From: Hyphomonas neptunium ATCC 15444
GTDB taxonomy: Bacteria > Pseudomonadota > Alphaproteobacteria > Caulobacterales > Hyphomonadaceae
Assembly (NCBI RefSeq): GCF_000013025.1
Contig: NC_008358.1
Span: 2,728,001 to 2,792,000, forward strand
Reading direction: 5' to 3'
DNA: 64,000 nt
The position numbers and the translations under genes were made by a program. Below are positions 1-64,000 of the stretch, in pieces (the stretch's first letter is position 1; every line of letters starts with the position of its first letter). The notes under the pieces are model-generated. The model made no database searches. It saw only the letters and a program-made list of their open reading frames with translations, and was not told the DNA's origin.

Positions 1-62
1 TTTCGGCCGACCGCAAACAGCCATGGACTCACTGAGGCCTGCCGCGTAATCCCACCGGTCAC

Positions 63-139
63 GGCCCCGTAGCTCAGCTGGATAGAGCACTCGCCTTCTA
101 AGCGAATGGTCGCAGGTTCAAGTCCTGCCGGGGTCACCA
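63..139 (+). tRNA. tRNA-Arg (anticodon UCU)
   Basis: A complete cloverleaf with an encoded CCA end. The acceptor strand GGCCCCG pairs with CGGGGTC (one G-U), the D-stem GCTC/GAGC is intact, and the T-arm is GCAGG/CCTGC. The anticodon loop CTTCTAA places TCT at 97-99. The outermost anticodon-stem pair is a C-A mismatch. An IS110-family gene follows about 270 bp downstream. Confidence 0.95.
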
Positions 140-211
140 TCCGCTTTGCTCAATCCCCACCGCTCCACCGCGCGGCCCTAACCCCTCTCTCTCAAACAAA
201 AGAGCGCGTAA

Positions 212-1345
<1,134 letters not shown>

Positions 1346-1360
1346 AAGCGAACACAGTCG

Positions 1361-1605
1361 CTCTCCCTCTGGGAGAGGCTGCGAAGGATCAGCGTTTGCA
1401 CTGCAAACGCCCGGAGCAGGCCATCGCGCAGCGATGGGAGGTGAGGGCTGCGGCAGCGAGGATAAGGCCCGCCCTATCCAACACCCGCCCATCCCTCCCC
1501 CCGTCATCCCGGAATTTGCGGAGCAAATGTCCGGGACCCAGAAAGCCCAGCAATACCAAGTCCTCCCTGGGTCCCGGTCTTCGCCTATGGCGAAACCGGG
1601 AGGAC
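1361..1605. repeat. mosaic of short palindromes downstream of the IS110 gene
   Basis: Five perfect or near-perfect hairpins follow one another: CTCTCCC/GGGAGAG (1361-1377), GCGTTTGC/GCAAACGC (1392-1410), CATCGC/GCGATG (1422-1436), TCCCGGA plus ATTTGC paired with their complements (1507-1536), and a nested hairpin with GTCCTCC/GGAGGAC outer arms (1560-1605). They resemble the dispersed palindromic intergenic repeats common in alphaproteobacterial chromosomes. No credible reading frame covers them. They could also include the right end of the IS110 element. Confidence 0.6.
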
Positions 1606-1669
1606 GCGCGATGAGTTTTCGCAAAGAACTTATCCGCCCCAGTCCCCCTACCGGCATACTCCCCCACAT

Positions 1670-2015
1670 CCTCCTCACAGGAGCCGCGCCGGTACCGTTC
1701 GGTTTGTGAGGAGGTCGCCCCGGAGGATGGGACGTTGTGGACGTTACGGCCCACCGCATCTCTAGGGACGTTGATCCAGGCAAGCCGGACCAAAAAGCCG
1801 GTAGAGAATCCCCACTGGCCCGCCTTGGTGTTTATCCAAGGTCACGAGAGTTGATGGTAAGTGGTCAAGGCCTGGCAGCGCCGAAGTCATCCCGAATCCT
1901 ACTGCCCGAAACTCCGGCGGCAGTGCGCGGCGGGCGAAAGCGCCCAAACCGCAACACAACAAAGTTTTCCGGGCGCTGCGGCGCCCGCCGCGCACAGGCT
2001 CCAACTGAGGGAGCC
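1670..2015. other. structured gene-free region upstream of nadE
   Basis: The stretch has no supportable ORF but dense secondary structure. Arms CCTCCTCACA (1670-1679) and TGTGAGGAGG (1705-1714) pair perfectly. CCTTGG/CCAAGG forms a hairpin at 1823-1841. A 14-bp perfect arm pair at 1923-1936 and 1982-1995 encloses a second 7-bp stem (1939-1945 with 1971-1977) and a 25-nt loop. GGCTCC/GGAGCC follows at 1997-2015. This could be one or more noncoding RNAs, a repeat unit, or the end of the insertion. I do not recognise a known RNA family. Confidence 0.4.
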
Positions 2016-2113
2016 ACCCGAACACCCCGCAAACCCGGATGGCCCCGCCAGTCCGGCTAAAGGCGTATGGAGAGGGCCCATCCCCTGATGACATCGCCCG
2101 CGCATCATCCTAA

Positions 2114-3781
2114 ATGCTCATCATGAGCAATAATCTTCGCATTCTGGCGGCCCAGCTGAACCCCGTTGTGGGCGACATCAAAGGCAATCTGGCGCTTGCG
2201 CGGGAGGCCTATGGCGAGGCCCGCGCCAAGGGTGCCCATCTTCTCGTGCTGAGCGAGCATTTCCTGCTGGGCTACCCGGCCGAGGACCTCGTGCTGAAAC
2301 CGTCGGCGGTCGAGCAGTCGATGGACGCCGTGCGCGCGCTGGCACAGGAAACAAAGGATGGCCCGGCCATTCTCATCGGTACACCCTGGTCTGAAGAGGG
2401 CCGGCTCTACAACTCCGCCTGCTTCCTCGGCGGCGGCCTGATCAAGGCGCGCTACGACAAACGCGAACTGCCCAATTACGGCGTGTTCGACGAGAAGCGC
2501 CACTACACGCCCGGCGAAGGCCCGCCTCTGGTGGTGGAGCTGCACGGCGTGCGCGTCGGCGTGGCAATCTGTGAGGACATCTGGCTGGAGCGCGTGCCCC
2601 GCGCCACCCATGCAGCCGGCGCCGAGCTGCTGATCGTGCCCAACGCCTCGCCCTGGCGCCGTGCCATCCAGGCCGAACGCGCCAACGCCTTCGACCGCTG
2701 GGCCGACCTGAAACTGCCCTACCTGTTCGTCAACCAGATGGGCGGGCAGGACGAGCTCGTTTTCGATGGCGCCTCCTTTGCCACCAACGGAACGCATGGC
2801 GAGCGCTGCGGCCTCGTCGGCCAGTTCGAGACCGGCACAGCGCTCGTCGAATTTGATCCGTCCACGAAGCAATTCTCCGGTCTCGGCCAGAGCTGCGCGG
2901 CAGACCTTGAAGGCTGGCCCGCCGAATATCGCGCCGCCATGCAGGGGCTGGGCGATTATGTGCGCAAGAACCGCTTCCCCGGCGTCGTGCTTGGCATGTC
3001 GGGCGGCATCGACAGCGCCATCACCGCCGCCATCGCCGCCGATGCTCTGGGCCCGGACAAGGTCTGGTGCGTGATGATGCCATCGAAATATACCAGCAAT
3101 GACAGCCTCGAAGACGCCAAAGCCTGCGCGCAGGCGCTCGGCTGCCGCTATGACACGATCAATATCCATCCGGGCGTCGAGGCGCTGGACACGATGCTGG
3201 GCGACGTCTTTGCGGGCAAGAAGGCAGACATCACCGAAGAGAACATCCAGTCCCGCCTGCGCGCGGTCACCCTGATGGCGCTGTCCAACAAGTTCGGCCA
3301 GATGGTCGTCACCACCGGCAACAAGAGCGAGATGGCCGTTGGCTACGCCACGCTCTATGGCGACATGTGCGGAGGCTACAACGCGCTGAAGGATTTCTAC
3401 AAGACCGAAGTGTTCGAGCTGTCGAAATGGCGCAATGCGGTGCACCCCAAAGACGCGCTCGCGCCCGCCGGTGAAGTGATCCCGGAACGGATCATCACCA
3501 AACCGCCCTCGGCCGAACTGCGCGAAGACCAGAAGGACGAGGATTCCCTGCCGCCCTATGAAGTGCTGGACGACATCCTGCGCGGGCTGGTGGACCTGGA
3601 AGAAGACGTGGACGACATTCTCGCGCGCGGCCATGACGCGGCCACCGTGCGGCGGATTGAACATCTCGTCTACATCGCCGAATACAAGCGCCGCCAAGCT
3701 CCGCCGGGCGTGAAAGTCGGCGGCAAGAATTTCGGCCGCGACCGGCGCTATCCGATCACCAACCGCTTCCGGGACGATTGA
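2114..3781 (+). CDS. nadE: glutamine-dependent NAD+ synthetase
   Basis: Catalyses the last step of NAD synthesis, amidating deamido-NAD with ammonia released from glutamine. The 555 residues match the fused glutaminase-synthetase form. The N-terminal nitrilase-type glutaminase (about 5-265) shows the triad Glu48, Lys116 (in DKRELPNYGVFDE) and Cys153 (in AICEDIW). The C-terminal synthetase (about 275-555) carries the ATP pyrophosphatase P-loop SGGIDSA near residue 296 and TTGNKSEMAVGY further on. An alternative start at 2123 (MSNNLRILAAQ) is equally plausible, since neither ATG has a strong ribosome binding site. The cytoplasmic enzyme is transcribed alone, with a convergent gene 4 bp downstream. 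Confidence 0.96.
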   Translation: MLIMSNNLRILAAQLNPVVGDIKGNLALAREAYGEARAKGAHLLVLSEHFLLGYPAEDLVLKPSAVEQSMDAVRALAQETKDGPAILIGTPWSEEGRLYNSACFLGGGLIKARYDKRELPNYGVFDEKRHYTPGEGPPLVVELHGVRVGVAICEDIWLERVPRATHAAGAELLIVPNASPWRRAIQAERANAFDRWADLKLPYLFVNQMGGQDELVFDGASFATNGTHGERCGLVGQFETGTALVEFDPSTKQFSGLGQSCAADLEGWPAEYRAAMQGLGDYVRKNRFPGVVLGMSGGIDSAITAAIAADALGPDKVWCVMMPSKYTSNDSLEDAKACAQALGCRYDTINIHPGVEALDTMLGDVFAGKKADITEENIQSRLRAVTLMALSNKFGQMVVTTGNKSEMAVGYATLYGDMCGGYNALKDFYKTEVFELSKWRNAVHPKDALAPAGEVIPERIITKPPSAELREDQKDEDSLPPYEVLDDILRGLVDLEEDVDDILARGHDAATVRRIEHLVYIAEYKRRQAPPGVKVGGKNFGRDRRYPITNRFRDD

Positions 3782-3785
3782 GGCG

Positions 3786-4610
3786 TTATTCTACCGTTGG
3801 CGGCTCGATGGTCGACGCGGTCGGGTCCAGCCCGAAAGAATCGATCGCCATCATTTCGCGCACCGTCTCGACCTCTTCGGGCAGAATATCATGCGCGTCG
3901 CCATAGCCTGTGATCGGCGAGGGATAGACGCCCGCTTCCTGCACGACTTCATCAAACAGGAGCCAGGCCTGCTTGCCGCCGAGACAGTTCACGCGGACCC
4001 ACAGATCCTCTTCATTCTCCAGCGCGCCGATGTCGGTAATCTCGCGCAGCTCGCCTTCGTTGATGTCAAACTCGCGGCCATTGAAGCTCATCACCGTGAA
4101 GCCTTCGCCGATATAGCGCAGATAGGTCAGCTGTTCGCCGGCCTTCAGAGGCAGCTTCTCGATGCCGGCCTCGCCCACAAACTCCACCTCGGTGTCCTCC
4201 AGAACGGTGACCGGAAGCTTCTTGGTGGCAACGAAATAATCGAGATCGTCGGCCTCGTTGCGAATGTTATTCCACAGCTGGTAATTGGCGTATTGCGGCA
4301 GGTGACAGGTGATGTCCTGCGGGTCGGTCGGGTTGGGCCGGGCCCGTGCTGGCACGCGCACATCTGCGTCCAGCACGGCAAAGCCGGGGGGATATTCGCC
4401 GGGCCAGCCGGGGCTGAGGAACCAGTTATCGTCATAGCCTGAGAGGGCCGCGTAATCTGTGGGGGGCGCTTCTGCGACCACGTCGCCCGCAGCGCCAGCA
4501 GCCGCCGTTTCGGCGCCAGGCACGCCCTCGGCGCCCGATTGATCAGGGGCCCCGCCCTGACCACAGGCCGCTACAAAAAGAGCCGCCGAGAGAATCCAGC
4601 CGAATCGCAT
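3786..4610 (-). CDS. hypothetical lipoprotein
   Basis: A 274-residue protein with a lipoprotein signal, MRFGWILSAALFVAACGQ, whose lipobox Cys lies at residue 17. A Gly/Ala-rich linker follows, then a roughly 200-residue acidic domain that I do not recognise. The ATG at 4610 is preceded by GGAGCAGGAA and begins exactly at the signal peptide; the longer upstream frame has no such support. The mature part has two Cys residues (DITCHLP and VNCLGG) that could form a disulphide. The gene is convergent with nadE and divergent from gltX. Function unknown. Confidence 0.8.
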   Translation of the reverse strand: MRFGWILSAALFVAACGQGGAPDQSGAEGVPGAETAAAGAAGDVVAEAPPTDYAALSGYDDNWFLSPGWPGEYPPGFAVLDADVRVPARARPNPTDPQDITCHLPQYANYQLWNNIRNEADDLDYFVATKKLPVTVLEDTEVEFVGEAGIEKLPLKAGEQLTYLRYIGEGFTVMSFNGREFDINEGELREITDIGALENEEDLWVRVNCLGGKQAWLLFDEVVQEAGVYPSPITGYGDAHDILPEEVETVREMMAIDSFGLDPTASTIEPPTVE

Positions 4611-4740
4611 TTCCTGCTCCCAAACCTTCCGATAGAAATGGAGGTGAACCACAACAATAGCAAGAATATGACCGTGACGCTTGGCTTTTGCCGCGATTTG
4701 ATGTCTCAAGCCGCTTCCCGGAACGAGAAAGCCGCCGACC

Positions 4741-6078
4741 ATGACCCATCCTGTTGTTCGCTTTGCGCCCTCGCCCACTGGCCGGCTTCATGTCGGCAAT
4801 GTGCGTACCGCCCTGATTAACTGGATGTTTTCACGCGGGCAGCAGGGTAAATTCATACTGCGCATCGATGACACGGACCTTGAACGCTCCACCGCCGAGC
4901 ATGAGGAGGCCCTGAAAGTCGACCTCACCTGGCTCGGATTGACCTGGGATGACAGCTTCAGCCAGTCGCACCGTTTCGCAAACTATGACGCCGCGGCCGA
5001 CAAGCTGCGCGCCCTGCACCTGCTCTACCCCTGCTACGAGACGGCCGAGGAACTCGACGTCAAACGCAAGATCGCCCAGACGCGCGGCCGCCCCCCGGTG
5101 TATGACCGCGCCGCTCTCAGCCTTACGGCGCAGGACCGCGCTGATCTTGAAGCCAAAGGGCGCAAGCCTCACTGGCGCTTCAAATTGTCAGGCGAGCGGG
5201 TCGAATGGAACGATCTTGTGCGCGGGCCCCAGAGCATCGACACGGCATCGGTCTCAGACCCGATCCTCATCCGCGAAGATGGCAGCTATCTCTATACGCT
5301 CCCCTCGGTCGTCGATGACATAGAGGCGGGCATCACGCATGTCGTGCGCGGCGAAGACCATGTGACGAACTCCGGCGCGCAGATCGAGATCTTCATGGCG
5401 CTCGGTGGCAAGGCGCCAGAGATGGCGCACACGCCGTTGCTGATCGGCGCGGATGGCGCAGCGCTCTCCAAGCGCATCGGGTCGCTCTCGATGGGCGAGC
5501 TGCGCGCACGCGGTTATGAGCCGATGGCCATCTGCAGCCATCTCGCCAAGCTCGGCACGTCCGACAATATCGAGGCGCGCGCCACGCTGGAGCAGCTGTG
5601 CGAAGAGTTTTCCTTCTCCAAAATTGGCCGCGCGCCCGCCCGCTTTGATGACAATGACCTCAACGCCCTCAATGCCGCGCTGGTACATGCCATGCCGTTT
5701 GAGGCTGTCCGTGAACGGCTGATCACGCTGGATGCGCGCGCAGCCTCCGAGCCGTTCTGGCTGGCCGTGCGCGAGAACTGCACCTTCGTGGCCGATGCGA
5801 TCTCCTGGGTGGATATGGTCTATGGATCACCCGCCCCCTTAGTCGCCGAGGAAGACCGTGAGTTCATCTCGGGCGCGGCTATGTACCTTCCGGAAGGCGA
5901 ACTGACCACCGAGAGCTGGAGCGCGTGGACCAATGCCCTGAAAGCCGCCACGGGCCGCAAGGGCCGGGGCCTGTTCATGCCCCTGCGCAAGGCCCTCACC
6001 GGCGCCGAGCACGGCCCGGAAATGAGCGCCGTGCTGCCCCTCATCGGCCGCGAGAAAGTGCTGCAGCGTCTCAGCTGA
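4741..6078 (+). CDS. gltX: glutamyl-tRNA synthetase
   Basis: Class I aminoacyl-tRNA synthetase that charges tRNA-Glu. The 445-residue protein starts with VRFAPSPTGRLHVGN, where HVGN is the HIGH motif, and carries the second signature as ALSKRIGS around residues 240-250. The alpha-helical anticodon-binding region fills the C-terminal third. Many alphaproteobacteria have two GltX paralogues, one of which can glutamylate tRNA-Gln for later amidation; which paralogue this is cannot be told here. It stands alone, with a convergent exported hydrolase gene 4 bp downstream. Confidence 0.95.
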   Translation: MTHPVVRFAPSPTGRLHVGNVRTALINWMFSRGQQGKFILRIDDTDLERSTAEHEEALKVDLTWLGLTWDDSFSQSHRFANYDAAADKLRALHLLYPCYETAEELDVKRKIAQTRGRPPVYDRAALSLTAQDRADLEAKGRKPHWRFKLSGERVEWNDLVRGPQSIDTASVSDPILIREDGSYLYTLPSVVDDIEAGITHVVRGEDHVTNSGAQIEIFMALGGKAPEMAHTPLLIGADGAALSKRIGSLSMGELRARGYEPMAICSHLAKLGTSDNIEARATLEQLCEEFSFSKIGRAPARFDDNDLNALNAALVHAMPFEAVRERLITLDARAASEPFWLAVRENCTFVADAISWVDMVYGSPAPLVAEEDREFISGAAMYLPEGELTTESWSAWTNALKAATGRKGRGLFMPLRKALTGAEHGPEMSAVLPLIGREKVLQRLS

Positions 6079-6082
6079 CCGC

Positions 6083-7192
6083 TCAATCGCAGCTGGAGTC
6101 CGTCTCGCAGGAAACGCTGGAGCCAGCGCGCCCCTCTGCCAGATCACGCACCCAGTCTGAGAGCCGCACGCCGGCTGTCTGCTCTGTGTAGAAGTGATCA
6201 AAGCGAAGCGCGGTGTGCCCGTCTCCCGGTGCCGAGAAGGTCCGGATGCCGGGAATGTCCCTCGCCAGATCCGCATTGTTTGCCGCCAGCAATTCGCGCA
6301 CCGGCTTGCCTGTGCCCAGAAGGCCGAGGAAGTCCTGCTGCACCTGATCGTCCACATTATCAAATCGCGCCATCTGCATCTCGGGATGGCGCGCCGCCGT
6401 TACCCGGAAGAAATCTTCGGTACTGGCCGCCGCGCGATCAAGGGCAGAGAATTCCGGCCAATCGGGCGTTCCCTCAAAAGCGCCCCAGGTTTCCAGCACC
6501 TCAGCGATCCCGGCCGCGCGATAGCCGCCTGAACCATCCGCCAACTGCACAATTTCCGCTTCAGGATACTGGTCTGCCACAAGCCCGGCATAATAGGGAG
6601 AACCAATGCCCCCGGCACTGCCACCGGTTACAAAAACGCGCTGAGCCGCGGGCCGGTTTGCGTATAGCCAGTCCAAAGCCGCCTGAACGTTGGCCTTGCC
6701 CCGGTGATGGATCGTCACCGCCTCTCCGGCCGAGGTCTGGTAGACCACATCTTTCGATCCGAGATGCGAGTCGCCAGTGCAATAGGGTACGAATAACTGT
6801 GTCCAACCGGCGAAGGGGTTGGCGGCGTTGGCACTGTCAAACACGCCCTCCAAAAGCTCTGGATCATTCGACGCCATATCAGCAAAGGGCGTGTAGGGTG
6901 TCGGCTCGGTGGCCACATCGCAATGATCGCCGCTCCAGCAGGCGCCGCCGCCATTCAGGAAAAGCATCACACGGGACATATCCCCTCCCCGCACATGGAA
7001 CCGGAACGGCGTACCCGTGGCGCAAAGCGTGTCGCCGCCCGGCTCGATCATGGCCCATTCGGTAGCCGGGATTGCCGGGGCAGTATCTGGCTGCGCGGAG
7101 ATCGCTTCCTGCGAAAGCCCAGGCCCCGCGCAACTGGCAACAAGCGCAAGCAAAACCGGCGCTGCGGCCAACGCAAAATTTCGTACAGACAT
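6083..7192 (-). CDS. pectinacetylesterase-family exported serine hydrolase
   Basis: A 369-residue predicted lipoprotein (signal segment ending LLALVASCAG). The body matches the pectinacetylesterase/notum-like alpha/beta hydrolase family: MLFLNGGGACWSGDHCD corresponds to the family's GGGWC block, and GGSAGGIG carries the nucleophile serine. A conserved HTALRFDHF segment near the end probably supplies the histidine. Several Cys residues could form disulphides, as is usual in the family. The start at 7192 follows GGGGAGGAAACAG, a strong ribosome binding site. Bacterial members are poorly characterised, so the substrate is unknown; deacetylation of a polysaccharide is a family-level guess. Confidence 0.82.
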   Translation of the reverse strand: MSVRNFALAAAPVLLALVASCAGPGLSQEAISAQPDTAPAIPATEWAMIEPGGDTLCATGTPFRFHVRGGDMSRVMLFLNGGGACWSGDHCDVATEPTPYTPFADMASNDPELLEGVFDSANAANPFAGWTQLFVPYCTGDSHLGSKDVVYQTSAGEAVTIHHRGKANVQAALDWLYANRPAAQRVFVTGGSAGGIGSPYYAGLVADQYPEAEIVQLADGSGGYRAAGIAEVLETWGAFEGTPDWPEFSALDRAAASTEDFFRVTAARHPEMQMARFDNVDDQVQQDFLGLLGTGKPVRELLAANNADLARDIPGIRTFSAPGDGHTALRFDHFYTEQTAGVRLSDWVRDLAEGRAGSSVSCETDSSCD

Positions 7193-7279
7193 CTGTTTCC
7201 TCCCCATGGCTCTGCGGCCATCGGGAGGAAGCTTAGGCGGGCACAGGAAGACTGGCAATCGCGATGGTCGCGCCCGCCG

Positions 7280-7777
7280 TCAGCGCGTCACCACATCCCT
7301 CTGCATCGGCGCCAACGCAGCAAGCAGTTTATTCTGCGCACGGAAAGGCACGCTTTCGGCATTCATGGCGTGTTGCAGATTCTCAACCAGCGCATTGAAT
7401 TCGCGGTTGGTGATGCCGTGGTCCTTGTGGGAAGACGCCATGTCCATGCCGGTATAATCGCACGGACCGGCAAGGATAAAGCAGAACTGCTCCTTCAGTG
7501 TCCGACGCAGGCGCACCAGGTCGCTGGCCGCGAAGATGTCGGCGATGCGCGGATCATTGAGGCTGCGCTCCACCAGATCGTCGACAATGCGGCTGACACC
7601 TGCTTCGCCGCCGAACACTTCATAGAGGTCTTCATCCGGCAGCGGCGCCGCGCCGGCGTTCTCATTGCTTATCACATAGGGATCGACCGGCAGCTCGCCT
7701 GGCGGAACATCCGCCTCCTGAGAGAACGCCGGAGCCGACAGGCAAAATGCTGCGGCGAGCAGGATACGCAGTTTCAT
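7280..7777 (-). CDS. exported group I truncated haemoglobin
   Basis: A 165-residue protein with a cleavable signal peptide (MKLRILLAAAFCLSAPAFSQ), a short acidic linker and a truncated-globin fold from about residue 50. LYEVFGGEAGVSRIVDDLV matches the globin N-terminus, and MDMASSHKDHGI supplies the proximal (F8) histidine, probably His117. Group I truncated haemoglobins bind O2 or NO and are normally cytoplasmic, so the signal peptide is unusual and suggests a periplasmic gas-binding or NO-scavenging role. The gene starts only 3 bp after the DUF3034 gene ends, implying one transcript. Confidence 0.87.
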   Translation of the reverse strand: MKLRILLAAAFCLSAPAFSQEADVPPGELPVDPYVISNENAGAAPLPDEDLYEVFGGEAGVSRIVDDLVERSLNDPRIADIFAASDLVRLRRTLKEQFCFILAGPCDYTGMDMASSHKDHGITNREFNALVENLQHAMNAESVPFRAQNKLLAALAPMQRDVVTR

Positions 7778-7780
7778 GTG

Positions 7781-8656
7781 TCAGAATCCGATCTGTGCGC
7801 TGAGATAGAGCCCGCGCTGATTTTCAAAGGTCGCAATCGAGCCGAGGTCAACATAGCCTGCGGTGAGCGTCAGGTTCTTGTTCAGGGCATAAGCGCCGAA
7901 GACGTCAAAATAATCGTCCTCCTGCGCAAAGGCGAGATTGTCTGGCTTGAAGCGGTATTCCCCGCCCACAATCAACTTGCGGCTCAGCATATAGCCAAGC
8001 GAGACTTCCGGCTGGAGCTCCATTTCGGTATCGCCCATAAAGCCAAGGAGGCCGGTCTGATTGGCACTGGTGTAGCGCAGAGTCGCATTCGCCAGGATGC
8101 TCTCGGAAAGGAATAGCTTGGTCGCGGACGCATAGACATCAATACCCTCATCCTCCTGCGCGCCCAAGGCCTTCACAAGGTCGCCCCGATCAGAGGTCTT
8201 GTACTGCAGGCCAACCGCAATCTGTGGCAGCCAGGTGTCCTGTCCGTATACCGCGTCGCCCGCAATCCGCAGCTTGGCGCCCCATATGTCCTGGCCGATC
8301 TCATAACCTTCCCCCAGCCCCAGCGCCGCGCCGGCCTCGCGCGTATCCAGTGTCATCTGCGACCAGGAAAGTTCCAGACGGTCGTAGAGGCCGACCGCCG
8401 CGCCAAAGCTCTCGACATCAAAATCGGCGACCGCCGCATAGCTGTAATGGGCGCTCGTTCCGACACCGCGATCTGTTCCGTTGCCGGTAATCAGTGCCCA
8501 GGGCGTTAACCCACCGCCGCCTGATCCTTCAACGTTAGATATTCCGCGTGTTAACAAAAGTTTTCCGCCCGGCTCAAGCGTCTGCGATGCTGCAACTGGT
8601 GCAACGACTACAGTCATGCCCACAGCCGCACAAAGGATAGATGGCGCCCATTTCAT
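7781..8656 (-). CDS. DUF3034 outer-membrane family protein
   Basis: A 291-residue protein with signal peptide MKWAPSILCAAVGMTVVVAPVAAS. The mature part has the alternating beta-strand pattern of an outer-membrane barrel and ends in an aromatic residue (LYLSAQIGF), typical of Bam-recognised strands. Blocks such as LTRGISNVEGSGGGGLTPWA match DUF3034. The family often occurs near cupredoxin and EAL genes, as here, but has no established function. It is first in a two-gene unit with the truncated haemoglobin and divergent from the cupredoxin-EAL pair, separated by 137 bp of AT-rich DNA. Confidence 0.82.
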   Translation of the reverse strand: MKWAPSILCAAVGMTVVVAPVAASQTLEPGGKLLLTRGISNVEGSGGGGLTPWALITGNGTDRGVGTSAHYSYAAVADFDVESFGAAVGLYDRLELSWSQMTLDTREAGAALGLGEGYEIGQDIWGAKLRIAGDAVYGQDTWLPQIAVGLQYKTSDRGDLVKALGAQEDEGIDVYASATKLFLSESILANATLRYTSANQTGLLGFMGDTEMELQPEVSLGYMLSRKLIVGGEYRFKPDNLAFAQEDDYFDVFGAYALNKNLTLTAGYVDLGSIATFENQRGLYLSAQIGF

Positions 8657-8793
8657 TTACGTGTCAGCTCCCCGATAAACCTTCGAGTGTTTTTAAGTTT
8701 GTCGCCAAAAAATCACTATAAGCCCATGATGATATTATTATTTTTCCAAGTGATTAATGTGAGCGAAACCATGTTGTGTTTTTAATCGCGCGC

Positions 8794-9396
8794 ATGAAAA
8801 CGCTTCTCTTTCCGCTGATCTTCGCTCTTTGTTTCCTGATGCTGCCAGCCGGTATGGCCCAGGCGGGGACTGTAACATTCAAGATTGTTGATGCGTCCGG
8901 CCATCCGGTTGAAAACGCAGTGGTCATGTCGGCGCCAGGCGCGAAGCCTTCCGTATCCGGCACGTATGAGATGCGCCAGGAGGATCTCACTTTCGATCCT
9001 TACGTTCTGGTTGTGCCGGCCGGGGCGGACGTCGTGTTCCCCAATCTCGACCGCGTCCGTCACCATGTGTATTCCTTCTCAAAGGGCAATCGCTTCGAAC
9101 TGAAACTTTACGGCAAGGAAGACGCCCGCTCCGTCACCTTCGAAACGCCCGGCATCGCGGCCATCGGCTGCAACATCCATGATGAAATGGTAGCGTATAT
9201 CCGCGTGGTGGACAGCGCCGCCTATGGCAAGACGAACGCGAAAGGCGAAGTGACGCTGAATATACCCGCCGCCGGAAAAGTCACGGTCTGGCATCCCGAT
9301 GCGATGGGCCGCGAGACCAGCGTAGACGCCCCCGCAGCAGCAGCTGCGCCCATTGCCGTGACCCTGAAGATGAAACCGAAAGCTCATGCCCATTAG
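8794..9396 (+). CDS. exported cupredoxin-like (methylamine utilisation-type) protein
   Basis: A 200-residue protein with signal peptide MKTLLFPLIFALCFLMLPAGMAQA. The domain is plastocyanin-like: RVRHHVYSFS supplies a histidine (90 or 91), and GCNIHDEM supplies Cys126, His129 and Met132, a full type 1 copper set. A His/Ala-rich tail ends in HAH. The ATG at 8794 begins the signal peptide; a GTG 18 nt upstream is less likely. Such proteins are often labelled methylamine utilisation proteins although no methylamine genes are nearby. The coding region overlaps the EAL gene by 11 bp, so the two are probably translationally coupled and work together. Confidence 0.86.
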   Translation: MKTLLFPLIFALCFLMLPAGMAQAGTVTFKIVDASGHPVENAVVMSAPGAKPSVSGTYEMRQEDLTFDPYVLVVPAGADVVFPNLDRVRHHVYSFSKGNRFELKLYGKEDARSVTFETPGIAAIGCNIHDEMVAYIRVVDSAAYGKTNAKGEVTLNIPAAGKVTVWHPDAMGRETSVDAPAAAAAPIAVTLKMKPKAHAH

Positions 9397-11632
9397 GAGC
9401 TGGGTCAGCGCCTCCCTCAGGCGGAAGCTTACGGTTATATACTCAGCCCTCTTCGGGCTGATCCTTCTGCTTGTGGCAGGCGCCGTATATCTCAGCATCA
9501 AGATCAATGCCGAGCGCACGGTGGAGCGCGAGCTGGCAGCGAGCGTTGCGATCTTCGAGCGCCTCTGGAACATGTCCAGCGAGAATATGACGGCGCGCGC
9601 CGAAGTGCTTGCTTCTGATTACGGTTTCCGCGAAGCGGTTGCCACAGAAGACTACCCCACCATCGCGTCTGCCATCGGCAATGTCAGCGCGCGCGCCGAA
9701 GGGCTCAATGCCATCGTCGCGTTCCCTGACGGGCGCTATGTTTCTCCAGACGGCACGGAGGGCTCCCTCCCCGACGACATGCTCGAAGCCATGTTCACCA
9801 TGGGCAAAACCAGCGGTGTGGTGACCCATGAAGGTGCCAACTTCCAGTCAGTCGCTGTGCCGATTGAGGCGCCCGTGCTTGTTGGGTGGGCCGTATTCTG
9901 GTCCGATCTCGATGAAGCCCGAATGCATGCGCTGGAAGAACTCTCGCCTATTCCGGTGAAGGCTGAAATCCGCCGGAGCGCAGAGTGGGACGGCGAGGAC
10001 GGAGAGATTCACAAAACCCGCGGCTGGATCGGTGCGTCCCGCCACATCCGGAATTTCGGCGCGGGCGAGCAGATGAGCCTCGTCATCACCTATCCTTTGC
10101 AGGCCGCCATGGCGCCCTACCGGCCAATGATGTGGGCCATCATCAGTTTCAGCATCTTTGGTGCGGGCCTCCTTGTGGTTTCCGGCGGGTTGGTTGCCCG
10201 CTCGTTGACACAGCCCATCGCGACCCTAGATGAAGCCGTTCACGCCCTTGCAGCCGGCAACCGCCAGCCAGTTGCCGTGACTGGAAAAGACGAATTCGGC
10301 CGGCTCGCCAGCAGTTTCAACATGATGCTGGAAGACCTGGAAGCACGCGAGGCCGCCATTGTCACGCTTTCTCGCGAAGACATGGAAACCGGATTGCCAA
10401 ACCGGCGCGCGATGAACGATGACATTGACGCGCGGGGGGGAGACGTTGCGGTCCGTATTGCGGTCATACGTGTACTGCGTTTCCGTAAAGTACGCGCGTC
10501 CATTGGTCATGCCGCTACGGCCCAGGCGATGAAAATCCTTGCGGGACGCATTCAGGAATTCACAGGCGCGCTGCCTTACCGGATCAACGGCGCCGATCTC
10601 GGCCTGATCTTCGAGCCTGGCAGCCGCTTTGCGACGCCCGAGGCCTTGACGCATATCGTGGGCGCCTGCTCGCAACCGGTCATGATCGAGGATGCATCCG
10701 TTGACCTGATGCTGTGCAGCGGACTGGCGATCCCCGACGCTGCGGAAGTGCGCCCGCTTGGGCTGATCGACCAGGCCGTTATCGCTGCGGATATGGCGGA
10801 AGCCAATCAAGCCCCTTCCGCAGCCTTCGACCTTGCCAGATATGGCAACCCCGCAAGCACGCTCTCTCTGATGAGCGAAATGCTCAAAGCCACCCGCGAC
10901 GGCGGCTTGTCACTTCATTATCAGCCGAAATTCAGCCTGAAGACGAACACTGTCTGTGGCCTTGAAGCGCTGATCCGCTGGGATCACCCTCAGCAGGGAC
11001 GCATTTATCCCGACACGTTCATTCCGCTTGCGGAAGAGACAGGCCATATACGGCAGCTTACCGAATGGGTGGTCATCCAGGCCATTGAAGACCAACGCGC
11101 GTTGCGTCAAAACGGCTACGAATTGCCCATTTCGGTGAATATCTCCGGCCGCCAGCTGAATGAAGACAGCTTTGCACTTTGGGCCATCGGCAAGATCCGC
11201 AGTTCGGGCGCCAAACTCTGTTTCGAGATTACCGAAACCGCCGTGATCAGCGATCCCGACAAAGCCTTGCGGTTAATCAATCTGTTCCGGGCCGCCGGGA
11301 TCTCGATTTCGATTGATGACTATGGCGCGGGCCTGTCTTCTCTCTCCTATCTGAAACAGATCCCGGCGCACGAATTGAAGATCGACAAATCCTTTATCCT
11401 CACGGTGGAGGACGGGAAATCCGATCAGCTGATGATCCAGTCCACCATCGATCTCGCCCATGCCATGGGCATGTCCGTCGTGGCAGAAGGCGTGGAAAAC
11501 GAACGCGTTGTCGAGTTACTCCGGGCAATGGGCGCCGATACGGTTCAGGGCTATCATATCTCGCGTCCCCTGACTTTGGAGACGACGCTCAGCTTCCTGC
11601 GCGCACAAAATCCTCAGCGCGACATCGCCTGA
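9386..11632 (+). CDS. membrane sensor with HAMP, degenerate GGDEF and EAL phosphodiesterase domains
   Basis: 748 residues. TM1 lies at about 15-37, a periplasmic sensor domain at 38-245, TM2 at about 248-270 and a HAMP linker to about 320. A GGDEF-like domain follows in which the signature is degenerate (NGADLGLIF), so it is probably not a cyclase. The C-terminal EAL domain (about 490-740) keeps the catalytic set: GLEALIRW, SVNISGRQL, FEITETAV, SIDDYGAG, KIDKSF and AEGVEN. It should therefore hydrolyse cyclic di-GMP in response to an extracytoplasmic signal. The overlapping upstream cupredoxin is the obvious candidate input, suggesting copper, redox or gas sensing. Confidence 0.92.
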   Translation: MPIRSWVSASLRRKLTVIYSALFGLILLLVAGAVYLSIKINAERTVERELAASVAIFERLWNMSSENMTARAEVLASDYGFREAVATEDYPTIASAIGNVSARAEGLNAIVAFPDGRYVSPDGTEGSLPDDMLEAMFTMGKTSGVVTHEGANFQSVAVPIEAPVLVGWAVFWSDLDEARMHALEELSPIPVKAEIRRSAEWDGEDGEIHKTRGWIGASRHIRNFGAGEQMSLVITYPLQAAMAPYRPMMWAIISFSIFGAGLLVVSGGLVARSLTQPIATLDEAVHALAAGNRQPVAVTGKDEFGRLASSFNMMLEDLEAREAAIVTLSREDMETGLPNRRAMNDDIDARGGDVAVRIAVIRVLRFRKVRASIGHAATAQAMKILAGRIQEFTGALPYRINGADLGLIFEPGSRFATPEALTHIVGACSQPVMIEDASVDLMLCSGLAIPDAAEVRPLGLIDQAVIAADMAEANQAPSAAFDLARYGNPASTLSLMSEMLKATRDGGLSLHYQPKFSLKTNTVCGLEALIRWDHPQQGRIYPDTFIPLAEETGHIRQLTEWVVIQAIEDQRALRQNGYELPISVNISGRQLNEDSFALWAIGKIRSSGAKLCFEITETAVISDPDKALRLINLFRAAGISISIDDYGAGLSSLSYLKQIPAHELKIDKSFILTVEDGKSDQLMIQSTIDLAHAMGMSVVAEGVENERVVELLRAMGADTVQGYHISRPLTLETTLSFLRAQNPQRDIA

Positions 11633-11717
11633 AATGTGTCGTTGCCCGAATTTGAGGCAGCCAGACCTGGCGCAGCATAGTTTCTGAGGCCACGCGCCAA
11701 TATCGGCATGCACAATG

Positions 11718-11737
11718 TTGTGTTTCTCGAAACACAA
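11718..11737. promoter_or_regulatory. perfect palindrome upstream of the Lrp gene (candidate operator)
   Basis: TTGTGTTTC and GAAACACAA are perfect 9-bp inverted arms around a 2-bp centre, 15 bp before the Lrp start codon. Lrp/AsnC regulators usually autoregulate, so this is the natural operator candidate. An 11-base stretch, ATGTTGTGTTT, that includes the left half-site also occurs at 8771, just before the cupredoxin gene. Confidence 0.55.
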
Positions 11738-11751
11738 GTTATTCTATCGCG

Positions 11752-12234
11752 ATGAGCGAAGAACTTTCGATATTTGATATCAAGATCCTTGAGCAACTCC
11801 AGAAGGATTGCTCGGTGTCGACCGTTGAGTTGGCGGATATTGTCGGCCTGTCCCAGTCGCCCTGCTGGCGCCGCCTGCAAAGGCTGAAGGATGACGGCTA
11901 TATCCGGCAACAAGTCGCCATTCTGGACCGGGAGAAACTCGGCTACGGGCTCCACATCTTTGCCTATGTAAAGGTGGCGCGCCTTTCGGAGAAAGACCGC
12001 GAGGTATTCCTGCGCAAAGTTCAGAATACGCCGGAGATTCTCGAATGCTATTCCATCTTTGGCGAGATGGACCTGATGATGAAGATCCTCGCCAAATCCA
12101 TGAAATGGTATCAGGAATTCCTGATGGACTTCCTTCTGAACCTTCCGGGTGTGGAGAATGTCAACTCTACGGCAACGCTAGGCGAATTGAAATCGACCAC
12201 CGCCATCCCCGTGCGCGGCAACATCGCGCTCTGA
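11752..12234 (+). CDS. Lrp/AsnC-family transcriptional regulator
   Basis: 160 residues. The N-terminal winged helix-turn-helix contains FDIKILEQLQKDCSVSTVELADIVGLSQSPCWRRL, matching the Lrp DNA-binding domain, and a C-terminal RAM (amino-acid-binding) domain starts near residue 65. It is convergent with the amidohydrolase-RidA gene 18 bp away. Lrp family members sense amino acids and control amino-acid and peptide catabolism, which fits the large peptidase and amino-acid enzyme island that follows. The link to those genes is inferred from proximity. Confidence 0.93.
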   Translation: MSEELSIFDIKILEQLQKDCSVSTVELADIVGLSQSPCWRRLQRLKDDGYIRQQVAILDREKLGYGLHIFAYVKVARLSEKDREVFLRKVQNTPEILECYSIFGEMDLMMKILAKSMKWYQEFLMDFLLNLPGVENVNSTATLGELKSTTAIPVRGNIAL

Positions 12235-12252
12235 GGTGAGATTACGGTCTGC

Positions 12253-14748
12253 TTACGGATTTTCCGCGTAGGCCATGCATTCCACTTCTACAGATGCACC
12301 AAGCGCCAGGCCATCGGCGCCGAAAGCGCTGCGCGCGGGCATACGCCCCTTGGTGAAGTAGCCGGCATAGACTTCGTTGAAGGCAGGCCAGTTGCTCATA
12401 TCCTCCAGCATGACCGTGCACTTGAAAATCTGATCCATGTCTGCGCCTGCCGAAGCGGCAACCTGGCGAACCGAGTCCATCACTTCAACCGCATGATCGC
12501 GAAAATCGCTGGAACGGCCGCCTTCCGCGCCGCCGATCTGGCCGGAAAGGTATATGATGTTCCCGACACGCACGGCGCCGGAAAAGGGCAGGTCTTCCGC
12601 CTTGATGGGCAGGCCCTCCACGATCATCGGATAATGCTCCACCATTGACGGTGCGTCTGGCGCCGCATCCGGCGATGCTTCAGCGGCAGCAGGCTCAGCC
12701 ACCACCTCCGGGCCAGCGCGAAGCTGTTCCGGCGGCGAAGCAAAAGGCTTCACGCTGAGCGCCTCGTAAATCTCGGACGGGAAGTAGACGTCACCATTGC
12801 GCACCACCATGCGCGGCGCGCGAATTGCGTTGATGTCTTCCAGAGGATTGCCGGACAGGAGAATGAAATCGGCAAGCTTGCCTGTCTCGATCGACCCGAG
12901 CGTGTCAGAATATCCCATATATTCAATGGGATTCCACGCCGCGATACGCAGCGCATCAGCTACCGGTATACCGGCGAGCGTATAGAGTTCGATCTCGCGA
13001 TGCACGGTGAAGCCCGTTCCATCATCCGTTCCCGGCAGAATCGTGATCCCGTCTTCATGCAGCATCTTGAGGGTTTCCAGAACGCGCCGGAACCCTTCCT
13101 GATAAGCCTCGTCCTCAGCGGTGTCCGCCAGAGAGACAAAGCTGCGGCGGCGGTAACGCTGATAGGCGATCGGCATGTGATCAAGATAGGCCGCATCCCC
13201 CTGCGCAACAGTTCCCGCGCGGCTCAGCATCAGACGCTCAAGGATCACGGCCGTCGGATCGATCGCGGTGTCGTTCTCCTGCATCCGGCGCACCGTAGAC
13301 TGAACTTTATCCGAATCCAGATCGAGCGTTGCGCCCCGTGCCATACCCGTCAGGCGCAGCGGCGTCCTTGTATCTTCCGACACATCCAGCAGCCAGCCCA
13401 GCATCAGCTGATTGATATGGGTTACCTCGTCAAATCCGGCATCAATCATGGCGTCGGCATTGGTAAAGGCCGGAATGTGGCCAATCATGCGCATGCCTTT
13501 GGCATGTGCACGTTCTGCAACGGCGGGCATCCATGCAGGGTTCATCGAGTTGTAGGATTTGACATACCCATACCCCTGCTCCGCATACCAATCTACGGCG
13601 GCCAGGGCCTCTTCTTCAGACGCCGCAATGATGCCATGGCGCGCCGAGAAGGGGCTGCGCCCTTCAATGAAGCCAGCTGGCGTAATACGCGGCCCGGCAA
13701 CCTTGTCGGCCTTCATGCGGTCCAGAAGGCTCGCAAGGAAAGTATTTTCATTGCCCATGTCGCGGGTGGAGGTCACACCGGCGGCCAAATAATAAAGGCC
13801 TGAATTGGCGGAGGCGTGGGAGTGCATGTCCGCAAGACCCGGCATCAACGTACCGCCTGCGGCATCAAACACAGCGCCTTCTCCTTCGGGCATAACGCCC
13901 TCCACATAGGGCGCGACTCCGGTGATCACGTTGCCGCTTACTGTCACCACCGACGGCGCGCTCAGGCTGCCATCGCGCACGTCCAGCACGCGAACATTGA
14001 GGATCGAATAGGGCGCGCCGTAACGATGCAGCAGGCGCTGGGCGAGTTTTTCCGTGCGCTCGGCATTCAGATCTCGCGCAAGATTGAGCAGCGGCTCGAC
14101 ACTTCCTTCATGTCCCTTTCGCACAACGGCGGACGATTCCGAAAACGTCGCGAAAAGAGCCCCGTCCGCGTCCAGTGCCAGAAGGCTCGGGCTCATATCG
14201 ATCCCGGAAAGGCGATAGACCGTAACCGCCTCCACAGACTTGCCGGAAGGCACGTCCATTTCCTGCACGGTTTCGAGCGAAATCTCCCCGCCCGGCAGAA
14301 CAGGCATGCGGTGGTCCTCATCGCTGAGCAGGGCCCGCGCATACACATAGTCCGCCCACGGGCTTCCATCATTGACCGCATAGAGCGCCGGCGCCGAAAG
14401 CTCCTTGCGCCCAGAATCGGCCTGGCTGAGCCAGCGCGCAACACCGTCCGTGATTGCGAAGGACTCCTGTACGCTGGCGCCCATCAGCGAAGTGCCTTCA
14501 ATCAGCCAGCTGACCGGCACACCTGTCTCATTAATCGTGAGTTCTTCCTGGTGTTTGGGGCCGCGCCCATTGGAATCGACATAATAGTCGATCTCTGCCG
14601 AAAGGCCGTTTTCCTCAACCTTCAAATGGCCAACAGATTCGCCATTCTGGATGATGGCATACTCATATTCAGCGCCTTGACCAGAGGCCGCCGGAAAGGC
14701 GGAAATGAACAAGGCAGCAGCGCATGTTGCAAAAGCGCGAAAGGTCAT
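12253..14748 (-). CDS. exported amidohydrolase fused to a C-terminal RidA domain
   Basis: 831 residues with signal peptide MTFRAFATCAAALFISAFPAASG. Residues about 25-235 form an unassigned beta-rich domain. The TIM-barrel amidohydrolase (about 245-670) shows metal ligands His309/His311 (DMHSH), candidate carbamylated Lys397 (YVKSY), His424, His444 and Asp575 (LPGTDD). An Ala/Pro linker leads to a YjgF/YER057c/UK114 (RidA) domain at about 705-831, with YLSGQIG, the conserved Arg806 (ARSAFG) and EVECMA. Exported relatives of the barrel cleave dipeptides or cyclic amides; RidA hydrolyses enamines and imines. The start overlaps the upstream S10 peptidase by 4 bp, so the two form an operon. Confidence 0.87.
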   Translation of the reverse strand: MTFRAFATCAAALFISAFPAASGQGAEYEYAIIQNGESVGHLKVEENGLSAEIDYYVDSNGRGPKHQEELTINETGVPVSWLIEGTSLMGASVQESFAITDGVARWLSQADSGRKELSAPALYAVNDGSPWADYVYARALLSDEDHRMPVLPGGEISLETVQEMDVPSGKSVEAVTVYRLSGIDMSPSLLALDADGALFATFSESSAVVRKGHEGSVEPLLNLARDLNAERTEKLAQRLLHRYGAPYSILNVRVLDVRDGSLSAPSVVTVSGNVITGVAPYVEGVMPEGEGAVFDAAGGTLMPGLADMHSHASANSGLYYLAAGVTSTRDMGNENTFLASLLDRMKADKVAGPRITPAGFIEGRSPFSARHGIIAASEEEALAAVDWYAEQGYGYVKSYNSMNPAWMPAVAERAHAKGMRMIGHIPAFTNADAMIDAGFDEVTHINQLMLGWLLDVSEDTRTPLRLTGMARGATLDLDSDKVQSTVRRMQENDTAIDPTAVILERLMLSRAGTVAQGDAAYLDHMPIAYQRYRRRSFVSLADTAEDEAYQEGFRRVLETLKMLHEDGITILPGTDDGTGFTVHREIELYTLAGIPVADALRIAAWNPIEYMGYSDTLGSIETGKLADFILLSGNPLEDINAIRAPRMVVRNGDVYFPSEIYEALSVKPFASPPEQLRAGPEVVAEPAAAEASPDAAPDAPSMVEHYPMIVEGLPIKAEDLPFSGAVRVGNIIYLSGQIGGAEGGRSSDFRDHAVEVMDSVRQVAASAGADMDQIFKCTVMLEDMSNWPAFNEVYAGYFTKGRMPARSAFGADGLALGASVEVECMAYAENP

Positions 14749-16256
14749 TCTGCAGACTCCTGAGCATTTGAAGATGCCGTCATTGCGGCAGATTGAATGA
14801 AGGCAAAAAGTTGATCCGCCATACCCGCTTTCAGCGTTTCCTCATCATAAGGCGAATGGCCACCCGGCAACGCGGCGAGCGTTACCCGGTCCTGGGGCAG
14901 ATCATTGTGGGTCAACGCATAGCGTGTTCCGAGCAGCGTCGTCGCGAGGTCGCGATAACCGGCGAATACGAGCAGCCGGACGCGCTCTTTCTCCTGCATG
15001 AACTGCGAGAGGACGGGCGCCGCGCTGACATAGAAGTTCGGCGATTTCGCCGAGGACCGCCAGTCCCAAGCAAAGTTGGCATCCAGATTGAGAGAGCGAT
15101 ACGCCTCGCCTCTCTGAACGCCGGTAACCTCTGAAAGATATTTCGCGATCTCTGACGACAGAATGATGTTCGACCGACCAAGACCCAACGATGGGTCGTT
15201 TGCGGCGGCGGGCCGGTGCGAATTGACGTCCGGTGAAGGCAGCGGAGAAGTCACGCCGGTATTCAGCCGGCTGACGAGCAGGCCGTCAGTCGAAAGCACA
15301 TTCTCCAGAAAGAACTGGATATCAACGCGCAGATCGGCGCCAAGCACATCCCCGGCCGAAAGCCCCGTCATCGACGCTATGTCTGCGGCAACCGCAGCCT
15401 TCTCTTCTGGCGCGATAAGGTCACCCTGTTGCAACGCCAGCAGATATCCGGTCTCGGCATATTCCCTTGCGATGTCCCAGGCCTCTGCCTCACTCTCAGC
15501 CTCAATTCCCGACCGGCCAAATCGCCATGCGGTGGCCGCCATTGTCGGCAGCGCGAACACATGCCCCAGATCGGTCTGGCCCGCCCCGCTATCAAGCGCC
15601 GGCGACACCATCACCAGGCCGCGCACATCCAGATCGTCTACCTCGGCGACGAGATTGGAAAGCCGGGTCCCGCCATAGCTCTGCCCCGCCAGAAGAACGG
15701 GCGCCGCGCGGCGGCCGTTCCCGTCGAGCCAGGCGCGGATGTATCGATTTACGGCGTCGACATCTCCTTCAACACCAAGGTAGCGCGCCTTCCCGTCCTC
15801 GGAATGGGTCCGGCTGAAGCCGGTGTCCACCGGATCGATGAAGACGAGATCTGCGGCCCTTAGAACGGTGTACGGATTATCTGGAAACTCGCCCTCTTTT
15901 CCGCGCGCCTTGGGCCCCATGGAAAAATGCAAGGGAGATGACGAAGCGCCCGGCCCCCCATTGAACAGGAACATCACGGGCCGCTCTGTCCGGTCACAGT
16001 CGCAGGCAACCAGATAGGCCGTTCCGGAAATGGTCGCGCTTGTTTCTCCCTGCTCCGGATCAAGTTTCAACTCGCTCCAGGCAACCGAATAGGCGAGCGG
16101 CGCCTCGCCAAAGCGGTCCTGCACGCTCTGCGCTGGCCCATCGGCAAATACTGTCCAGACAGGCGCTGCAGGCTCTGCCGAAGAGGCGCAGGCTGCAATC
16201 AAGGTGGCCATCGCGGCGGCGGGCAGACGGGTGCAGATTCGAGACATCATACGCAT
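14745..16256 (-). CDS. S10 family serine carboxypeptidase-like lipoprotein (copy 1)
   Basis: About 503 residues. The signal ends in a lipobox (TLIAACAS). The S10 fold is shown by FLFNGGPGASSS (oxyanion block), GQSYGG with the nucleophile Ser193, a DLATT segment probably carrying the Asp, and GGHSPYD with the histidine. S10 enzymes remove C-terminal residues from peptides. M3 or M4 is a likelier start than M1, because the AAAGG ribosome binding site directly abuts the first ATG. It is first in an operon with the amidohydrolase-RidA gene and divergent from the Tat-exported PLP enzyme. Confidence 0.9.
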   Translation of the reverse strand: MRMMSRICTRLPAAAMATLIAACASSAEPAAPVWTVFADGPAQSVQDRFGEAPLAYSVAWSELKLDPEQGETSATISGTAYLVACDCDRTERPVMFLFNGGPGASSSPLHFSMGPKARGKEGEFPDNPYTVLRAADLVFIDPVDTGFSRTHSEDGKARYLGVEGDVDAVNRYIRAWLDGNGRRAAPVLLAGQSYGGTRLSNLVAEVDDLDVRGLVMVSPALDSGAGQTDLGHVFALPTMAATAWRFGRSGIEAESEAEAWDIAREYAETGYLLALQQGDLIAPEEKAAVAADIASMTGLSAGDVLGADLRVDIQFFLENVLSTDGLLVSRLNTGVTSPLPSPDVNSHRPAAANDPSLGLGRSNIILSSEIAKYLSEVTGVQRGEAYRSLNLDANFAWDWRSSAKSPNFYVSAAPVLSQFMQEKERVRLLVFAGYRDLATTLLGTRYALTHNDLPQDRVTLAALPGGHSPYDEETLKAGMADQLFAFIQSAAMTASSNAQESAE

Positions 16257-16328
16257 CCTTTAAACTCGCCCCTGTACCGGAAAAATCCTATGCCTATAGG
16301 CTGCGCCGATACACCCCAACGGGCACAT

Positions 16329-16358
16329 TCATGCATAATCGCGCCGAGGAATGCATGA
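16329..16358. promoter_or_regulatory. inverted repeat between divergent S10 and PLP-enzyme genes
   Basis: TCATGCAT and ATGCATGA are perfect 8-bp inverted arms separated by 14 nt, lying in the 175-bp divergent intergenic region. The position suits an operator controlling both directions. Which protein binds is unknown; the nearby Lrp regulator is one candidate. Confidence 0.45.
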
Positions 16359-16431
16359 TCCATTCTCGCCGCGCCGCTATAATGGAAATATGGATCAAGC
16401 CGGACTTCAAGCGTCCGGGGCGGAGAAACAC

Positions 16432-17688
16432 ATGTCTCAGATCACCCGTCGCAACTGGCTGGCCCTTGGCGCCGCAACGCTCGCCGGAGCCGCTGCCTGC
16501 CGCAGTCCGGCTGCTGCCAGTCCTGCCGCGTCTGTCTCGCCTACCGCGGGCAACTTGCCAGATCGCACGAGCTTCAATCTTGGCTCCTCTGTCTATCTGA
16601 ATGCCGGATCGCAGCACCCAATCAGCCGCCCGGCCCGCGCGTCCATTGACGCCTATCTCGACCACCGCGCCGATCACGCCCCTGGCAGTGATTATGAACT
16701 CGGCAGCAGCAACATCATCGAAAAGTTCGCCCGACTCGTAAACGCCGATCCGGACGAAATCACGTTCGTGCAAAGCACCACGGCCGGAGAGCAGATGATC
16801 GTCCGCTCGCTGAAGCTTCCTGCATCCGGCGCGCGGATTGTCACCGATACGCTCCACTTCTTCGGCTCAATGCCGATGTATGGAGAATTGGCCAAAGCTG
16901 GCTGCGATGTCGCCTGGGTGAAACACCGCGACGGCCGCATCTCTCTGGAAGACATGGACCGCGCGATCACACCGGGAACGCGGCTTGTCGCGCTGTCGCT
17001 CGTCTCCACGGTCAATGGATTCCAGCATGATCTGAAGGCTATCTGCGACCTTGCCCATTCGCGCGGCGCGCTGGTGTATGCCGACATCATCCATGCAGCC
17101 GGCTGCATTCCGGTCGACCTCCATGCCAGCGGTGTCGATTTTGCTGCCTGCGCCAGTTACAAATGGCTGATGGGCGATTTTGGCCTCGGCTTTCTTTATG
17201 TCCGCAAAGGCGCGCGCGACGCCCTGACGCGGACGCAATACGGCTATTATGGCGTCAGCCGCTTCACCAGCCATGTCTACCCCTTCGATCCTCCGGGAGA
17301 CGACGTGGCAAGCTACGCTTTCGAAGACACGGCCACAGGACTGTTCGCACTGGGAACATATTCCCACACCACGATTTCGCTGCTCAACGCCTCGCTTGAC
17401 TATATCGCCAGCCTGGGCGTTGAAGCCATTCAGCGACACGCCATCACGCTCACATCGCGTCTCAAGGAAGGCCTGAAGACCCAGGGATATGAGCTGATGA
17501 CGCCGGAAGAAAGCCAGACACCGCTTGTCGCCTGCGTCTATCAGGACGCGCGCACGCGGCTCGGCCCAAAGCTGAAGGCGGCCGGCATCACGACCACCGT
17601 ATCAGCTCACCGCTTCCGCCCGTCCGTCTCCGTGTTCAACACGATGGATGATATCGAGCTGTTTCTGGCCGCCATTGGCCCGGCCTGA
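16432..17688 (+). CDS. Tat-exported class V aminotransferase-fold PLP enzyme
   Basis: 418 residues. The start at 16432 follows CGGAGAAACAC and opens with SQITRRNWLALGAA, a twin-arginine signal, with Cys23 as a possible lipidation site. The mature protein is a fold-type I, class V (isopenicillin N epimerase/cysteine desulfurase-like) enzyme. Asp218 (VYADIIHAAG) would pair with the pyridine nitrogen and Lys244 (ASYKWLMGD) would form the Schiff base. Tat export fits a protein that folds around its cofactor in the cytoplasm. The desulfurase-type catalytic Cys motif is not evident. The reaction is unknown: epimerase, lyase or transaminase are all possible. Confidence 0.88.
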   Translation: MSQITRRNWLALGAATLAGAAACRSPAAASPAASVSPTAGNLPDRTSFNLGSSVYLNAGSQHPISRPARASIDAYLDHRADHAPGSDYELGSSNIIEKFARLVNADPDEITFVQSTTAGEQMIVRSLKLPASGARIVTDTLHFFGSMPMYGELAKAGCDVAWVKHRDGRISLEDMDRAITPGTRLVALSLVSTVNGFQHDLKAICDLAHSRGALVYADIIHAAGCIPVDLHASGVDFAACASYKWLMGDFGLGFLYVRKGARDALTRTQYGYYGVSRFTSHVYPFDPPGDDVASYAFEDTATGLFALGTYSHTTISLLNASLDYIASLGVEAIQRHAITLTSRLKEGLKTQGYELMTPEESQTPLVACVYQDARTRLGPKLKAAGITTTVSAHRFRPSVSVFNTMDDIELFLAAIGPA

Positions 17689-17692
17689 AGTT

Positions 17693-19276
17693 CTACTTTT
17701 CCAGAAAATCTCGCAGGTCGCTGGAAAACGCTTCAGAGGTTCCGCCCAGATAAAGCATGTGACCGGAGGCATAGTCCGTAAACGTCACGCGGTCCTGCGG
17801 CAGGCCCGCCGCCGCGATGGAGGCGCGCGCATCCGCAGGCGTCGTCACGAGATCATAATAGCCTGACGCCACCATCACGCGCAGGTCCGGATTACGCCGC
17901 ATGGCCCAGGCAAGATCAGTGGCATAGCTCTGCCCCTCGGCGACGCCCTTGCGCTTCCAGTTCCATCCGAACAACAGCTCTCGCCAGCGAATGGACGCAT
18001 AGGGGCGCCCAAGCCGGACATTGAGATCATCGCGAATCATCTGCTGGAAGGAGGCAATGAAGCCGGGCACATAGCGCGTCATCGCCGGATCATCCGCCAC
18101 CGGATCACCTCCGCTATTGGCAAGCGGCAGCGTATAACGGCTGTCATACATGCCCACTTCCAGACCCCGTCCGCGCAGCGCCGCCTTCGCATAGCTGCGC
18201 TCATCAATATAGAGATCGTCTCCAATTTCACTTTCCGCCAGCCCCGTCATTCGGCTGAGGTCCTGCAACACCTGCGCGCGGGCCTGCGGTGTCAGCGTGC
18301 CGGCCAGATGCTGGCGCAATGCAGGCTCATAGCTTTCGCGCGCATACGCTTCTGCCGCCTTGTAGACCGCCGTCACCCCCTCTGCTGGCATATTCACCAG
18401 TCCGTGAAAGGCCGATGTAGCGGCGATCCCCGGCAGGGAACGCGCCTGCTTTGCTGCCAATTCGCCGGCAGGCAGATCGGCGCCGCCGGCTTGGCGCGCG
18501 TCAAGTGTCGTGCCGAGCAGCACGATGCCGTCCAGCGTAATCCCGCGCATCAGGCCGGTATAGATCGGACTGCCCATGAGCGCCCGAGGCAACACCGCCG
18601 CCCGAATGGAACCGTAGCTTTCACCCAGAATGTACTTCGGCGAATTCCACCGCCCATGTTCGCTGAGCCATAATTCGATGAACTGTGCGATCGACTCCGC
18701 GTCTTCATCCACCCCCCAGAATGTTTTCGGGTCGGTGCCCTTCAACGGCACACTGAAGCCGGTGCCAACCGGGTCAATAAACACGAGGTCTGCCACATCC
18801 AGTATGCTGTTAGGATTGTCTTCCAGTCCGAACGGCGGGACATTTGACGGGTTTACGTCTGCGTCCAGAACCACGCGGCGCGGACCAATCGCGCCCATAT
18901 GAATCCAGAGCGAGGCTGAGCCCGGCCCACCATTGAACACGAACACGACAGGGCGGCGCGCATCCTGAACATCCGTGCGCAGATAGGTGAACGAGAAGAC
19001 GCTGGCGGTCGGCTCGCCGTTCATATCGCGCAGCCAGGTATCTCCGGCAATGGCCGTATAGGAAACCGTCTCTCCATTGGCCGTAAAGCTGTGCTCCGTC
19101 ACGCTGCGATAGGGTGCTGGCTCAATCGCGACGGGCTCGGGAGCCGGCCCCTCTGCCGCCAGGGGCGCCGGCGCCTCGGAGGGTTCGGATACAGTCGATC
19201 CTGTCTGCGCGCAGGCATTCAGCGCCAGCGCGACCACGGCCGCACACGCGCCTGCCAAAAGCCTGAACCGCATCAT
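17693..19276 (-). CDS. S10 family serine carboxypeptidase-like lipoprotein (copy 2)
   Basis: 527 residues with a lipoprotein signal (VVALALNACAQ) and a Pro/Ala-rich linker. The catalytic features are FVFNGGPGSASLW, GESYGS with Ser220, VASGYYDLVTTP with the probable Asp, and ASGHMLY with the histidine near the end. It is last in a 4-bp-overlapping series (S10 copy 3, mu-crystallin-family gene, this gene) downstream of the TonB receptor. It is expected to trim peptides outside the cytoplasm before or during uptake. The gene is convergent with the PLP-enzyme gene, with a 4-bp gap. Confidence 0.91.
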   Translation of the reverse strand: MMRFRLLAGACAAVVALALNACAQTGSTVSEPSEAPAPLAAEGPAPEPVAIEPAPYRSVTEHSFTANGETVSYTAIAGDTWLRDMNGEPTASVFSFTYLRTDVQDARRPVVFVFNGGPGSASLWIHMGAIGPRRVVLDADVNPSNVPPFGLEDNPNSILDVADLVFIDPVGTGFSVPLKGTDPKTFWGVDEDAESIAQFIELWLSEHGRWNSPKYILGESYGSIRAAVLPRALMGSPIYTGLMRGITLDGIVLLGTTLDARQAGGADLPAGELAAKQARSLPGIAATSAFHGLVNMPAEGVTAVYKAAEAYARESYEPALRQHLAGTLTPQARAQVLQDLSRMTGLAESEIGDDLYIDERSYAKAALRGRGLEVGMYDSRYTLPLANSGGDPVADDPAMTRYVPGFIASFQQMIRDDLNVRLGRPYASIRWRELLFGWNWKRKGVAEGQSYATDLAWAMRRNPDLRVMVASGYYDLVTTPADARASIAAAGLPQDRVTFTDYASGHMLYLGGTSEAFSSDLRDFLEK

Positions 19277-20232
19277 CCAGAATGCCTCCCATGGATCATC
19301 TGATAAACATGATAGCCCGAGGCAATATCCTGAACGATATGCCCCAGAGATTTGTATAGTGTTATGTTATCGGGCGTCATCCGGCCGGCCACCTTGCCGA
19401 GCACAACCTCACCGATTTCGCCCAGCAGGTGAGCTTCGGTCACGGCGCCGCTCGCAATGGCATGCCGGATCTCCGATCCCTGCGCCAGAACGGATGCCCG
19501 CGAGTCTGCGAAATAGCGCGCGGCTGATACCAGCGTGTCGTCAATTTCCCGCGGGCCATCAAAACTGGAGCCTACCACATTCAGATGCGTACCGGGGCTC
19601 ACCATGGCCGCATCCAGTAGCGGGTCAGCCGCCCCGGTCACTGTACAGATCACGTCTGCACCGGCCACAGATTCGGCAACGTCAGAGTACGCCGCGCACA
19701 CGATTCCCGTTTGTTTACGGACTTTATCCGCCAGCGCGTCTGCCCGGTCTCGGCTGCGTCCCCAAATCCGGATTTCATCGAAGGGGCGCACGGCGGGCAA
19801 CGCGCAAGCATGATGCCAGGCCTGTTCTCCTGTACCGAGGATCGCCAGCGTGTGGGCGCCCTCCCGCGCCAGAACATCCGTTGCCATCGCGCTCGCGCTG
19901 GCTGTCCGGATTGCCGTGAGCATACCCGCTTCCAGCTGACAGAGTGGCGCGCCGCTGTCTGGGTCAAAAATGACCACAGCGCCCTGATGTGAAGAGGGCC
20001 CGCCTTCGGCGCGGTGGGGCATAACCGAAACCAGCTTTGAGCCAAACGGACCGCCGGGACCAAGCGTTCCGCCCATGATGCCGAACATCCGGCCGGCTTC
20101 CAGAGGCAGAATCTGGCGCAACATCTGCTGCGTTTTTCCGGCAGAAAGGCGCGCCATCGCCGTCCGCATCACTTCGATACAGCTCGTATAGCTCAGCGTC
20201 TGCCGGATTTCGTCTGCGCCGATGAAGATCAC
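19273..20232 (-). CDS. ornithine cyclodeaminase/mu-crystallin family protein, probably an imine reductase or amino-acid dehydrogenase
   Basis: 319 residues, cytoplasmic. The Rossmann motif ILGTGEQAWHH binds NAD(P), and Lys in FGSKLVSVMPH and Arg in TAIRTASASA match substrate-carboxylate ligands of the family. The segment that carries the catalytic Asp in true ornithine cyclodeaminases reads VVGSSFDGPREID here, closer to the GSN-type alanine dehydrogenase and ketimine reductase branches. I therefore doubt the cyclodeaminase label. Start and stop both overlap neighbouring S10 genes by 4 bp, so it is embedded in the peptide operon and probably processes a released amino acid or cyclic imine. Confidence 0.85.
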   Translation of the reverse strand: MIFIGADEIRQTLSYTSCIEVMRTAMARLSAGKTQQMLRQILPLEAGRMFGIMGGTLGPGGPFGSKLVSVMPHRAEGGPSSHQGAVVIFDPDSGAPLCQLEAGMLTAIRTASASAMATDVLAREGAHTLAILGTGEQAWHHACALPAVRPFDEIRIWGRSRDRADALADKVRKQTGIVCAAYSDVAESVAGADVICTVTGAADPLLDAAMVSPGTHLNVVGSSFDGPREIDDTLVSAARYFADSRASVLAQGSEIRHAIASGAVTEAHLLGEIGEVVLGKVAGRMTPDNITLYKSLGHIVQDIASGYHVYQMIHGRHSG

Positions 20233-21764
20233 TCGCCTTCGCCCATCTCAGCCCAGCCGCGAATCCAGCTGCGTATATCCTCGCCGAATGCCTGCGCAGA
20301 CCCGTCCACCGAATACGCCATGTGACCGCCGATATAATTGGCACTCCGTACACGGCTCTCCGGCCAATCGGACTGATCAATCAGATAGCTGGCCGCGCCT
20401 ACAGTTGTCATTGTATCGTGATAGCCGGTGCCAACGAAAACACGGAAATCCGGATATGCCTTGAATGCGGCATCGATCCGCTCTGCATAGGCGAAATGCC
20501 CGAAGGGGGACGCCGCGCCCCAGTCCCAGCTGTCAAATCCAGGGCCCGCGCTGAAGGTTTCCTTGTAATCGGTCAGCGAAATATCCTCAAACGTCTCACT
20601 GAAATAGGCGGCAAACAGCTTGGAATAGGCCTGTTGCAGAATGCTCGACGGATCGCTCCGGCCATCACCGATGGGGCCGGTATAGCGCCCATCGCTCCGC
20701 CCAAGGATCAAACCCTTGTCCTTGAGCAGTTCTACCCGGAACTGCTCCTTGGAAATGCGCAGGCGGCTTTCGATGTAATATGCCGCCGGGATGCCGGTAT
20801 AGCCTTCGAGTTTCGCGGCTACGTCCGCCAGCTCCTCCGGCGAAATCCGCTGCCCCTTGAACAGCGCGCCCAGATACTCAGTTTCGCCAAAAGCCTGCGC
20901 CTGCGCGATGAAGTCCTCAAAGCTACGTCCTCCTTTGTCGACTTCGCCCAAATCCCAGGCAATCGCGGCCAGCGTCGGCAGAGACGCAATATAGCTCAAA
21001 ATATTCTGTTTACGTTGGGAATACTCGACGATGTTGACCGCCTGCCCCATCAGAAACACGCCTTCCAGGTTCAGCTTGCCCGCCTCGGCAATCTGCCCGG
21101 CCGCTTCGGCCGCCCGGTGGGTGCCGTAGCTTTCCCCAAGAATGAAAGCCGGAGCGCCCTCGCGATCATGCTTCTCCAGCCAGGCTTGGGCAAACGCGAC
21201 AAATTGCGCGGCGTCTGTCTGTACAGAGAAATATTGCGACGCGTCGCCATCCCCGATCACACGGCTGAACCCTGTGGAAGCCGGATCAAAGAATACCATG
21301 TCCGCCGCGTCCAGCGGCGAATGAGGGTTTTGCACCAGAGCGTATTGTTCCAGTGGCGCATTCAGATCATCCGGCGCCGAAACCCGCTGAGGCCCAAGCG
21401 CGCCGATATGCAGCCAGAGGGAGGCTGAAATCGGCCCGCCATTGAAGACGAACAGGACGGGCCGCTCATCGGTCGCGGCTCCGGCTGCTGCCACATAGGA
21501 AATCGCAACAAGGTCTGCCGGCGGCAGCCCCCCGTCCGGCGTAACGCGGAAGGTTTCGATGGCTGCCGTATAGTCGATTTCCGCGCCGCCAAACATCCCG
21601 CGCCCTGGCACGGTCGTGTCCAGGACGGCCGCCGGTCCGGCAGAGACCGAAGCCTCTGGCAGAGAGGCATCCGCGGCTGGCGTTGCAGGCTGCGCACTGA
21701 CGCAGCCTGCAACAAGTGTTCCCGCAGTCAGACAGTAAAGAAGGCGCCTGTAGGTATTTTTCAT
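20229..21764 (-). CDS. S10 family serine carboxypeptidase-like lipoprotein (copy 3)
   Basis: 511 residues with lipobox LVAGCVS. Catalytic elements are GESYGT with Ser212, VGTGYHDTMTT with the probable Asp and YIGGHMAYS with the histidine. The oxyanion block reads FNGGPISAS instead of the usual NGGPGS, a Gly-to-Ile change that may alter substrate handling. It lies 48 bp downstream of the TonB receptor and overlaps the mu-crystallin-family gene by 4 bp, so receptor, peptidase and cytoplasmic enzyme are likely co-transcribed. Confidence 0.9.
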   Translation of the reverse strand: MKNTYRRLLYCLTAGTLVAGCVSAQPATPAADASLPEASVSAGPAAVLDTTVPGRGMFGGAEIDYTAAIETFRVTPDGGLPPADLVAISYVAAAGAATDERPVLFVFNGGPISASLWLHIGALGPQRVSAPDDLNAPLEQYALVQNPHSPLDAADMVFFDPASTGFSRVIGDGDASQYFSVQTDAAQFVAFAQAWLEKHDREGAPAFILGESYGTHRAAEAAGQIAEAGKLNLEGVFLMGQAVNIVEYSQRKQNILSYIASLPTLAAIAWDLGEVDKGGRSFEDFIAQAQAFGETEYLGALFKGQRISPEELADVAAKLEGYTGIPAAYYIESRLRISKEQFRVELLKDKGLILGRSDGRYTGPIGDGRSDPSSILQQAYSKLFAAYFSETFEDISLTDYKETFSAGPGFDSWDWGAASPFGHFAYAERIDAAFKAYPDFRVFVGTGYHDTMTTVGAASYLIDQSDWPESRVRSANYIGGHMAYSVDGSAQAFGEDIRSWIRGWAEMGEGE

Positions 21765-21812
21765 GGTGGCTGGCGCCTCCTTTTTTATGGCCTTGCGGAT
21801 GCTACCCGCACA

Positions 21813-24800
21813 TTAGAAGCGATAGTTCACACCAGCAAAGTAGCGGCGGCCGAGAATATCGCCATGCACGAAGGTCGGGTAGGATGGGCCTTCATCGAAC
21901 ATGTTGGTCACGCCCGCGCGCAGCGTCAGCCCTTCGCGAAGTTCGTAGAGCGCTGAGAGAGAGTGGACGTAGTTTGCGTCAATCTCCGGGTTGGGATCGT
22001 TCTCGATGGTCGCGTCCGGCCGTGCCAGCACGTCGTCGAGGTAATCCATCTGATAGCTCAGGCGCAGCGGGCCGGTGGAATAGGCCGCGTTGAAACGTGC
22101 CGTCCAGTCCGGGCGCTGAACAGTATTGTCCGACCGTGTGAAGCTTGTGCCCGTGACGGACGTATTGAGCTTCGCCATATGCGTAGCTTCCAGGCCGAGT
22201 GTCACGTCCCCGGTCGCGCCGCTGAAAAGGTCGTTCAGGTCGAAGCCGTAGTTCACGTAATACACTTCGCCGCGGAAGGTGATTTCACCCGCATTGAATG
22301 TCGTCGTTCGGCCGGTTGCTGTCGTGCCGGCCGGGTCAGATCCATCCGCAGCCTGAAGACGTGTGAACGCCGAACAGATAGCCGCTGGCTGAGGCGTGCT
22401 GTCATAGCAGGTCGCCATGAAATCAGCCGTGGTGAAAGCCGAGAGGCCGTCGGTCAGATCGATCTCGATCCGGTCTGCCGCAACGGTCAGGCCGGGCACA
22501 ATGAAGTTGTCCAGAACAACGCCGAAAGTGGTCGTCTCGGAAACTTCGTTCAGCAGGTCGGCATTGCCGCCGGTCAGAACACTGGTCACCGAGAAGTTCT
22601 CAGCCGGGTTCTGGAAGGTGGCAAGATCGCCATACTGCGGATTGGCGGCCCATTCGGCTTCGCAATTGGCGCGGCGTGTGGCCGGGTTTGGCCCTGCATC
22701 AATGCGGTCTGCATCGCAGGGATCAAATCCGCCATTGGCCAGAACGGTGCTCTGGGGCGCAAACAGTTGCTCCAGTGTCGGTGCCCGGAAGTTCCGGCTG
22801 CGGGTCACGCGGAAGGTCACGCCATCGGTAACTTCCCAGCGGGAGCCGAGGCTCCAAACGGACTCTTCGCCCGCAATGGAGTTGTCGACGAAACGATACG
22901 TGCCGCTTACGTCGAGCGCCTGCACGCCTGGCAATGTCAGGTCACCGCCGATGATCGGCACAAGCACCTCAGCCGAATATTCGTTCGTGTTGTATTTGCC
23001 CGAGCTTGGCTCTTCCATCGAACCGGTGCCTACCAGGCCCAGCTGATTGGCCTCAAACGGGGTGAACGAGGCTTCCTCCCGGCGGTGCTCATAGGCCAGC
23101 ACCACATCAACGGCGCCGGCAGGCAGCGTGAAGAGCTGGGTGCCGATGGTGGCGAGCAGATCGACCTGCTCGTTGTTGTACTCAAACCCGTTACGCGCCG
23201 AAACATAGCGCGAGGCAGCTTCGCTGATATTGCCCGCGCCGAAGGGGTTGAGCGGAGCACAGGAGGGGTCATCATTGGTCGTATCGGCGTCGGCGTTGAT
23301 TGCGCAGACGATACCGCCTGCCCCATCGCTGACGGCATTTACGGCGCGGTTGAAGTTGGCGAAGTTGGCATCCCAGAAGCTTTCTTCACCACTCACATCC
23401 GCGTAGCTGGCCGAAGCGCTCCAGTAGAAGTTACGCCCTGCCGCATCGAAATCGCCTTCCAGGCCGGCAAGCGCGCGCCAGGTGGTCGTCTCATTCTCCT
23501 GAACATTGTCCGGAAACAGACCATTATAGAAATTGCGCGACAGCCAGAGCGGCGCGCCCGCGCCAAAGCCCGGATTGGCCGCGCTCAGCGTGTCAATCGC
23601 CGACTGCGTCAGGAACGGATTGTTCCGCGTGAACATGATCGCGCCCAGTGACGGGCTCGTCTGGTTCAGCACCGTGCGGGCATAGCCCTGCGGCACGCTT
23701 TCGCCTGTTGTCTGCGCATAAAGCAGCTCTGTGTTGAGGCGCAGATTGTCGGAAATGTCGTAATGGCCGATCAGGTTGCCGGTGAAGCGCTCAACGCCGG
23801 TCCGAAGACCAGCCAGATCGCTATAGCGCGTACCATCGCCGCCTTCGGCAAACGGAATACCCAGAATGTTGCCGGGATTGTAGGGGATGACCGAGCCGTC
23901 CGGCGCAAATTGTGCCGGAGCGCCATTCACCGTGGTCATCAGGAAGGGCGGCGGCGCCGGCGCGTTGAAGATGACGCCATTGCCGTTGAAATTCCAGAAA
24001 TAGGCCGGGATCACTTCCTGCAGCGAGGGGATGCCGTCGTCGGGGCCGGTATCATCCGGATTGCCCTGTGTAATGCGCGAGCGATTGGATTCGGGGAAAT
24101 CACTGAAGCGCAGAACCGGTGTCGTCGAAGCTTCCAGGTTCAGCGCAACGTTGCCGCGGCCGCCCCCGAAATTCTTGCCTGCCGTGATGCGGCCCGTGAT
24201 CTGCTCGTAATTGCCAAGTTCATTGTCGCCATACTGAAGATCGAGCTCAACGCCGTCGAAATCGTCCTTCAGAATGTAGTTCACAACCCCTGCGATTGCG
24301 TCAGAGCCATAGACAGCCGCGCCGCCTGCCTGCACCACTTCGATCCGGCTGATGAGCCCGGTCGGAATGATGTTGGCGTCAACCTGCGCGTCACCGAGAC
24401 CACTGGACGTCGTCGCAAAGCGGCGGCCATTGACCAGCGTCAGGGTACGGCCGGTGCCAAGACCGAAAAGCTCCGGATATTGCTGGCCTGAGCCAGAGCT
24501 GGTGCCATCGCCAGCCGCCTGGTTCAGCTGAGGCCGCAGCGAGGTGATCTCGTTGAGCGCATCGCCGGCGCTGACCAGGCCGCGCTCTTCAAACGCCGCT
24601 TCGCCAAAGGTCACAACCGGCGCGGGCGTCGAGGCCACATCGCGGCGGATACGCGAGCCGGTAATGACAACCGTTTCCAGCGTCGCGGTCTCGTCCTCGG
24701 TTACCGGCAAGGTCGCCGCTGGCTCGTCCTGCTCCTGCGCAACGCCGAGCGGTGCAATCAGGGCTGACGCCAGGGCGGCCAGAGCGCACGTATTCAACAG

Positions 24801-24827
24801 GCTCTTCACGATCACATTCTTCTCCAT
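21813..24827 (-). CDS. TonB-dependent outer-membrane receptor
   Basis: 1004 residues. The start at 24827 follows GGAGATCAGCG and opens the signal peptide MEKNVIVKSLLNTCALAALA. The plug domain shows ETVVITGSRI near residue 50 and VYGSDAIAGVVNYIL near 170. The rest is a long beta-barrel ending RRYFAGVNYRF with a terminal Phe. Size and motifs match the large oligomer-importing receptors abundant in Caulobacterales and related groups. Co-location with three S10 peptidases and a permease points to peptide import; the ligand itself is not visible from sequence. Confidence 0.94.
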   Translation of the reverse strand: MEKNVIVKSLLNTCALAALASALIAPLGVAQEQDEPAATLPVTEDETATLETVVITGSRIRRDVASTPAPVVTFGEAAFEERGLVSAGDALNEITSLRPQLNQAAGDGTSSGSGQQYPELFGLGTGRTLTLVNGRRFATTSSGLGDAQVDANIIPTGLISRIEVVQAGGAAVYGSDAIAGVVNYILKDDFDGVELDLQYGDNELGNYEQITGRITAGKNFGGGRGNVALNLEASTTPVLRFSDFPESNRSRITQGNPDDTGPDDGIPSLQEVIPAYFWNFNGNGVIFNAPAPPPFLMTTVNGAPAQFAPDGSVIPYNPGNILGIPFAEGGDGTRYSDLAGLRTGVERFTGNLIGHYDISDNLRLNTELLYAQTTGESVPQGYARTVLNQTSPSLGAIMFTRNNPFLTQSAIDTLSAANPGFGAGAPLWLSRNFYNGLFPDNVQENETTTWRALAGLEGDFDAAGRNFYWSASASYADVSGEESFWDANFANFNRAVNAVSDGAGGIVCAINADADTTNDDPSCAPLNPFGAGNISEAASRYVSARNGFEYNNEQVDLLATIGTQLFTLPAGAVDVVLAYEHRREEASFTPFEANQLGLVGTGSMEEPSSGKYNTNEYSAEVLVPIIGGDLTLPGVQALDVSGTYRFVDNSIAGEESVWSLGSRWEVTDGVTFRVTRSRNFRAPTLEQLFAPQSTVLANGGFDPCDADRIDAGPNPATRRANCEAEWAANPQYGDLATFQNPAENFSVTSVLTGGNADLLNEVSETTTFGVVLDNFIVPGLTVAADRIEIDLTDGLSAFTTADFMATCYDSTPQPAAICSAFTRLQAADGSDPAGTTATGRTTTFNAGEITFRGEVYYVNYGFDLNDLFSGATGDVTLGLEATHMAKLNTSVTGTSFTRSDNTVQRPDWTARFNAAYSTGPLRLSYQMDYLDDVLARPDATIENDPNPEIDANYVHSLSALYELREGLTLRAGVTNMFDEGPSYPTFVHGDILGRRYFAGVNYRF

Positions 24828-25019
24828 CGCTGATCTCCGACATCGCGCCGTGCTCCCCGGCCAGTCCCCCAATGGCGCTGGCTGCTGCACGGCTGTTCGT
24901 TGGATCTCACGCTAGGAAACAGATGACGGTTTTTTTATACTATTTGCGACAGGCCCGCCCCGCCTTCGGCAACAATTATTCTCCAACGCCCGGCTGGGGA
25001 ATATTTCTGCCGGGCAGGG

Positions 25020-26342
25020 TTAAGGCGCTGTCCCGGCCCCGCGCGGACGCAGATAGAAGAGATAGTAGGCGATCCCCAGCGTGGCCCAGCCCCCCAACAG
25101 GACATAGGGGCGCCAGTCAGCCGAAATGCCCAAAAGGATAATCAGGAACCCCAGAACGATACCGGCCCCGGCCAGCGCATAAACAATGTTCGCTGGCAGG
25201 CTGAACGAAGCGGCGGCGCGCAGCTCCGGCTCCCGGCGGCAGAGACCAATCGCAGCAAGACAGGTCGCGGCATATTTCAGGATCGTCGGAATGTTCACCG
25301 CGAGGAACAGAAAAACGAGGTTCTGCGGCATAAACAGGCCGAGGCAGCAGAGACCAAAAGCGAGGAAAACGGCGTTCTGCGGAATACCCCGCGCCTCATT
25401 CGTCTTGCCCAGGAAGGATGGCAGCATCCCTGCCCGCGACATCGCATAGAGAAACCGCGTCATGATGACGAAAGTGGCATTGATCGAGCTGCCAATGGCC
25501 ACAAAAGCGCAGACCAGAATGAGCGCCCGCCCGCCCTCACCAAGCGAGACCAGCGCCGCGTCCAGCAGCGGCGCAGACGACGCGCCCAGCGCAGCGGCGC
25601 CCAGAATGCCGATCGCGATGACCGCTACCCCGAAATAGATCGCCGCCGTCAGTGCCACTGAAATGCCGATGCCCAGCGGGATATTCCGCCGCGGATTGCG
25701 CACTTCCCCGCCCACTTCCGTCGCACTCTCAATGCCCAGGAACAGGGAGATCAGCAGGGGAATGGCGGCCAGAATGCCCAGAATGCCCTTGTCCGCGAAG
25801 GGCTGGAAATTGGCTGGCTCAACATGCCCCGCCCCGCCAAACACGAATACCGCGCACGTGGCCAGCAGGATCACCAGCATCACGGCCTGGCTGCGCGCCA
25901 CAAACGAAACGCCTGCCAGATTTATCAGGAATATCGCGGCAAAAATGCCAAACATCACCAGCTTTGTGGGCAAGGCAATCAGGGACGACATGTAGGATAC
26001 CAGCACCATTGTCAGCACGATCAGCGCTGCTGTGCTGCCGGCAATCCGCATCCAGCTGATGATAAACCCCGCGAAAGGATGCACAAACCGCCGGGGCCAT
26101 TCAAATGAAGCACCCGTCGCTGGCGCCGCGGCGCCCATGAAGGAATAGATCAGCGCAAAGACAATCATCGGCACAATGGCAATCACCATCGACACCAGCA
26201 TGGCTGGCCCAGCCACGGCGGCTGCCGGCGCCAGGATCGAGAAGATCGACACCCCCACCGCCGTCCCGAGCCCCAGCGACACAACGCCGAACAGGCCGAC
26301 ATTGCGCTTCAGGCCATCGGCAGCAGGCGGGGCATCAGACAT
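25020..26342 (-). CDS. APC-family amino-acid permease
   Basis: 440 residues, about 12 transmembrane segments. The first helix contains the APC signature GVVSLGLGTAVGVSIFSI, and later parts such as FLGIESATEVGGEVRNPRRNIP match the consensus loop after TM6. The ATG at 26342 follows a GAGGAAG ribosome binding site; the longer frame upstream overlaps the aminotransferase. It should import an amino acid or small peptide product across the inner membrane by proton symport or exchange. It lies 10 bp downstream of the aminotransferase gene, forming a two-gene operon. Confidence 0.93.
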   Translation of the reverse strand: MSDAPPAADGLKRNVGLFGVVSLGLGTAVGVSIFSILAPAAAVAGPAMLVSMVIAIVPMIVFALIYSFMGAAAPATGASFEWPRRFVHPFAGFIISWMRIAGSTAALIVLTMVLVSYMSSLIALPTKLVMFGIFAAIFLINLAGVSFVARSQAVMLVILLATCAVFVFGGAGHVEPANFQPFADKGILGILAAIPLLISLFLGIESATEVGGEVRNPRRNIPLGIGISVALTAAIYFGVAVIAIGILGAAALGASSAPLLDAALVSLGEGGRALILVCAFVAIGSSINATFVIMTRFLYAMSRAGMLPSFLGKTNEARGIPQNAVFLAFGLCCLGLFMPQNLVFLFLAVNIPTILKYAATCLAAIGLCRREPELRAAASFSLPANIVYALAGAGIVLGFLIILLGISADWRPYVLLGGWATLGIAYYLFYLRPRGAGTAP

Positions 26343-26352
26343 GGTAACTTCC

Positions 26353-27522
26353 TCAGGCAATATGGCGCTTCTGGCCGCTGGCGCGATACGCCGCAAGTCC
26401 GCTGGCGAGGCGCCCAAGCCCTTCGCTCAGCCTTTCAGGCGGCAGACCATAGCCGACCCTAAGGTAGCCCGGCGCTCCGAAACATTCGCCCGGAACAACC
26501 ACAACGCCCTGCTTGGCCGAAAGCCATTGGGAAAGCGCGCGCGTGTCTTCCACACCAATGAGCTGCGGGAAACAGGTGCACCCCTGCAGGGTAACGCCTG
26601 GCGCGATCAGCCCCTGCGCTGCCATCTCGCTCAACGCCGCCGCCACAATCGGGCGCGACGCGTTCATGATGTCATTGCGCCACCGGTCAAACACATCCGC
26701 CTTCGCCAGCACCTCGGCAGAAACACAATGAGACAGGCGCGACACGTTGAAATCGGCACGCTCCGAATAATCCCTGAGCCGCCGCAGCAGGCGGCGCCCG
26801 GCGATGATCCATCCACACCGCAGCGTGCTCAATCCGAAAATCTTCGTCAGGCTGCTGAGGCGCAGAACATTGTCATGCTGCACCGGGTCAAGGCCCGGCC
26901 CGGCATTGCCAAGATAGTCGCGGTAAACCTCGTCCAGCATCAACAGAACACCGCGCTCTGCCAGCGCCCGCGCCAGAGATCCCAGCGTCTCGTCGCTTAC
27001 ATAAGCACCGCTCGGATTGTGCAGGTTCGTCAGCACCACCATCCGTGTGTCGGCGTGCAGCGCCTCCAGAATACCTTCAACCGATATGCCAAAGCCCGGC
27101 GCCTCGCGGCGGAAGAAGTCGGCCTGCACACCCACATCGCGCGCCATGTTGGCAAAGATGTCAAAGCCCGGCGCCTCGACCAGTATCCGGTCCCCCGGCG
27201 ACAGAAGCGCCGTGTAGATCATTGAAACGGCGCTGGTGGCGCCCGTCGTGCAGAGAATGGACTCTTCGGGCACACCATAGCGCGCCGCCAGGTGTTCGCC
27301 CACATCCGGATTGTTCCGCATAAAGACGCTTTTATAGGAATCCGGGAACCCGTCGCGAAATGCCGTGCGAATAATATCGCCCAACATGTCGACCGGCTCG
27401 GGCACCGAGCTTTCAAACAGAGGGATCGTGCCAGGCTCGCCCGACCGCATCAATGTCAGCATGTCCCGCACCCAATGGGCAAAGCTCAGGACATTTTCGT
27501 CGGAACTGTCAGATGCGTCCAC
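26353..27522 (-). CDS. class I/II PLP-dependent aminotransferase
   Basis: 389 residues, fold-type I. NLHNPSG, LDEVYRD and SSLTKIFGLSTLRCGW supply the conserved Asn, Asp and Schiff-base Lys, and YLRVGYG carries the carboxylate-binding Arg. No signal peptide is present, so it acts in the cytoplasm. It is probably the first catabolic step for the amino acid brought in by the APC permease encoded 10 bp downstream. The family does not fix the substrate. Confidence 0.91.
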   Translation of the reverse strand: MDASDSSDENVLSFAHWVRDMLTLMRSGEPGTIPLFESSVPEPVDMLGDIIRTAFRDGFPDSYKSVFMRNNPDVGEHLAARYGVPEESILCTTGATSAVSMIYTALLSPGDRILVEAPGFDIFANMARDVGVQADFFRREAPGFGISVEGILEALHADTRMVVLTNLHNPSGAYVSDETLGSLARALAERGVLLMLDEVYRDYLGNAGPGLDPVQHDNVLRLSSLTKIFGLSTLRCGWIIAGRRLLRRLRDYSERADFNVSRLSHCVSAEVLAKADVFDRWRNDIMNASRPIVAAALSEMAAQGLIAPGVTLQGCTCFPQLIGVEDTRALSQWLSAKQGVVVVPGECFGAPGYLRVGYGLPPERLSEGLGRLASGLAAYRASGQKRHIA

Positions 27523-27744
27523 TGTGAGATAATCCTTACCCTTTAAATCTTTTATGTTTTCAGGCCGTCACAGGCGCTTTAGGCCATCGCAGTGCAGCGC
27601 CATGCCAGCAAACTGACACCCTGAATCGAAATTGTTTATGCAAAGGCCGCGCTGGCGCCCGCCGCCAGCGCATAAATGTTCTTCCACAGCGCGTTCGCCC
27701 GCTGGAGAGCATTTTCCGGTCTGTGGCGCCTGGCGTCACGGGCT

Positions 27745-29361
27745 TCAGTCCGCCGCCATGCTGGCAAAACAGGCTTCCGGCGCCACGCCCTCAACCCGCT
27801 CCCACTGCATGCCCTCAAATGTATCGCCTTCGGCCTCCAGCGTCGCAGGCACACCGCGTACACACGCGCCAAACGCGTCGCTCGCCGGATAGATCATCTG
27901 CCCGTCGATATGCAGCGCGCGAACATACGCTTCCTCTTCAGCGCCCAGCTCGGCGGAAACGAAGTCGCTCCACGCCTCGATCGTCAGCTCCACATCGCCG
28001 CGCTCGCGCAGCGTGAATACCTCGCGCAGCAGCATATCAAGCGTGCGCGCCCCGCCGCTCGCGGCCCGGATGCGCGAATCCAGATCGGCAAAATAAAGCG
28101 CGCCGCGCTCATACGGCGCATGCCGGATGCGGCCGTCATTGAACCCCACCTGGCCAATTTCAATCGCAGACATTTCCCGCGCCGGATTGGTATAATATCG
28201 CTCGCTCAGCGCGTTGAGCTCAGAGACATATTCCTCCATCGGAACACGTCCCGCACGGAATGGCGCGGTATGCTCGTAATAGGTGGTGAGACCTTCGGAA
28301 AACCAGTTCGTCAGCACATGCTCGCCGCTCAATCCGCCCACCCACATATGGATCATTTCATGGGCAAGCGTCGAGCGCGGCGAGTGCCCGCCCATTTCTT
28401 CGGGCAAGGCAGGCCCGCGCGACAGCATGAAAGAATTGGCCAGCGCGGTGGCCCCGCCATAAGGCTCGGTATCCAGCTGGCGAAGGAACACACGGTAATC
28501 CGGCGCCGGATCGAGATAAGCAAAGAACTCGCCAAAAAAGTCATATAAATCTTTGGCGTAGGCCATCTCGGCGGCCACATCGAAGGGAAAATCGCCCAGC
28601 CAATAGGCGCGGAAATGGCTCTCCTCCTCCGCAGGTGGATATTGCCCGGCCTGCCCCGCCATCAGCCAGCCCTGCATCAGGGCGGCAGGCGGCCCGTTAA
28701 CGGTCACGCGCCCCTCACCGAATGTGGTGACCCCTACCGCACCCGGCCCGAACTCCGTCAGGTCCCACTCAAGAACCGACTGGCTGGCCTCGGCATTCAC
28801 CGGCACGATCATATAGCCCGCGCCCGAGCCACTGACCCCGCCTTTTGACGGCCGGATGCCAAAGGCCGGCCCGGAAGGTCCCCCCTCAGGCTGGACCAGC
28901 GCCCGGTAGCTGATGTCGAGAGGGAATTCGACATCACGGGTCGCCGTCCAGTGCCGGAAGTACGGGAAACCGCCGGGCACTGGGTCGTCCTGCTCAAGGG
29001 TGAACGCAACCGGGCCGGCCTCGTCCGTCACACGCAGATCAAGAATTCGATCCGCAATGCCCATGACATTCACATACACAACCGGCGCAGACAGCTTCAG
29101 GCGGGTTTCCCCGTCCTTCAGGTCACCATGCAGGCGAGACGTGACGGCGATGGCTTCCACCATCCCGTCCTCGCCCAGCTCGGGCCGGAGGGTTATTTCG
29201 TAGGAGGCTTCCGGCCCGGCAGGCGCCGCAGGTGCGGTCTCCCCCGGCGCTGCCTGGCAGGCAGCCGCAGCCATCAGCGTGCAGAAGACCGAGCCCGCCA
29301 CGCGCAAGGAACGGACGCCACATGCGGCCACGCTCCCTACCCGATACCTCGCGTTTGCCAT
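27745..29361 (-). CDS. M61-like zinc metallopeptidase lipoprotein (copy 1)
   Basis: 538 residues. A long n-region and hydrophobic core end in AAAACQA, a plausible lipobox. The catalytic domain shows the zinc site HEMIHMW near residue 332 and a downstream SEGLTTYYE that supplies the third ligand, as in M1/M61 gluzincins (glycyl-aminopeptidase-like). The N-terminal half is beta-rich. Ribosome binding site GAGAGAGG precedes the ATG at 29361. It is divergent from a second member, and the two appear to be paralogues kept side by side. Confidence 0.86.
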   Translation of the reverse strand: MANARYRVGSVAACGVRSLRVAGSVFCTLMAAAACQAAPGETAPAAPAGPEASYEITLRPELGEDGMVEAIAVTSRLHGDLKDGETRLKLSAPVVYVNVMGIADRILDLRVTDEAGPVAFTLEQDDPVPGGFPYFRHWTATRDVEFPLDISYRALVQPEGGPSGPAFGIRPSKGGVSGSGAGYMIVPVNAEASQSVLEWDLTEFGPGAVGVTTFGEGRVTVNGPPAALMQGWLMAGQAGQYPPAEEESHFRAYWLGDFPFDVAAEMAYAKDLYDFFGEFFAYLDPAPDYRVFLRQLDTEPYGGATALANSFMLSRGPALPEEMGGHSPRSTLAHEMIHMWVGGLSGEHVLTNWFSEGLTTYYEHTAPFRAGRVPMEEYVSELNALSERYYTNPAREMSAIEIGQVGFNDGRIRHAPYERGALYFADLDSRIRAASGGARTLDMLLREVFTLRERGDVELTIEAWSDFVSAELGAEEEAYVRALHIDGQMIYPASDAFGACVRGVPATLEAEGDTFEGMQWERVEGVAPEACFASMAAD

Positions 29362-29582
29362 CGCCAGCCTCTCTCCAGTTCAAGGGGCAACTTTCTTGAA
29401 GGATGGCAGAATAGTCCTTTCGATAATGCGCCCGAATAGTGCGCCTCTGCATGAATGCCCCGCCATAGGCCCGCCACCGGGATAGATATTTCGCTGACTT
29501 CCACACGCCCCGCCCTATTCGATTAGAGTTCCCCGGGCGGCGCGCTAGTCTCTCCCTGACACGCCCCAGAGGAGCCCGCCTT

Positions 29583-31352
29583 ATGATCCCCGCCCGCTCG
29601 ACACCTGCCGCCTTCAGCGCCGCCGCGCTCCTCCTGGCCACCCTGCTCTCCGCCTGCGCCGCCCCGGCTGAAACGCCCACGCTCGCCCCCGCCGAAGTGG
29701 CGACTCCGACGGACATGGAAATCGCCCTCACCCCCCGCCGCCCCACCGGCGACAAGGTCGAGACCATCGACGTGACGCTCACCATCCGCGAGCCTGCCCT
29801 CGCAGCGGGCGACACCTTCCTCTCCATGGCCATCGTTCGCGTCATGGCGCCAGGTGCGCTCAATCGCCCCGAAACACTGATCGCAGAAGACGCCGCCGGC
29901 CCGCTGCCCCTCACCATCGAGGAAGACCCCGTCGACCCGTCAGACTTCCGCCAGGACCGACGCTGGCTCGCCGCCCGCGCCACGCAGGGCGACGTCACCG
30001 TCCGCTACACAATCGAGCCGCGCGTCATCACATCCGCCACCCGCCCCGGCCCGCTGATCGACACGCGCACAGAGCTCACCGGCTTTTACGGCTCAGGCAA
30101 CACAATGCTTGCCCTTCCCGTCTCCGGTTGGCCGCGCGAGGTAGCGCTGGACTGGAACCTCGAAGACCTCACCCCCGGCGCCCGCGCTGCCTCCAGCCTC
30201 GGCGAAGGCGATGTCACCGCCACGGTCACCGCGCAAAATCTCAACAACAGCTTCTTCTTCGCCGGCCCCCTGCGCAGCCAGCCCGAAGACGGCGCCGGCG
30301 ACTTTGCCATCTACTGGATCACCCCCGCCGCCTTCGATCTCGACGGCGCCGCCGCCTGGACCCAGGAAGCCTACGCCTATTTCAACGGCTTCTTCGGCGC
30401 CAGCGACACGCCCTTCCGCGTCTTCATGCGCACCACCGAACGCTTCCAGGGCGGCGGTGGCGGCGGCTTCAACTCCTTCATCTTCGGCACCGTCGAAGGC
30501 GAAGATCGCGACCCCGATGAAGTCCGCGGCCTTCTCGCCCACGAGGCGCTCCACCATTTCGTTGGTGGATATGGCGATGGCGGCGGCGCGGGCGGCCAGC
30601 AATGGTATTCGGAAGGGGTGACCAATTACTACACCGTGGTGCTGCCTTACCGCGCCGGCCTCACCAGCCTTGAACACTACATCAACGACTTCAACGGCTA
30701 CGCCAAATCCTACTACACCAATCCGCAGTCGAACCTTTCCAACACCGAAGTCACCCGCCTCTTCTTTGCCGACGGAAACGCCCAGATCGTGCCCTATAAT
30801 CGCGGGCCGCTCTATGTCGCCCTCACCGATGCCCGCATCCGTGCCGCGTCCGGCGGAGCGCTCCGCGTGGACAATCTCATCTTCGATTTCATTGACGCAC
30901 AGAAAGGTGCCGAGGACGGCGTCGCCCTCTGGCATGATCTGGCCGAAGTCTATCTCGGCGAAGAAGGCGGCGCCGAATTCCGCGCCATGATGGAGGGCGC
31001 CCCGCTGGATCTACCCTCAGACCTCTTCGGCCCGTGCTTTGTGGCCGAAGACCAGATGTTGCAGAACTTCGTCGTCGGGTTCCGTCCCTATAAGGATGAA
31101 GACGGCCGCACACGGGCCGGCCCCATCGTGCCGGGCACCGCCGCCGAAGCCGCAGGCGTCGCGCGCTACGACATCATCACAAACCCCGAAGCCCTCGAAG
31201 CAGCCGAAACCGCCGCCCCCGGCACACCGCTCACCCTGAACCTTCAGCGCGATACCGAAACCCTCAGCCGCACCTATACGCCATGGACGTCCCCCACTCC
31301 CGGCAAGCAATGGGTCCGCACGCAGGTTCCCGAAACCGACTGCAATCTCTGA
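29583..31352 (+). CDS. M61-like zinc metallopeptidase lipoprotein (copy 2) with a PDZ-like C-terminus
   Basis: 589 residues with lipobox LLSACAA. The zinc site AHEALHHFVGG places His320, Glu321 and His324, followed by WYSEGVTNYY with the third ligand. After the peptidase domain, residues from about 495 (GPIVPGTAAEAAGVARYDIIT) look like a short PDZ domain, as in many M61 enzymes. AGAGGAG lies upstream of the ATG. Low-complexity Ala/Pro runs make up the N-terminal linker. Together with the divergent copy it extends the exported peptidase set of the island. Confidence 0.86.
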   Translation: MIPARSTPAAFSAAALLLATLLSACAAPAETPTLAPAEVATPTDMEIALTPRRPTGDKVETIDVTLTIREPALAAGDTFLSMAIVRVMAPGALNRPETLIAEDAAGPLPLTIEEDPVDPSDFRQDRRWLAARATQGDVTVRYTIEPRVITSATRPGPLIDTRTELTGFYGSGNTMLALPVSGWPREVALDWNLEDLTPGARAASSLGEGDVTATVTAQNLNNSFFFAGPLRSQPEDGAGDFAIYWITPAAFDLDGAAAWTQEAYAYFNGFFGASDTPFRVFMRTTERFQGGGGGGFNSFIFGTVEGEDRDPDEVRGLLAHEALHHFVGGYGDGGGAGGQQWYSEGVTNYYTVVLPYRAGLTSLEHYINDFNGYAKSYYTNPQSNLSNTEVTRLFFADGNAQIVPYNRGPLYVALTDARIRAASGGALRVDNLIFDFIDAQKGAEDGVALWHDLAEVYLGEEGGAEFRAMMEGAPLDLPSDLFGPCFVAEDQMLQNFVVGFRPYKDEDGRTRAGPIVPGTAAEAAGVARYDIITNPEALEAAETAAPGTPLTLNLQRDTETLSRTYTPWTSPTPGKQWVRTQVPETDCNL

Positions 31353-31372
31353 AATCAGGTCCGGCAGTCCGG

Positions 31373-34195
31373 CTACCGGCGCCCCACTCCGACAATGCGT
31401 TTGGCCAAACCCCCGATGAAACGGCTACCCGCATTCGTGGCGGTAAACACCCACCGGGCCACGCCCGTCCCGTCCCGCCCGGCGCGCATGCAGTAATCAA
31501 AGGCGTAGATCAGCACCATCAGCGACGACAGGATAATCAGCCCATCTGCCAGCGGCGGCAAAAACGGAAACCCGCCCCTGGGCCACAGAACAATGATCGC
31601 GTTGCCGATCCCGAATGCAAACAGCGACCGGCGGCCCATCGCCATCAGCCAGCGCGGCGCGCGGTTACTTAGCGGCGCCACCAGCAACACCCACAACAGC
31701 AGCACACAAATTCCGCCGAACACGAACACATAGGCCGGATGATTGAGGTTGCGCAGTTGCAAATTGGTCAGCGTATCCCAATCGACCGTGTATCCCGGAA
31801 TCGAGAACGCATAGACCAGCGCGAGCGCAAACACCGCCGCGAGAGGCAGCTGCATCCTCGCAAAATGCCGCCGGGGGCTGGGGTGCTCACCGCTGCGCCG
31901 GATGCTGTCGCCGATCCAGATACCCGCCATCAGCAACACGAAGCTGTGCAGGATTGACGGCCCCGCGACCTCGGGCGCCGCGCCCGCGCCAACGACAAGA
32001 TCCATGAGCCGCTGCAATATCGGCTGCCCGGCAACCTTGGGCGGTGTCGGCACCATCTTCAACGCCATGAACGCCGCATGGACTGCCAGAGACGCTGCAA
32101 ACAGGGCCCAGAAATTGAACCGCTTCAGAGCGTAAACAATGGCAGGGATGAGCAGGAACATGATCGTGTAGAAAACCAGGATCTGCGCATAGGGCATGGC
32201 CCCAAGAAGCGCCAGAGACCCCAGCGCATACATCCATCCGGAAGGATCAATCACCCAGATAGCAAAAACATTGACCGCATACAGAGCGTAACACTGCAGA
32301 GACTTTGTCACATAATCCTGCAGCGTTTCTCCCGGATCGGTCTGAGACGAGCGCGGAATATACAGCAGCGGAATCATCGCCCCGAACAGCACGATCAGCA
32401 TCGGCGTGGGAATCCGCGATATGAAGGATAACTCTGGCGGCAGGATATAGAACACCTGCGTGAAACTGTGCGCCATCAGCGCCAGGAAGATGGCAATCGT
32501 CCGCGCCAGGTCGAGACCCTGGATCGAAACGGAAGGATTGCGCTCCAGAGCGTCTTCGGCGCCCGGCGCCTGCCCCTCCTGCATCGCGACCAGATCGCCG
32601 ATCGGCATATTGGCCCAGTTATCGGGCACATGTCCGAGAAATCTCTCCAGTGTAAGGACCATCTGGACATAATTGAGCGAGTCGCCGCCCGCTTCGGTAA
32701 AACTCCAGCGCGGATCAAGGTTGTCCCGCCCGAGGACTGACGCAATCGCAGCGCCAAGCGTCGTGGCCGCAATCGGTCCGGGTTCCGGGCGATAGCTCCG
32801 GATCGTTGCATAGTCGGTCTTGCCCGAAGGCAGGCGGGGGATTTCGCCGACCTCAACCGCCGTAATCAACGAGGCCGGAATACCCAGATCCTGCGCCAGC
32901 AGGCCAGGAACGCGCGCTTCGCTGCCCGGCGTCGTGCTGGCGACCACGATGCCGGAATCATCCCCGGAAACCGCCGCGCTCACGCCCTCTGCGGCCAGCC
33001 GCCGCTCAATATCGTCAAACCCCAGCCGCAGGCCAAACAGCTTTGCAAACCGGCTGATTCGGCCGACAATCCGGTAATAGCCACGCTCATTGCGCACGGC
33101 GATGTCACCGGTGTGGATTTCATCCGTGCCCTGGGGTTTGGCCAGATCGGCGCGGGTCACCGCATACCCCATCATCACATTGGGGCCTTTATAGACCAGT
33201 TCACCGGCGCCTTCGGGCAAGCCCTCGGCATCCTCAATCGGCTCAAGGTGAAAGCTGCCGCCCGGCACCGCAACTCCCACGCAATCGGGATAGGCCGCCG
33301 CGTCCGCCGGCGGCAGATACGCCATCCGCGGCGCCGCTTCGGTCTGGCCATACATGACATAGAACCGCTTGCCGGAGCGATCAGCCCACTGAGCAAATTT
33401 CTGAACGCTCTCGGGCGAGAGCTTTCCGCCCGCCTGGGTGAGGTATCTCAGGCTCTTATGGTCGCGCTCCAGAAATCCGCCAAGTTCAAGCAGCTGATAG
33501 CTGTGCGGAACCCCGGCAATGCTGGTCACGCCCTCCCGGTCCACGATGTCCCAGAACGCGGGCTCTGCCACAGAGCGGTCGGTCAGCACGAGCGTATGCC
33601 CCAGAAGCAAATGCGTATGCAGGACCGAAAGGCCGAAGGAATAATGCGCCGGAAGGGAGGTAATGGCCCGCTCCCCCGGCTGGAATTCCAGATACTCGGC
33701 AATCGCCAACGCGTTGCTGCGCAGGTTTTCATGAGACAGCCGGACGAGCTTCTGGCTGCCGGTCGACCCCGAAGTTGAAAGCAGAACCGCCAGATCGGGC
33801 GACATGTCGGCCCGCTCGCGGCTCAACGCGGTCAGCTTCCAGATGCCGCCAGCACAGACATACGCCGCGTTCGGCTTGAACGTCTGCTCAATCGAGTGAA
33901 CGCCCTCGCCGGCGCTCGCAATGACGACATGCCCAGCGCGCAGAGCGCCAATGTAGAACGCAATCGACTGAACATCATTCTGCATCTCGACCGAGATGAG
34001 CGCCCGCTCAGGTCCGATTGCCTGCGCCGCTGTATCGGCCAGCTGGGCAAGCTCAGCATAGGACACGCTGGAGCCATCTTCACGGACAAGCGCGGTCGCG
34101 CTGCCAAAACGTTCGATTCCCTCGAACAAACGCCCTATCAGCCGGGCGCCATGCGCCGGTCCTGAGGCCTCGTCATGTCCAATGTTGGGAACCAT
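31373..34195 (-). CDS. adenylation-carrier protein fused to a membrane acyltransferase (NRPS-like)
   Basis: About 940 residues. Residues 1-500 form an acyl/aminoacyl adenylation domain with LLSTSGSTGSQK (ATP P-loop), MYGQTEAAPRM and HTGDIAVRNERGYYRIVGR, plus PSGKTDY near its end. A carrier domain follows, with the phosphopantetheine serine in EAGGDSLNY. The C-terminal 370 residues carry about ten hydrophobic helices resembling membrane acyltransferases (OpgC/acyltransferase 3 type). It should activate an acid, load it on its own carrier and pass it to a membrane acceptor. An in-frame TTG 36 nt upstream is an alternative start. No partner biosynthetic genes are adjacent. Confidence 0.85.
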   Translation of the reverse strand: MVPNIGHDEASGPAHGARLIGRLFEGIERFGSATALVREDGSSVSYAELAQLADTAAQAIGPERALISVEMQNDVQSIAFYIGALRAGHVVIASAGEGVHSIEQTFKPNAAYVCAGGIWKLTALSRERADMSPDLAVLLSTSGSTGSQKLVRLSHENLRSNALAIAEYLEFQPGERAITSLPAHYSFGLSVLHTHLLLGHTLVLTDRSVAEPAFWDIVDREGVTSIAGVPHSYQLLELGGFLERDHKSLRYLTQAGGKLSPESVQKFAQWADRSGKRFYVMYGQTEAAPRMAYLPPADAAAYPDCVGVAVPGGSFHLEPIEDAEGLPEGAGELVYKGPNVMMGYAVTRADLAKPQGTDEIHTGDIAVRNERGYYRIVGRISRFAKLFGLRLGFDDIERRLAAEGVSAAVSGDDSGIVVASTTPGSEARVPGLLAQDLGIPASLITAVEVGEIPRLPSGKTDYATIRSYRPEPGPIAATTLGAAIASVLGRDNLDPRWSFTEAGGDSLNYVQMVLTLERFLGHVPDNWANMPIGDLVAMQEGQAPGAEDALERNPSVSIQGLDLARTIAIFLALMAHSFTQVFYILPPELSFISRIPTPMLIVLFGAMIPLLYIPRSSQTDPGETLQDYVTKSLQCYALYAVNVFAIWVIDPSGWMYALGSLALLGAMPYAQILVFYTIMFLLIPAIVYALKRFNFWALFAASLAVHAAFMALKMVPTPPKVAGQPILQRLMDLVVGAGAAPEVAGPSILHSFVLLMAGIWIGDSIRRSGEHPSPRRHFARMQLPLAAVFALALVYAFSIPGYTVDWDTLTNLQLRNLNHPAYVFVFGGICVLLLWVLLVAPLSNRAPRWLMAMGRRSLFAFGIGNAIIVLWPRGGFPFLPPLADGLIILSSLMVLIYAFDYCMRAGRDGTGVARWVFTATNAGSRFIGGLAKRIVGVGRR

Positions 34196-34394
34196 GCATC
34201 GATCTTGTGAGACAAAGCAAACACTTAGCAAGACCTGTGCCGATGTGGGGCGAATTCCGGCTAAGGCCAGTCGCCTGCAACGAGCTGTGCTCAGCCGGGG
34301 CCGTCAGAATCAGGTCGGAAATTGCCCATCCGAAAGGCAAAGCTGGCCACCATTTGTGCGTGGCCCAGATCTCTGCATTTCATTTAACTTTGTC

Positions 34395-34469
34395 TGGAGC
34401 GGGCGAAGAGATTCGAACTCTCGACCCCAACCTTGGCAAGGTTGTGCTCTACCACTGAGCTACGCCCGC
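34395..34469 (-). tRNA. tRNA-Gly (anticodon GCC)
   Basis: Read on the minus strand, the acceptor GCGGGCG pairs with CGCCCGC and is followed by T-CCA. The D-arm GCTCAGTGGTAGAGC, the anticodon loop with GCC and the T-arm GAGAG-TTCGAAT-CTCTT are intact, and CCA is encoded. Confidence 0.96.
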
Positions 34470-34590
34470 ATCCGACTGGTATGTCCGCCTTCTCAGCGGA
34501 GCGGACGGAATATGCGGGAAGCGGCGCCTTTGCAAGAGCCAAATGAGCCCCCGCCTGCACAAATTGTGAGATAAAGCGGCGCGTCCCGTT

Positions 34591-35055
34591 TCAGCCCCGG
34601 AGGACCGCGCGGATCTGATCGGGGCGTACCTCGCGGCCGTCCGCGTCCACGAACGCGGCGCGGATGGCGCCCTTCGATCCGGCCTTGGTGAAGCTGATCG
34701 GCGCGGGCTCTCCCTGGCCCAGCCAGACATCGCCCCATTGGGTCAGCCCGATCAGGATCGGCCGCAGGGAAATTCCCATTGCCGAGAGCACATATTCAGG
34801 CCGCGCGCGCTTGCCCGGCACCTTGTAGGTCCGCTTGGTCAGCAGCCCGGCATCCACCAGAATCTTCAGCCGGCCCGACAGCACGGTCCGGGGGCATTTC
34901 AGCTCCGACTGGAAATCATCAAACCGGCGCACGCCATAAAGCGCGGCGCGCAGAATCAGCAGCGTCCAGCGGTCGCCGATCAGTTCGATGGCGCGGGCCA
35001 GGTTGCAGTTTTCCGGCGGAATGGGAGAGCGGCGGGCAAGGGGTATCTGACTCAT
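34591..35055 (-). CDS. HxlR-family winged-helix transcriptional regulator
   Basis: 154 residues. The HxlR signature is clear: CNLARAIELIGDRWTLLILR, FDDFQSEL and LSGRLKILVDAGLLTK, then the wing region YVLSAMGISL. It has a single Cys in the usual N-terminal position (ENCNLA), which in redox-sensing relatives can be modified. The gene is divergent from the phytase-like lipoprotein gene 136 bp away, which may be its target. Confidence 0.93.
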   Translation of the reverse strand: MSQIPLARRSPIPPENCNLARAIELIGDRWTLLILRAALYGVRRFDDFQSELKCPRTVLSGRLKILVDAGLLTKRTYKVPGKRARPEYVLSAMGISLRPILIGLTQWGDVWLGQGEPAPISFTKAGSKGAIRAAFVDADGREVRPDQIRAVLRG

Positions 35056-35191
35056 GATGATAAACCTGAAAGGGTTCGCTTTCTAAATCCAGAGGGGACG
35101 GCACACCTTTTCACGAAATGGTCAGACCTTTGTCATCCCGTCGTCCGCATTCACCCCGATAGCCCGTGAAGCGATTCTCAGGAGTATGCCT

Positions 35192-36325
35192 ATGCGTCTC
35201 AGCGTGGTTTTGACGGCCCTCTTTGCGGCAAGCCTGATCCCGGCCTGCGCGGCGCCCCAGGATGCCGGCGCAGGGGCCGCGCCCGTCATTGAAACTGTCC
35301 CGAAACGTCCTGAAGTGTCCCGATCTGTCCCGGAAGTGTCCGCGCGTGACGGGCTTTGGCGCGCCTCTGACCATGCCGAAACGCTGATTGCCGCCTCCTG
35401 CCCGGCGGGCACACGGCGCCAGCAGCCTCTGCCGATTGATCTGGCCGTAACCCCGGTTTCCCTCGGCCAACCCGATCAGATTGCGCGCCAGCTGCCCGAA
35501 ACTGTAAGCATTTCAGGGGCCTGGGAACTCTCGTCCAGCAACTCCAATCTCGGCGGTCTCTCCGGCCTGGCCCTCTTGCCCGCCTCGCAAGGCGGCGGCC
35601 TGCTCACCGTCTCCGATGCGGGCGCCTTCGTCTGGATCGACCTGGAAAACGGCGCCCCCACCGCCGCAAAAATCGCCTATATGCAAGGCTCTGACGGCGC
35701 CCAGCTCACCGGCAAGGCAGAAGGCGACGCCGAAGGGCTCGTCTGGTCTGATGGTCTCGCCCTCGTCAGCTTCGAGCGCGCCTTCCGCATCGAAGCCTTC
35801 GCCCTGAGCGCCTGCGGATCTGCGGCCCGCGCCGCGCGCGTTGCCACCCTCCCGGATAAGCACGATAATCGCAATATCGATGAAAATCAGGGTCCTGAGG
35901 CAATTTTTCTCACGCCGGAAGGCGCCCTCGGCTTTGGCTATGAGGGCATGCTCAGCATCTCGCCGCTCGGCCAGGTAAACGCCAATGGCACCGCCGCCTG
36001 GACCGGTGAACGGGCTTCCGCTCCGGCCCTGTATGGCCTTGTCGCCCGCGAGACTGTCACCCTGCCAGACGGATCGCATCGCGCCGTGGAGATGTTCCGC
36101 GCCTGGGACCCGATCCGGGGCAACCGCATTCGTCTGACATGGGGGAAAAGCGACGCAGACTCCCTAACGCTCAGCCGCCCCCTGCTGGTGGATAATTTCG
36201 AGGGCCTCGCCGCAGAACCCCTGCAGAATGGGGCGATCCGCGTCTGGATAGTGTCGGACAACAACTTTTCGGGCAGCCAGCGAACCCTGCTCTATGCCTT
36301 CGATATTACAATCTCACAGAGCTGA
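35192..36325 (+). CDS. esterase-like-phytase family lipoprotein
   Basis: 377 residues with lipobox LIPACAA. The domain from about residue 95 matches the esterase-like phytase beta-propeller family: NLGGLSGLAL, EGDAEGLVW, GPEAIFLTPEG and DNFEGLAAE are the repeated blade motifs, and IVSDNNF occurs near the end. The start at 35192 is preferred over 35186 because AGGAG then sits at the normal spacing. The linker codons at about residues 36-50 coincide with a phased TGTCC array. Exported members may hydrolyse phosphate esters; activity is unproven. Confidence 0.85.
   Translation: MRLSVVLTALFAASLIPACAAPQDAGAGAAPVIETVPKRPEVSRSVPEVSARDGLWRASDHAETLIAASCPAGTRRQQPLPIDLAVTPVSLGQPDQIARQLPETVSISGAWELSSSNSNLGGLSGLALLPASQGGGLLTVSDAGAFVWIDLENGAPTAAKIAYMQGSDGAQLTGKAEGDAEGLVWSDGLALVSFERAFRIEAFALSACGSAARAARVATLPDKHDNRNIDENQGPEAIFLTPEGALGFGYEGMLSISPLGQVNANGTAAWTGERASAPALYGLVARETVTLPDGSHRAVEMFRAWDPIRGNRIRLTWGKSDADSLTLSRPLLVDNFEGLAAEPLQNGAIRVWIVSDNNFSGSQRTLLYAFDITISQS
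35296..35341 (+). repeat. phased TGTCC array, five units (copy A)
   Basis: TGTCC at 35296, CGTCC at 35306, then TGTCC at 35316, 35326 and 35337, giving steps of 10, 10, 10 and 11 bp. The period does not match codon length, so it is not a by-product of an amino-acid repeat. It lies in the linker-coding part of the phytase-like lipoprotein gene. The minus-strand copy at 62496-62541 has the same spacing and also ends its six-base spacer in AAG. Confidence 0.75.
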
Positions 36326-36365
36326 GCAGTGTATGCCGCTTCCCAAAGGCATGGGGAGCCACTAG

Positions 36366-36550
36366 ATTTGCAAAGCACAAGGGCTGCTGCGCCCGCATGG
36401 GACTGATCTCCGGCGACCTTACTTTCCGTCAGGGAGCTGGCATTCTGGCTGGGGCCGTGGCCCTGGCTCATCTGGCGCCCACCTAGTCTCTAGGTCGACG
36501 GGAGTGAAATGTGCCCGGCGGCGACGTGGTTCTTGTGCACTCTTGCCCTT
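36366..36550 (+). ncRNA. ssrS: candidate 6S RNA
   Basis: The region directly precedes 5-formyl-THF cyclo-ligase, the conserved position of 6S RNA in many proteobacteria. Closing-stem segments pair: GCAA (36370-36373) with TTGC (36543-36546) and GCACAAG (36375-36381) with CTTGTGC (36532-36538). A CCTAG/CTAGG hairpin (36482-36494) sits in the central part, and a long imperfect apical hairpin closes at GGCC-GT-GGCC around 36444-36455. 6S RNA mimics an open promoter and sequesters sigma-70 RNA polymerase. The ends are approximate. Confidence 0.72.
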
Positions 36551-36584
36551 TCTGCCGAGCCCAGCGAGGACTAGGAGGGCCTGT

Positions 36585-37208
36585 ATGAGTATCGAAGCCG
36601 ACAAGACTGCCCTGCGCCACCGGATGCGCACCCTTCGCGCAGAGGCCGCCGCCCGCGATCCTGACGCCGCAGAGCGCCTCGCAGACATTTTTCCGATGAA
36701 ACTTCTGGAGCGTTACGGCCCGGTCGTGTCGGGCTATGTCGCCATCAATGAGGAACTTGATCCTTTCCCCCTGATGGAGCGCCTGGCCCGCGCCGGGGCC
36801 GAGCTTTGCCTGCCCCGCATGGAGGAAACCGGCATCAGCTGGCGGCTCTGGTCCCCTGGCGAACCGCTGGACCGGCGCCCGTTCGGCCTTTCCGAGCCCT
36901 CCGCTGACGCGCCGGAAGTGACCCCAACCCTCGTTCTGACGCCCCTCCTGGCCTATGACACGCTGGGAAACCGGCTCGGCTATGGCCGGGGCCATTACGA
37001 CGCCGCCCTGGAAAAACTTCGCGCCAAGGGCCGCGCCTTCGCCTGCGCGATCGCCTATGCCGCCCAGCAGATCGACAAGGTGCCCTGCGAACCCCACGAC
37101 CAGCCGCTCGATTGGGCGATCACGCCCATTGGCTCTGTTCCGCTGTTCATGATGCGGAACCGCAGCTCCCTGACGGCGCCCGCAACCGATGGCGGCGACG
37201 CCAGCTGA
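36585..37208 (+). CDS. 5-formyltetrahydrofolate cyclo-ligase
   Basis: 207 residues, close to the family norm. It converts 5-formyl-THF to 5,10-methenyl-THF using ATP. The signature LGYGRGHYDAAL (about residues 130-141) is the conserved nucleotide and folate loop, and an N-terminal K/R-rich helix is present (DKTALRHRMRTLR). The ATG at 36585 is preceded by AGGAGGGC. The upstream DNA looks like 6S RNA, so the gene is probably co-transcribed with it or lies just downstream of it. Confidence 0.93.
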   Translation: MSIEADKTALRHRMRTLRAEAAARDPDAAERLADIFPMKLLERYGPVVSGYVAINEELDPFPLMERLARAGAELCLPRMEETGISWRLWSPGEPLDRRPFGLSEPSADAPEVTPTLVLTPLLAYDTLGNRLGYGRGHYDAALEKLRAKGRAFACAIAYAAQQIDKVPCEPHDQPLDWAITPIGSVPLFMMRNRSSLTAPATDGGDAS

Positions 37209-37282
37209 CCCTCGGGGTTTTGCTTAACAAATAGTTGGCGCATAACTTGCTCTTCACGAAGGCTTAACCTTCGGAGGACGTC

Positions 37283-38284
37283 ATGGGTGAGATCGGCAAA
37301 GCTGGGTCAAATTTCTGGACCAAGACAGGCCAAAACATCGACGCGCTGGTTGTTTCCTGCCTCATGGCGGTCGCGGCCGGGGGCATCACAGCTCTGACGC
37401 CCGCTCCCGCTCCATCGCCTTACACCGGCAAAGCGCCTCAGCAGATTGCCGCCGCCCTGCCCCAGGCGGCCCCGCGCACCTCCGGCACCATGTACTACCC
37501 CTGGACTGCGCCAAAGCCCTACACGCCCGACCTGCCCGAGCCCAAAGCGCCTGCTACACCGTTGAATTCTCAGGAATCCTTTCTGACGCGCCTGGAAACA
37601 CCTGACGCAGACAGCATGCTGTACGCGTCCAACTATGACGTCAAAGACAGCCATTATGGCTGCCATTGGCGGGGCGAGAATGTCGAAAAGACCCCCAGCG
37701 GCGCCCTGCTGGCGATCCACCGCGTCAAAGGCGCGTCCCAACCCTGCACCGCCGCCGAAATGCAGACTGCCGGTCATTACAGCTATGGCCGCTATGAAGT
37801 GATCATGCGTCCGGCACGCGGATCAGGCCTGGTTTCGTCCTTCTTCACCTATACAGGCGGCTATTTTGGCGACCCCCATGATGAAATCGACATCGAATTC
37901 CTGGGCAAGGACACAACCCGAATTCACTTCAACTATTTTCGCAAAGGCAAGACCGGCGCCGACGAGATCTTCGATCTTCCCTTCGATGCCGCCGATGCAG
38001 ACCGCCTCTATGCGTTCGAATGGACGCCTGAGGGCATCACCTGGTTTGTCGAAGGCGTGCCCTATTACACCACGCCGGCAGAAGATTCCGGCCTGCCGGT
38101 TGCACCCGGACGGGTCTACATGAACGTGTGGGCGGGCGAACCCTGGATCGAGCAATGGACGGGCACGCCGACATACCGGTCCGGCGCAGGCGCCCATTAC
38201 AGCTGCGTCTCATTCGTACCGCTGGGCCAAAAAGGCGCCGGATGCGGCGACGATTATACGCCGCCTGCCGTCCTCAGCCCTTGA
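37283..38284 (+). CDS. glycoside hydrolase family 16 protein
   Basis: 333 residues. An N-terminal hydrophobic stretch (DALVVSCLMAVAAGG) and a Pro-rich linker to about residue 100 precede the GH16 jelly-roll domain. The catalytic motif HDEIDIEFLG gives Glu201, Asp203 and Glu205, the retaining beta-glucanase set. Upstream YGRYEVIMRPA and downstream EWTPEGITWFVEG are typical GH16 blocks. Probable substrates are beta-glucans or algal galactans; the family does not decide. Its last 11 bp overlap the convergent DUF1476 gene. Confidence 0.9.
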   Translation: MGEIGKAGSNFWTKTGQNIDALVVSCLMAVAAGGITALTPAPAPSPYTGKAPQQIAAALPQAAPRTSGTMYYPWTAPKPYTPDLPEPKAPATPLNSQESFLTRLETPDADSMLYASNYDVKDSHYGCHWRGENVEKTPSGALLAIHRVKGASQPCTAAEMQTAGHYSYGRYEVIMRPARGSGLVSSFFTYTGGYFGDPHDEIDIEFLGKDTTRIHFNYFRKGKTGADEIFDLPFDAADADRLYAFEWTPEGITWFVEGVPYYTTPAEDSGLPVAPGRVYMNVWAGEPWIEQWTGTPTYRSGAGAHYSCVSFVPLGQKGAGCGDDYTPPAVLSP

Positions 38285-38603
38285 TATCGTTGATGATCTG
38301 CTCGCGGGCGATCGGCAGCAAACGCGCCATTTCTTCCCGGACCTGGGCCTCCGTGCGGGTCAGCCCGGCCTTTTCGAGATCGCCGCGCACCTTGCGCACG
38401 ACATCATCGTCTCCAGCCTCTTCGAGGTCTGCGATCACCACGGATTTCGCATAGACGTCGGCATCGGCGTCTTTCAGCCCAAGCAGCTCAGCGGCCCAGA
38501 GGCCCAGGAGCTTGTTGCGGCGCGCGTTGATCTTGAACTGTGTTTCCTGATCAAGGGCGTAGCGAGCTTCCTCTGCGCGTTCGCGATCATCGAATGTGCT
38601 CAT
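38274..38603 (-). CDS. DUF1476 protein, F1-ATPase zeta-type inhibitor
   Basis: 109 residues. The start MSTFDDRERAEEARYALDQE at 38603 and the four-helix body (FKINARRNKLLGLWAAELLG onwards) match DUF1476, whose Paracoccus member is the zeta subunit that blocks ATP hydrolysis by alphaproteobacterial F1FO-ATP synthase through its N-terminal segment. The inhibitory N-terminus is intact. No atp genes lie nearby. The gene is divergent from purC across 182 bp. Confidence 0.9.
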   Translation of the reverse strand: MSTFDDRERAEEARYALDQETQFKINARRNKLLGLWAAELLGLKDADADVYAKSVVIADLEEAGDDDVVRKVRGDLEKAGLTRTEAQVREEMARLLPIAREQIINDIKG

Positions 38604-38785
38604 GAAGGTGGCCCTTTCGCTTCTGCCGGTCTCTATCGGCGCTGATATAGGGTGGATCATCAGGTGTTCGCAATAATTGTTTCTGTCACGGGTTTCGCGT
38701 AACAGTCCGCGCTTCAGGGGAGCGGGGCGAATGATTCCCGTTGGCAACGCATTTCCCTACGAACGCGCAGGAAAGGCCGGACGAG

Positions 38786-39565
38786 ATGAACAAGCGCCGC
38801 GTCATCTACGAAGGAAAAGCGAAAATCCTCTATGAGGGCCCCGAACCGGGCACGCTGATCCAGTATTTCAAGGACGACACCACCGCGTTCGATGCGACCA
38901 AGAAGGCCGTGCTCGATGGTAAAGGGGTTCTGAACAACCGCATCAGCGAGTTCATCATGACCCATCTGACGTCGGTTGGCGTGCCCAACCACTTCATACG
39001 CCGCCTCAATATGCGCGAGCAGCTGGTCCGCAAGGTCGACATCATCCCGCTCGAAGTGGTCGTGCGCAACATCGCCGCAGGATCGCTTTCCACGCGCCTC
39101 GGAATTCCCGAAGGCCAGTCCCTTCCGCGCCCGCTGGTGGAGTTCTACTTCAAGAACGATGCCCTGCATGACCCCATGGTCTCCGAGGAGCACATTGCCG
39201 CCTTTGGCTGGGCCACCGCCCAGGAATATGACGACATCATCGCCCTCGCCCTGCGCGTGAACGATTTCATGTCGGGTCTCTTCGCAGGCGCCGGCATCCG
39301 CCTGGTCGATTTCAAGATCGAGTTTGGCCGCTGGTTCGAGAATGACCACGACATGCCGCGCATCCTTCTGGCCGACGAAATCAGCCCGGACAGCTGCCGC
39401 CTCTGGGACGCCAAAACCGGCGAAAAGATGGACAAGGACCGCTTCCGCCGCGACATGGGCGGCGTAACCGAGGCTTATGCCGAAGTTGCCCGCCGTCTCG
39501 GCATCATCCGGGAATCAGGCGAAGAGACCGACAACGTCATCCACTTCACCGGCGGGAGCAAATAA
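38786..39565 (+). CDS. purC: phosphoribosylaminoimidazole-succinocarboxamide synthase
   Basis: 259 residues. It joins aspartate to CAIR in purine synthesis using [16 protein letters not shown] is the N-terminal ATP-binding motif, and [24 protein letters not shown] and LVDFKIEFG are conserved SAICAR synthase blocks. I chose ATG 38786 ([12 protein letters not shown]), downstream of AGGAAAGG. The stop codon shares a base with the purS start (TAATG), so the pair is translationally coupled. Confidence 0.97.
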
Positions 39566-39807
39566 TGAAAGCGGTCGTTCACGTATCCCTTAAATCCGGC
39601 GTGCTGGACCCTCAGGGCAAGGCCGTTGCCGACACCCTCGCCCGCATGGGCTATAGCGAAGTCGGCAGCGCCCGCGTCGGCAAGGTGATCGAGCTGGACC
39701 TGACAGGCGCCCCGGACAAATCCGCTGCCGAAGCGCGCGTCAAGGAAATGTGCGAGAAGCTGCTGGCGAATACCGTCATCGAAAGCTACCGCATCGAACT
39801 GGTGTGA
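39565..39807 (+). CDS. purS: phosphoribosylformylglycinamidine synthase subunit PurS
   Basis: 80 residues, the normal size for the small subunit of the three-part FGAM synthase (PurL-PurQ-PurS). The conserved start KAVVHVSLKSGVLDPQGKAV and the LLANTVIESYRIEL end match. PurS bridges PurL and PurQ and helps ammonia transfer. purQ and purL do not follow; a terminator and a TetR gene come next, so the remaining subunits are encoded elsewhere. Confidence 0.96.
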   Translation: MKAVVHVSLKSGVLDPQGKAVADTLARMGYSEVGSARVGKVIELDLTGAPDKSAAEARVKEMCEKLLANTVIESYRIELV

Positions 39808-39830
39808 GCTGCCGTGCAGCGCGGATGTGA

Positions 39831-39855
39831 AGGGGCCCCTCCGGGCCCCTTTTTG
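39831..39855 (+). terminator. rho-independent terminator after purS
   Basis: AGGGGCCC (39831-39838) pairs with GGGCCCCT (39843-39850) around a CTCC loop, followed by a run of T residues. Confidence 0.92.
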
Positions 39856-39903
39856 TTTGTGGTTGCCGTCTGGGCCGTCTCAGACCAAAGATAAAAATTG
39901 ATT

Positions 39904-39921
39904 AGTGAGCGATTGATCACT
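39904..39921. promoter_or_regulatory. candidate TetR operator
   Basis: An 18-bp imperfect palindrome with arms AGTGAGCGA and TTGATCACT (7 of 9 positions symmetric), 57 bp before the TetR start in an otherwise AT-rich promoter stretch. Size and position suit autoregulation by the adjacent TetR protein. Confidence 0.55.
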
Positions 39922-39978
39922 TGCTATTACTGCGCCCTCATGCTACATCCGGCCTGAACACACGGGAGCCCCTGCCTC

Positions 39979-40662
39979 ATGGCCGCCAAATCCACCTCTA
40001 CAAAAGCCAATGGCAAATCCGCAACCCCTTCCAAAGGTGGCGCAAAGAACGGCGAAAAGGCAACCGTCACAAAGCCTGAGGAGCCCATCCGCCGCCCCCG
40101 CGTGCGCGATGCCCGGCCGAAAATCGAGCGCGCGGCGCTGGAGCTGTTTGTGACGGTCGGGGTGGACGCTGCCACCACACGGGAGATTGCCGAAAGCGCG
40201 CAGGTCTCCGAAGGCGCGCTTTACCGCCACTACAAGGGCAAGGATGAACTCGCCCTTGCCCTGTTCATGGAAACGCACAATCGCCTCTCCGCGATGCTGG
40301 CCGAAGCCCTGGGTGGCCAGGGCGGCCTTGATGAAAAGGTCCATGCCGCCGTCGCTGCCTATTGTTCTCTGGCAGACGAGGATTTCCTTCTGTTCTCGTT
40401 CCACCTCGTCTCGCTGAACAAATACCTGCCCTATGACAAACGCCGCGCAGACGATCCGGTTTCCATCACGGAAGGGATCATCATGGACCTGATGGACGCT
40501 GCCGCCATCCCTAAGGGCGACCCCGCCCTGAAGGCCGCCATGGCGCTGGGCGTCGTCATGCAGGCGGGGCAAAACAAGATCTATAACCGCCTGCCCGGCC
40601 CACTCTCGCGCCACGCCCCGGCGCTGGCCCGCGCTGTTCTGGCCGTTCTCAAGTCCAACTGA
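39979..40662 (+). CDS. TetR-family transcriptional regulator
   Basis: 227 residues. A Lys/Thr-rich disordered N-terminus of about 45 residues precedes the helix-turn-helix: ERAALELFVTVGVDAATTREIAESAQVSEGALYRHYKGKDEL. The C-terminal ligand domain is unremarkable. The gene is followed at 26 bp by an acyltransferase gene of the PlsC type, suggesting joint transcription and a role in membrane lipid or fatty-acid control. Confidence 0.93.
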   Translation: MAAKSTSTKANGKSATPSKGGAKNGEKATVTKPEEPIRRPRVRDARPKIERAALELFVTVGVDAATTREIAESAQVSEGALYRHYKGKDELALALFMETHNRLSAMLAEALGGQGGLDEKVHAAVAAYCSLADEDFLLFSFHLVSLNKYLPYDKRRADDPVSITEGIIMDLMDAAAIPKGDPALKAAMALGVVMQAGQNKIYNRLPGPLSRHAPALARAVLAVLKSN

Positions 40663-40688
40663 TCGTTCCCTCTACGGAGCATATCCAC

Positions 40689-41495
40689 ATGCGCGGCACT
40701 CTCTTCCAGGTGGCCTATTGGGTCCTCTCGATCTTCTATGTCCTCGTTTCACTGCCCTTCCTGGCCTGGCCGGGCCACAGCCCCGTGCGGGCGATCATCC
40801 GCAGCTACACGCGGGCGATGAACCTGGCGCTGCGCCATATTGCGGGCATCCGCAAGGAAGTGCGCGGACGCGAGCGACTGCCGCAAGGCGCCTTCGTGAT
40901 CGGCGCCAAGCACCAGAGCTGGGGCGATGGCTTCCTGATCTATCCTGAAGTCAAAGACCTCGCCTTTGTCACCGGCGACCATCTTGAGCGCTTTCCGCTC
41001 GTCGGCGGCATCCTCAAGAAGCTCGGCGCCATCGTTATCGACACTTGCGGCGGCGGCGAGAAGAAGGCTTCCTCGCTCGCCGATGGCATGAACAAGGCCA
41101 AGGCCGATGGTCGCCGCGTGTTGATCTATCCGGAAGGCCATCTGGCGCCTGTGGGCTATCACTTCCGCTACAAAGCCGGGCTCTGGCACATGGCCGAAGC
41201 GATGGGTGTGCCCGTTGTGCCGGTTGCCACCAATATCGGCGTCTTCTGGCAGCAGCAGGAAGCCCCGCGCCGCCCCGGCACCGCTGTCATCGAATTCCTC
41301 GACCCCATCCCGCCGGGCCTGCCCAAGGCAGAGTTCCTCGCCCGGCTGACCGAGGCAGTGGAACGCCGCACGGCTGAGCTGGTGGCCGAGGCGACCGGCC
41401 AGCCATTCACACCAACAACCCTGATCCCGGACCCGCCCAATGGGTTTGAGGCCTCGCCGACAGCGAGTGATCTTGCCGCCTACAAGAAGGCTTGA
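40689..41495 (+). CDS. 1-acyl-sn-glycerol-3-phosphate acyltransferase (PlsC-like)
   Basis: 268 residues with an N-terminal membrane helix (VAYWVLSIFYVLVSLPFLAW). The acyltransferase HX4D motif is HQSWGD, and the substrate block reads YPEGHLAP where many members have FPEGTR. It should transfer an acyl group to lysophosphatidate or a related lysolipid at the inner membrane. The C-terminal 40 residues are Pro/Thr-rich and not conserved in the core family. It probably forms an operon with the upstream TetR gene. Confidence 0.9.
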   Translation: MRGTLFQVAYWVLSIFYVLVSLPFLAWPGHSPVRAIIRSYTRAMNLALRHIAGIRKEVRGRERLPQGAFVIGAKHQSWGDGFLIYPEVKDLAFVTGDHLERFPLVGGILKKLGAIVIDTCGGGEKKASSLADGMNKAKADGRRVLIYPEGHLAPVGYHFRYKAGLWHMAEAMGVPVVPVATNIGVFWQQQEAPRRPGTAVIEFLDPIPPGLPKAEFLARLTEAVERRTAELVAEATGQPFTPTTLIPDPPNGFEASPTASDLAAYKKA

Positions 41496-41532
41496 GCTCT
41501 GCCCCAAACCGCCTATCTAACCTGCACAGGCA

Positions 41533-41576
41533 GGAGGACGGCCTCCCCCATATCGGGAACGCTTCGGGACGGCCCG
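41533..41576 (+). promoter_or_regulatory. guanidine-II riboswitch (mini-ykkC)
   Basis: Two hairpins with identical ACGG loops: GGAGG-ACGG-CCTCC (41533-41546) and CGGG-ACGG-CCCG (41565-41576), separated by 18 nt. Paired stem-loops with ACGR loops define the mini-ykkC class, which senses guanidinium. The second hairpin ends 16 nt before the start codon of a Gdx-type exporter, close to its ribosome binding site, so control is probably translational. Confidence 0.92.
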
Positions 41577-41592
41577 TTTACGGGAGCCCCCC

Positions 41593-41907
41593 ATGCCTTG
41601 GGTCTTTCTTGTTATCGCCGGTCTTCTGGAAATCGTCTGGGCAACCTCGATGAAGCAATCGGCCGGGTTCACCCGCCTCGGCCCCAGCCTCATTACCCTC
41701 GCCGCCATGCCTGCCAGCTTCCTGCTGCTGGCGCTTGCCATGCGCAGCCTGCCGCTGGGCACGTCTTACATGGTGTGGACGGGCATTGGCGCGGTGGGCG
41801 CGTTTATTGTGGGCATCCTGTGGATGGGCGAAGCCATAACGCCTCTGCGCGTGCTGGCGGCGGCGCTGATTGCCGGCGGTATGATCCTGATGAAAATCGC
41901 TGAATAA
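41593..41907 (+). CDS. gdx: guanidinium exporter, small multidrug resistance family
   Basis: 104 residues, four transmembrane helices. Residues Glu13, Trp16 and Ser42 match the functional residues of the Gdx (SugE) subtype, and FTRLGPS and MVWTGIGAVGAF are subtype blocks. It works as a dual-topology dimer exchanging guanidinium for protons. The guanidine-II riboswitch immediately upstream independently supports the function. The last 65 bp, from 41830, are duplicated downstream, flanking an unrelated gene. Confidence 0.95.
   Translation: MPWVFLVIAGLLEIVWATSMKQSAGFTRLGPSLITLAAMPASFLLLALAMRSLPLGTSYMVWTGIGAVGAFIVGILWMGEAITPLRVLAAALIAGGMILMKIAE
41830..41894 (+). repeat. 65-bp direct repeat, left copy (3' end of gdx)
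   Basis: Identical to 42672-42736 except for one base (A at 41836, G in the other copy). It covers the codons for the last transmembrane helix of the exporter. The two copies bound an 842-bp unit (41895-42736, counting one copy) that carries an unrelated gene. Confidence 0.95.
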
Positions 41908-42082
41908 TTCCGCATTTAATCCGGTCCGCGAGCCCCCGAGAATTTAGGCATATCCAAGTGAGGTTGAGCGGGGCGACGAAATGCCCGCTTTGCTTTGGAT
42001 CAATTGGCCGCTCCATGGATGCTTGCCAACGCACACCAGGGATTGCAATCTCCTCTTTCAGAAATGGAAGGGGAGATTTTTT

Positions 42083-42673
42083 ATGGTTCGGAAATCGGCT
42101 GCCTTGCTGGCCGCATTCGTTTTCTCGCAGGTTTCTGCGGCCGACACTGCCGCGCTTTCCTGGGAACAGCCCGCCGACACAATTTACGCGGTTGATGGCT
42201 CAGATGCAGGGACAGGAACCAACTTCTACAGTTTTTCCAGACTCATCAAGGTAAGCGGGGGCACTGGCCCAATTGTCACTTTGAACTGTCAAGCGATGTC
42301 CACGGGAGCTCACTCTCTGAACGTTGCTATCCAGATGGACCCGCAAAATACGTATGAGGAAGACCCAAAAGAGCGGCTGCGACTTTTGAACATCAATGTC
42401 GCTCTCACCGTTGATGGCAAACGGCAGTTCGAAAAATTCATGATGCACCCCAAATCCACGAAAATTATACCGATCGACAAAGCGGTAGGTAAGCGAATCT
42501 ACAACGCTGCGGTCACTGGTTCATCCGTGAGCATCAAGGTGCAAGGCAGCACTTATGATCTGGAAATTCCGGACAAAGACGATGCATTCATCGCATTCGC
42601 TCGTATCTGCCCGACGACAAACGGTGGCACTTTCGACAACTCAATCTTCGAAAATGTACAAGCACCAACCTGA
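42083..42673 (+). CDS. hypothetical exported protein inside a 65-bp repeat-flanked insert
   Basis: 196 residues with signal peptide MVRKSAALLAAFVFSQVSAAD. The mature part has predicted beta character and two Cys (TLNCQAM and ARICPTT) but no domain I recognise. A strong ribosome binding site (AAGGGGAG) precedes the ATG at 42083. The coding sequence is visibly richer in A and T than its neighbours, and codon choice differs, suggesting recent acquisition. No recombinase or transposase accompanies it. Confidence 0.75.
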   Translation: MVRKSAALLAAFVFSQVSAADTAALSWEQPADTIYAVDGSDAGTGTNFYSFSRLIKVSGGTGPIVTLNCQAMSTGAHSLNVAIQMDPQNTYEEDPKERLRLLNINVALTVDGKRQFEKFMMHPKSTKIIPIDKAVGKRIYNAAVTGSSVSIKVQGSTYDLEIPDKDDAFIAFARICPTTNGGTFDNSIFENVQAPT

Positions 42674-42752
42674 AGCCGTAACGCCTCTGCGCGTGCTGGC
42701 GGCGGCGCTGATTGCCGGCGGTATGATCCTGATGAAGGTGGCGAGCGAATAG
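42672..42752 (+). pseudogene. duplicated C-terminal fragment of gdx
   Basis: Encodes 26 residues, starting EAVTPLRVLAAA and ending LMKVASE, matching the last helix of the exporter at 41593-41907 but with no start or N-terminal part. The first 65 bp are the right copy of the direct repeat; the ends then diverge (KIAE in the intact gene, KVASE here). This is the displaced original 3' end or a by-product of the insertion. Confidence 0.88.
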
Positions 42753-42754
42753 GC

Positions 42755-43243
42755 TCAAGCCATCAGGGCCGCCCGCCACAGCGCGCACTTAGCTTCCAGA
42801 TTGAGGGATGCGTAGGCGGGGCTCGTGGAGGGCAGGACGACCGCCTCTGCGCTGGCTGGCTGGTGCTGGGCGGCGTGTTTGCGGAAGCTGGCGGCTGCCT
42901 TGCCGCCATTGAGGCCTATATGGCGAATGTTTGGATGCGCGGCGAAGAAGGTGGCGAAGTCGTTTGGCACTTCGCCGCGGATAGCAGCGTCCAGGCTGCC
43001 CTCGCGCTGGCAGAGCTGCAGCACGTCCCAGACGGCCACCTTGCGCCGCGCCAGTACCCTCACACGGTCAGGATAGGACAAATCGGGACACGCGCCGAAC
43101 AAAGCGCACATGATCGGCCAGAAGGCGTTGCGGGGATGGGCGTAATACTGGCCCGCCTCCAGAGAGGCGATGCCGGGCATACTGCCCAGGATCAGGATTT
43201 CAGCATCGGGGGCAGCAATCGGGGGGAAACCTCGAATCTGCAT
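42755..43243 (-). CDS. DNA-deoxyinosine (hypoxanthine) glycosylase, UDG superfamily
   Basis: 162 residues. ILGSMPG near the start, the YYAHPRNAFWPIM block and LPSTSPAYA match the hypoxanthine-DNA glycosylase branch (family 6) of the uracil-DNA glycosylase superfamily, which removes deaminated adenine. The first residues MQIRGFPPI are typical. It stands alone on the minus strand next to the SUF operon. Part of it contains a phased TGTCC array. Confidence 0.87.
   Translation of the reverse strand: MQIRGFPPIAAPDAEILILGSMPGIASLEAGQYYAHPRNAFWPIMCALFGACPDLSYPDRVRVLARRKVAVWDVLQLCQREGSLDAAIRGEVPNDFATFFAAHPNIRHIGLNGGKAAASFRKHAAQHQPASAEAVVLPSTSPAYASLNLEAKCALWRAALMA
43066..43101 (-). repeat. phased TGTCC array, four units, outer two degenerate (copy D)
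   Basis: On the minus strand: TGTTC at 43101, TGTCC at 43090, TGTCC at 43080, TGACC at 43070, steps of 11, 10 and 10. Each outer unit has one mismatch. It lies within the DNA glycosylase coding region. Confidence 0.5.
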
Positions 43244-43263
43244 CGGCGGCGCCAGCGTTTTGG

Positions 43264-43623
43264 CTATTCAGCCGCTGCCGGCACGATCGTCACGCTCTCG
43301 CCGCAGCCGCAGGCATCGGTCTGGTTGGGGTTCCGGAACACGAATTTCTCGTGAAGCAGCGTGGTTTCGTAGTCGAGTTCACTGCCCAGCAGGAACAGCA
43401 CAGCCTTGGCGTCGATCAGGATGGTGACGCCATTGTCCTCCACCACCTCATCGAGGGCAGCAGGCTCAGAGGCATAGTCCATAACGTATTCCATGCCCGC
43501 GCAGCCACCATTGGTGACGCCCACGCGCAGATAGCCCATGCCGCGTTCAGCCATGATGTCTTTGACCCGCTCGGCAGCGGCGTCAGACAGGCGGACAGGT
43601 TTCGGACGAGGTCTACGGGCCAT
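43264..43623 (-). CDS. sufA: A-type Fe-S carrier protein
   Basis: 119 residues, ending the SUF operon. The three conserved cysteines of A-type carriers are present in GGCAGM and in ACGCGES near the C-terminus. It accepts a cluster from SufBCD and passes it to target proteins. I chose the ATG at 43623 (MARRPRPKPVRL); the longer frame has no extra conservation. sufT lies 35 bp upstream in the transcript. Confidence 0.92.
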   Translation of the reverse strand: MARRPRPKPVRLSDAAAERVKDIMAERGMGYLRVGVTNGGCAGMEYVMDYASEPAALDEVVEDNGVTILIDAKAVLFLLGSELDYETTLLHEKFVFRNPNQTDACGCGESVTIVPAAAE

Positions 43624-43658
43624 GGTCTGTAGATAGGGGCGCGAAGCCCCTCCTTCAA

Positions 43659-44042
43659 TCAAAGCATGTTCAGCGCGAGGCGGGCTTCATCCGACATGCG
43701 GGACGGGTCCCAGGGCGGATCGAATGTCAGGGACACCTCGACAGCGGTGATGCCTTCGACGCTCTTCGCCGCGTTCTCTACCCAGCCGGGCATCTCGCCC
43801 GCCACGGGGCAGCCTGGCGCCGTGAGCGTCATTTCGATGTCCACCTTGCGGTCGTCATCAACATCAACTTTGTAAATCAGGCCCAGTTCATAGATGTCGA
43901 CCGGGATTTCCGGGTCGTACACCGTCTTGAACGCAGCGATGAGCTCGTCCGTCAAACGATCCAGCTCATCTTGCGGAATCGCGGAGACAGCATCCGGATC
44001 GCGGACGCCGAGCAGGTCTTGGGAGGTCATGTCATCGGCCAT
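43659..44042 (-). CDS. sufT: SUF-associated MIP18/DUF59-family protein
   Basis: 127 residues. DPEIPVDIYELGLIYKV and LTAPGCPVAGEMPGWV are the MIP18/PaaD-like signatures; the Cys in APGCP is the conserved one. SufT proteins assist Fe-S cluster maturation when demand is high. It lies between sufS and sufA in the operon, 8 bp after sufS. Confidence 0.93.
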   Translation of the reverse strand: MADDMTSQDLLGVRDPDAVSAIPQDELDRLTDELIAAFKTVYDPEIPVDIYELGLIYKVDVDDDRKVDIEMTLTAPGCPVAGEMPGWVENAAKSVEGITAVEVSLTFDPPWDPSRMSDEARLALNML

Positions 44043-44050
44043 ATACGTAC

Positions 44051-45274
44051 TTATACCAGCATTTTGCGTGCCTTGGCGAGCGCCTCGGCCAGCGCGTCCA
44101 CCTCAGCCTCAGTGTTATATAGGGCAAAACTCGCCCTCGCCGTAGCCGTTACGCCTAAATGCTGCATTAAGGGCTGCGCACAATGGTGGCCCGCGCGGAT
44201 GGCAACGCCGTAGCGATCGACGATCTGGGCGATGTCATGCGGGTGGGCGCCTTCCAGGCTGAAGGCCAGCACGGCGCCCTTTCCGGGCGCTTCGCCATGA
44301 ATGCGGATGCCGTTCACGCTGCGCAGGGCATTCGCGGCACGTTCATAGAGGCCGTGTTCATGGGCGGCGACCTCCGCCTTGTCGAACTCAGCCAGCCAGC
44401 GCAGGGCGGCGCCAAAGCCGATTGCTTCGAGAATCGGCGGCGTGCCCGCTTCGAATTTGTGAGGCGCCGAGTTGTAGGTGATCCGGTCCATCTCGACGAT
44501 CTCGATCATCTCGCCGCCGCCCTGATAGGGCCGCGCGCGGTCAAGCGCCTGCGCCGTGCCGTAAAGCGCGCCGATGCCGGTCGGGCCATAGATCTTGTGG
44601 GCGGTAATCACATACCAGTCGCAGCCAATGGCCTGGACATCGACAGGCAGGTGCACCGCCGCCTGGCTGCCATCGATGAGGATTTCGGCGCCGGCGTCAT
44701 GAGCGAGTTTTGCGACCGCGGCCACGTCGACCACCGTGCCGAGCACATTGCTCATATGGGTGATGGCGACCAGCTTCGTCTTCGGGCCGATGGCGGCGGC
44801 CATCGCGTCCATATCCAGCGATCCGTCTTCGGTCAGCCCCACCCAGCGCAGCACCGCGCCATGGCGTTCGCGCAGGAAATGCCAGGGCACGATGTTGGAA
44901 TGGTGCTCCATGATGGAGAGCACGATTTCGTCGCCCGGCTGGATACGCGCGGCAAGTGCAGACGCGACGAGGTTTATCCCCTCGGTCGAGCCCTTGGTGA
45001 AGATGATAGTATCCGTGGACGGCGCATTGAGAAACGCGCGCACCGTCTCGCGCGCCGCCTCGAACGCCTCGGTCGTCTCGTTCGCCAGTGTGTGCAGGCC
45101 GCGATGGACGTTGGCATAGGCGGTCCGCATCTGGCCGGAGAGCGCGTCGATGACGGCGTTGGACTTCTGCGCGCTGGCGGCATTGTCGAGGTAAACCAGC
45201 GGATGCCCGTTCACTTCGCGTGAGAGGATCGGGAATTCGGCACGGATGGCGGGAAGGTCGAGCTTGCGTGGCAT
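44051..45274 (-). CDS. sufS: cysteine desulfurase, SUF type
   Basis: 407 residues, group II. TAHKIYGPTGIGALYG contains the PLP lysine, and GHHCAQPLMQ contains the catalytic cysteine in the short group II loop. It releases sulphur from cysteine as a persulfide for cluster assembly. The start at 45274 (MPRKLDLPAIR) lies 4 bp after sufD. No SufE is adjacent. Confidence 0.96.
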   Translation of the reverse strand: MPRKLDLPAIRAEFPILSREVNGHPLVYLDNAASAQKSNAVIDALSGQMRTAYANVHRGLHTLANETTEAFEAARETVRAFLNAPSTDTIIFTKGSTEGINLVASALAARIQPGDEIVLSIMEHHSNIVPWHFLRERHGAVLRWVGLTEDGSLDMDAMAAAIGPKTKLVAITHMSNVLGTVVDVAAVAKLAHDAGAEILIDGSQAAVHLPVDVQAIGCDWYVITAHKIYGPTGIGALYGTAQALDRARPYQGGGEMIEIVEMDRITYNSAPHKFEAGTPPILEAIGFGAALRWLAEFDKAEVAAHEHGLYERAANALRSVNGIRIHGEAPGKGAVLAFSLEGAHPHDIAQIVDRYGVAIRAGHHCAQPLMQHLGVTATARASFALYNTEAEVDALAEALAKARKMLV

Positions 45275-45278
45275 GGCA

Positions 45279-46505
45279 TCAGACCTCTGACAGCCAGGCT
45301 TGCGCCTGCGCCCGCAGCGCATCTTCATGCACGCCCGCATCTTCCAAGGCTTCAGCGATGAAAGCCTCGGTCAGCATTGCCCGCGCCTGGACGAGCGGAA
45401 TACCGCGCTGGCGCAGATAAAACAGTTGCGCCGCGTCGAGCGCGCCGGAGGTATTTCCGTGTGCGCACTGAACATCGTCGGCAAGGATTTCAAGTTCGGG
45501 CTTGGCGAACACTTCGGCGCCGTCTTCCAGCAACAGCGCGTTGTGCTGCATCGAGGCGTCCGTCTGCTGGCCCGCATTGCGGGGCACATGGAACTTGCCC
45601 TGGAACACGCCGCGCCCGCCATTCACCACAGCGCCCTTGGTGGCCTGACGCGTGATGCAAGCGCGCGCGCCATGGCGCACATGGCTGGTGAAATCGACAT
45701 GGTAGCCATCGCCGGCCAGATAGGCCGCGTTCAGCGTAGCGTGAGAGCCTGTCTCCTGATGGACCAGTCGCGTTTCGATGCGGGAAACCTTGGCGCCAAA
45801 GGCCAGCACGGTCTGCTTCGTTTGGGCGTCCGTCTCCTGATGAATCAGCGCCGTGATGGCTTGCGCCTCGCCCTTGCCGCCGCGCTGGTAAACCACGCGG
45901 TTCAGGCGCGCGCCGGGCTGCAGTGTGAATTCGATCAGCGATGCGGAGAAAGCCGCGCCGCCCAGATGGCTCTCGGAAACCTGAAGCTCTGCCCCCGGAC
46001 GGACAAGGAAAACAACCCTTGCCGCATTGATGGCGCCGGGGCCGGAAAAGACCATATGCAGGCGCACGGGCGTCTCGCCGCTCACTTCGGCCAGCAGCGT
46101 TGCAGGCGCATTCTTCGCGCCGGAAAGCGCAGCCGCCAATGCGCCCAGCGGGGCATCTTCGGCGCCGCTCATCGCCTGAACTTCCTCTTTCGGAAGCAGG
46201 CGCAGGCCCGGCGGGAGAGAGGCGGGCGCCTCATAGCCCTGCGGCGTGAATTTTAGCGTAGCGACATCATCTGATGCCAGAGGATCAGCTGCGGGCGGGG
46301 TGGCCGAAGCCTCCAGCGCGCCGACGGCGGCCTTGAAGTCCGACCAGCGCCATTCTTCGTTGCGCCGGTGGGGCAGCCCGGTGAGCGCGAAGGCTTCAAA
46401 CAGGCGTTCCCGGCGCGGGTCCGGCTTCAGGGCGGCGTAGCGCGCGACCAGTTCAAGTTCCGCAACGGTTGGATTGCGGATCATATCCTTCAGGGCGGTG
46501 CTCAC
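45279..46505 (-). CDS. sufD: Fe-S assembly scaffold subunit SufD
   Basis: 408 residues, beta-helix scaffold family. DDVQCAHGNTSGALD and YLRQRGIPLVQARAML near the end match SufD, with the conserved His in CAHG. It forms the SufBC2D complex. The start overlaps the sufC stop by 4 bp. The N-terminal 100 residues are helical and variable, as is normal. Confidence 0.95.
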   Translation of the reverse strand: MSTALKDMIRNPTVAELELVARYAALKPDPRRERLFEAFALTGLPHRRNEEWRWSDFKAAVGALEASATPPAADPLASDDVATLKFTPQGYEAPASLPPGLRLLPKEEVQAMSGAEDAPLGALAAALSGAKNAPATLLAEVSGETPVRLHMVFSGPGAINAARVVFLVRPGAELQVSESHLGGAAFSASLIEFTLQPGARLNRVVYQRGGKGEAQAITALIHQETDAQTKQTVLAFGAKVSRIETRLVHQETGSHATLNAAYLAGDGYHVDFTSHVRHGARACITRQATKGAVVNGGRGVFQGKFHVPRNAGQQTDASMQHNALLLEDGAEVFAKPELEILADDVQCAHGNTSGALDAAQLFYLRQRGIPLVQARAMLTEAFIAEALEDAGVHEDALRAQAQAWLSEV

Positions 46506-47263
46506 ACAGCCTCCGCGAGCACGCCGTCATAGCCCTCTTTTTCAAGGCGCAAAGCAAGTTCCGGCCCGCCGGACTTGATGATACGGCCCTTGGCCAGAAC
46601 GTGCACCTTGTCCGGTTTGATATAGTCGAGCAGGCGCTGATAGTGGGTGATGACGAGCATGCCGCGCTCTGGCGCGCGCAGCGCGTTGACGCCCTCGGCG
46701 ACGGTGCGCAGGGCGTCAATGTCGAGGCCGGAATCGGTCTCGTCGAGCACCATGAAGCGGGGCTCCAGCATCAGCATCTGATAGATTTCGAGGCGCTTTT
46801 TCTCGCCGCCCGAAAAGCCGACATTGACCGGGCGCTTCAGCATATCGGCGTCCAGGTTCAGCATCTTGGCCACATCGCGCGACTTTTTCAGATAGTCCGG
46901 CGCGGAGATTTCCGGCTCGCCGCGCGCCTTGCGCTGGGCGTTCATGGCGGTGCGCACGAAGGTCATCACCGGCACGCCGGGGATTTCGATGGGGTATTGG
47001 AAAGACAGGAAGAGGCCGGCGGAGGCGCGGTCTTCCGGGTCCAGGGCGAGGATGTCCTGCCCGTCGAGCGTGGCGCTGCCGCCGGTGACCTCATAGCCTT
47101 CACGGCCGGTGAGAACATAGGAGAGGGTGGATTTCCCTGCTCCGTTCGGCCCCATGATCGCGTGAACTTCGCCCGCAGGCACTTCCAGCGAGAGACCATT
47201 GATGATGGTCTTTGCGGCGTCAGGCTCACCAACGGTGGCGCTCAGATTTTCGATCTTCAACAT
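46502..47263 (-). CDS. sufC: Fe-S assembly ATPase SufC
   Basis: 253 residues, ABC ATPase fold. Walker A is GPNGAGKST, the signature is FSGGEKKR, and Walker B is FMVLDETDSGLD with the SufC-typical DETDSGLDID. It drives conformational change in SufBC2D. There is a 100-bp gap to the small ORF upstream in the transcript, and a 4-bp overlap with sufD. Confidence 0.97.
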   Translation of the reverse strand: MLKIENLSATVGEPDAAKTIINGLSLEVPAGEVHAIMGPNGAGKSTLSYVLTGREGYEVTGGSATLDGQDILALDPEDRASAGLFLSFQYPIEIPGVPVMTFVRTAMNAQRKARGEPEISAPDYLKKSRDVAKMLNLDADMLKRPVNVGFSGGEKKRLEIYQMLMLEPRFMVLDETDSGLDIDALRTVAEGVNALRAPERGMLVITHYQRLLDYIKPDKVHVLAKGRIIKSGGPELALRLEKEGYDGVLAEAV

Positions 47264-47363
47264 GGCGGGGATTTAGGGCGCCCCGCGATGATTTGAAAGC
47301 GCAAAGCGCGGAAAAGCCGCGCCTTAGGGCAGATGACTGCCATGCAGGCCGGGTTTGGCCGTA

Positions 47364-47453
47364 TCAGCCGAGCGCCGAGGCAAGCCACGGCGCCGCAAAA
47401 ATGGCCATCACCAGCAGCAGATAACCGCCGATTTCCTTGAGTAGTTCTGACAT
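47364..47453 (-). CDS. 29-residue hydrophobic small protein in the suf operon
   Basis: The minus-strand frame encodes MSELLKEIGG followed by a single hydrophobic helix (YLLLVMAIFAAPWLASALG) and a TGA stop. GAGGGAA lies 9 nt before the ATG. The frame fills part of an otherwise empty 270-bp gap between a lipoprotein gene and sufC, in operon direction. No known family comes to mind. It is short enough to be chance, but the ribosome binding site and clean helix favour a real membrane miniprotein. Confidence 0.5.
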   Translation of the reverse strand: MSELLKEIGGYLLLVMAIFAAPWLASALG

Positions 47454-47532
47454 GACTGTGTTCCCTCTTGGGACCGCTCCGGCCCCAGCCATGCCTCAAA
47501 AAGCAAGTCTTGTGCCCGGCCTGAGCGGCGCG

Positions 47533-48252
47533 TCAGCGGGTCGAACAGAAGCGGCCGGGCTTGGCGCCCTTGGCAATCCGGACGACTTCACACCGCCCGC
47601 CCCGCTTGGGAGGCTGGCTGCCTGCGCCCTTTACCAGAGCGACTTCCTGGAGCTTGCCCGCCTCGCCGATGCTGTAATAGCCGACCGTCCAGTCTGATAC
47701 GCCCACGCGCTGCGCAGCCGTAACCATGCCGCCCGATGCCCAGGACATCTGGCTTCCGGAAACCTCGCCGGCATGGGCGAAATCGCCGTCCTTCTGCTGT
47801 AGCCACAGGGAATAGGTGACGTTCATGCCATCCACAGAGCGCGGGATGACCACGTCCTGAAGGCCATCGCCATTGGCATCGTGGACTTCCGGATAGGCGT
47901 AGAGGCCGTGGGTGATCTCGGCAAAGTCACCGATAGACTGTCCCCGGCGGTTGGTGACGGAGACCGATACAAAGCCCGATGGCCCCAGCATTTCAAACTC
48001 GACCGGGTCGCTGGTGACGACGAGGTGCAGGCCCGACGGGCCCGCTTTCAGGCGGCAATCAGGGATATGCGCTGTGCGGTCTGCGGTGATGGTCTGGGCG
48101 CTCGCGCAGTCTGGCAGGCGCGAAATGGCCGACAGGCGGGCCTGACCCTGGGCCGATTCCTCAGGCGATAGCGGGGGGTTGGTGGCACACGCCGCGGCAA
48201 GCAACAGGGCCGCAAAGCCCAGTCCGGCTGTGAAATTTACCAATTTTACCAT
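47533..48252 (-). CDS. hypothetical lipoprotein with an EF-hand/VCBS-like calcium loop, inside the suf operon
   Basis: 239 residues. Lipobox LLLAAACAT gives a lipoprotein. A DANGDGLQDV loop resembles the calcium-binding loop of FG-GAP/VCBS repeats, but only one is seen. Four Cys (DCASA, DCRLK, RCEVV, RFCST) could form two disulphides. It sits between sufB and sufC, an odd place for an exported protein. No link to Fe-S assembly is evident, and it may simply be inserted. Confidence 0.78.
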   Translation of the reverse strand: MVKLVNFTAGLGFAALLLAAACATNPPLSPEESAQGQARLSAISRLPDCASAQTITADRTAHIPDCRLKAGPSGLHLVVTSDPVEFEMLGPSGFVSVSVTNRRGQSIGDFAEITHGLYAYPEVHDANGDGLQDVVIPRSVDGMNVTYSLWLQQKDGDFAHAGEVSGSQMSWASGGMVTAAQRVGVSDWTVGYYSIGEAGKLQEVALVKGAGSQPPKRGGRCEVVRIAKGAKPGRFCSTR

Positions 48253-48349
48253 GACGTAACACCCTGCGAGCTGGCCGCGTTCCTTCTGCGGCCCTCAGCA
48301 AGTTCCATGCCTCTTGCTGCCCCAACACCAGATGAACCGGTCCTGGCGC

Positions 48350-49911
<1,562 letters not shown>

Positions 49912-49915
<4 letters not shown>

Positions 49916-51057
49916 ACGGATTCCTTCAACACAGTTCTCCGGGCAGCCTCCAGCCAGGCGTCGGCGACGTGGCGGAAATCTTCCGGGCGGCTGTTCCAGC
50001 CAAAGCTGGTGCGGATCGCCGATTCCGCAAGGGCGTCATCTGCGCCCATGGCCATCAGCACAAGGGATCTTTTCACCTTGCCCGACGAGCAGGCCGAGCC
50101 TGCCGAGATGCAAACCCCCGCCAGATCAAGGGCCATCACCTGGGTTTCGGCGCGGAAACCGGCGCGGGCGAAGTTTGAGACCCCGGCGAGACGGGGGCTG
50201 CCCTCGCCTATGACAATGACGCCGCCTTCGGCCTTCAGGCGGGCCTCCATCGCGTCACGGTGGGTTCCCAGCGAGACATATCGGGACAAATCCAGGACAG
50301 CTTGGGACATCGCCGCGCCAAACCCGGCAATCCCGGCGACATTCTCGGTGCCCGAGCGCAGGCCCCGTTCCTGCCCGCCGCCATAAAGCACGGCTTTCAG
50401 CGGCGCGCCCGCCCGGTGCCACAGCGCGCCGGTGCCCTGCGGGCCGCCGACCTTGTGGGCGGAAAGCGCAAGGTAATCGACGCCCAGCAGCGCGACATTC
50501 ACCGCCACCTTGCCGAGGCCCTGAACCGCGTCACACACGGTCAGCCCGCCGGCCTCGCGTATCAGCGCGGCAGCCTCAGCCACGGGCTGGAGGATGCCGG
50601 TTTCGTTGTTGGCCAGCATCAGCACGAGAATGGGGGTGCCTTTGAGGCCCCGGTCCCATGCCGCGAGGCGGACGCGGAGATCGTCCAGGTCCACCTGGCC
50701 GGTGGGAAGGATGTAGGCGGTCTCGACCGGTACGCCGGCATGGGCGGCAGCCTTGCTGGCGGCTTCATGCTCGATGGCGGACACAATAAGCGTCGCCGCC
50801 CCGTCGAGCCCGGCCACAGCGCCCTGGATGGCGAGGGCGAGGGATTCGGTGCCCCCGCTGGTGAAGACGATGTCTTCGGCGCGGCTGCCGATGGCGGCGC
50901 CGACCTCGGCACGGGCCTTTTCGACGACGGCGCGCGCAGCCCGCCCGGCCTTGTGGACGGAGGAGGGGTTCACCGGCCCCAGCTCATAGGCCGCCAGCAT
51001 GGCCGCCCTGGCCTCTGGCCGCAGCGGGGCGGTGGCGTTGTAATCAGCATAAATCAT
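49912..51057 (-). CDS. IscS/NifS-type cysteine desulfurase heading the suf operon
   Basis: 381 residues, group I. The PLP lysine is in [15 protein letters not shown], and the catalytic cysteine is in GSACSSGKV in the longer group I loop. The start at 51057 ([12 protein letters not shown]) follows GAGAGG. This is the first gene of the operon and a second desulfurase besides sufS, an arrangement seen in several alphaproteobacteria. No Rrf2 regulator precedes it; a divergent hydrolase starts 115 bp away. Confidence 0.93.
50274..50309 (-). repeat. phased TGTCC array, four units (copy C)
   Basis: On the minus strand: TGTCC at 50309, 50299 and 50288, then TGTCT at 50278, steps of 10, 11 and 10. 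It lies within the cysteine desulfurase coding region, where the amino acids ([10 protein letters not shown]) show no repeat. Confidence 0.6.
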
Positions 51058-51172
51058 GACCTCTCTAATATAGAGCCTTTCGATCAATCCCGCACCCTGC
51101 AGAAAAATTTGCATTTGAGGACCGACTTGGCCTATCTACGCGCCCTTCTGTGGAAAAAAGCCGAGGTTACCG

Positions 51173-51892
51173 ATGGCCGAGATCATCATTCCGGGCCCCC
51201 AGGGCCGAATTGAAGCGCGCTATACGGAGCCGCCATATCCCGGCGCGCCGATCGCGCTGATCCTGCACCCCCACCCCAAAGCGGGCGGAACGATGCAGGA
51301 CCCGATCACGATCATGCTCTACCAGCTGTTCGAAAAGCACGGCTTTGGCGTGCTGCGCTACAATTCCCGCGGCGTGGGCCGCAGCCAGGGCGCGTATGAC
51401 CAGGGCATCGGGGAACTGGAAGACGCCGCCTATGTGCTCGACTATCTGGAGAACCTGTCGGAGTCGCCGCGTTTTGTCTGGTGCGCGGGCTATTCGTTCG
51501 GCGCCTGGATCACGCTGCAGCTGCTGATGCGCCGCCCGGAGATCGATGGCTTCCTCGCCATCTCGCCGCCGGCCAACCATTATGACCTCTCCTTCCTGGC
51601 GCCGTGCCCGGCCTCGGGCCTGATCGTGGCAGGCGACAAGGATTCCATCGCTTCGCCCGAAGACGTGGAGCGCGCGCTGACCAAGGTGCGCGTGCAGAAG
51701 GGCCAGAAGGTCGACCGCGCCAAGGTGGCCGGGGCCAACCACTTCTACCAGGACAGCCGCGAAGAACTGATCGCCGTCTGCGAAGCCTATCTGCTGCGCC
51801 GCCTCGAAGAAGCCGAAAACGAACTGCGCAAGGAAGCCGATGAGGAAGCCGGCGTAGATGTGATCGTCGAGGAAGAAGACTTCGAGGATTGA
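51173..51892 (+). CDS. alpha/beta hydrolase
   Basis: 239 residues. LILHPHPKAGGTM contains the HPHP block of this small hydrolase family, GYSFGAW has the nucleophile serine, and AGANHFYQ has the histidine near residue 190. A run of acidic residues (EEEDFED) forms a C-terminal tail not needed for the fold. Function unknown; the family is usually annotated as esterase-like. A clear terminator follows. Confidence 0.87.
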   Translation: MAEIIIPGPQGRIEARYTEPPYPGAPIALILHPHPKAGGTMQDPITIMLYQLFEKHGFGVLRYNSRGVGRSQGAYDQGIGELEDAAYVLDYLENLSESPRFVWCAGYSFGAWITLQLLMRRPEIDGFLAISPPANHYDLSFLAPCPASGLIVAGDKDSIASPEDVERALTKVRVQKGQKVDRAKVAGANHFYQDSREELIAVCEAYLLRRLEEAENELRKEADEEAGVDVIVEEEDFED

Positions 51893-51904
51893 TCCCAGAC
51901 CCAG

Positions 51905-51933
51905 CGGCCCGCCCCAACCGGCGGGCCGTTTTT
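51905..51933 (+). terminator. rho-independent terminator after the alpha/beta hydrolase gene
   Basis: CGGCCCGCC (51905-51913) pairs perfectly with GGCGGGCCG (51920-51928) around a 6-nt loop, followed by TTTTT. Confidence 0.93.
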
Positions 51934-51956
51934 CTTTGCCGACAGGAACCTACCCC

Positions 51957-52436
51957 ATGGCCAGCATCCGGTTTGCGGGGACGGCGGATACGCCGGTCAT
52001 TCTCCGCTTCATTCGCGCGCTCGCAGTGTATGAAAAGCTGGAAGCCGACTGCGTGGCCGATGAAGCCAGCCTGCAGAGCACCCTGTTCGGGCCGAAGCCC
52101 TTTGCCGAAGTGTTGCTGATCGAAGAGGGCGGGCAGGCACATGGCTTTGCGCTGTTCTTCCATAATTATTCAACCTTCCTGGCCAAGCCCGGCATCTATC
52201 TGGAAGACCTGTTCGTGGACCCCGCTCAGCGCGGCAAGGGATACGGCAAGGCGTTGCTTGCCAGGCTCGCCGCAATTGCCGTTGAGCGCGACTGTGGCCG
52301 TCTGGAATGGTCCGTACTCGACTGGAACCAGCCCTCGATTGACCTCTACCTCTCTCTCGGCGCGCAGCCGATGGATGAATGGACGGTTTACCGGGTGGAC
52401 GGGACTGCGCTGGAAACGCTGGCGCGCGCCGGCTGA
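51957..52436 (+). CDS. GNAT-family N-acetyltransferase
   Basis: 159 residues. LEDLFVDPAQRGKGYGKALL is the acetyl-CoA-binding motif A, and WNQPSIDLYLSLGAQP is the typical C-terminal block of the polyamine/diamine-acetyltransferase-like subgroup. I chose the ATG at 51957 (MASIRFAG). Substrate unknown. The gene lies between a terminator and the IS481 element. Confidence 0.9.
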   Translation: MASIRFAGTADTPVILRFIRALAVYEKLEADCVADEASLQSTLFGPKPFAEVLLIEEGGQAHGFALFFHNYSTFLAKPGIYLEDLFVDPAQRGKGYGKALLARLAAIAVERDCGRLEWSVLDWNQPSIDLYLSLGAQPMDEWTVYRVDGTALETLARAG

Positions 52437-52516
52437 TCCGTATCCTGAGATATTTAGAGCGGTGTTGTCCCTGATGCGCGGCGTGCGTCTGGAGGGGGTA
52501 ATTATACCTCACCGTG

Positions 52517-52552
52517 CCCCACCCCATCCCTCCCCACAGTCGTGGGGAGGGG
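52517..52552. repeat. G/C-rich hairpin repeat, left of the IS481 element
   Basis: A 36-bp hairpin-forming element (CCCTCCCCAC paired with GTGGGGAGGG). Its reverse complement matches 53917-53952 at about 33 of 36 positions, so the IS481 element is bracketed by two inverted copies. This type of hairpin is a common dispersed intergenic repeat. Confidence 0.75.
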
Positions 52553-52565
52553 GCCTGGGTCCAAT

Positions 52566-53865
52566 CCGGTAAGATGGGTAACAAAACAGACCGGGGACAT
52601 GGGTAACAGATTTGCGAGGATGACCATCTGGAGGAGATGGTCATGGGTTGGAGGCGGACAGATCCGATGAACGAGCGTGTTGAGTTCATCGCGGCGTGGC
52701 TGAAGGGTGAGGACAGTGTGACAGGGCTGTCTGTGCGGTTCGATATATCGCGCAAGACGGCCTACAAATGGATTGAGCGTTACAAGGCTGCGGGGCCAGC
52801 GGGGCTTTATGATGTGTCTCGAGCCCCGCTTTGCCCGGCGGGCGGCACGCCACCGGAGCTGGCGTCCCGTGTGGTGACGCTCCGGCGGGCGCATCCTGCC
52901 TGGGGGCCGCGCAAGTTGAAGGCGCGTCTGGAGATGGATGATCCGGGTGTTGCCTGGCCAGCGGCTTCGACGATCGGTGACATTCTCAAGCGCGAAGGGC
53001 TTGTATCTCCGCGGCGGTTTCGCCGGCGCGCGGCGCCGATGACAACGCCCTTTGCGCAGGCGCATGCCCCCAACGATGTCTGGTGCATGGACTTCAAGGG
53101 CTGGTGGCGTACGGGCGATGGCCAACGCTGTGAGCCGTTCACGGTCTCGGACGCCCTGAGCCGGTATCTTCTGGTCTGCCAGCCTGTCGCGCGCACGGGC
53201 TATGATACGGTCTGGCCGGTACTGGCAAAGGCGTTCCGGGACCACGGCCTGCCGCGCGCCATCCGGTCAGACAATGGTCCGCCTTTCGGGTCTGTGGCGG
53301 CCGGGGGCCTGTCCCGTCTGGCGGTCAACTTTGTGAAGATGGGCATCTTCCCGGAACGGATCACCCCTGGAAAGCCGCAGGAGAATGGGCGCCATGAGCG
53401 TCTGCATCTGACCCTGAAGCGCGAAGCGGCCGATCCGGTCTCCCGCACACTTCGGGCGCAGGCCGCGCGCCTTGTCCGGTTCCGGAAATCCTACAATCAT
53501 GAGCGTCCGCATGAGGCGCTCGGCCAGAAACCCCCGGCGGCGGTCTATGTGCCAAGCCCGCGCGTATGGGACGGCAAGCTTCGCGCCCCGGACTATCCTG
53601 GCGCCACCGAAACCCGCGCGGTCAGGCACGCCGGCACCATTAGATGGCGCGGCGCGGAACCCTTCATCTCCGAAGTGCTGATCGGGGAGCGCGTTGGCCT
53701 CTTCCGGACCGGCGAAGACCAATACGACGTCTACTTCGGCCCCATCCTCCTCGGACACATCGACCCGAAAAAACGCATGAACCGCATCAAGCCTGGCAGA
53801 CCACGGAACATACCATGAAAACTGTAACCCATCTCCCCGGTCTCAAATGTTACCTATGTCCCCGG
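52566..53865 (+). mobile_element. IS481-type insertion sequence, complete
   Basis: About 1.3 kb, bounded by imperfect inverted repeats of about 44 bp (52566-52609 and 53822-53865). The inner 36 bp of each end align well, sharing the blocks GGTAACA, GACCGGGGA and ATGGGT. Each end holds two copies of a CCGG...GGTAACA-type motif, probably transposase sites. No target duplication was clear. The single transposase gene inside looks intact. Confidence 0.85.
52643..53818 (+). CDS. IS481-family DDE transposase
   Basis: 391 residues. An N-terminal helix-turn-helix (FDISRKTAYKWIERYK) precedes the rve integrase core. The catalytic triad is Asp in VWCMDFKGWW, Asp in RSDNGPPF and Glu in QENGRHERLH. A C-terminal beta domain follows from about residue 300. 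The ATG at 52643 is preferred over 52637 because GGAGGAG directly abuts the first one. The frame is complete, so the element may still be active. Confidence 0.93.
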   Translation: MGWRRTDPMNERVEFIAAWLKGEDSVTGLSVRFDISRKTAYKWIERYKAAGPAGLYDVSRAPLCPAGGTPPELASRVVTLRRAHPAWGPRKLKARLEMDDPGVAWPAASTIGDILKREGLVSPRRFRRRAAPMTTPFAQAHAPNDVWCMDFKGWWRTGDGQRCEPFTVSDALSRYLLVCQPVARTGYDTVWPVLAKAFRDHGLPRAIRSDNGPPFGSVAAGGLSRLAVNFVKMGIFPERITPGKPQENGRHERLHLTLKREAADPVSRTLRAQAARLVRFRKSYNHERPHEALGQKPPAAVYVPSPRVWDGKLRAPDYPGATETRAVRHAGTIRWRGAEPFISEVLIGERVGLFRTGEDQYDVYFGPILLGHIDPKKRMNRIKPGRPRNIP

Positions 53866-53916
53866 TTGCACATTGCTTTGTGGGGAGATGTAAGATTTCG
53901 GCTTGGAGCGGCCTGA

Positions 53917-53952
53917 CCCCTCCCCACGGATGTGGGGAGGGTTGGGGTGGGG
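53917..53952. repeat. G/C-rich hairpin repeat, right of the IS481 element
   Basis: CCCCTCCCCAC paired with GTGGGGAGGG and continued by a G-rich tail. It is the inverted partner of 52517-52552. Confidence 0.75.
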
Positions 53953-54008
53953 TCGCTCTCGGCAGAGACGGATAGAGAAGCCGCTTAGCGACTTCCGGGA
54001 TGACAGGG

Positions 54009-55136
54009 CTAGCCGAGCAGCTTTCCGCCCATTTGCGGCCCTGGCACGCCGGTGGTGCCGGGCCAGCTGAGGGGGAGGCCGCGCAGGGTTCGGGCCGCCA
54101 GGAGGGCGAAGGCTTCGGCTTCGATGGAATCGCCGCGCCAGCCGGCCTGTTCGGCGGTGAGGACGGCGCAGGGGAGCTGGCGGGCGAGCGCGGCCATGAA
54201 GGCGAGGTTATGCCGCCCGCCGCCGCAGGCGATGACGCGGGCGGGAACTTCCGGGAGCTGACGGATGCCGGCGGCGACGGCGGCGGCGGAGAATTCCGTC
54301 AGCGTGGCGGCGCCGTCTTCCAATGAGAGCCCACGCGCCATGGAGGCGTTGAAATCATACCGGTCGAGCGATTTGGGGGGCGGTTCGTCAAACCAGTCAT
54401 GGGCGAGAAGCTGGGCCAGGAGGCCCTCATGCACGCGGCCGGCGGCGGCGAGCTTGCCGCCAGCGTCATGCGTGCCCTTGCCATGACCTTCGACCCATTC
54501 GTCGATGGGGCCGTTGGCGGGGCCGGTGTCGAAGGCGATGAGCGTGCCGTCTGCGGTGCGCGCGGTGATGTTGGCGACGCCGCCGAGATTGAGGACGACG
54601 GCAGGCTCTCCGCCGAGGCGGTTCATCAGGGCGGCATGATAGGCCGGGGCGAGTGGCGCGCCCTGCCCGCCTGCGGCGACATCGGCGGAGCGGAAATCAT
54701 AGGCGAGCGGCACGCCGAGGGCGGCCTGCATCGCGGGCGCGTCGATCAGCTGGAGCGTGGCGCCGGGCTGGCCGGGCTTTGTGCGGCGATGGAGCACGGT
54801 CTGGCCGTGGACGCCGGCGAGGACGGGTTTGGGCGCGCCCGCCTGCCCGGTCATCATCGCCCAGGCGTCGCTATGGGTTTTGGTGATGGTTTCGCAGGCC
54901 GCCCGGAAAAGCCCCTCGGGGCGGGGGCCCTGCCAGTTCCAGGCGCGGGCCGCGTCGGTGGCGGCCTGGAGGACGGCGCGCTCCTCGGGGGTATATTTGC
55001 GCTCAGCGACCGGGCCGAAATCGAGGACATCGGTGCCATCTGTGAGGATCATGGCCGCGTCGACAGCGTCCAGCGAGGTGCCGGACATGAAGCCGGCGAC
55101 CCATTGGGGGGCGGTTTTTTCAATGGCGGTGTTCAA
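54009..55136 (-). CDS. anmK: anhydro-N-acetylmuramic acid kinase
   Basis: 375 residues, near the usual 370. It phosphorylates and opens anhMurNAc recovered from peptidoglycan turnover. FMSGTSLDAVD is the N-terminal phosphate-binding motif, LNLGGVANIT and FDTGPANGPID are family signatures, and ACGGGRHN and TAEQAGWRGDSIEAEAFA close the protein. The TTG at 55136, after AAAGGG, is the best start: no suitable ATG precedes the conserved region, and the long upstream frame lies antisense to tyrS. The start lies 51 bp from the divergent tyrS. Confidence 0.92.
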   Translation of the reverse strand: MNTAIEKTAPQWVAGFMSGTSLDAVDAAMILTDGTDVLDFGPVAERKYTPEERAVLQAATDAARAWNWQGPRPEGLFRAACETITKTHSDAWAMMTGQAGAPKPVLAGVHGQTVLHRRTKPGQPGATLQLIDAPAMQAALGVPLAYDFRSADVAAGGQGAPLAPAYHAALMNRLGGEPAVVLNLGGVANITARTADGTLIAFDTGPANGPIDEWVEGHGKGTHDAGGKLAAAGRVHEGLLAQLLAHDWFDEPPPKSLDRYDFNASMARGLSLEDGAATLTEFSAAAVAAGIRQLPEVPARVIACGGGRHNLAFMAALARQLPCAVLTAEQAGWRGDSIEAEAFALLAARTLRGLPLSWPGTTGVPGPQMGGKLLG

Positions 55137-55187
55137 GGCAGGCCCTTTCCATGCTAGGCGCGCGCATCTCATCGGAGACACGAGAAC

Positions 55188-56438
55188 ATGAGCGATTACA
55201 AGTCGGAATTCCTGCGCGAGCTGAGCTGGCGCGGCTTCATCAAGGACACGACTCACAAGGCTGAGCTCGACGCCTATTGCAGCAACGGAACGCCGGTCGC
55301 TTATGTGGGCTATGACGCCACCGCCGACAGCCTGCATGTGGGCCATCTGATGACGATCATGATGCTGCGCATTTTCCAGCGCCATGGCGGCAAGCCGATT
55401 GCCCTGATGGGCGGAGGCACGACCAAGGTGGGCGACCCGACCGACAAGGAAAAGTCCCGCCCCCTGCTGACCGATGACCAGATCAACGCCAACATTGCGG
55501 GCATCAAGACCGCGTTCGAGCCGTTCCTGCGCTTTGGCGACGGGGCCAATGACGCCATCATGGTCAACAACAATGACTGGCTGGGCGAGCTGGGCTATCT
55601 CGAAATGCTGCGCGCGATCGGCGTCTATTTCACCATCAATACGATGGTGAAGCAGGACACCGTGCGCCGCCGCCTGGAGGCCGAGCAGCCCTACACCTTC
55701 CTCGAATTCAACTACCTGCTGATGCAGTCCTACGACTTCCTCGAGCTGTTCCGCCGCCATGGCTGCCGGATGCAGCTGGGCGGGTCTGACCAGTGGGGCA
55801 ATATCGTGGGCGGGGTGGACCTTGTGCACAAGGCCGAGGGCGGGGACGCCTTTGGCGTGACGGCGCACCTTGTGACCACCTCTTCGGGCGTGAAGATGGG
55901 CAAGACGGTGGGCGGGGCCGTGTGGCTGAACGCCGACCGCAAGAGCCCGTATGAATACTGGCAGTTCTGGCGCAACACCGAAGACGCCGACGTGGGCAAG
56001 TTCCTGCGGCTGTTCACCGACCTTGGCCGGGAGGAAATCGAGCGGCTTGAGGCGCTGGAAGGCTCAGCGATCAACGACGCGAAGATTGCGCTGGCGAACG
56101 CGGCGACGACGCTGTTGCATGGGGCGGCCGCTGCGGCGGAGGCTGAGGCGGCGGCGAAGGCGGTGTTTGCGGGCGGGGCTTCGGCCGATGCGTTGCCGAC
56201 GGCGCTTGTTCCGCAGGCGGAGCTTGAGGCCGGAATGCTGGTGGCGGCGGCGTGCGCCGCGGCGGGGCTGTCCAAGTCCAATGGCGAGGCGCGGCGGCTG
56301 ATCGAGCAGGGCGCGATCCGGGTGAATGACGCGCTGGTGTCTGATCCCAATGCCAAAGTCTCGATGGCCGACATGCAGGACGGGGCGATCAAGCTGTCGG
56401 CTGGCAAGAAGCGGCATGCGCTGGTGAAGGCGGGGTAA
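55188..56438 (+). CDS. tyrS: tyrosyl-tRNA synthetase
   Basis: 416 residues, class I. YVGYDATADSLHVGHLM contains the HIGH-type motif, GGSDQWGNIVGG is the tyrosine-binding block, and VKMGKT is the KMSKS-type loop. A C-terminal S4-like RNA-binding domain runs from about residue 350 (ARRLIEQGAIRVND). Charges tRNA-Tyr. It is convergent with the AsmA-like gene, 7 bp apart. Confidence 0.97.
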   Translation: MSDYKSEFLRELSWRGFIKDTTHKAELDAYCSNGTPVAYVGYDATADSLHVGHLMTIMMLRIFQRHGGKPIALMGGGTTKVGDPTDKEKSRPLLTDDQINANIAGIKTAFEPFLRFGDGANDAIMVNNNDWLGELGYLEMLRAIGVYFTINTMVKQDTVRRRLEAEQPYTFLEFNYLLMQSYDFLELFRRHGCRMQLGGSDQWGNIVGGVDLVHKAEGGDAFGVTAHLVTTSSGVKMGKTVGGAVWLNADRKSPYEYWQFWRNTEDADVGKFLRLFTDLGREEIERLEALEGSAINDAKIALANAATTLLHGAAAAAEAEAAAKAVFAGGASADALPTALVPQAELEAGMLVAAACAAAGLSKSNGEARRLIEQGAIRVNDALVSDPNAKVSMADMQDGAIKLSAGKKRHALVKAG

Positions 56439-56445
56439 GACCCGC

Positions 56446-59400
56446 CTAGAACTCTTCTTCCTTCAGCGGGGGCAGCTCTTGCGGCAGGGCCTGGTCCGGC
56501 GCGCGCGGCGTTGCCTCCGGGATTTTGGTGTCGGACGGGTTTTCGAAGATGCGGCGGATGACGCCCGGCGCCAGCGCCGAGAGCGGGTTTACCGAGACGT
56601 TGGCTTTCTCCAGCGTACCGCGCACGCTGTAGGTGAGCGAGAAGACGCCCTCGCCATCGCGGCCGACGACCAGGTCTCCGATGATCGGGATTCCTCCGAG
56701 GGCGGAGTTTACGCCGAAGCTGGGCACCAGAACGCCGTCAATCTCGATGGCCTGGCTGGTCATGTCGATATAGCCGCTGGCGGTGAGGCCAAGGGCTGGC
56801 CCCTGCGCCTTGGCGCCGGAGACGATATAGCGCCCGCCCTGCACTTTCATCGGAATGTCGATGCGCGAGAACATGACGCCTTCGCCCGTCAGCGTATCGG
56901 CCAGGCCGCGCAGCGAGGCGAGCGAGAGAATCTGCGTCAGGAAGGGCGCATTGCTCATCCGCGCATTGGTGAGCTGCAGCAGGAGATCAGCAGGCGTGTC
57001 GGCGGTTTCCAGAGAGCCCGACAGGGCGAGCTCGCCACCGGTGATGAAGTCTGCGCCCAGGAACGCGCTGGCGATGAAGCCGGCATCGCCCGAGGTGACG
57101 TCGATCCTGATGGGCGCGGCGCCGCCGGCGGTGAGCTTGGCGCTGAGCGGCGCGCCGCCAAGGGCGAGGCCGCTGGCCTCCAGCGACTGCAGGCCGCGTG
57201 TGCCGGTGACAGCGAGCAGCTTTGCCTGGCGCAGGTCGAGCCCCTCGCGCAGGATCAGGCGGTCTACCTGCGCAGATATGGTCAGCGGTGTGCCTTCTTC
57301 GGGCTCGCCGCCAGCGGCGTCGGCCATGTCACCCAGGCTGGCGATGAGGCCGGAAATGTCGAGATATTTGCCGCGCAGGTTCAGCGTCAGCCGGTCGCCC
57401 GGTTCGCGCTGCACGGCGCCGGAGACATCCGCGATGTTCCGGAAGAAGGCTTCGCGCAGGTCTGCCGAGATCAGCCGGGAATCGGCGCCGAGGGTAAAGT
57501 CGCCATCAAGCCGCGCGGTGGGGCTGACGAATTTGATGCTGGAGGTCGACATTTCTCCCCGCTGGGAGAAGACGACATCGGCGCGCGCGGCGTCGCCGGC
57601 CGGTTTCACCCAGCCGATTTCCGACATATCGAGACGCGCCGGTGTAAGGTCGACGCCGATGGTGGAGGAGACAAGCGTTTCCCCGTCCAGCGTTGCGGTG
57701 ACATCGAGGGGCGCCTCGCCCGTCATATAGGCGCGGCCGAGGAGGCCGAAACGGTTGAGCACATCGGCCGAGATTGTCCCGGTCGCGGTCAGGTCTGCCG
57801 GGGCGCCGTCATCGGTGAAGCCGTCATACCAGCGGAAGGTGACCGGGGACGGCCCCAGGCGCGCGGCGCCGGTCAGCTCGGCGCCCAGCTGGTCAACCTT
57901 CACATCGATGGTGCCGCTGGACAGGTCGATGCCGAGCGCGGCGCCTTTCAGCCCGGCATTGCGCAGCGTGCCAATCGCGGTGAAGCGAACGTCTTCATAC
58001 GGCACATCATCGAGCGCCGGGCGGAACATCTCGAAGGTCAGGTCGCCCTGGCCCGACATCCGCGTGGGGTCGAAGTCGATATCGAGGCGGGACTCGACCA
58101 GCGCCTGCATCAGCGGCTGGGCCGGGCCGCGCCCCTTGGCGAACACCCGGAAATCCTCGCCGCGCGGATTGAAGGCAGGAAAGTCCACAAGTCCCTCGCT
58201 CAGCGTCCAGCCCGCAAACCGCCCTTGCGTGAGCTGAACCCGGAACGTGTTGCCGGTCAGGCGCCCGTCACCGAAGGCGTTCTCCACCGCCGGAAGGTCA
58301 TCAAGGAACCGAACGGTGCCGTCTTCCACGCGGAAGGTCACCTCAAGATGGTCGTTGTTCAGATAACCGGCGGCGAAGCTGTCGCGGGCGAGCGTGATAC
58401 GGCCGGCCGCGTCGAAGACAGTTCCGGTCTCGATCCGCTGCCGGGCAAAGTTGCGGGCGCCTTCGCCGAGTTTGACGGGCCAGAAGTTCAGCACCGTTTC
58501 CAGTTGCATCGGCCCCGGCACGAGCAGTTCCAGCTGGCCGATGACCGGAGTTTCGCCCGGCTGCCTGTCGGGGGTGCGGGCAATGTCGCCTTTGGCATCG
58601 AATTTCGCGCCGCCGGAAACAAATTCGGCCCTGGCGCCGCGCACGGCCAGCGCGTCCACATCCGCCTCACCGCTCAGCCGGACACTGGCCAGATCAATCG
58701 GGGCAGCGAATGTGGGGGTTAAGTCCAGCGCCAGGCTGGGGCTCTGAAGAACAAAGGGGCGGAAACCTTCTCCGGTAAGCGCCTTTTCAAGCGCGATGTC
58801 GGCCGTGCCCTTGAACGGCCCCGCGCCGCGCGAGGACACCTTGAGATTAAGCTGATCTTCGGCGCGATTGTAGAGAAGGGAGAGATCCAGGTCGCGAACC
58901 GGCCAAAGCTGATCTGCAACGGAAAGCTGACCCGCGCCGCTTTTGGCAACGAGCGTCACTTCATCAATGCCGCTGGCCTCGGAAAAGTCTGCGGCGAGAT
59001 TTATGTCAGACGGCAGACCTTCGGTCAGCTCGCGGTCGAGCCCGAGGCGGGCGCCAAAATCACCCAGCGGCCAGTCTGCCAGCGCCAGTTCGGTGCGCAG
59101 CGTGCGGGCCTCTTCAGAACTGATGATCGACAGGATGATGCCTGCGGGCATACCCTCGCCAAGGCCCGCCCCGTTGAAATGGAGCGACACGCCGGAAGGG
59201 GAGAGGGCAAGGCGCCCGCTCGCCTGCTCGACGGTGCCGATCAGGGCGCGGCCCTGATTGCGCACGCGCAATTCGATATTCTCAAACCCCGCCGCCTCGA
59301 AACGCATGCCCGTGCGCGCCTCGCGCAGGGCGCGCAGCCAATCGGGCAGGACGCGGCCGAGATAGTCGATCCAGCCCTGGGGCGTGTCCGGGAGGGTGGT

Positions 59401-59838
59401 TTCGCGAAACTCCGGCAGCGGATCACCGGCAATCGACCATTGGCGCGCCGACAGCTGGTCAAACGCAATCCAACCATCGCTGAGATCAATCGCCAGAACT
59501 TCCACGCCGCCGAAGACGAGCGCCGAGCCCGACAGCTGGATCACAGCATGGTTGGCTTCTGCAGCCGGCCGGCCGGCGCCGTCCAGCAAGCGGACATCCT
59601 GAGCGGTGATCTGAACGCGGCGGTTTTCCGGCGACCATTCGAGCTGAAGCGTGCCCATTTCCACGCCCCGGCCATCGCGGGCGCCGGCAATCGCGTCTTC
59701 GACTTCATCCCGGAACGGGCCAAGATCAATCGGGCCGCTGGCCAGGCGCAGCATGAGGGCAGCCGCCAGCACAAAAGCCAGCAGGACCAATCCGCCGAGT
59801 ATCTCGAAAACCACAATGGAAGCGGTCTGGCGGACCAA
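56446..59838 (-). CDS. AsmA/YhdP-like large envelope protein (DUF3971)
   Basis: 1130 residues. A single N-terminal membrane helix (VFEILGGLVLLAFVLAAALML) anchors a very long, beta-rich periplasmic region of repeating short strands. The C-terminal part (about residues 870-1080) resembles the AsmA-like C-terminal domain, with VSGAKAQGPALGLTASGYIDM. Members of this group bridge the periplasm and help move phospholipids to the outer membrane. The tail is rich in Pro and acidic residues. It probably acts alone here. Confidence 0.85.
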   Translation of the reverse strand: MVRQTASIVVFEILGGLVLLAFVLAAALMLRLASGPIDLGPFRDEVEDAIAGARDGRGVEMGTLQLEWSPENRRVQITAQDVRLLDGAGRPAAEANHAVIQLSGSALVFGGVEVLAIDLSDGWIAFDQLSARQWSIAGDPLPEFRETTLPDTPQGWIDYLGRVLPDWLRALREARTGMRFEAAGFENIELRVRNQGRALIGTVEQASGRLALSPSGVSLHFNGAGLGEGMPAGIILSIISSEEARTLRTELALADWPLGDFGARLGLDRELTEGLPSDINLAADFSEASGIDEVTLVAKSGAGQLSVADQLWPVRDLDLSLLYNRAEDQLNLKVSSRGAGPFKGTADIALEKALTGEGFRPFVLQSPSLALDLTPTFAAPIDLASVRLSGEADVDALAVRGARAEFVSGGAKFDAKGDIARTPDRQPGETPVIGQLELLVPGPMQLETVLNFWPVKLGEGARNFARQRIETGTVFDAAGRITLARDSFAAGYLNNDHLEVTFRVEDGTVRFLDDLPAVENAFGDGRLTGNTFRVQLTQGRFAGWTLSEGLVDFPAFNPRGEDFRVFAKGRGPAQPLMQALVESRLDIDFDPTRMSGQGDLTFEMFRPALDDVPYEDVRFTAIGTLRNAGLKGAALGIDLSSGTIDVKVDQLGAELTGAARLGPSPVTFRWYDGFTDDGAPADLTATGTISADVLNRFGLLGRAYMTGEAPLDVTATLDGETLVSSTIGVDLTPARLDMSEIGWVKPAGDAARADVVFSQRGEMSTSSIKFVSPTARLDGDFTLGADSRLISADLREAFFRNIADVSGAVQREPGDRLTLNLRGKYLDISGLIASLGDMADAAGGEPEEGTPLTISAQVDRLILREGLDLRQAKLLAVTGTRGLQSLEASGLALGGAPLSAKLTAGGAAPIRIDVTSGDAGFIASAFLGADFITGGELALSGSLETADTPADLLLQLTNARMSNAPFLTQILSLASLRGLADTLTGEGVMFSRIDIPMKVQGGRYIVSGAKAQGPALGLTASGYIDMTSQAIEIDGVLVPSFGVNSALGGIPIIGDLVVGRDGEGVFSLTYSVRGTLEKANVSVNPLSALAPGVIRRIFENPSDTKIPEATPRAPDQALPQELPPLKEEEF

Positions 59839-59932
59839 TAGCGGGCTCCTCAGAAAAGTCTCATCTGCCGCAGGTCCACAGGCATCATAAGACTATAAAC
59901 TTCGTGAACATCAGGCACCATAGGAGCATTAC

Positions 59933-60406
59933 ATGACCGACAGGCCGCAGGAAGGGCGCAAAGCCCCCGCCTTCACGCTCGAGACGACGGCAGGCAAACG
60001 CCGGCTGGCCGATTATGCGGGCAAGTATCTGGTGCTCTACTTTTACCCCAAGGATGATACGCCCGGATGCACCCAGGAAGCGCTCGACTTTACTGCACAT
60101 GCGAAAGACTTCGAAGCGGCAGGCGCGGTCGTTCTGGGCGTGTCGCGCGATTCCCTCACCCGTCATGAAAAGTTTGCAACAAAGCATAATCTCACGATCC
60201 AGCTTGGCAGTGATGAGGCGGGCAAGGTTTCCGATGCCTATGGAACCTGGGAGGAAAAATCCATGTACGGACGGACTTATATGGGCATGGCGCGGCGAAC
60301 CTTTCTGATCGGGCCGGATGGCAAGATCATCCGTGTGTGGCCTAAAGTGCGCGTCAAGGGGCATGCCGCCGAGGTTCTGGAAAACATTAACTCCCTGACA
60401 GAATAA
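59933..60406 (+). CDS. bcp: thioredoxin-dependent peroxiredoxin, Bcp type, 1-Cys
   Basis: 157 residues. FYPKDDTPGCTQEALDF carries the peroxidatic Cys46. The resolving Cys found five residues later in E. coli Bcp is Ala here, and no other Cys exists, so it must work by a 1-Cys mechanism with an external thiol. It reduces hydrogen and organic peroxides. The start lies 94 bp from the divergent AsmA-like gene. Confidence 0.94.
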   Translation: MTDRPQEGRKAPAFTLETTAGKRRLADYAGKYLVLYFYPKDDTPGCTQEALDFTAHAKDFEAAGAVVLGVSRDSLTRHEKFATKHNLTIQLGSDEAGKVSDAYGTWEEKSMYGRTYMGMARRTFLIGPDGKIIRVWPKVRVKGHAAEVLENINSLTE

Positions 60407-60609
60407 GAGGCGCTGGCGCTGCAGCACCTGCAACAGATGCCCCGGTTAACAGCAGATTTACCTAATCCTGCTAACATTGCCGAAAAATGTGCTCCCAAGG
60501 GGTTTCCCGCCTACGCGAATTGGGTATGTATAACGCAGGGTATGGGAGCGCTGCGGAAACATTTTTCTGCGGTAATCGTAAAAAAGTTTCCAGCTGACAG
60601 GTAGCTTGT

Positions 60610-61827
60610 ATGGCGAAGTGGAGTGCCAACCTTAAAGCGACGTTCGACCGCGCTTTTCCGGAACGCCAGATCTATCATCGCAGCGGTGGTACAGTCCGCT
60701 ATATTTCCATCTCTCCCTGGCAACAGGCGATGATGGCGGCGGGCGTGACCGCCCTCGCCAGCTGGACCATGTTTGCCACGGCAAATTTCGTCGTCGGCGG
60801 CGGCCCCGGCACAGCGCAGGCTGGCGAAGGCAAGGAAGTCGCGAAATATGAGCGCTGGGTCCAGGACCTGCGCGCCCGCGAATCCCTTCAGCGCACCCTT
60901 CTGGAGGAGCGCAGCAAGGAAACAGCCGAGCTCGAGCAGAAACAGCGCGCGCTTGAAGAACTCCTCAATGAAATGCGCGACGAGGACGGCATGAAGATGT
61001 CGGCGCTCGAAGGCGATGGCGCCGCGCTGCTCGTGGAAGCCACCATCGAGGAAGCTGATCGCCGCCAGTCGCGCGATGCCTACCTCACCCTCGCCTCGAT
61101 TGGCGTACCCGCCGCCCGCGGCACGCCCAAGGCCATCGAGTCTGACATGAACATGCTGTTCAATCAGATGGAAGACCTCGCCGCTGAGCGCGCCGAACGC
61201 GCCCGCGGTGTTCTGGAGCTGACCCAGGTGGCCACCGGCGACCGGATCGCTGCGCCACAGACGAACATCGGCGGCCCGCTGGTGTCCATCGGTGCACTGA
61301 CCTCTTCGGCGTCGGAGCCCGCCATCGGCGGAGATCAGTCCTTCATGACGCGCCTGGCCCAGGCCCGCGCACGCATTGCCGAGATGAAGCATTACGAGCA
61401 GATCGTGAACGACCTGCCACTGGGCATCCCGATCAGCGTGCCCTTCCGCTATACCAGCCCCTATGGCATTCGCGTCGACCCCTTCACCAAGCGGCCCGCT
61501 GCTCACTGGGGCACGGACTTTGCCGCCTATCGGGATGCGCCGATCGTATCGTCCGGACCCGGCAAGGTGGTTCATGCCGGGCCGCGCGGCGGATATGGCC
61601 TGCTGGTCGAGATCGATCACGGCCACGGCTTCAAATCGCGTTATGGCCACCTTCGCTCATATACGGTGAAGAAGGGCGATGTTATAAAGGTTGGGGACCT
61701 GGTGGGGCGCATGGGTTCAACGGGGCGCAGCACCGGGGATCACCTTCATTACGAAGTGTGGTACAATGACAAGCCTTATGACCCTATGAAGTTCCTGAAA
61801 GCAGGCAAACATGTTCACAAAGAATAA
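60610..61827 (+). CDS. lmdC: M23 family metallopeptidase paired with bactofilin (LmdC-like)
   Basis: 405 residues. A cytoplasmic N-terminus (1-35) precedes one membrane helix (about 38-62), a coiled coil (about 75-125) and a LytM/M23 endopeptidase domain from about 270. Zinc ligands are His299, Asp303 (HWGTD) and His380 (HLH), with His347 catalytic, so it should cleave peptidoglycan cross-links. Such enzymes act with bactofilins to shape the cell; in Hyphomonas neptunium the LmdC-BacA pair does this. It overlaps the bactofilin gene by 17 bp. Confidence 0.91.
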   Translation: MAKWSANLKATFDRAFPERQIYHRSGGTVRYISISPWQQAMMAAGVTALASWTMFATANFVVGGGPGTAQAGEGKEVAKYERWVQDLRARESLQRTLLEERSKETAELEQKQRALEELLNEMRDEDGMKMSALEGDGAALLVEATIEEADRRQSRDAYLTLASIGVPAARGTPKAIESDMNMLFNQMEDLAAERAERARGVLELTQVATGDRIAAPQTNIGGPLVSIGALTSSASEPAIGGDQSFMTRLAQARARIAEMKHYEQIVNDLPLGIPISVPFRYTSPYGIRVDPFTKRPAAHWGTDFAAYRDAPIVSSGPGKVVHAGPRGGYGLLVEIDHGHGFKSRYGHLRSYTVKKGDVIKVGDLVGRMGSTGRSTGDHLHYEVWYNDKPYDPMKFLKAGKHVHKE

Positions 61828-62353
61828 CAAAACCCCAGCGGCCCCGCCGCCTGAACCCCAGCAGAAGCCGGTGCCAGCCCAGGACGCCATTCGCGGCGCC
61901 GCAACCAAGCCGGCCGCCCGAGCAGCCTCGATCATCTGTGCCGACATGAAGATCAACGGTTCGGTGACCTCTGAGGGCGCCCTGCAGATCGACGGCATCG
62001 TGGATGGGGACGTCAGCGCGACCGACATCACCATCGGCGCAAGTGGCCAGATCACCGGCGAAGTGAAAGCTGAAGTGGTCAAGGTCAAAGGCCGCATCAA
62101 GGGCTCGATCCGCGCCCGCAAGGTGGAGCTGGAAACCGGCGCCCATGTGAAGGGTGACATTGTGCACTCGTCGCTGCAGATCCAGTCAAACGCCGTGTTT
62201 GAAGGCCAGGTGAAGCATGCGGATGATCCGCTGAAGGAAACCGGGCCTGTGGCGGCCGGGTCGTCGGCTTCGGCCAATGACAGCAAGGCCTCGTCGCTCG
62301 CTTCGGGCACGCCGGGCCCGTATGCCATCTCGAGTTCCTCGCCGCCGAGCTGA
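61811..62353 (+). CDS. bacA: bactofilin
   Basis: 180 residues. A Pro/Ala-rich N-terminus precedes the bactofilin beta-helix core (about 38-140), seen as ICADMKINGSVTSEGALQIDG and VKVKGRIKGSIRARKVEL. The tail is Ser/Ala-rich. It polymerises without nucleotide into membrane-bound filaments that position the M23 enzyme encoded by the overlapping upstream gene. A terminator follows. Confidence 0.95.
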   Translation: MFTKNNKTPAAPPPEPQQKPVPAQDAIRGAATKPAARAASIICADMKINGSVTSEGALQIDGIVDGDVSATDITIGASGQITGEVKAEVVKVKGRIKGSIRARKVELETGAHVKGDIVHSSLQIQSNAVFEGQVKHADDPLKETGPVAAGSSASANDSKASSLASGTPGPYAISSSSPPS

Positions 62354-62386
62354 TCGCGCGAGGGTCCTGAGGTATAAGAATTTAGG

Positions 62387-62417
62387 AACGCCGGTGGATT
62401 TTCTGCCGGCGTTTTTC
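62387..62417 (+). terminator. rho-independent terminator after bactofilin
   Basis: AACGCCGG (62387-62394) pairs with CCGGCGTT (62406-62413), then T residues continue. Confidence 0.9.
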
Positions 62418-62495
62418 TTTGGGCCGGAGCCGGGGGAAGGCTGATTTTTACAGGACTTTTCAGGGTCCCTGCGCGGCCAAACCCTGGTTCAGGCC

Positions 62496-62541
62496 GGACA
62501 CTTGGCGGACAAATCTGGACAAAACCGGACAGATCAGGACA
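62496..62541 (-). repeat. phased TGTCC array, five perfect units (copy B)
   Basis: On the minus strand TGTCC starts at 62541, 62531, 62521, 62511 and 62500, steps of 10, 10, 10 and 11, the same order as copy A at 35296. It is intergenic, between the bactofilin terminator and the TPR gene terminator, and is flanked on both sides by GGCC. Confidence 0.8.
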
Positions 62542-62572
62542 GGCCGCGCCGGCGGCATTACCCCGAAATGCA

Positions 62573-62602
62573 AAGAGCCCCGGACCGAAGTCCGGGGCTC
62601 TT
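62573..62602 (-). terminator. terminator of the TPR gene
   Basis: A perfect 13-bp stem (62573-62585 with 62590-62602) around a CGAA/TTCG loop, followed on the minus strand by a short T stretch. It lies 36 bp past the TPR stop codon. Confidence 0.8.
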
Positions 62603-62638
62603 GAAGGGTCATTGACACTGCCGTGTCAGCTGGCCGGA

Positions 62639-64000
62639 TCAGACCGGCTGAGCTGCGCGTTTGCACTCTGGCGTGTCGTTGAACTTCGTCTCAGCTGCCT
62701 CGATGCGAGCGTCGACGGTTTTGCAGCCTTCGGGCATGTTGTCGCCGAGCGCTGCGAGCTTCTTGCAGATCTTCTCTTCGTTCTGGACGTTGAGAAGGGC
62801 TGCCTGAACCTCGAAGCAGACAAGCGCGTCGCTTGTGTACTCTTCGGAGTCCATGAAGGCGAGCCAACCGCGGCCACCGGCATTGTTTGCCTGGCGGAAC
62901 GCTTCCTTGGCCCCTGCGCGGTCCTTGCGTTCAAACCGGGCTTGGCCGATCCGGACCCAGGCATTGCCCCGGTCTTTCACGCCGCCCATTTCGAGCGCCC
63001 GCTGAAGGGCTTCTTCGGTCTCCGGCCATTTGCCGATCTCGCTGTAGGAGGCGCCGAGACGCTCATACATCGCGCCGCCACCGCCCATTTCGGCCGCCTG
63101 ACGGATCACCGGGATCGCTTTTTCATGCTCACGGGCCACCTGGTAGAAGTCAGCCAGCAGGGACATGCGCTCAACCGTCTTGGAAATACGGCCAGCATTC
63201 ATTTCCTTCTCGAGCACGCGCGCCGCATGGTAGGGCGCGTTGAAGCGGTTGTAGAAGTTCACGATGCGCATCAGCTCATCTTCGGTCTTCAGCAGACCGG
63301 CGAGGTACATGGCTTTCTGGACTTCAAACGCCTTGCGCTCTTCATTGCCCGCGAAATAGTTGCCGGCGATGGCGTCCCAATACTTGCGTTCCTGGGGGTT
63401 GCGCTCGACGAGAGCTTCGAGAACCTCGGCGAGTTTCGCCTGGTTGCCCGTGTCGTTGTAGAGGAAGACGAGCAGGTCATAGAGCTGCTGGTCAAACTTG
63501 TTGCCATCTTCGCGGCGAACTTCCTCGGCCCATTTGACGGCCTCGGCATTGTTGTCCGCACGCTGGTAAAGCACCGCCAGCTGCCATTTCTGCGAACGGT
63601 CCGGCTTACCGCCAGCCTGCATCCAGCGCTTCATATAGTCGAGCGACTGGGTGAGGTTTTCGTCCTGCAGATAGATCTGGGCGATGTTGTAATAGGTCTG
63701 GGCGCGCTGATCTTCAGGGATATAGCCCTTGTTGATCGCGTCCAGAAGGTCGCGGACGGCGCCTGCGCGGTCGCCCTGCTCGATCTTGATGTAAGCAGAA
63801 AGGCGGATAACCGCGCCTTCTTCATAGCAGTTGAGTTCGCCGTTACGGAGCTGGTTCAGCTTGCCAATCGCTGTTGCCCAGTCCTTGTTCGCCATCGCTG
63901 CGGTTTCGGCTTCAAGATAGGTCTGACCCGTCTTGGCGCTGAACTGGGTTTCTTCACAGGCCTGCGCAAGCGCAGTTCCTGCACCCATGACCGCCATCGC
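62639..64000 (-). CDS. exported tetratricopeptide-repeat protein (partial)
   Basis: At least 453 residues; the frame is open to the window edge, so the true start probably lies outside. GTALAQACEE looks like the end of a signal peptide. Repeated helical pairs typical of TPRs run through the protein, for example AQTYYNIAQIYLQDENLTQSLDY and AMYERLGASYSEIGKWPETEEALQRAL. Cys residues near both ends may pair. Similar periplasmic TPR proteins are encoded beside TonB-ExbBD systems in this group, but the neighbours are not visible. Confidence 0.87.
   Translation of the reverse strand, partial: AMAVMGAGTALAQACEETQFSAKTGQTYLEAETAAMANKDWATAIGKLNQLRNGELNCYEEGAVIRLSAYIKIEQGDRAGAVRDLLDAINKGYIPEDQRAQTYYNIAQIYLQDENLTQSLDYMKRWMQAGGKPDRSQKWQLAVLYQRADNNAEAVKWAEEVRREDGNKFDQQLYDLLVFLYNDTGNQAKLAEVLEALVERNPQERKYWDAIAGNYFAGNEERKAFEVQKAMYLAGLLKTEDELMRIVNFYNRFNAPYHAARVLEKEMNAGRISKTVERMSLLADFYQVAREHEKAIPVIRQAAEMGGGGAMYERLGASYSEIGKWPETEEALQRALEMGGVKDRGNAWVRIGQARFERKDRAGAKEAFRQANNAGGRGWLAFMDSEEYTSDALVCFEVQAALLNVQNEEKICKKLAALGDNMPEGCKTVDARIEAAETKFNDTPECKRAAQPV

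Follow-up and report, generated by a model that had tools for sequence, protein, structure and literature searches.

We found that short arrays of the word TGTCC, repeated once per helical turn, mark local steps in GC skew, mostly to one side of the array, in the regions of the Hyphomonas neptunium chromosome that we studied. Our tentative interpretation, held at a little less than even confidence, is that each array binds a protein and acts as a polar loading site for a process that exposes one DNA strand.

The window analyzed is a 64,000-nt stretch of NC_008358.1 (2728001-2792000) and holds two five-unit arrays with steps of 10-10-10-11 bp. The one at 35296..35341 (plus strand), composed of T/CGTCC units, lies within the linker of a lipoprotein-like gene. 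Direct reading placed its units at 35296 (TGTCC), 35306 (CGTCC), and 35316, 35326, and 35337 (TGTCC), with CGGAAG as the six-base spacer, in agreement with the preliminary description of five phased units in a coding linker. The minus-strand twin noted there, at 62496..62541, was likewise recovered, with five TGTCC units, the same step order, and a six-base spacer (GCCAAG, read from 62541 to 62496) that again ends in AAG. The common step order is nothing special, as 197 steps of 10 bp and 26 of 11 bp make up the 223 steps of the 69 arrays described below. The host gene of the first array (35192..36325, plus strand, start set by the gene caller; PF13449, E 9.4e-22) comprises a signal-like N-terminus, a linker, and then a phytase-like esterase domain, and its N-terminus looks like that of a lipoprotein. 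The second array is intergenic, between two convergent genes, with a bactofilin gene on its left (61811..62353, plus strand, PF04519). Two minus-strand sites are additional to the preliminary description: three TGTCC units at 50284..50309, inside an aminotransferase class-V gene, and a TGTCC pair at 43076..43090, inside the ORF 42755-43243. Overall, the window contains five three-unit matches, compared with none in 100 dinucleotide shuffles.

The cumulative skew of the window reaches its minimum at position 41753 (genome position 2769753). Positions 1..41753 (plus strand) form a C-rich domain of negative GC skew, located mostly to the left of the array at 35296, i.e., on its TGTCC 5' side, with 4-kb skew values of -0.01 to -0.16 and one 2-kb bin at +0.03. 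The domain at 41754..64000 (minus strand) has approximately zero to positive plus-strand skew and contains all three minus-strand sites. Adjoining the skew step, window positions 41894-43663 correspond to a gap in the long alignments to all six relatives, which starts near 41894 and whose end lies between 42672 and 43663; this segment looks like a variable gene site.

Such arrays recur throughout the genome to which the window belongs (G000; one contig of 3,705,021 bases). Three-unit TGTCC matches numbered 188 (104 forward, 84 reverse), compared with none for the reversed word used as a control, and 37 matches fell in the coding DNA of 389 called genes, compared with 0.15 on average, and never more than 2, in 100 synonymous-codon shuffles. 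The excess over shuffled sequence that the preliminary description predicted is thus present genome-wide, copy number stands well above the level of codon-preserving shuffles, and its argument that protein repeats fail to explain the arrays is upheld by the in-gene counts. We analyzed the 69 arrays with at least three exact units among the matches listed, which span the first ~2.97 Mb: 22 have three units, 24 four, 13 five, 7 six, 1 seven, and 2 eight. From these 69 arrays in 2.97 of 3.7 Mb, we estimate ~70-100 sites per genome. Spacers follow a loose (C/G)GATT consensus, those of 11-bp steps share a loose CGGAAG-like consensus, and TGNC-like units carry on in phase beyond the exact arrays. 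Distances between arrays are random-like (CV 1.08), and even spacing was rejected. When phased arrays of at least four units with varied spacers were counted for any word in 464 kb of G000, TGTCC formed 14 (nine on one strand, five on the other) and three other words formed one each; two of the three were TGTCC arrays in a shifted register, and the remaining one was GCGCG. A generic any-word effect was therefore rejected, TGTCC being the only word that makes such arrays repeatedly in these 464 kb. No array of this kind was found for any word in samples of G444 (214 kb), G018 (140 kb), and G036 (120 kb).

According to our own gene calls, 45 of the 69 arrays are intergenic, 23 lie within genes, and one overlaps a gene end; the intergenic ones occupy 25 tandem, 15 convergent, and 5 divergent gaps. 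We scanned 17 of the 20 listed neighbors of the ten longest arrays, plus three window genes. Fourteen of the 17 neighbors carried enzyme or structural domains (one a sub-cut-off TIR match) and three had no match. They share no common theme, and a regulon was rejected on this basis; no cognate initiator gene was found among them. The weak TIR match (PF13676, L203:2577-3491) is in the gene adjoining the six-unit array at 1992882. Adjoining another array, G000:C1:1265860-1266060 (L189) contains the hairpin-like repeats CCCCACCCCAACCTTCCCC...GGGGAAGG and GTTGGAGTTTT...AAAACTCCAAC, parts of which have many copies in G008, G029, and G444.

The arrays did not show the predicted bias in strand or position with respect to the origin and terminus. 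Taking base 1 as probably near the origin, we counted 22 plus and 15 minus arrays in the first half of the genome and 16 of each in the second half as far as it was listed, without the orientation to replication direction typical of Chi or KOPS sites. The bias found instead is relative to local strand composition. Opposed neighbors also differ in distance, with a median of 18 kb for convergent pairs (plus then minus, n=19) and 43 kb for divergent pairs (n=18; p 0.009).

On the TGTCC strand, GC skew is negative 5' of the array in 58 of the 69 cases and 3' of it in 60. The arrays are flanked by genes of either orientation, and third-codon skew corrected for gene strand agreed in sign with the prediction at 59 of the 64 single-orientation loci (36/36 plus, 23/28 minus), two mixed loci and one duplicate being left out. 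Since the skew is carried by genes of either orientation, gene transcription was rejected as its cause. Long regions, chosen for their arrays, resemble a mosaic of skew domains of ~10-100 kb whose sign follows the array strand; the arrays at 1385467, 1392886, and 424229 lie within stretches of near-zero skew.

The C-rich reach of the TGTCC strand is markedly asymmetric, ~20-25 kb on the 5' side and 2-3 kb on the 3' side. In 464 kb of G000 (regions A and B, chosen for their many arrays), a two-sided exponential kernel with an amplitude of 0.10 and lengths of 25 kb (5' side) and 2.6 kb (3' side) fitted the 1-kb skew with an in-sample R2 of 0.58, compared with 0.48 for a symmetric kernel, 0.53 for the 5' side only, and 0.12 for the 3' side only. 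Sixty random assignments of array orientation yielded a mean R2 of -0.13 and a maximum of 0.35. Applied without refitting to a 393-kb contig of G008, the G000 kernel gave r 0.69 (300 random orientations: mean 0.21, maximum 0.65), and refitting gave 17.5-21 kb and 2.0-2.4 kb, a replication that is not fully independent because of the common ancestry of the two genomes. Within runs of equally oriented arrays, the skew follows a sawtooth, the 5' side being the steeper one in 12 of 14 cases (p 0.002; 30 of 34 over all arrays). At small loci, the skew was negative on the 5' side in 5/9 cases in G022 and 6/9 in G008, and on the 3' side in 9/10 in each; six G034 loci showed no link (negative at 2/6 on the 5' side and 3/6 on the 3' side).

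Dense arrays were found in four of the 41 genus genomes searched (G000, G022, G008, and G034), all within one seven-member clade. G000, G022, G030, G034, G008, G029, and G444 are mutually closest in the lipoprotein search, and identity over the window yields two groups, one of G008, G034, and G029 and the other of G000, G022, and G030. Among the 40 other genus genomes, G022 has 203 matches, G008 215, G034 129, G444 6, G030 4, and G002 1, and the remaining 34 have none. In a sample of the class (385 genomes, including our own), 20 others had a match and none more than three. Pattern scans named PHEH01 (HGW-Alphaproteobacteria-18), Hyphomonas sp. DS1.007, and H. polymorpha as carriers among the matches listed. 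The preliminary description held that absence from close relatives would speak against it, and this is half the case: arrays are dense in three near relatives, but weak in two (4 and 6 matches) and, as exact three-unit matches, absent from G029 (92% complete). The linker of the G029 lipoprotein-like gene (L232) lacks TGTCC and shows a 10-bp pattern of NAACGGA-like words, matching the G000 cores at 6 of 15 bases. An alternative core motif in G029 was nevertheless rejected, as the 38 kb searched contained no phased array of any word.

The positions of the arrays are largely conserved. Flanks of relatives' arrays led to a G000 array locus in the same orientation in 10/10 cases for G008, 5/5 for G034 (counting the locus L405 with G034 by assumption), 6/11 for G022, 5/6 for G444, and 3/4 for G030. 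In this test, which starts from the relatives' arrays only, 29 of the 36 arrays looked at in five relatives thus share their position with G000, and misses may fall outside the listed part of the G000 set. These common positions speak against the dispersed selfish repeat suggested earlier, and against copies at non-orthologous positions as a mobile REP- or MITE-like trait. Spacers mostly differ between loci, and blastn at the setting used found no repeat common to five or more places in the 464 kb, but five array pairs share an identical 25-mer, so that some copying between array loci may have occurred.

Conservation is concentrated in the core. In a comparison that starts from G000 arrays, requires no array in the relative, and sets gapped positions aside, identity over G022, G034, and G008 was 163/174 (94%) for cores, 82/136 (60%) for spacers, and 2775/3494 (79%) for flanks, which, together with the 10/11-bp steps, matches the predicted combination of fixed spacing and variable spacers. 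At least two exact units were in place in all nine site-relative cases of these dense relatives. In G030, core identity was 57/66 and units were kept in 3/4 cases; the corresponding values were 72/89 and 1/6 in G444, and 17/36 and 0/2 in G029. Core identity thus exceeds that of the surroundings in genomes with dense arrays and is close to or below it in the others. A second count over 22 array-selected comparisons (cores 483/494, spacers 235/390, flanks 6608/8271) inflates core identity, because the relatives' arrays were themselves found by exact cores. The spacer consensus differs between subclades. Within the window, the 35296 site has at least two exact TGTCC units in G022, G034, G008, and G030 and none in G029 and G444; the 62496 site has six-unit arrays in G022, G034, and G008, TGNCC-like units in G030, and none in G029 and G444; and the 50284 site has two units in G008, G034, and G030 and none in G444. 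In G030, both window arrays are now partly TGNCC-like.

We examined the persistence of the mosaic through substitutions in region A, polarized with G444 and restricted to conserved sites (34,098 three-way sites). On the G000 branch, 283 C>G and 228 G>C changes kept or raised the skew in both domain signs, whereas on the G030 branch the skew decays (242 C>G vs 387 G>C, p 8e-9). With a stricter threshold, G000 became neutral (140 vs 135) and G030 still fell (144, 216). The effect was weaker in the window, where all branches, including the array-bearing ones, lose a little skew, and in a small region A block (2,406 sites) array-bearing G008 loses skew. According to PMC6650430, marker frequency in H. 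neptunium follows a single bell-shaped curve that peaks near hemE, one origin is mapped, and GC skew is uninformative for locating it. As the mosaic flips sign several times within 280 kb and the reported origin is single, replication direction offers no explanation for it.

How might an array act? It would present TGTCC on one face of the helix at each turn, where an oligomeric or DNA-wrapping protein could bind the units side by side. The phasing and core conservation point to side-by-side binding by a candidate protein, and a protein oligomer on same-face half-sites, as proposed in the preliminary description, remains the natural reading of the 10/11-bp steps and conserved cores. From the skew association in the regions studied, we infer a process as its cause. 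Such a process would run ~20-25 kb 5' to 3' along the GGACA strand, i.e., on the TGTCC 5' side, and 2-3 kb oppositely, stripping C from the GGACA strand and giving it the look of a leading strand or of a strand exposed as ssDNA. C loss on this strand would fit either single-strand exposure or a leading-strand role; most likely, the process exposes the GGACA strand as a single strand, perhaps through limited replication, displacement, or strand transfer initiated at the array. With arrays in both orientations, the chromosome would be cut into a mosaic of strand composition that is not set by the single origin. In G029, G030, and G444, we would expect the factor that reads the arrays to have weakened or disappeared. 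The full scheme, in which dozens of phased polar loading sites would recruit a machine that exposes or resynthesizes one strand over ~20-25 kb, producing an origin-independent mosaic, and in which loss of the reader would lead to decay of arrays and mosaic alike, is a possibility that we put at appreciably less than even. Three candidate marker families, one each for gene transfer agents (GTA), MOBP relaxases, and Prim-Pol, were rejected, as none tracks the arrays. The relaxase PF03432 is absent from G000 and present in G022, G008, G034, and array-free G029, which does not match an oriT-like reading with a MOBP relaxase wherever arrays are dense; the Prim-Pol family had no match in G000.

Compared with the polar loading-site reading, a simpler account, which we regard as rather unlikely yet deserving of weight, is that the arrays passively follow a skew mosaic made otherwise. 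A non-polar chromosome-binding site, for a nucleoid organizer or similar, would then be oriented by composition, as TGTCC, having two C but a single G, should arise and survive more readily on a strand rich in C. Outside arrays, isolated TGTCC words indeed prefer the C-rich strand by 1.5-1.6 to 1 (254:170 in G000, 175:108 in G008), so that part of the array-orientation agreement can be due to composition alone, and G444 and G030, which have few exact arrays, share the mosaic with G000 at a lower amplitude (corr 0.62-0.93). However, passive following predicts neither the polarity (25 kb vs 2-3 kb) nor the steps inside equal-orientation runs (12/14). We consider it highly doubtful that replication direction set both arrays and skew and that inversions later shuffled the two. 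Gene order and orientation in G018 and G036 do differ around the 1264-kb step, but G444 and G030 are collinear across it, apart from insertions or gaps, and have the common mosaic, and the G000 lineage keeps its skew in both domain signs inside one 280-kb region. In addition, skew is weaker and almost uniform in sign in the array-free G018 and G036 samples (140 and 120 kb), although it varies in sign within a 20-kb piece of G018.

Two further accounts invoke DNA transfer. An uptake-signal-like role, in which a competence receptor binds the arrays, transformation drive spreads them, and polar import of one strand creates the asymmetry, seems improbable to us. It is in line with arrays that are dispersed and evolve in place, mostly in intergenic DNA (45/69, only 5 of these in divergent, promoter-bearing gaps), and with the subclade-specific spacer consensus, but the estimated ~70-100 sites per genome are multi-unit rather than a single word. 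In DNA uptake, moreover, the strand enters 3' end first, and C loss would then be expected on the opposite strand. Least probable of all, to the point of being hardly credible, are pac sites of a GTA, where a ring-shaped small terminase would wrap the phased array and package in one direction for an average of ~25 kb. Polarity and exponential decay do resemble headful packaging, but the RcGTA marker PF13547 is missing from G000 and G034, which bear arrays, and occurs in G444, which is poor in them. In G029, the GTA TIM-barrel family matches two adjacent pieces (G029:C271:2351-3201), a gene that may be broken or misassembled.

The arrays share features with several known classes of sites. The effect of Chi sites is polar, lying on their 5' side and fading over many kb, and the reach of the arrays is similar, but the arrays are multi-unit, phased, and free of bias by chromosome half. 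USS/DUS are dispersed, mostly intergenic, have a conserved core, and form lineage dialects, all of which applies to the arrays; unlike them, the arrays have 3-8 units, number tens rather than hundreds of sites, and are tied to strand composition on a kb scale. KOPS and architecture imparting sequences are likewise polar and dispersed over the chromosome, but they are single octamers, whereas the TGTCC sites are arrays and show no orientation by chromosome half. In partition centromeres of the ParR/TubR type, a small oligomeric protein binds phased repeats of 10-12 bp at one locus beside its own genes; the arrays are similarly phased but dispersed. We know of no system that explains TGTCC arrays marking skew steps, and a literature search over titles and abstracts of the best-ranked results returned nothing on such arrays. 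Iterons of phage and plasmid origins resemble the G000 arrays in being short direct repeats in helical phase with a conserved core. In contrast to iterons, the arrays occur in dozens of chromosomal copies, the longest adjoin housekeeping-type genes, G000 has no Prim-Pol match, and H. neptunium has a single mapped origin, according to PMC6650430. The single-peak marker-frequency curve given there argues against strong replication initiation at the arrays.

Four-unit TGTCC arrays also occur in at least 120 IMG/VR viral stretches, compared with 54 for the reversed word (an excess of at least ~two-fold). Many are in or beside ORFs, including some replication genes, and some are plain tandem repeats. 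Over the 120 loci listed, 84 mechanically called ORFs contain an array; of ten scanned, one encodes a Prim-Pol/AAA protein and seven lack a Pfam match. At L074, L088, L098, L107, and other viral loci on phage-like contigs, arrays face each other (plus then minus) within ~100 bp in total and resemble paired origin iterons; those of L098 lie inside the Prim-Pol/AAA gene. By analogy, the likeness of the non-tandem viral arrays to origin iterons suggests, as a lead only, a related binding fold.

The array sites are defined at the base level, conserved across several species, and testable in a genetically tractable laboratory organism. If the polar loading-site reading is right, it would account for the failure of GC skew to reveal a clear origin in H. 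neptunium (PMC6650430). Bacterial strand asymmetry would then be set locally by cis sites rather than by the replication fork, representing a new chromosome-scale process.
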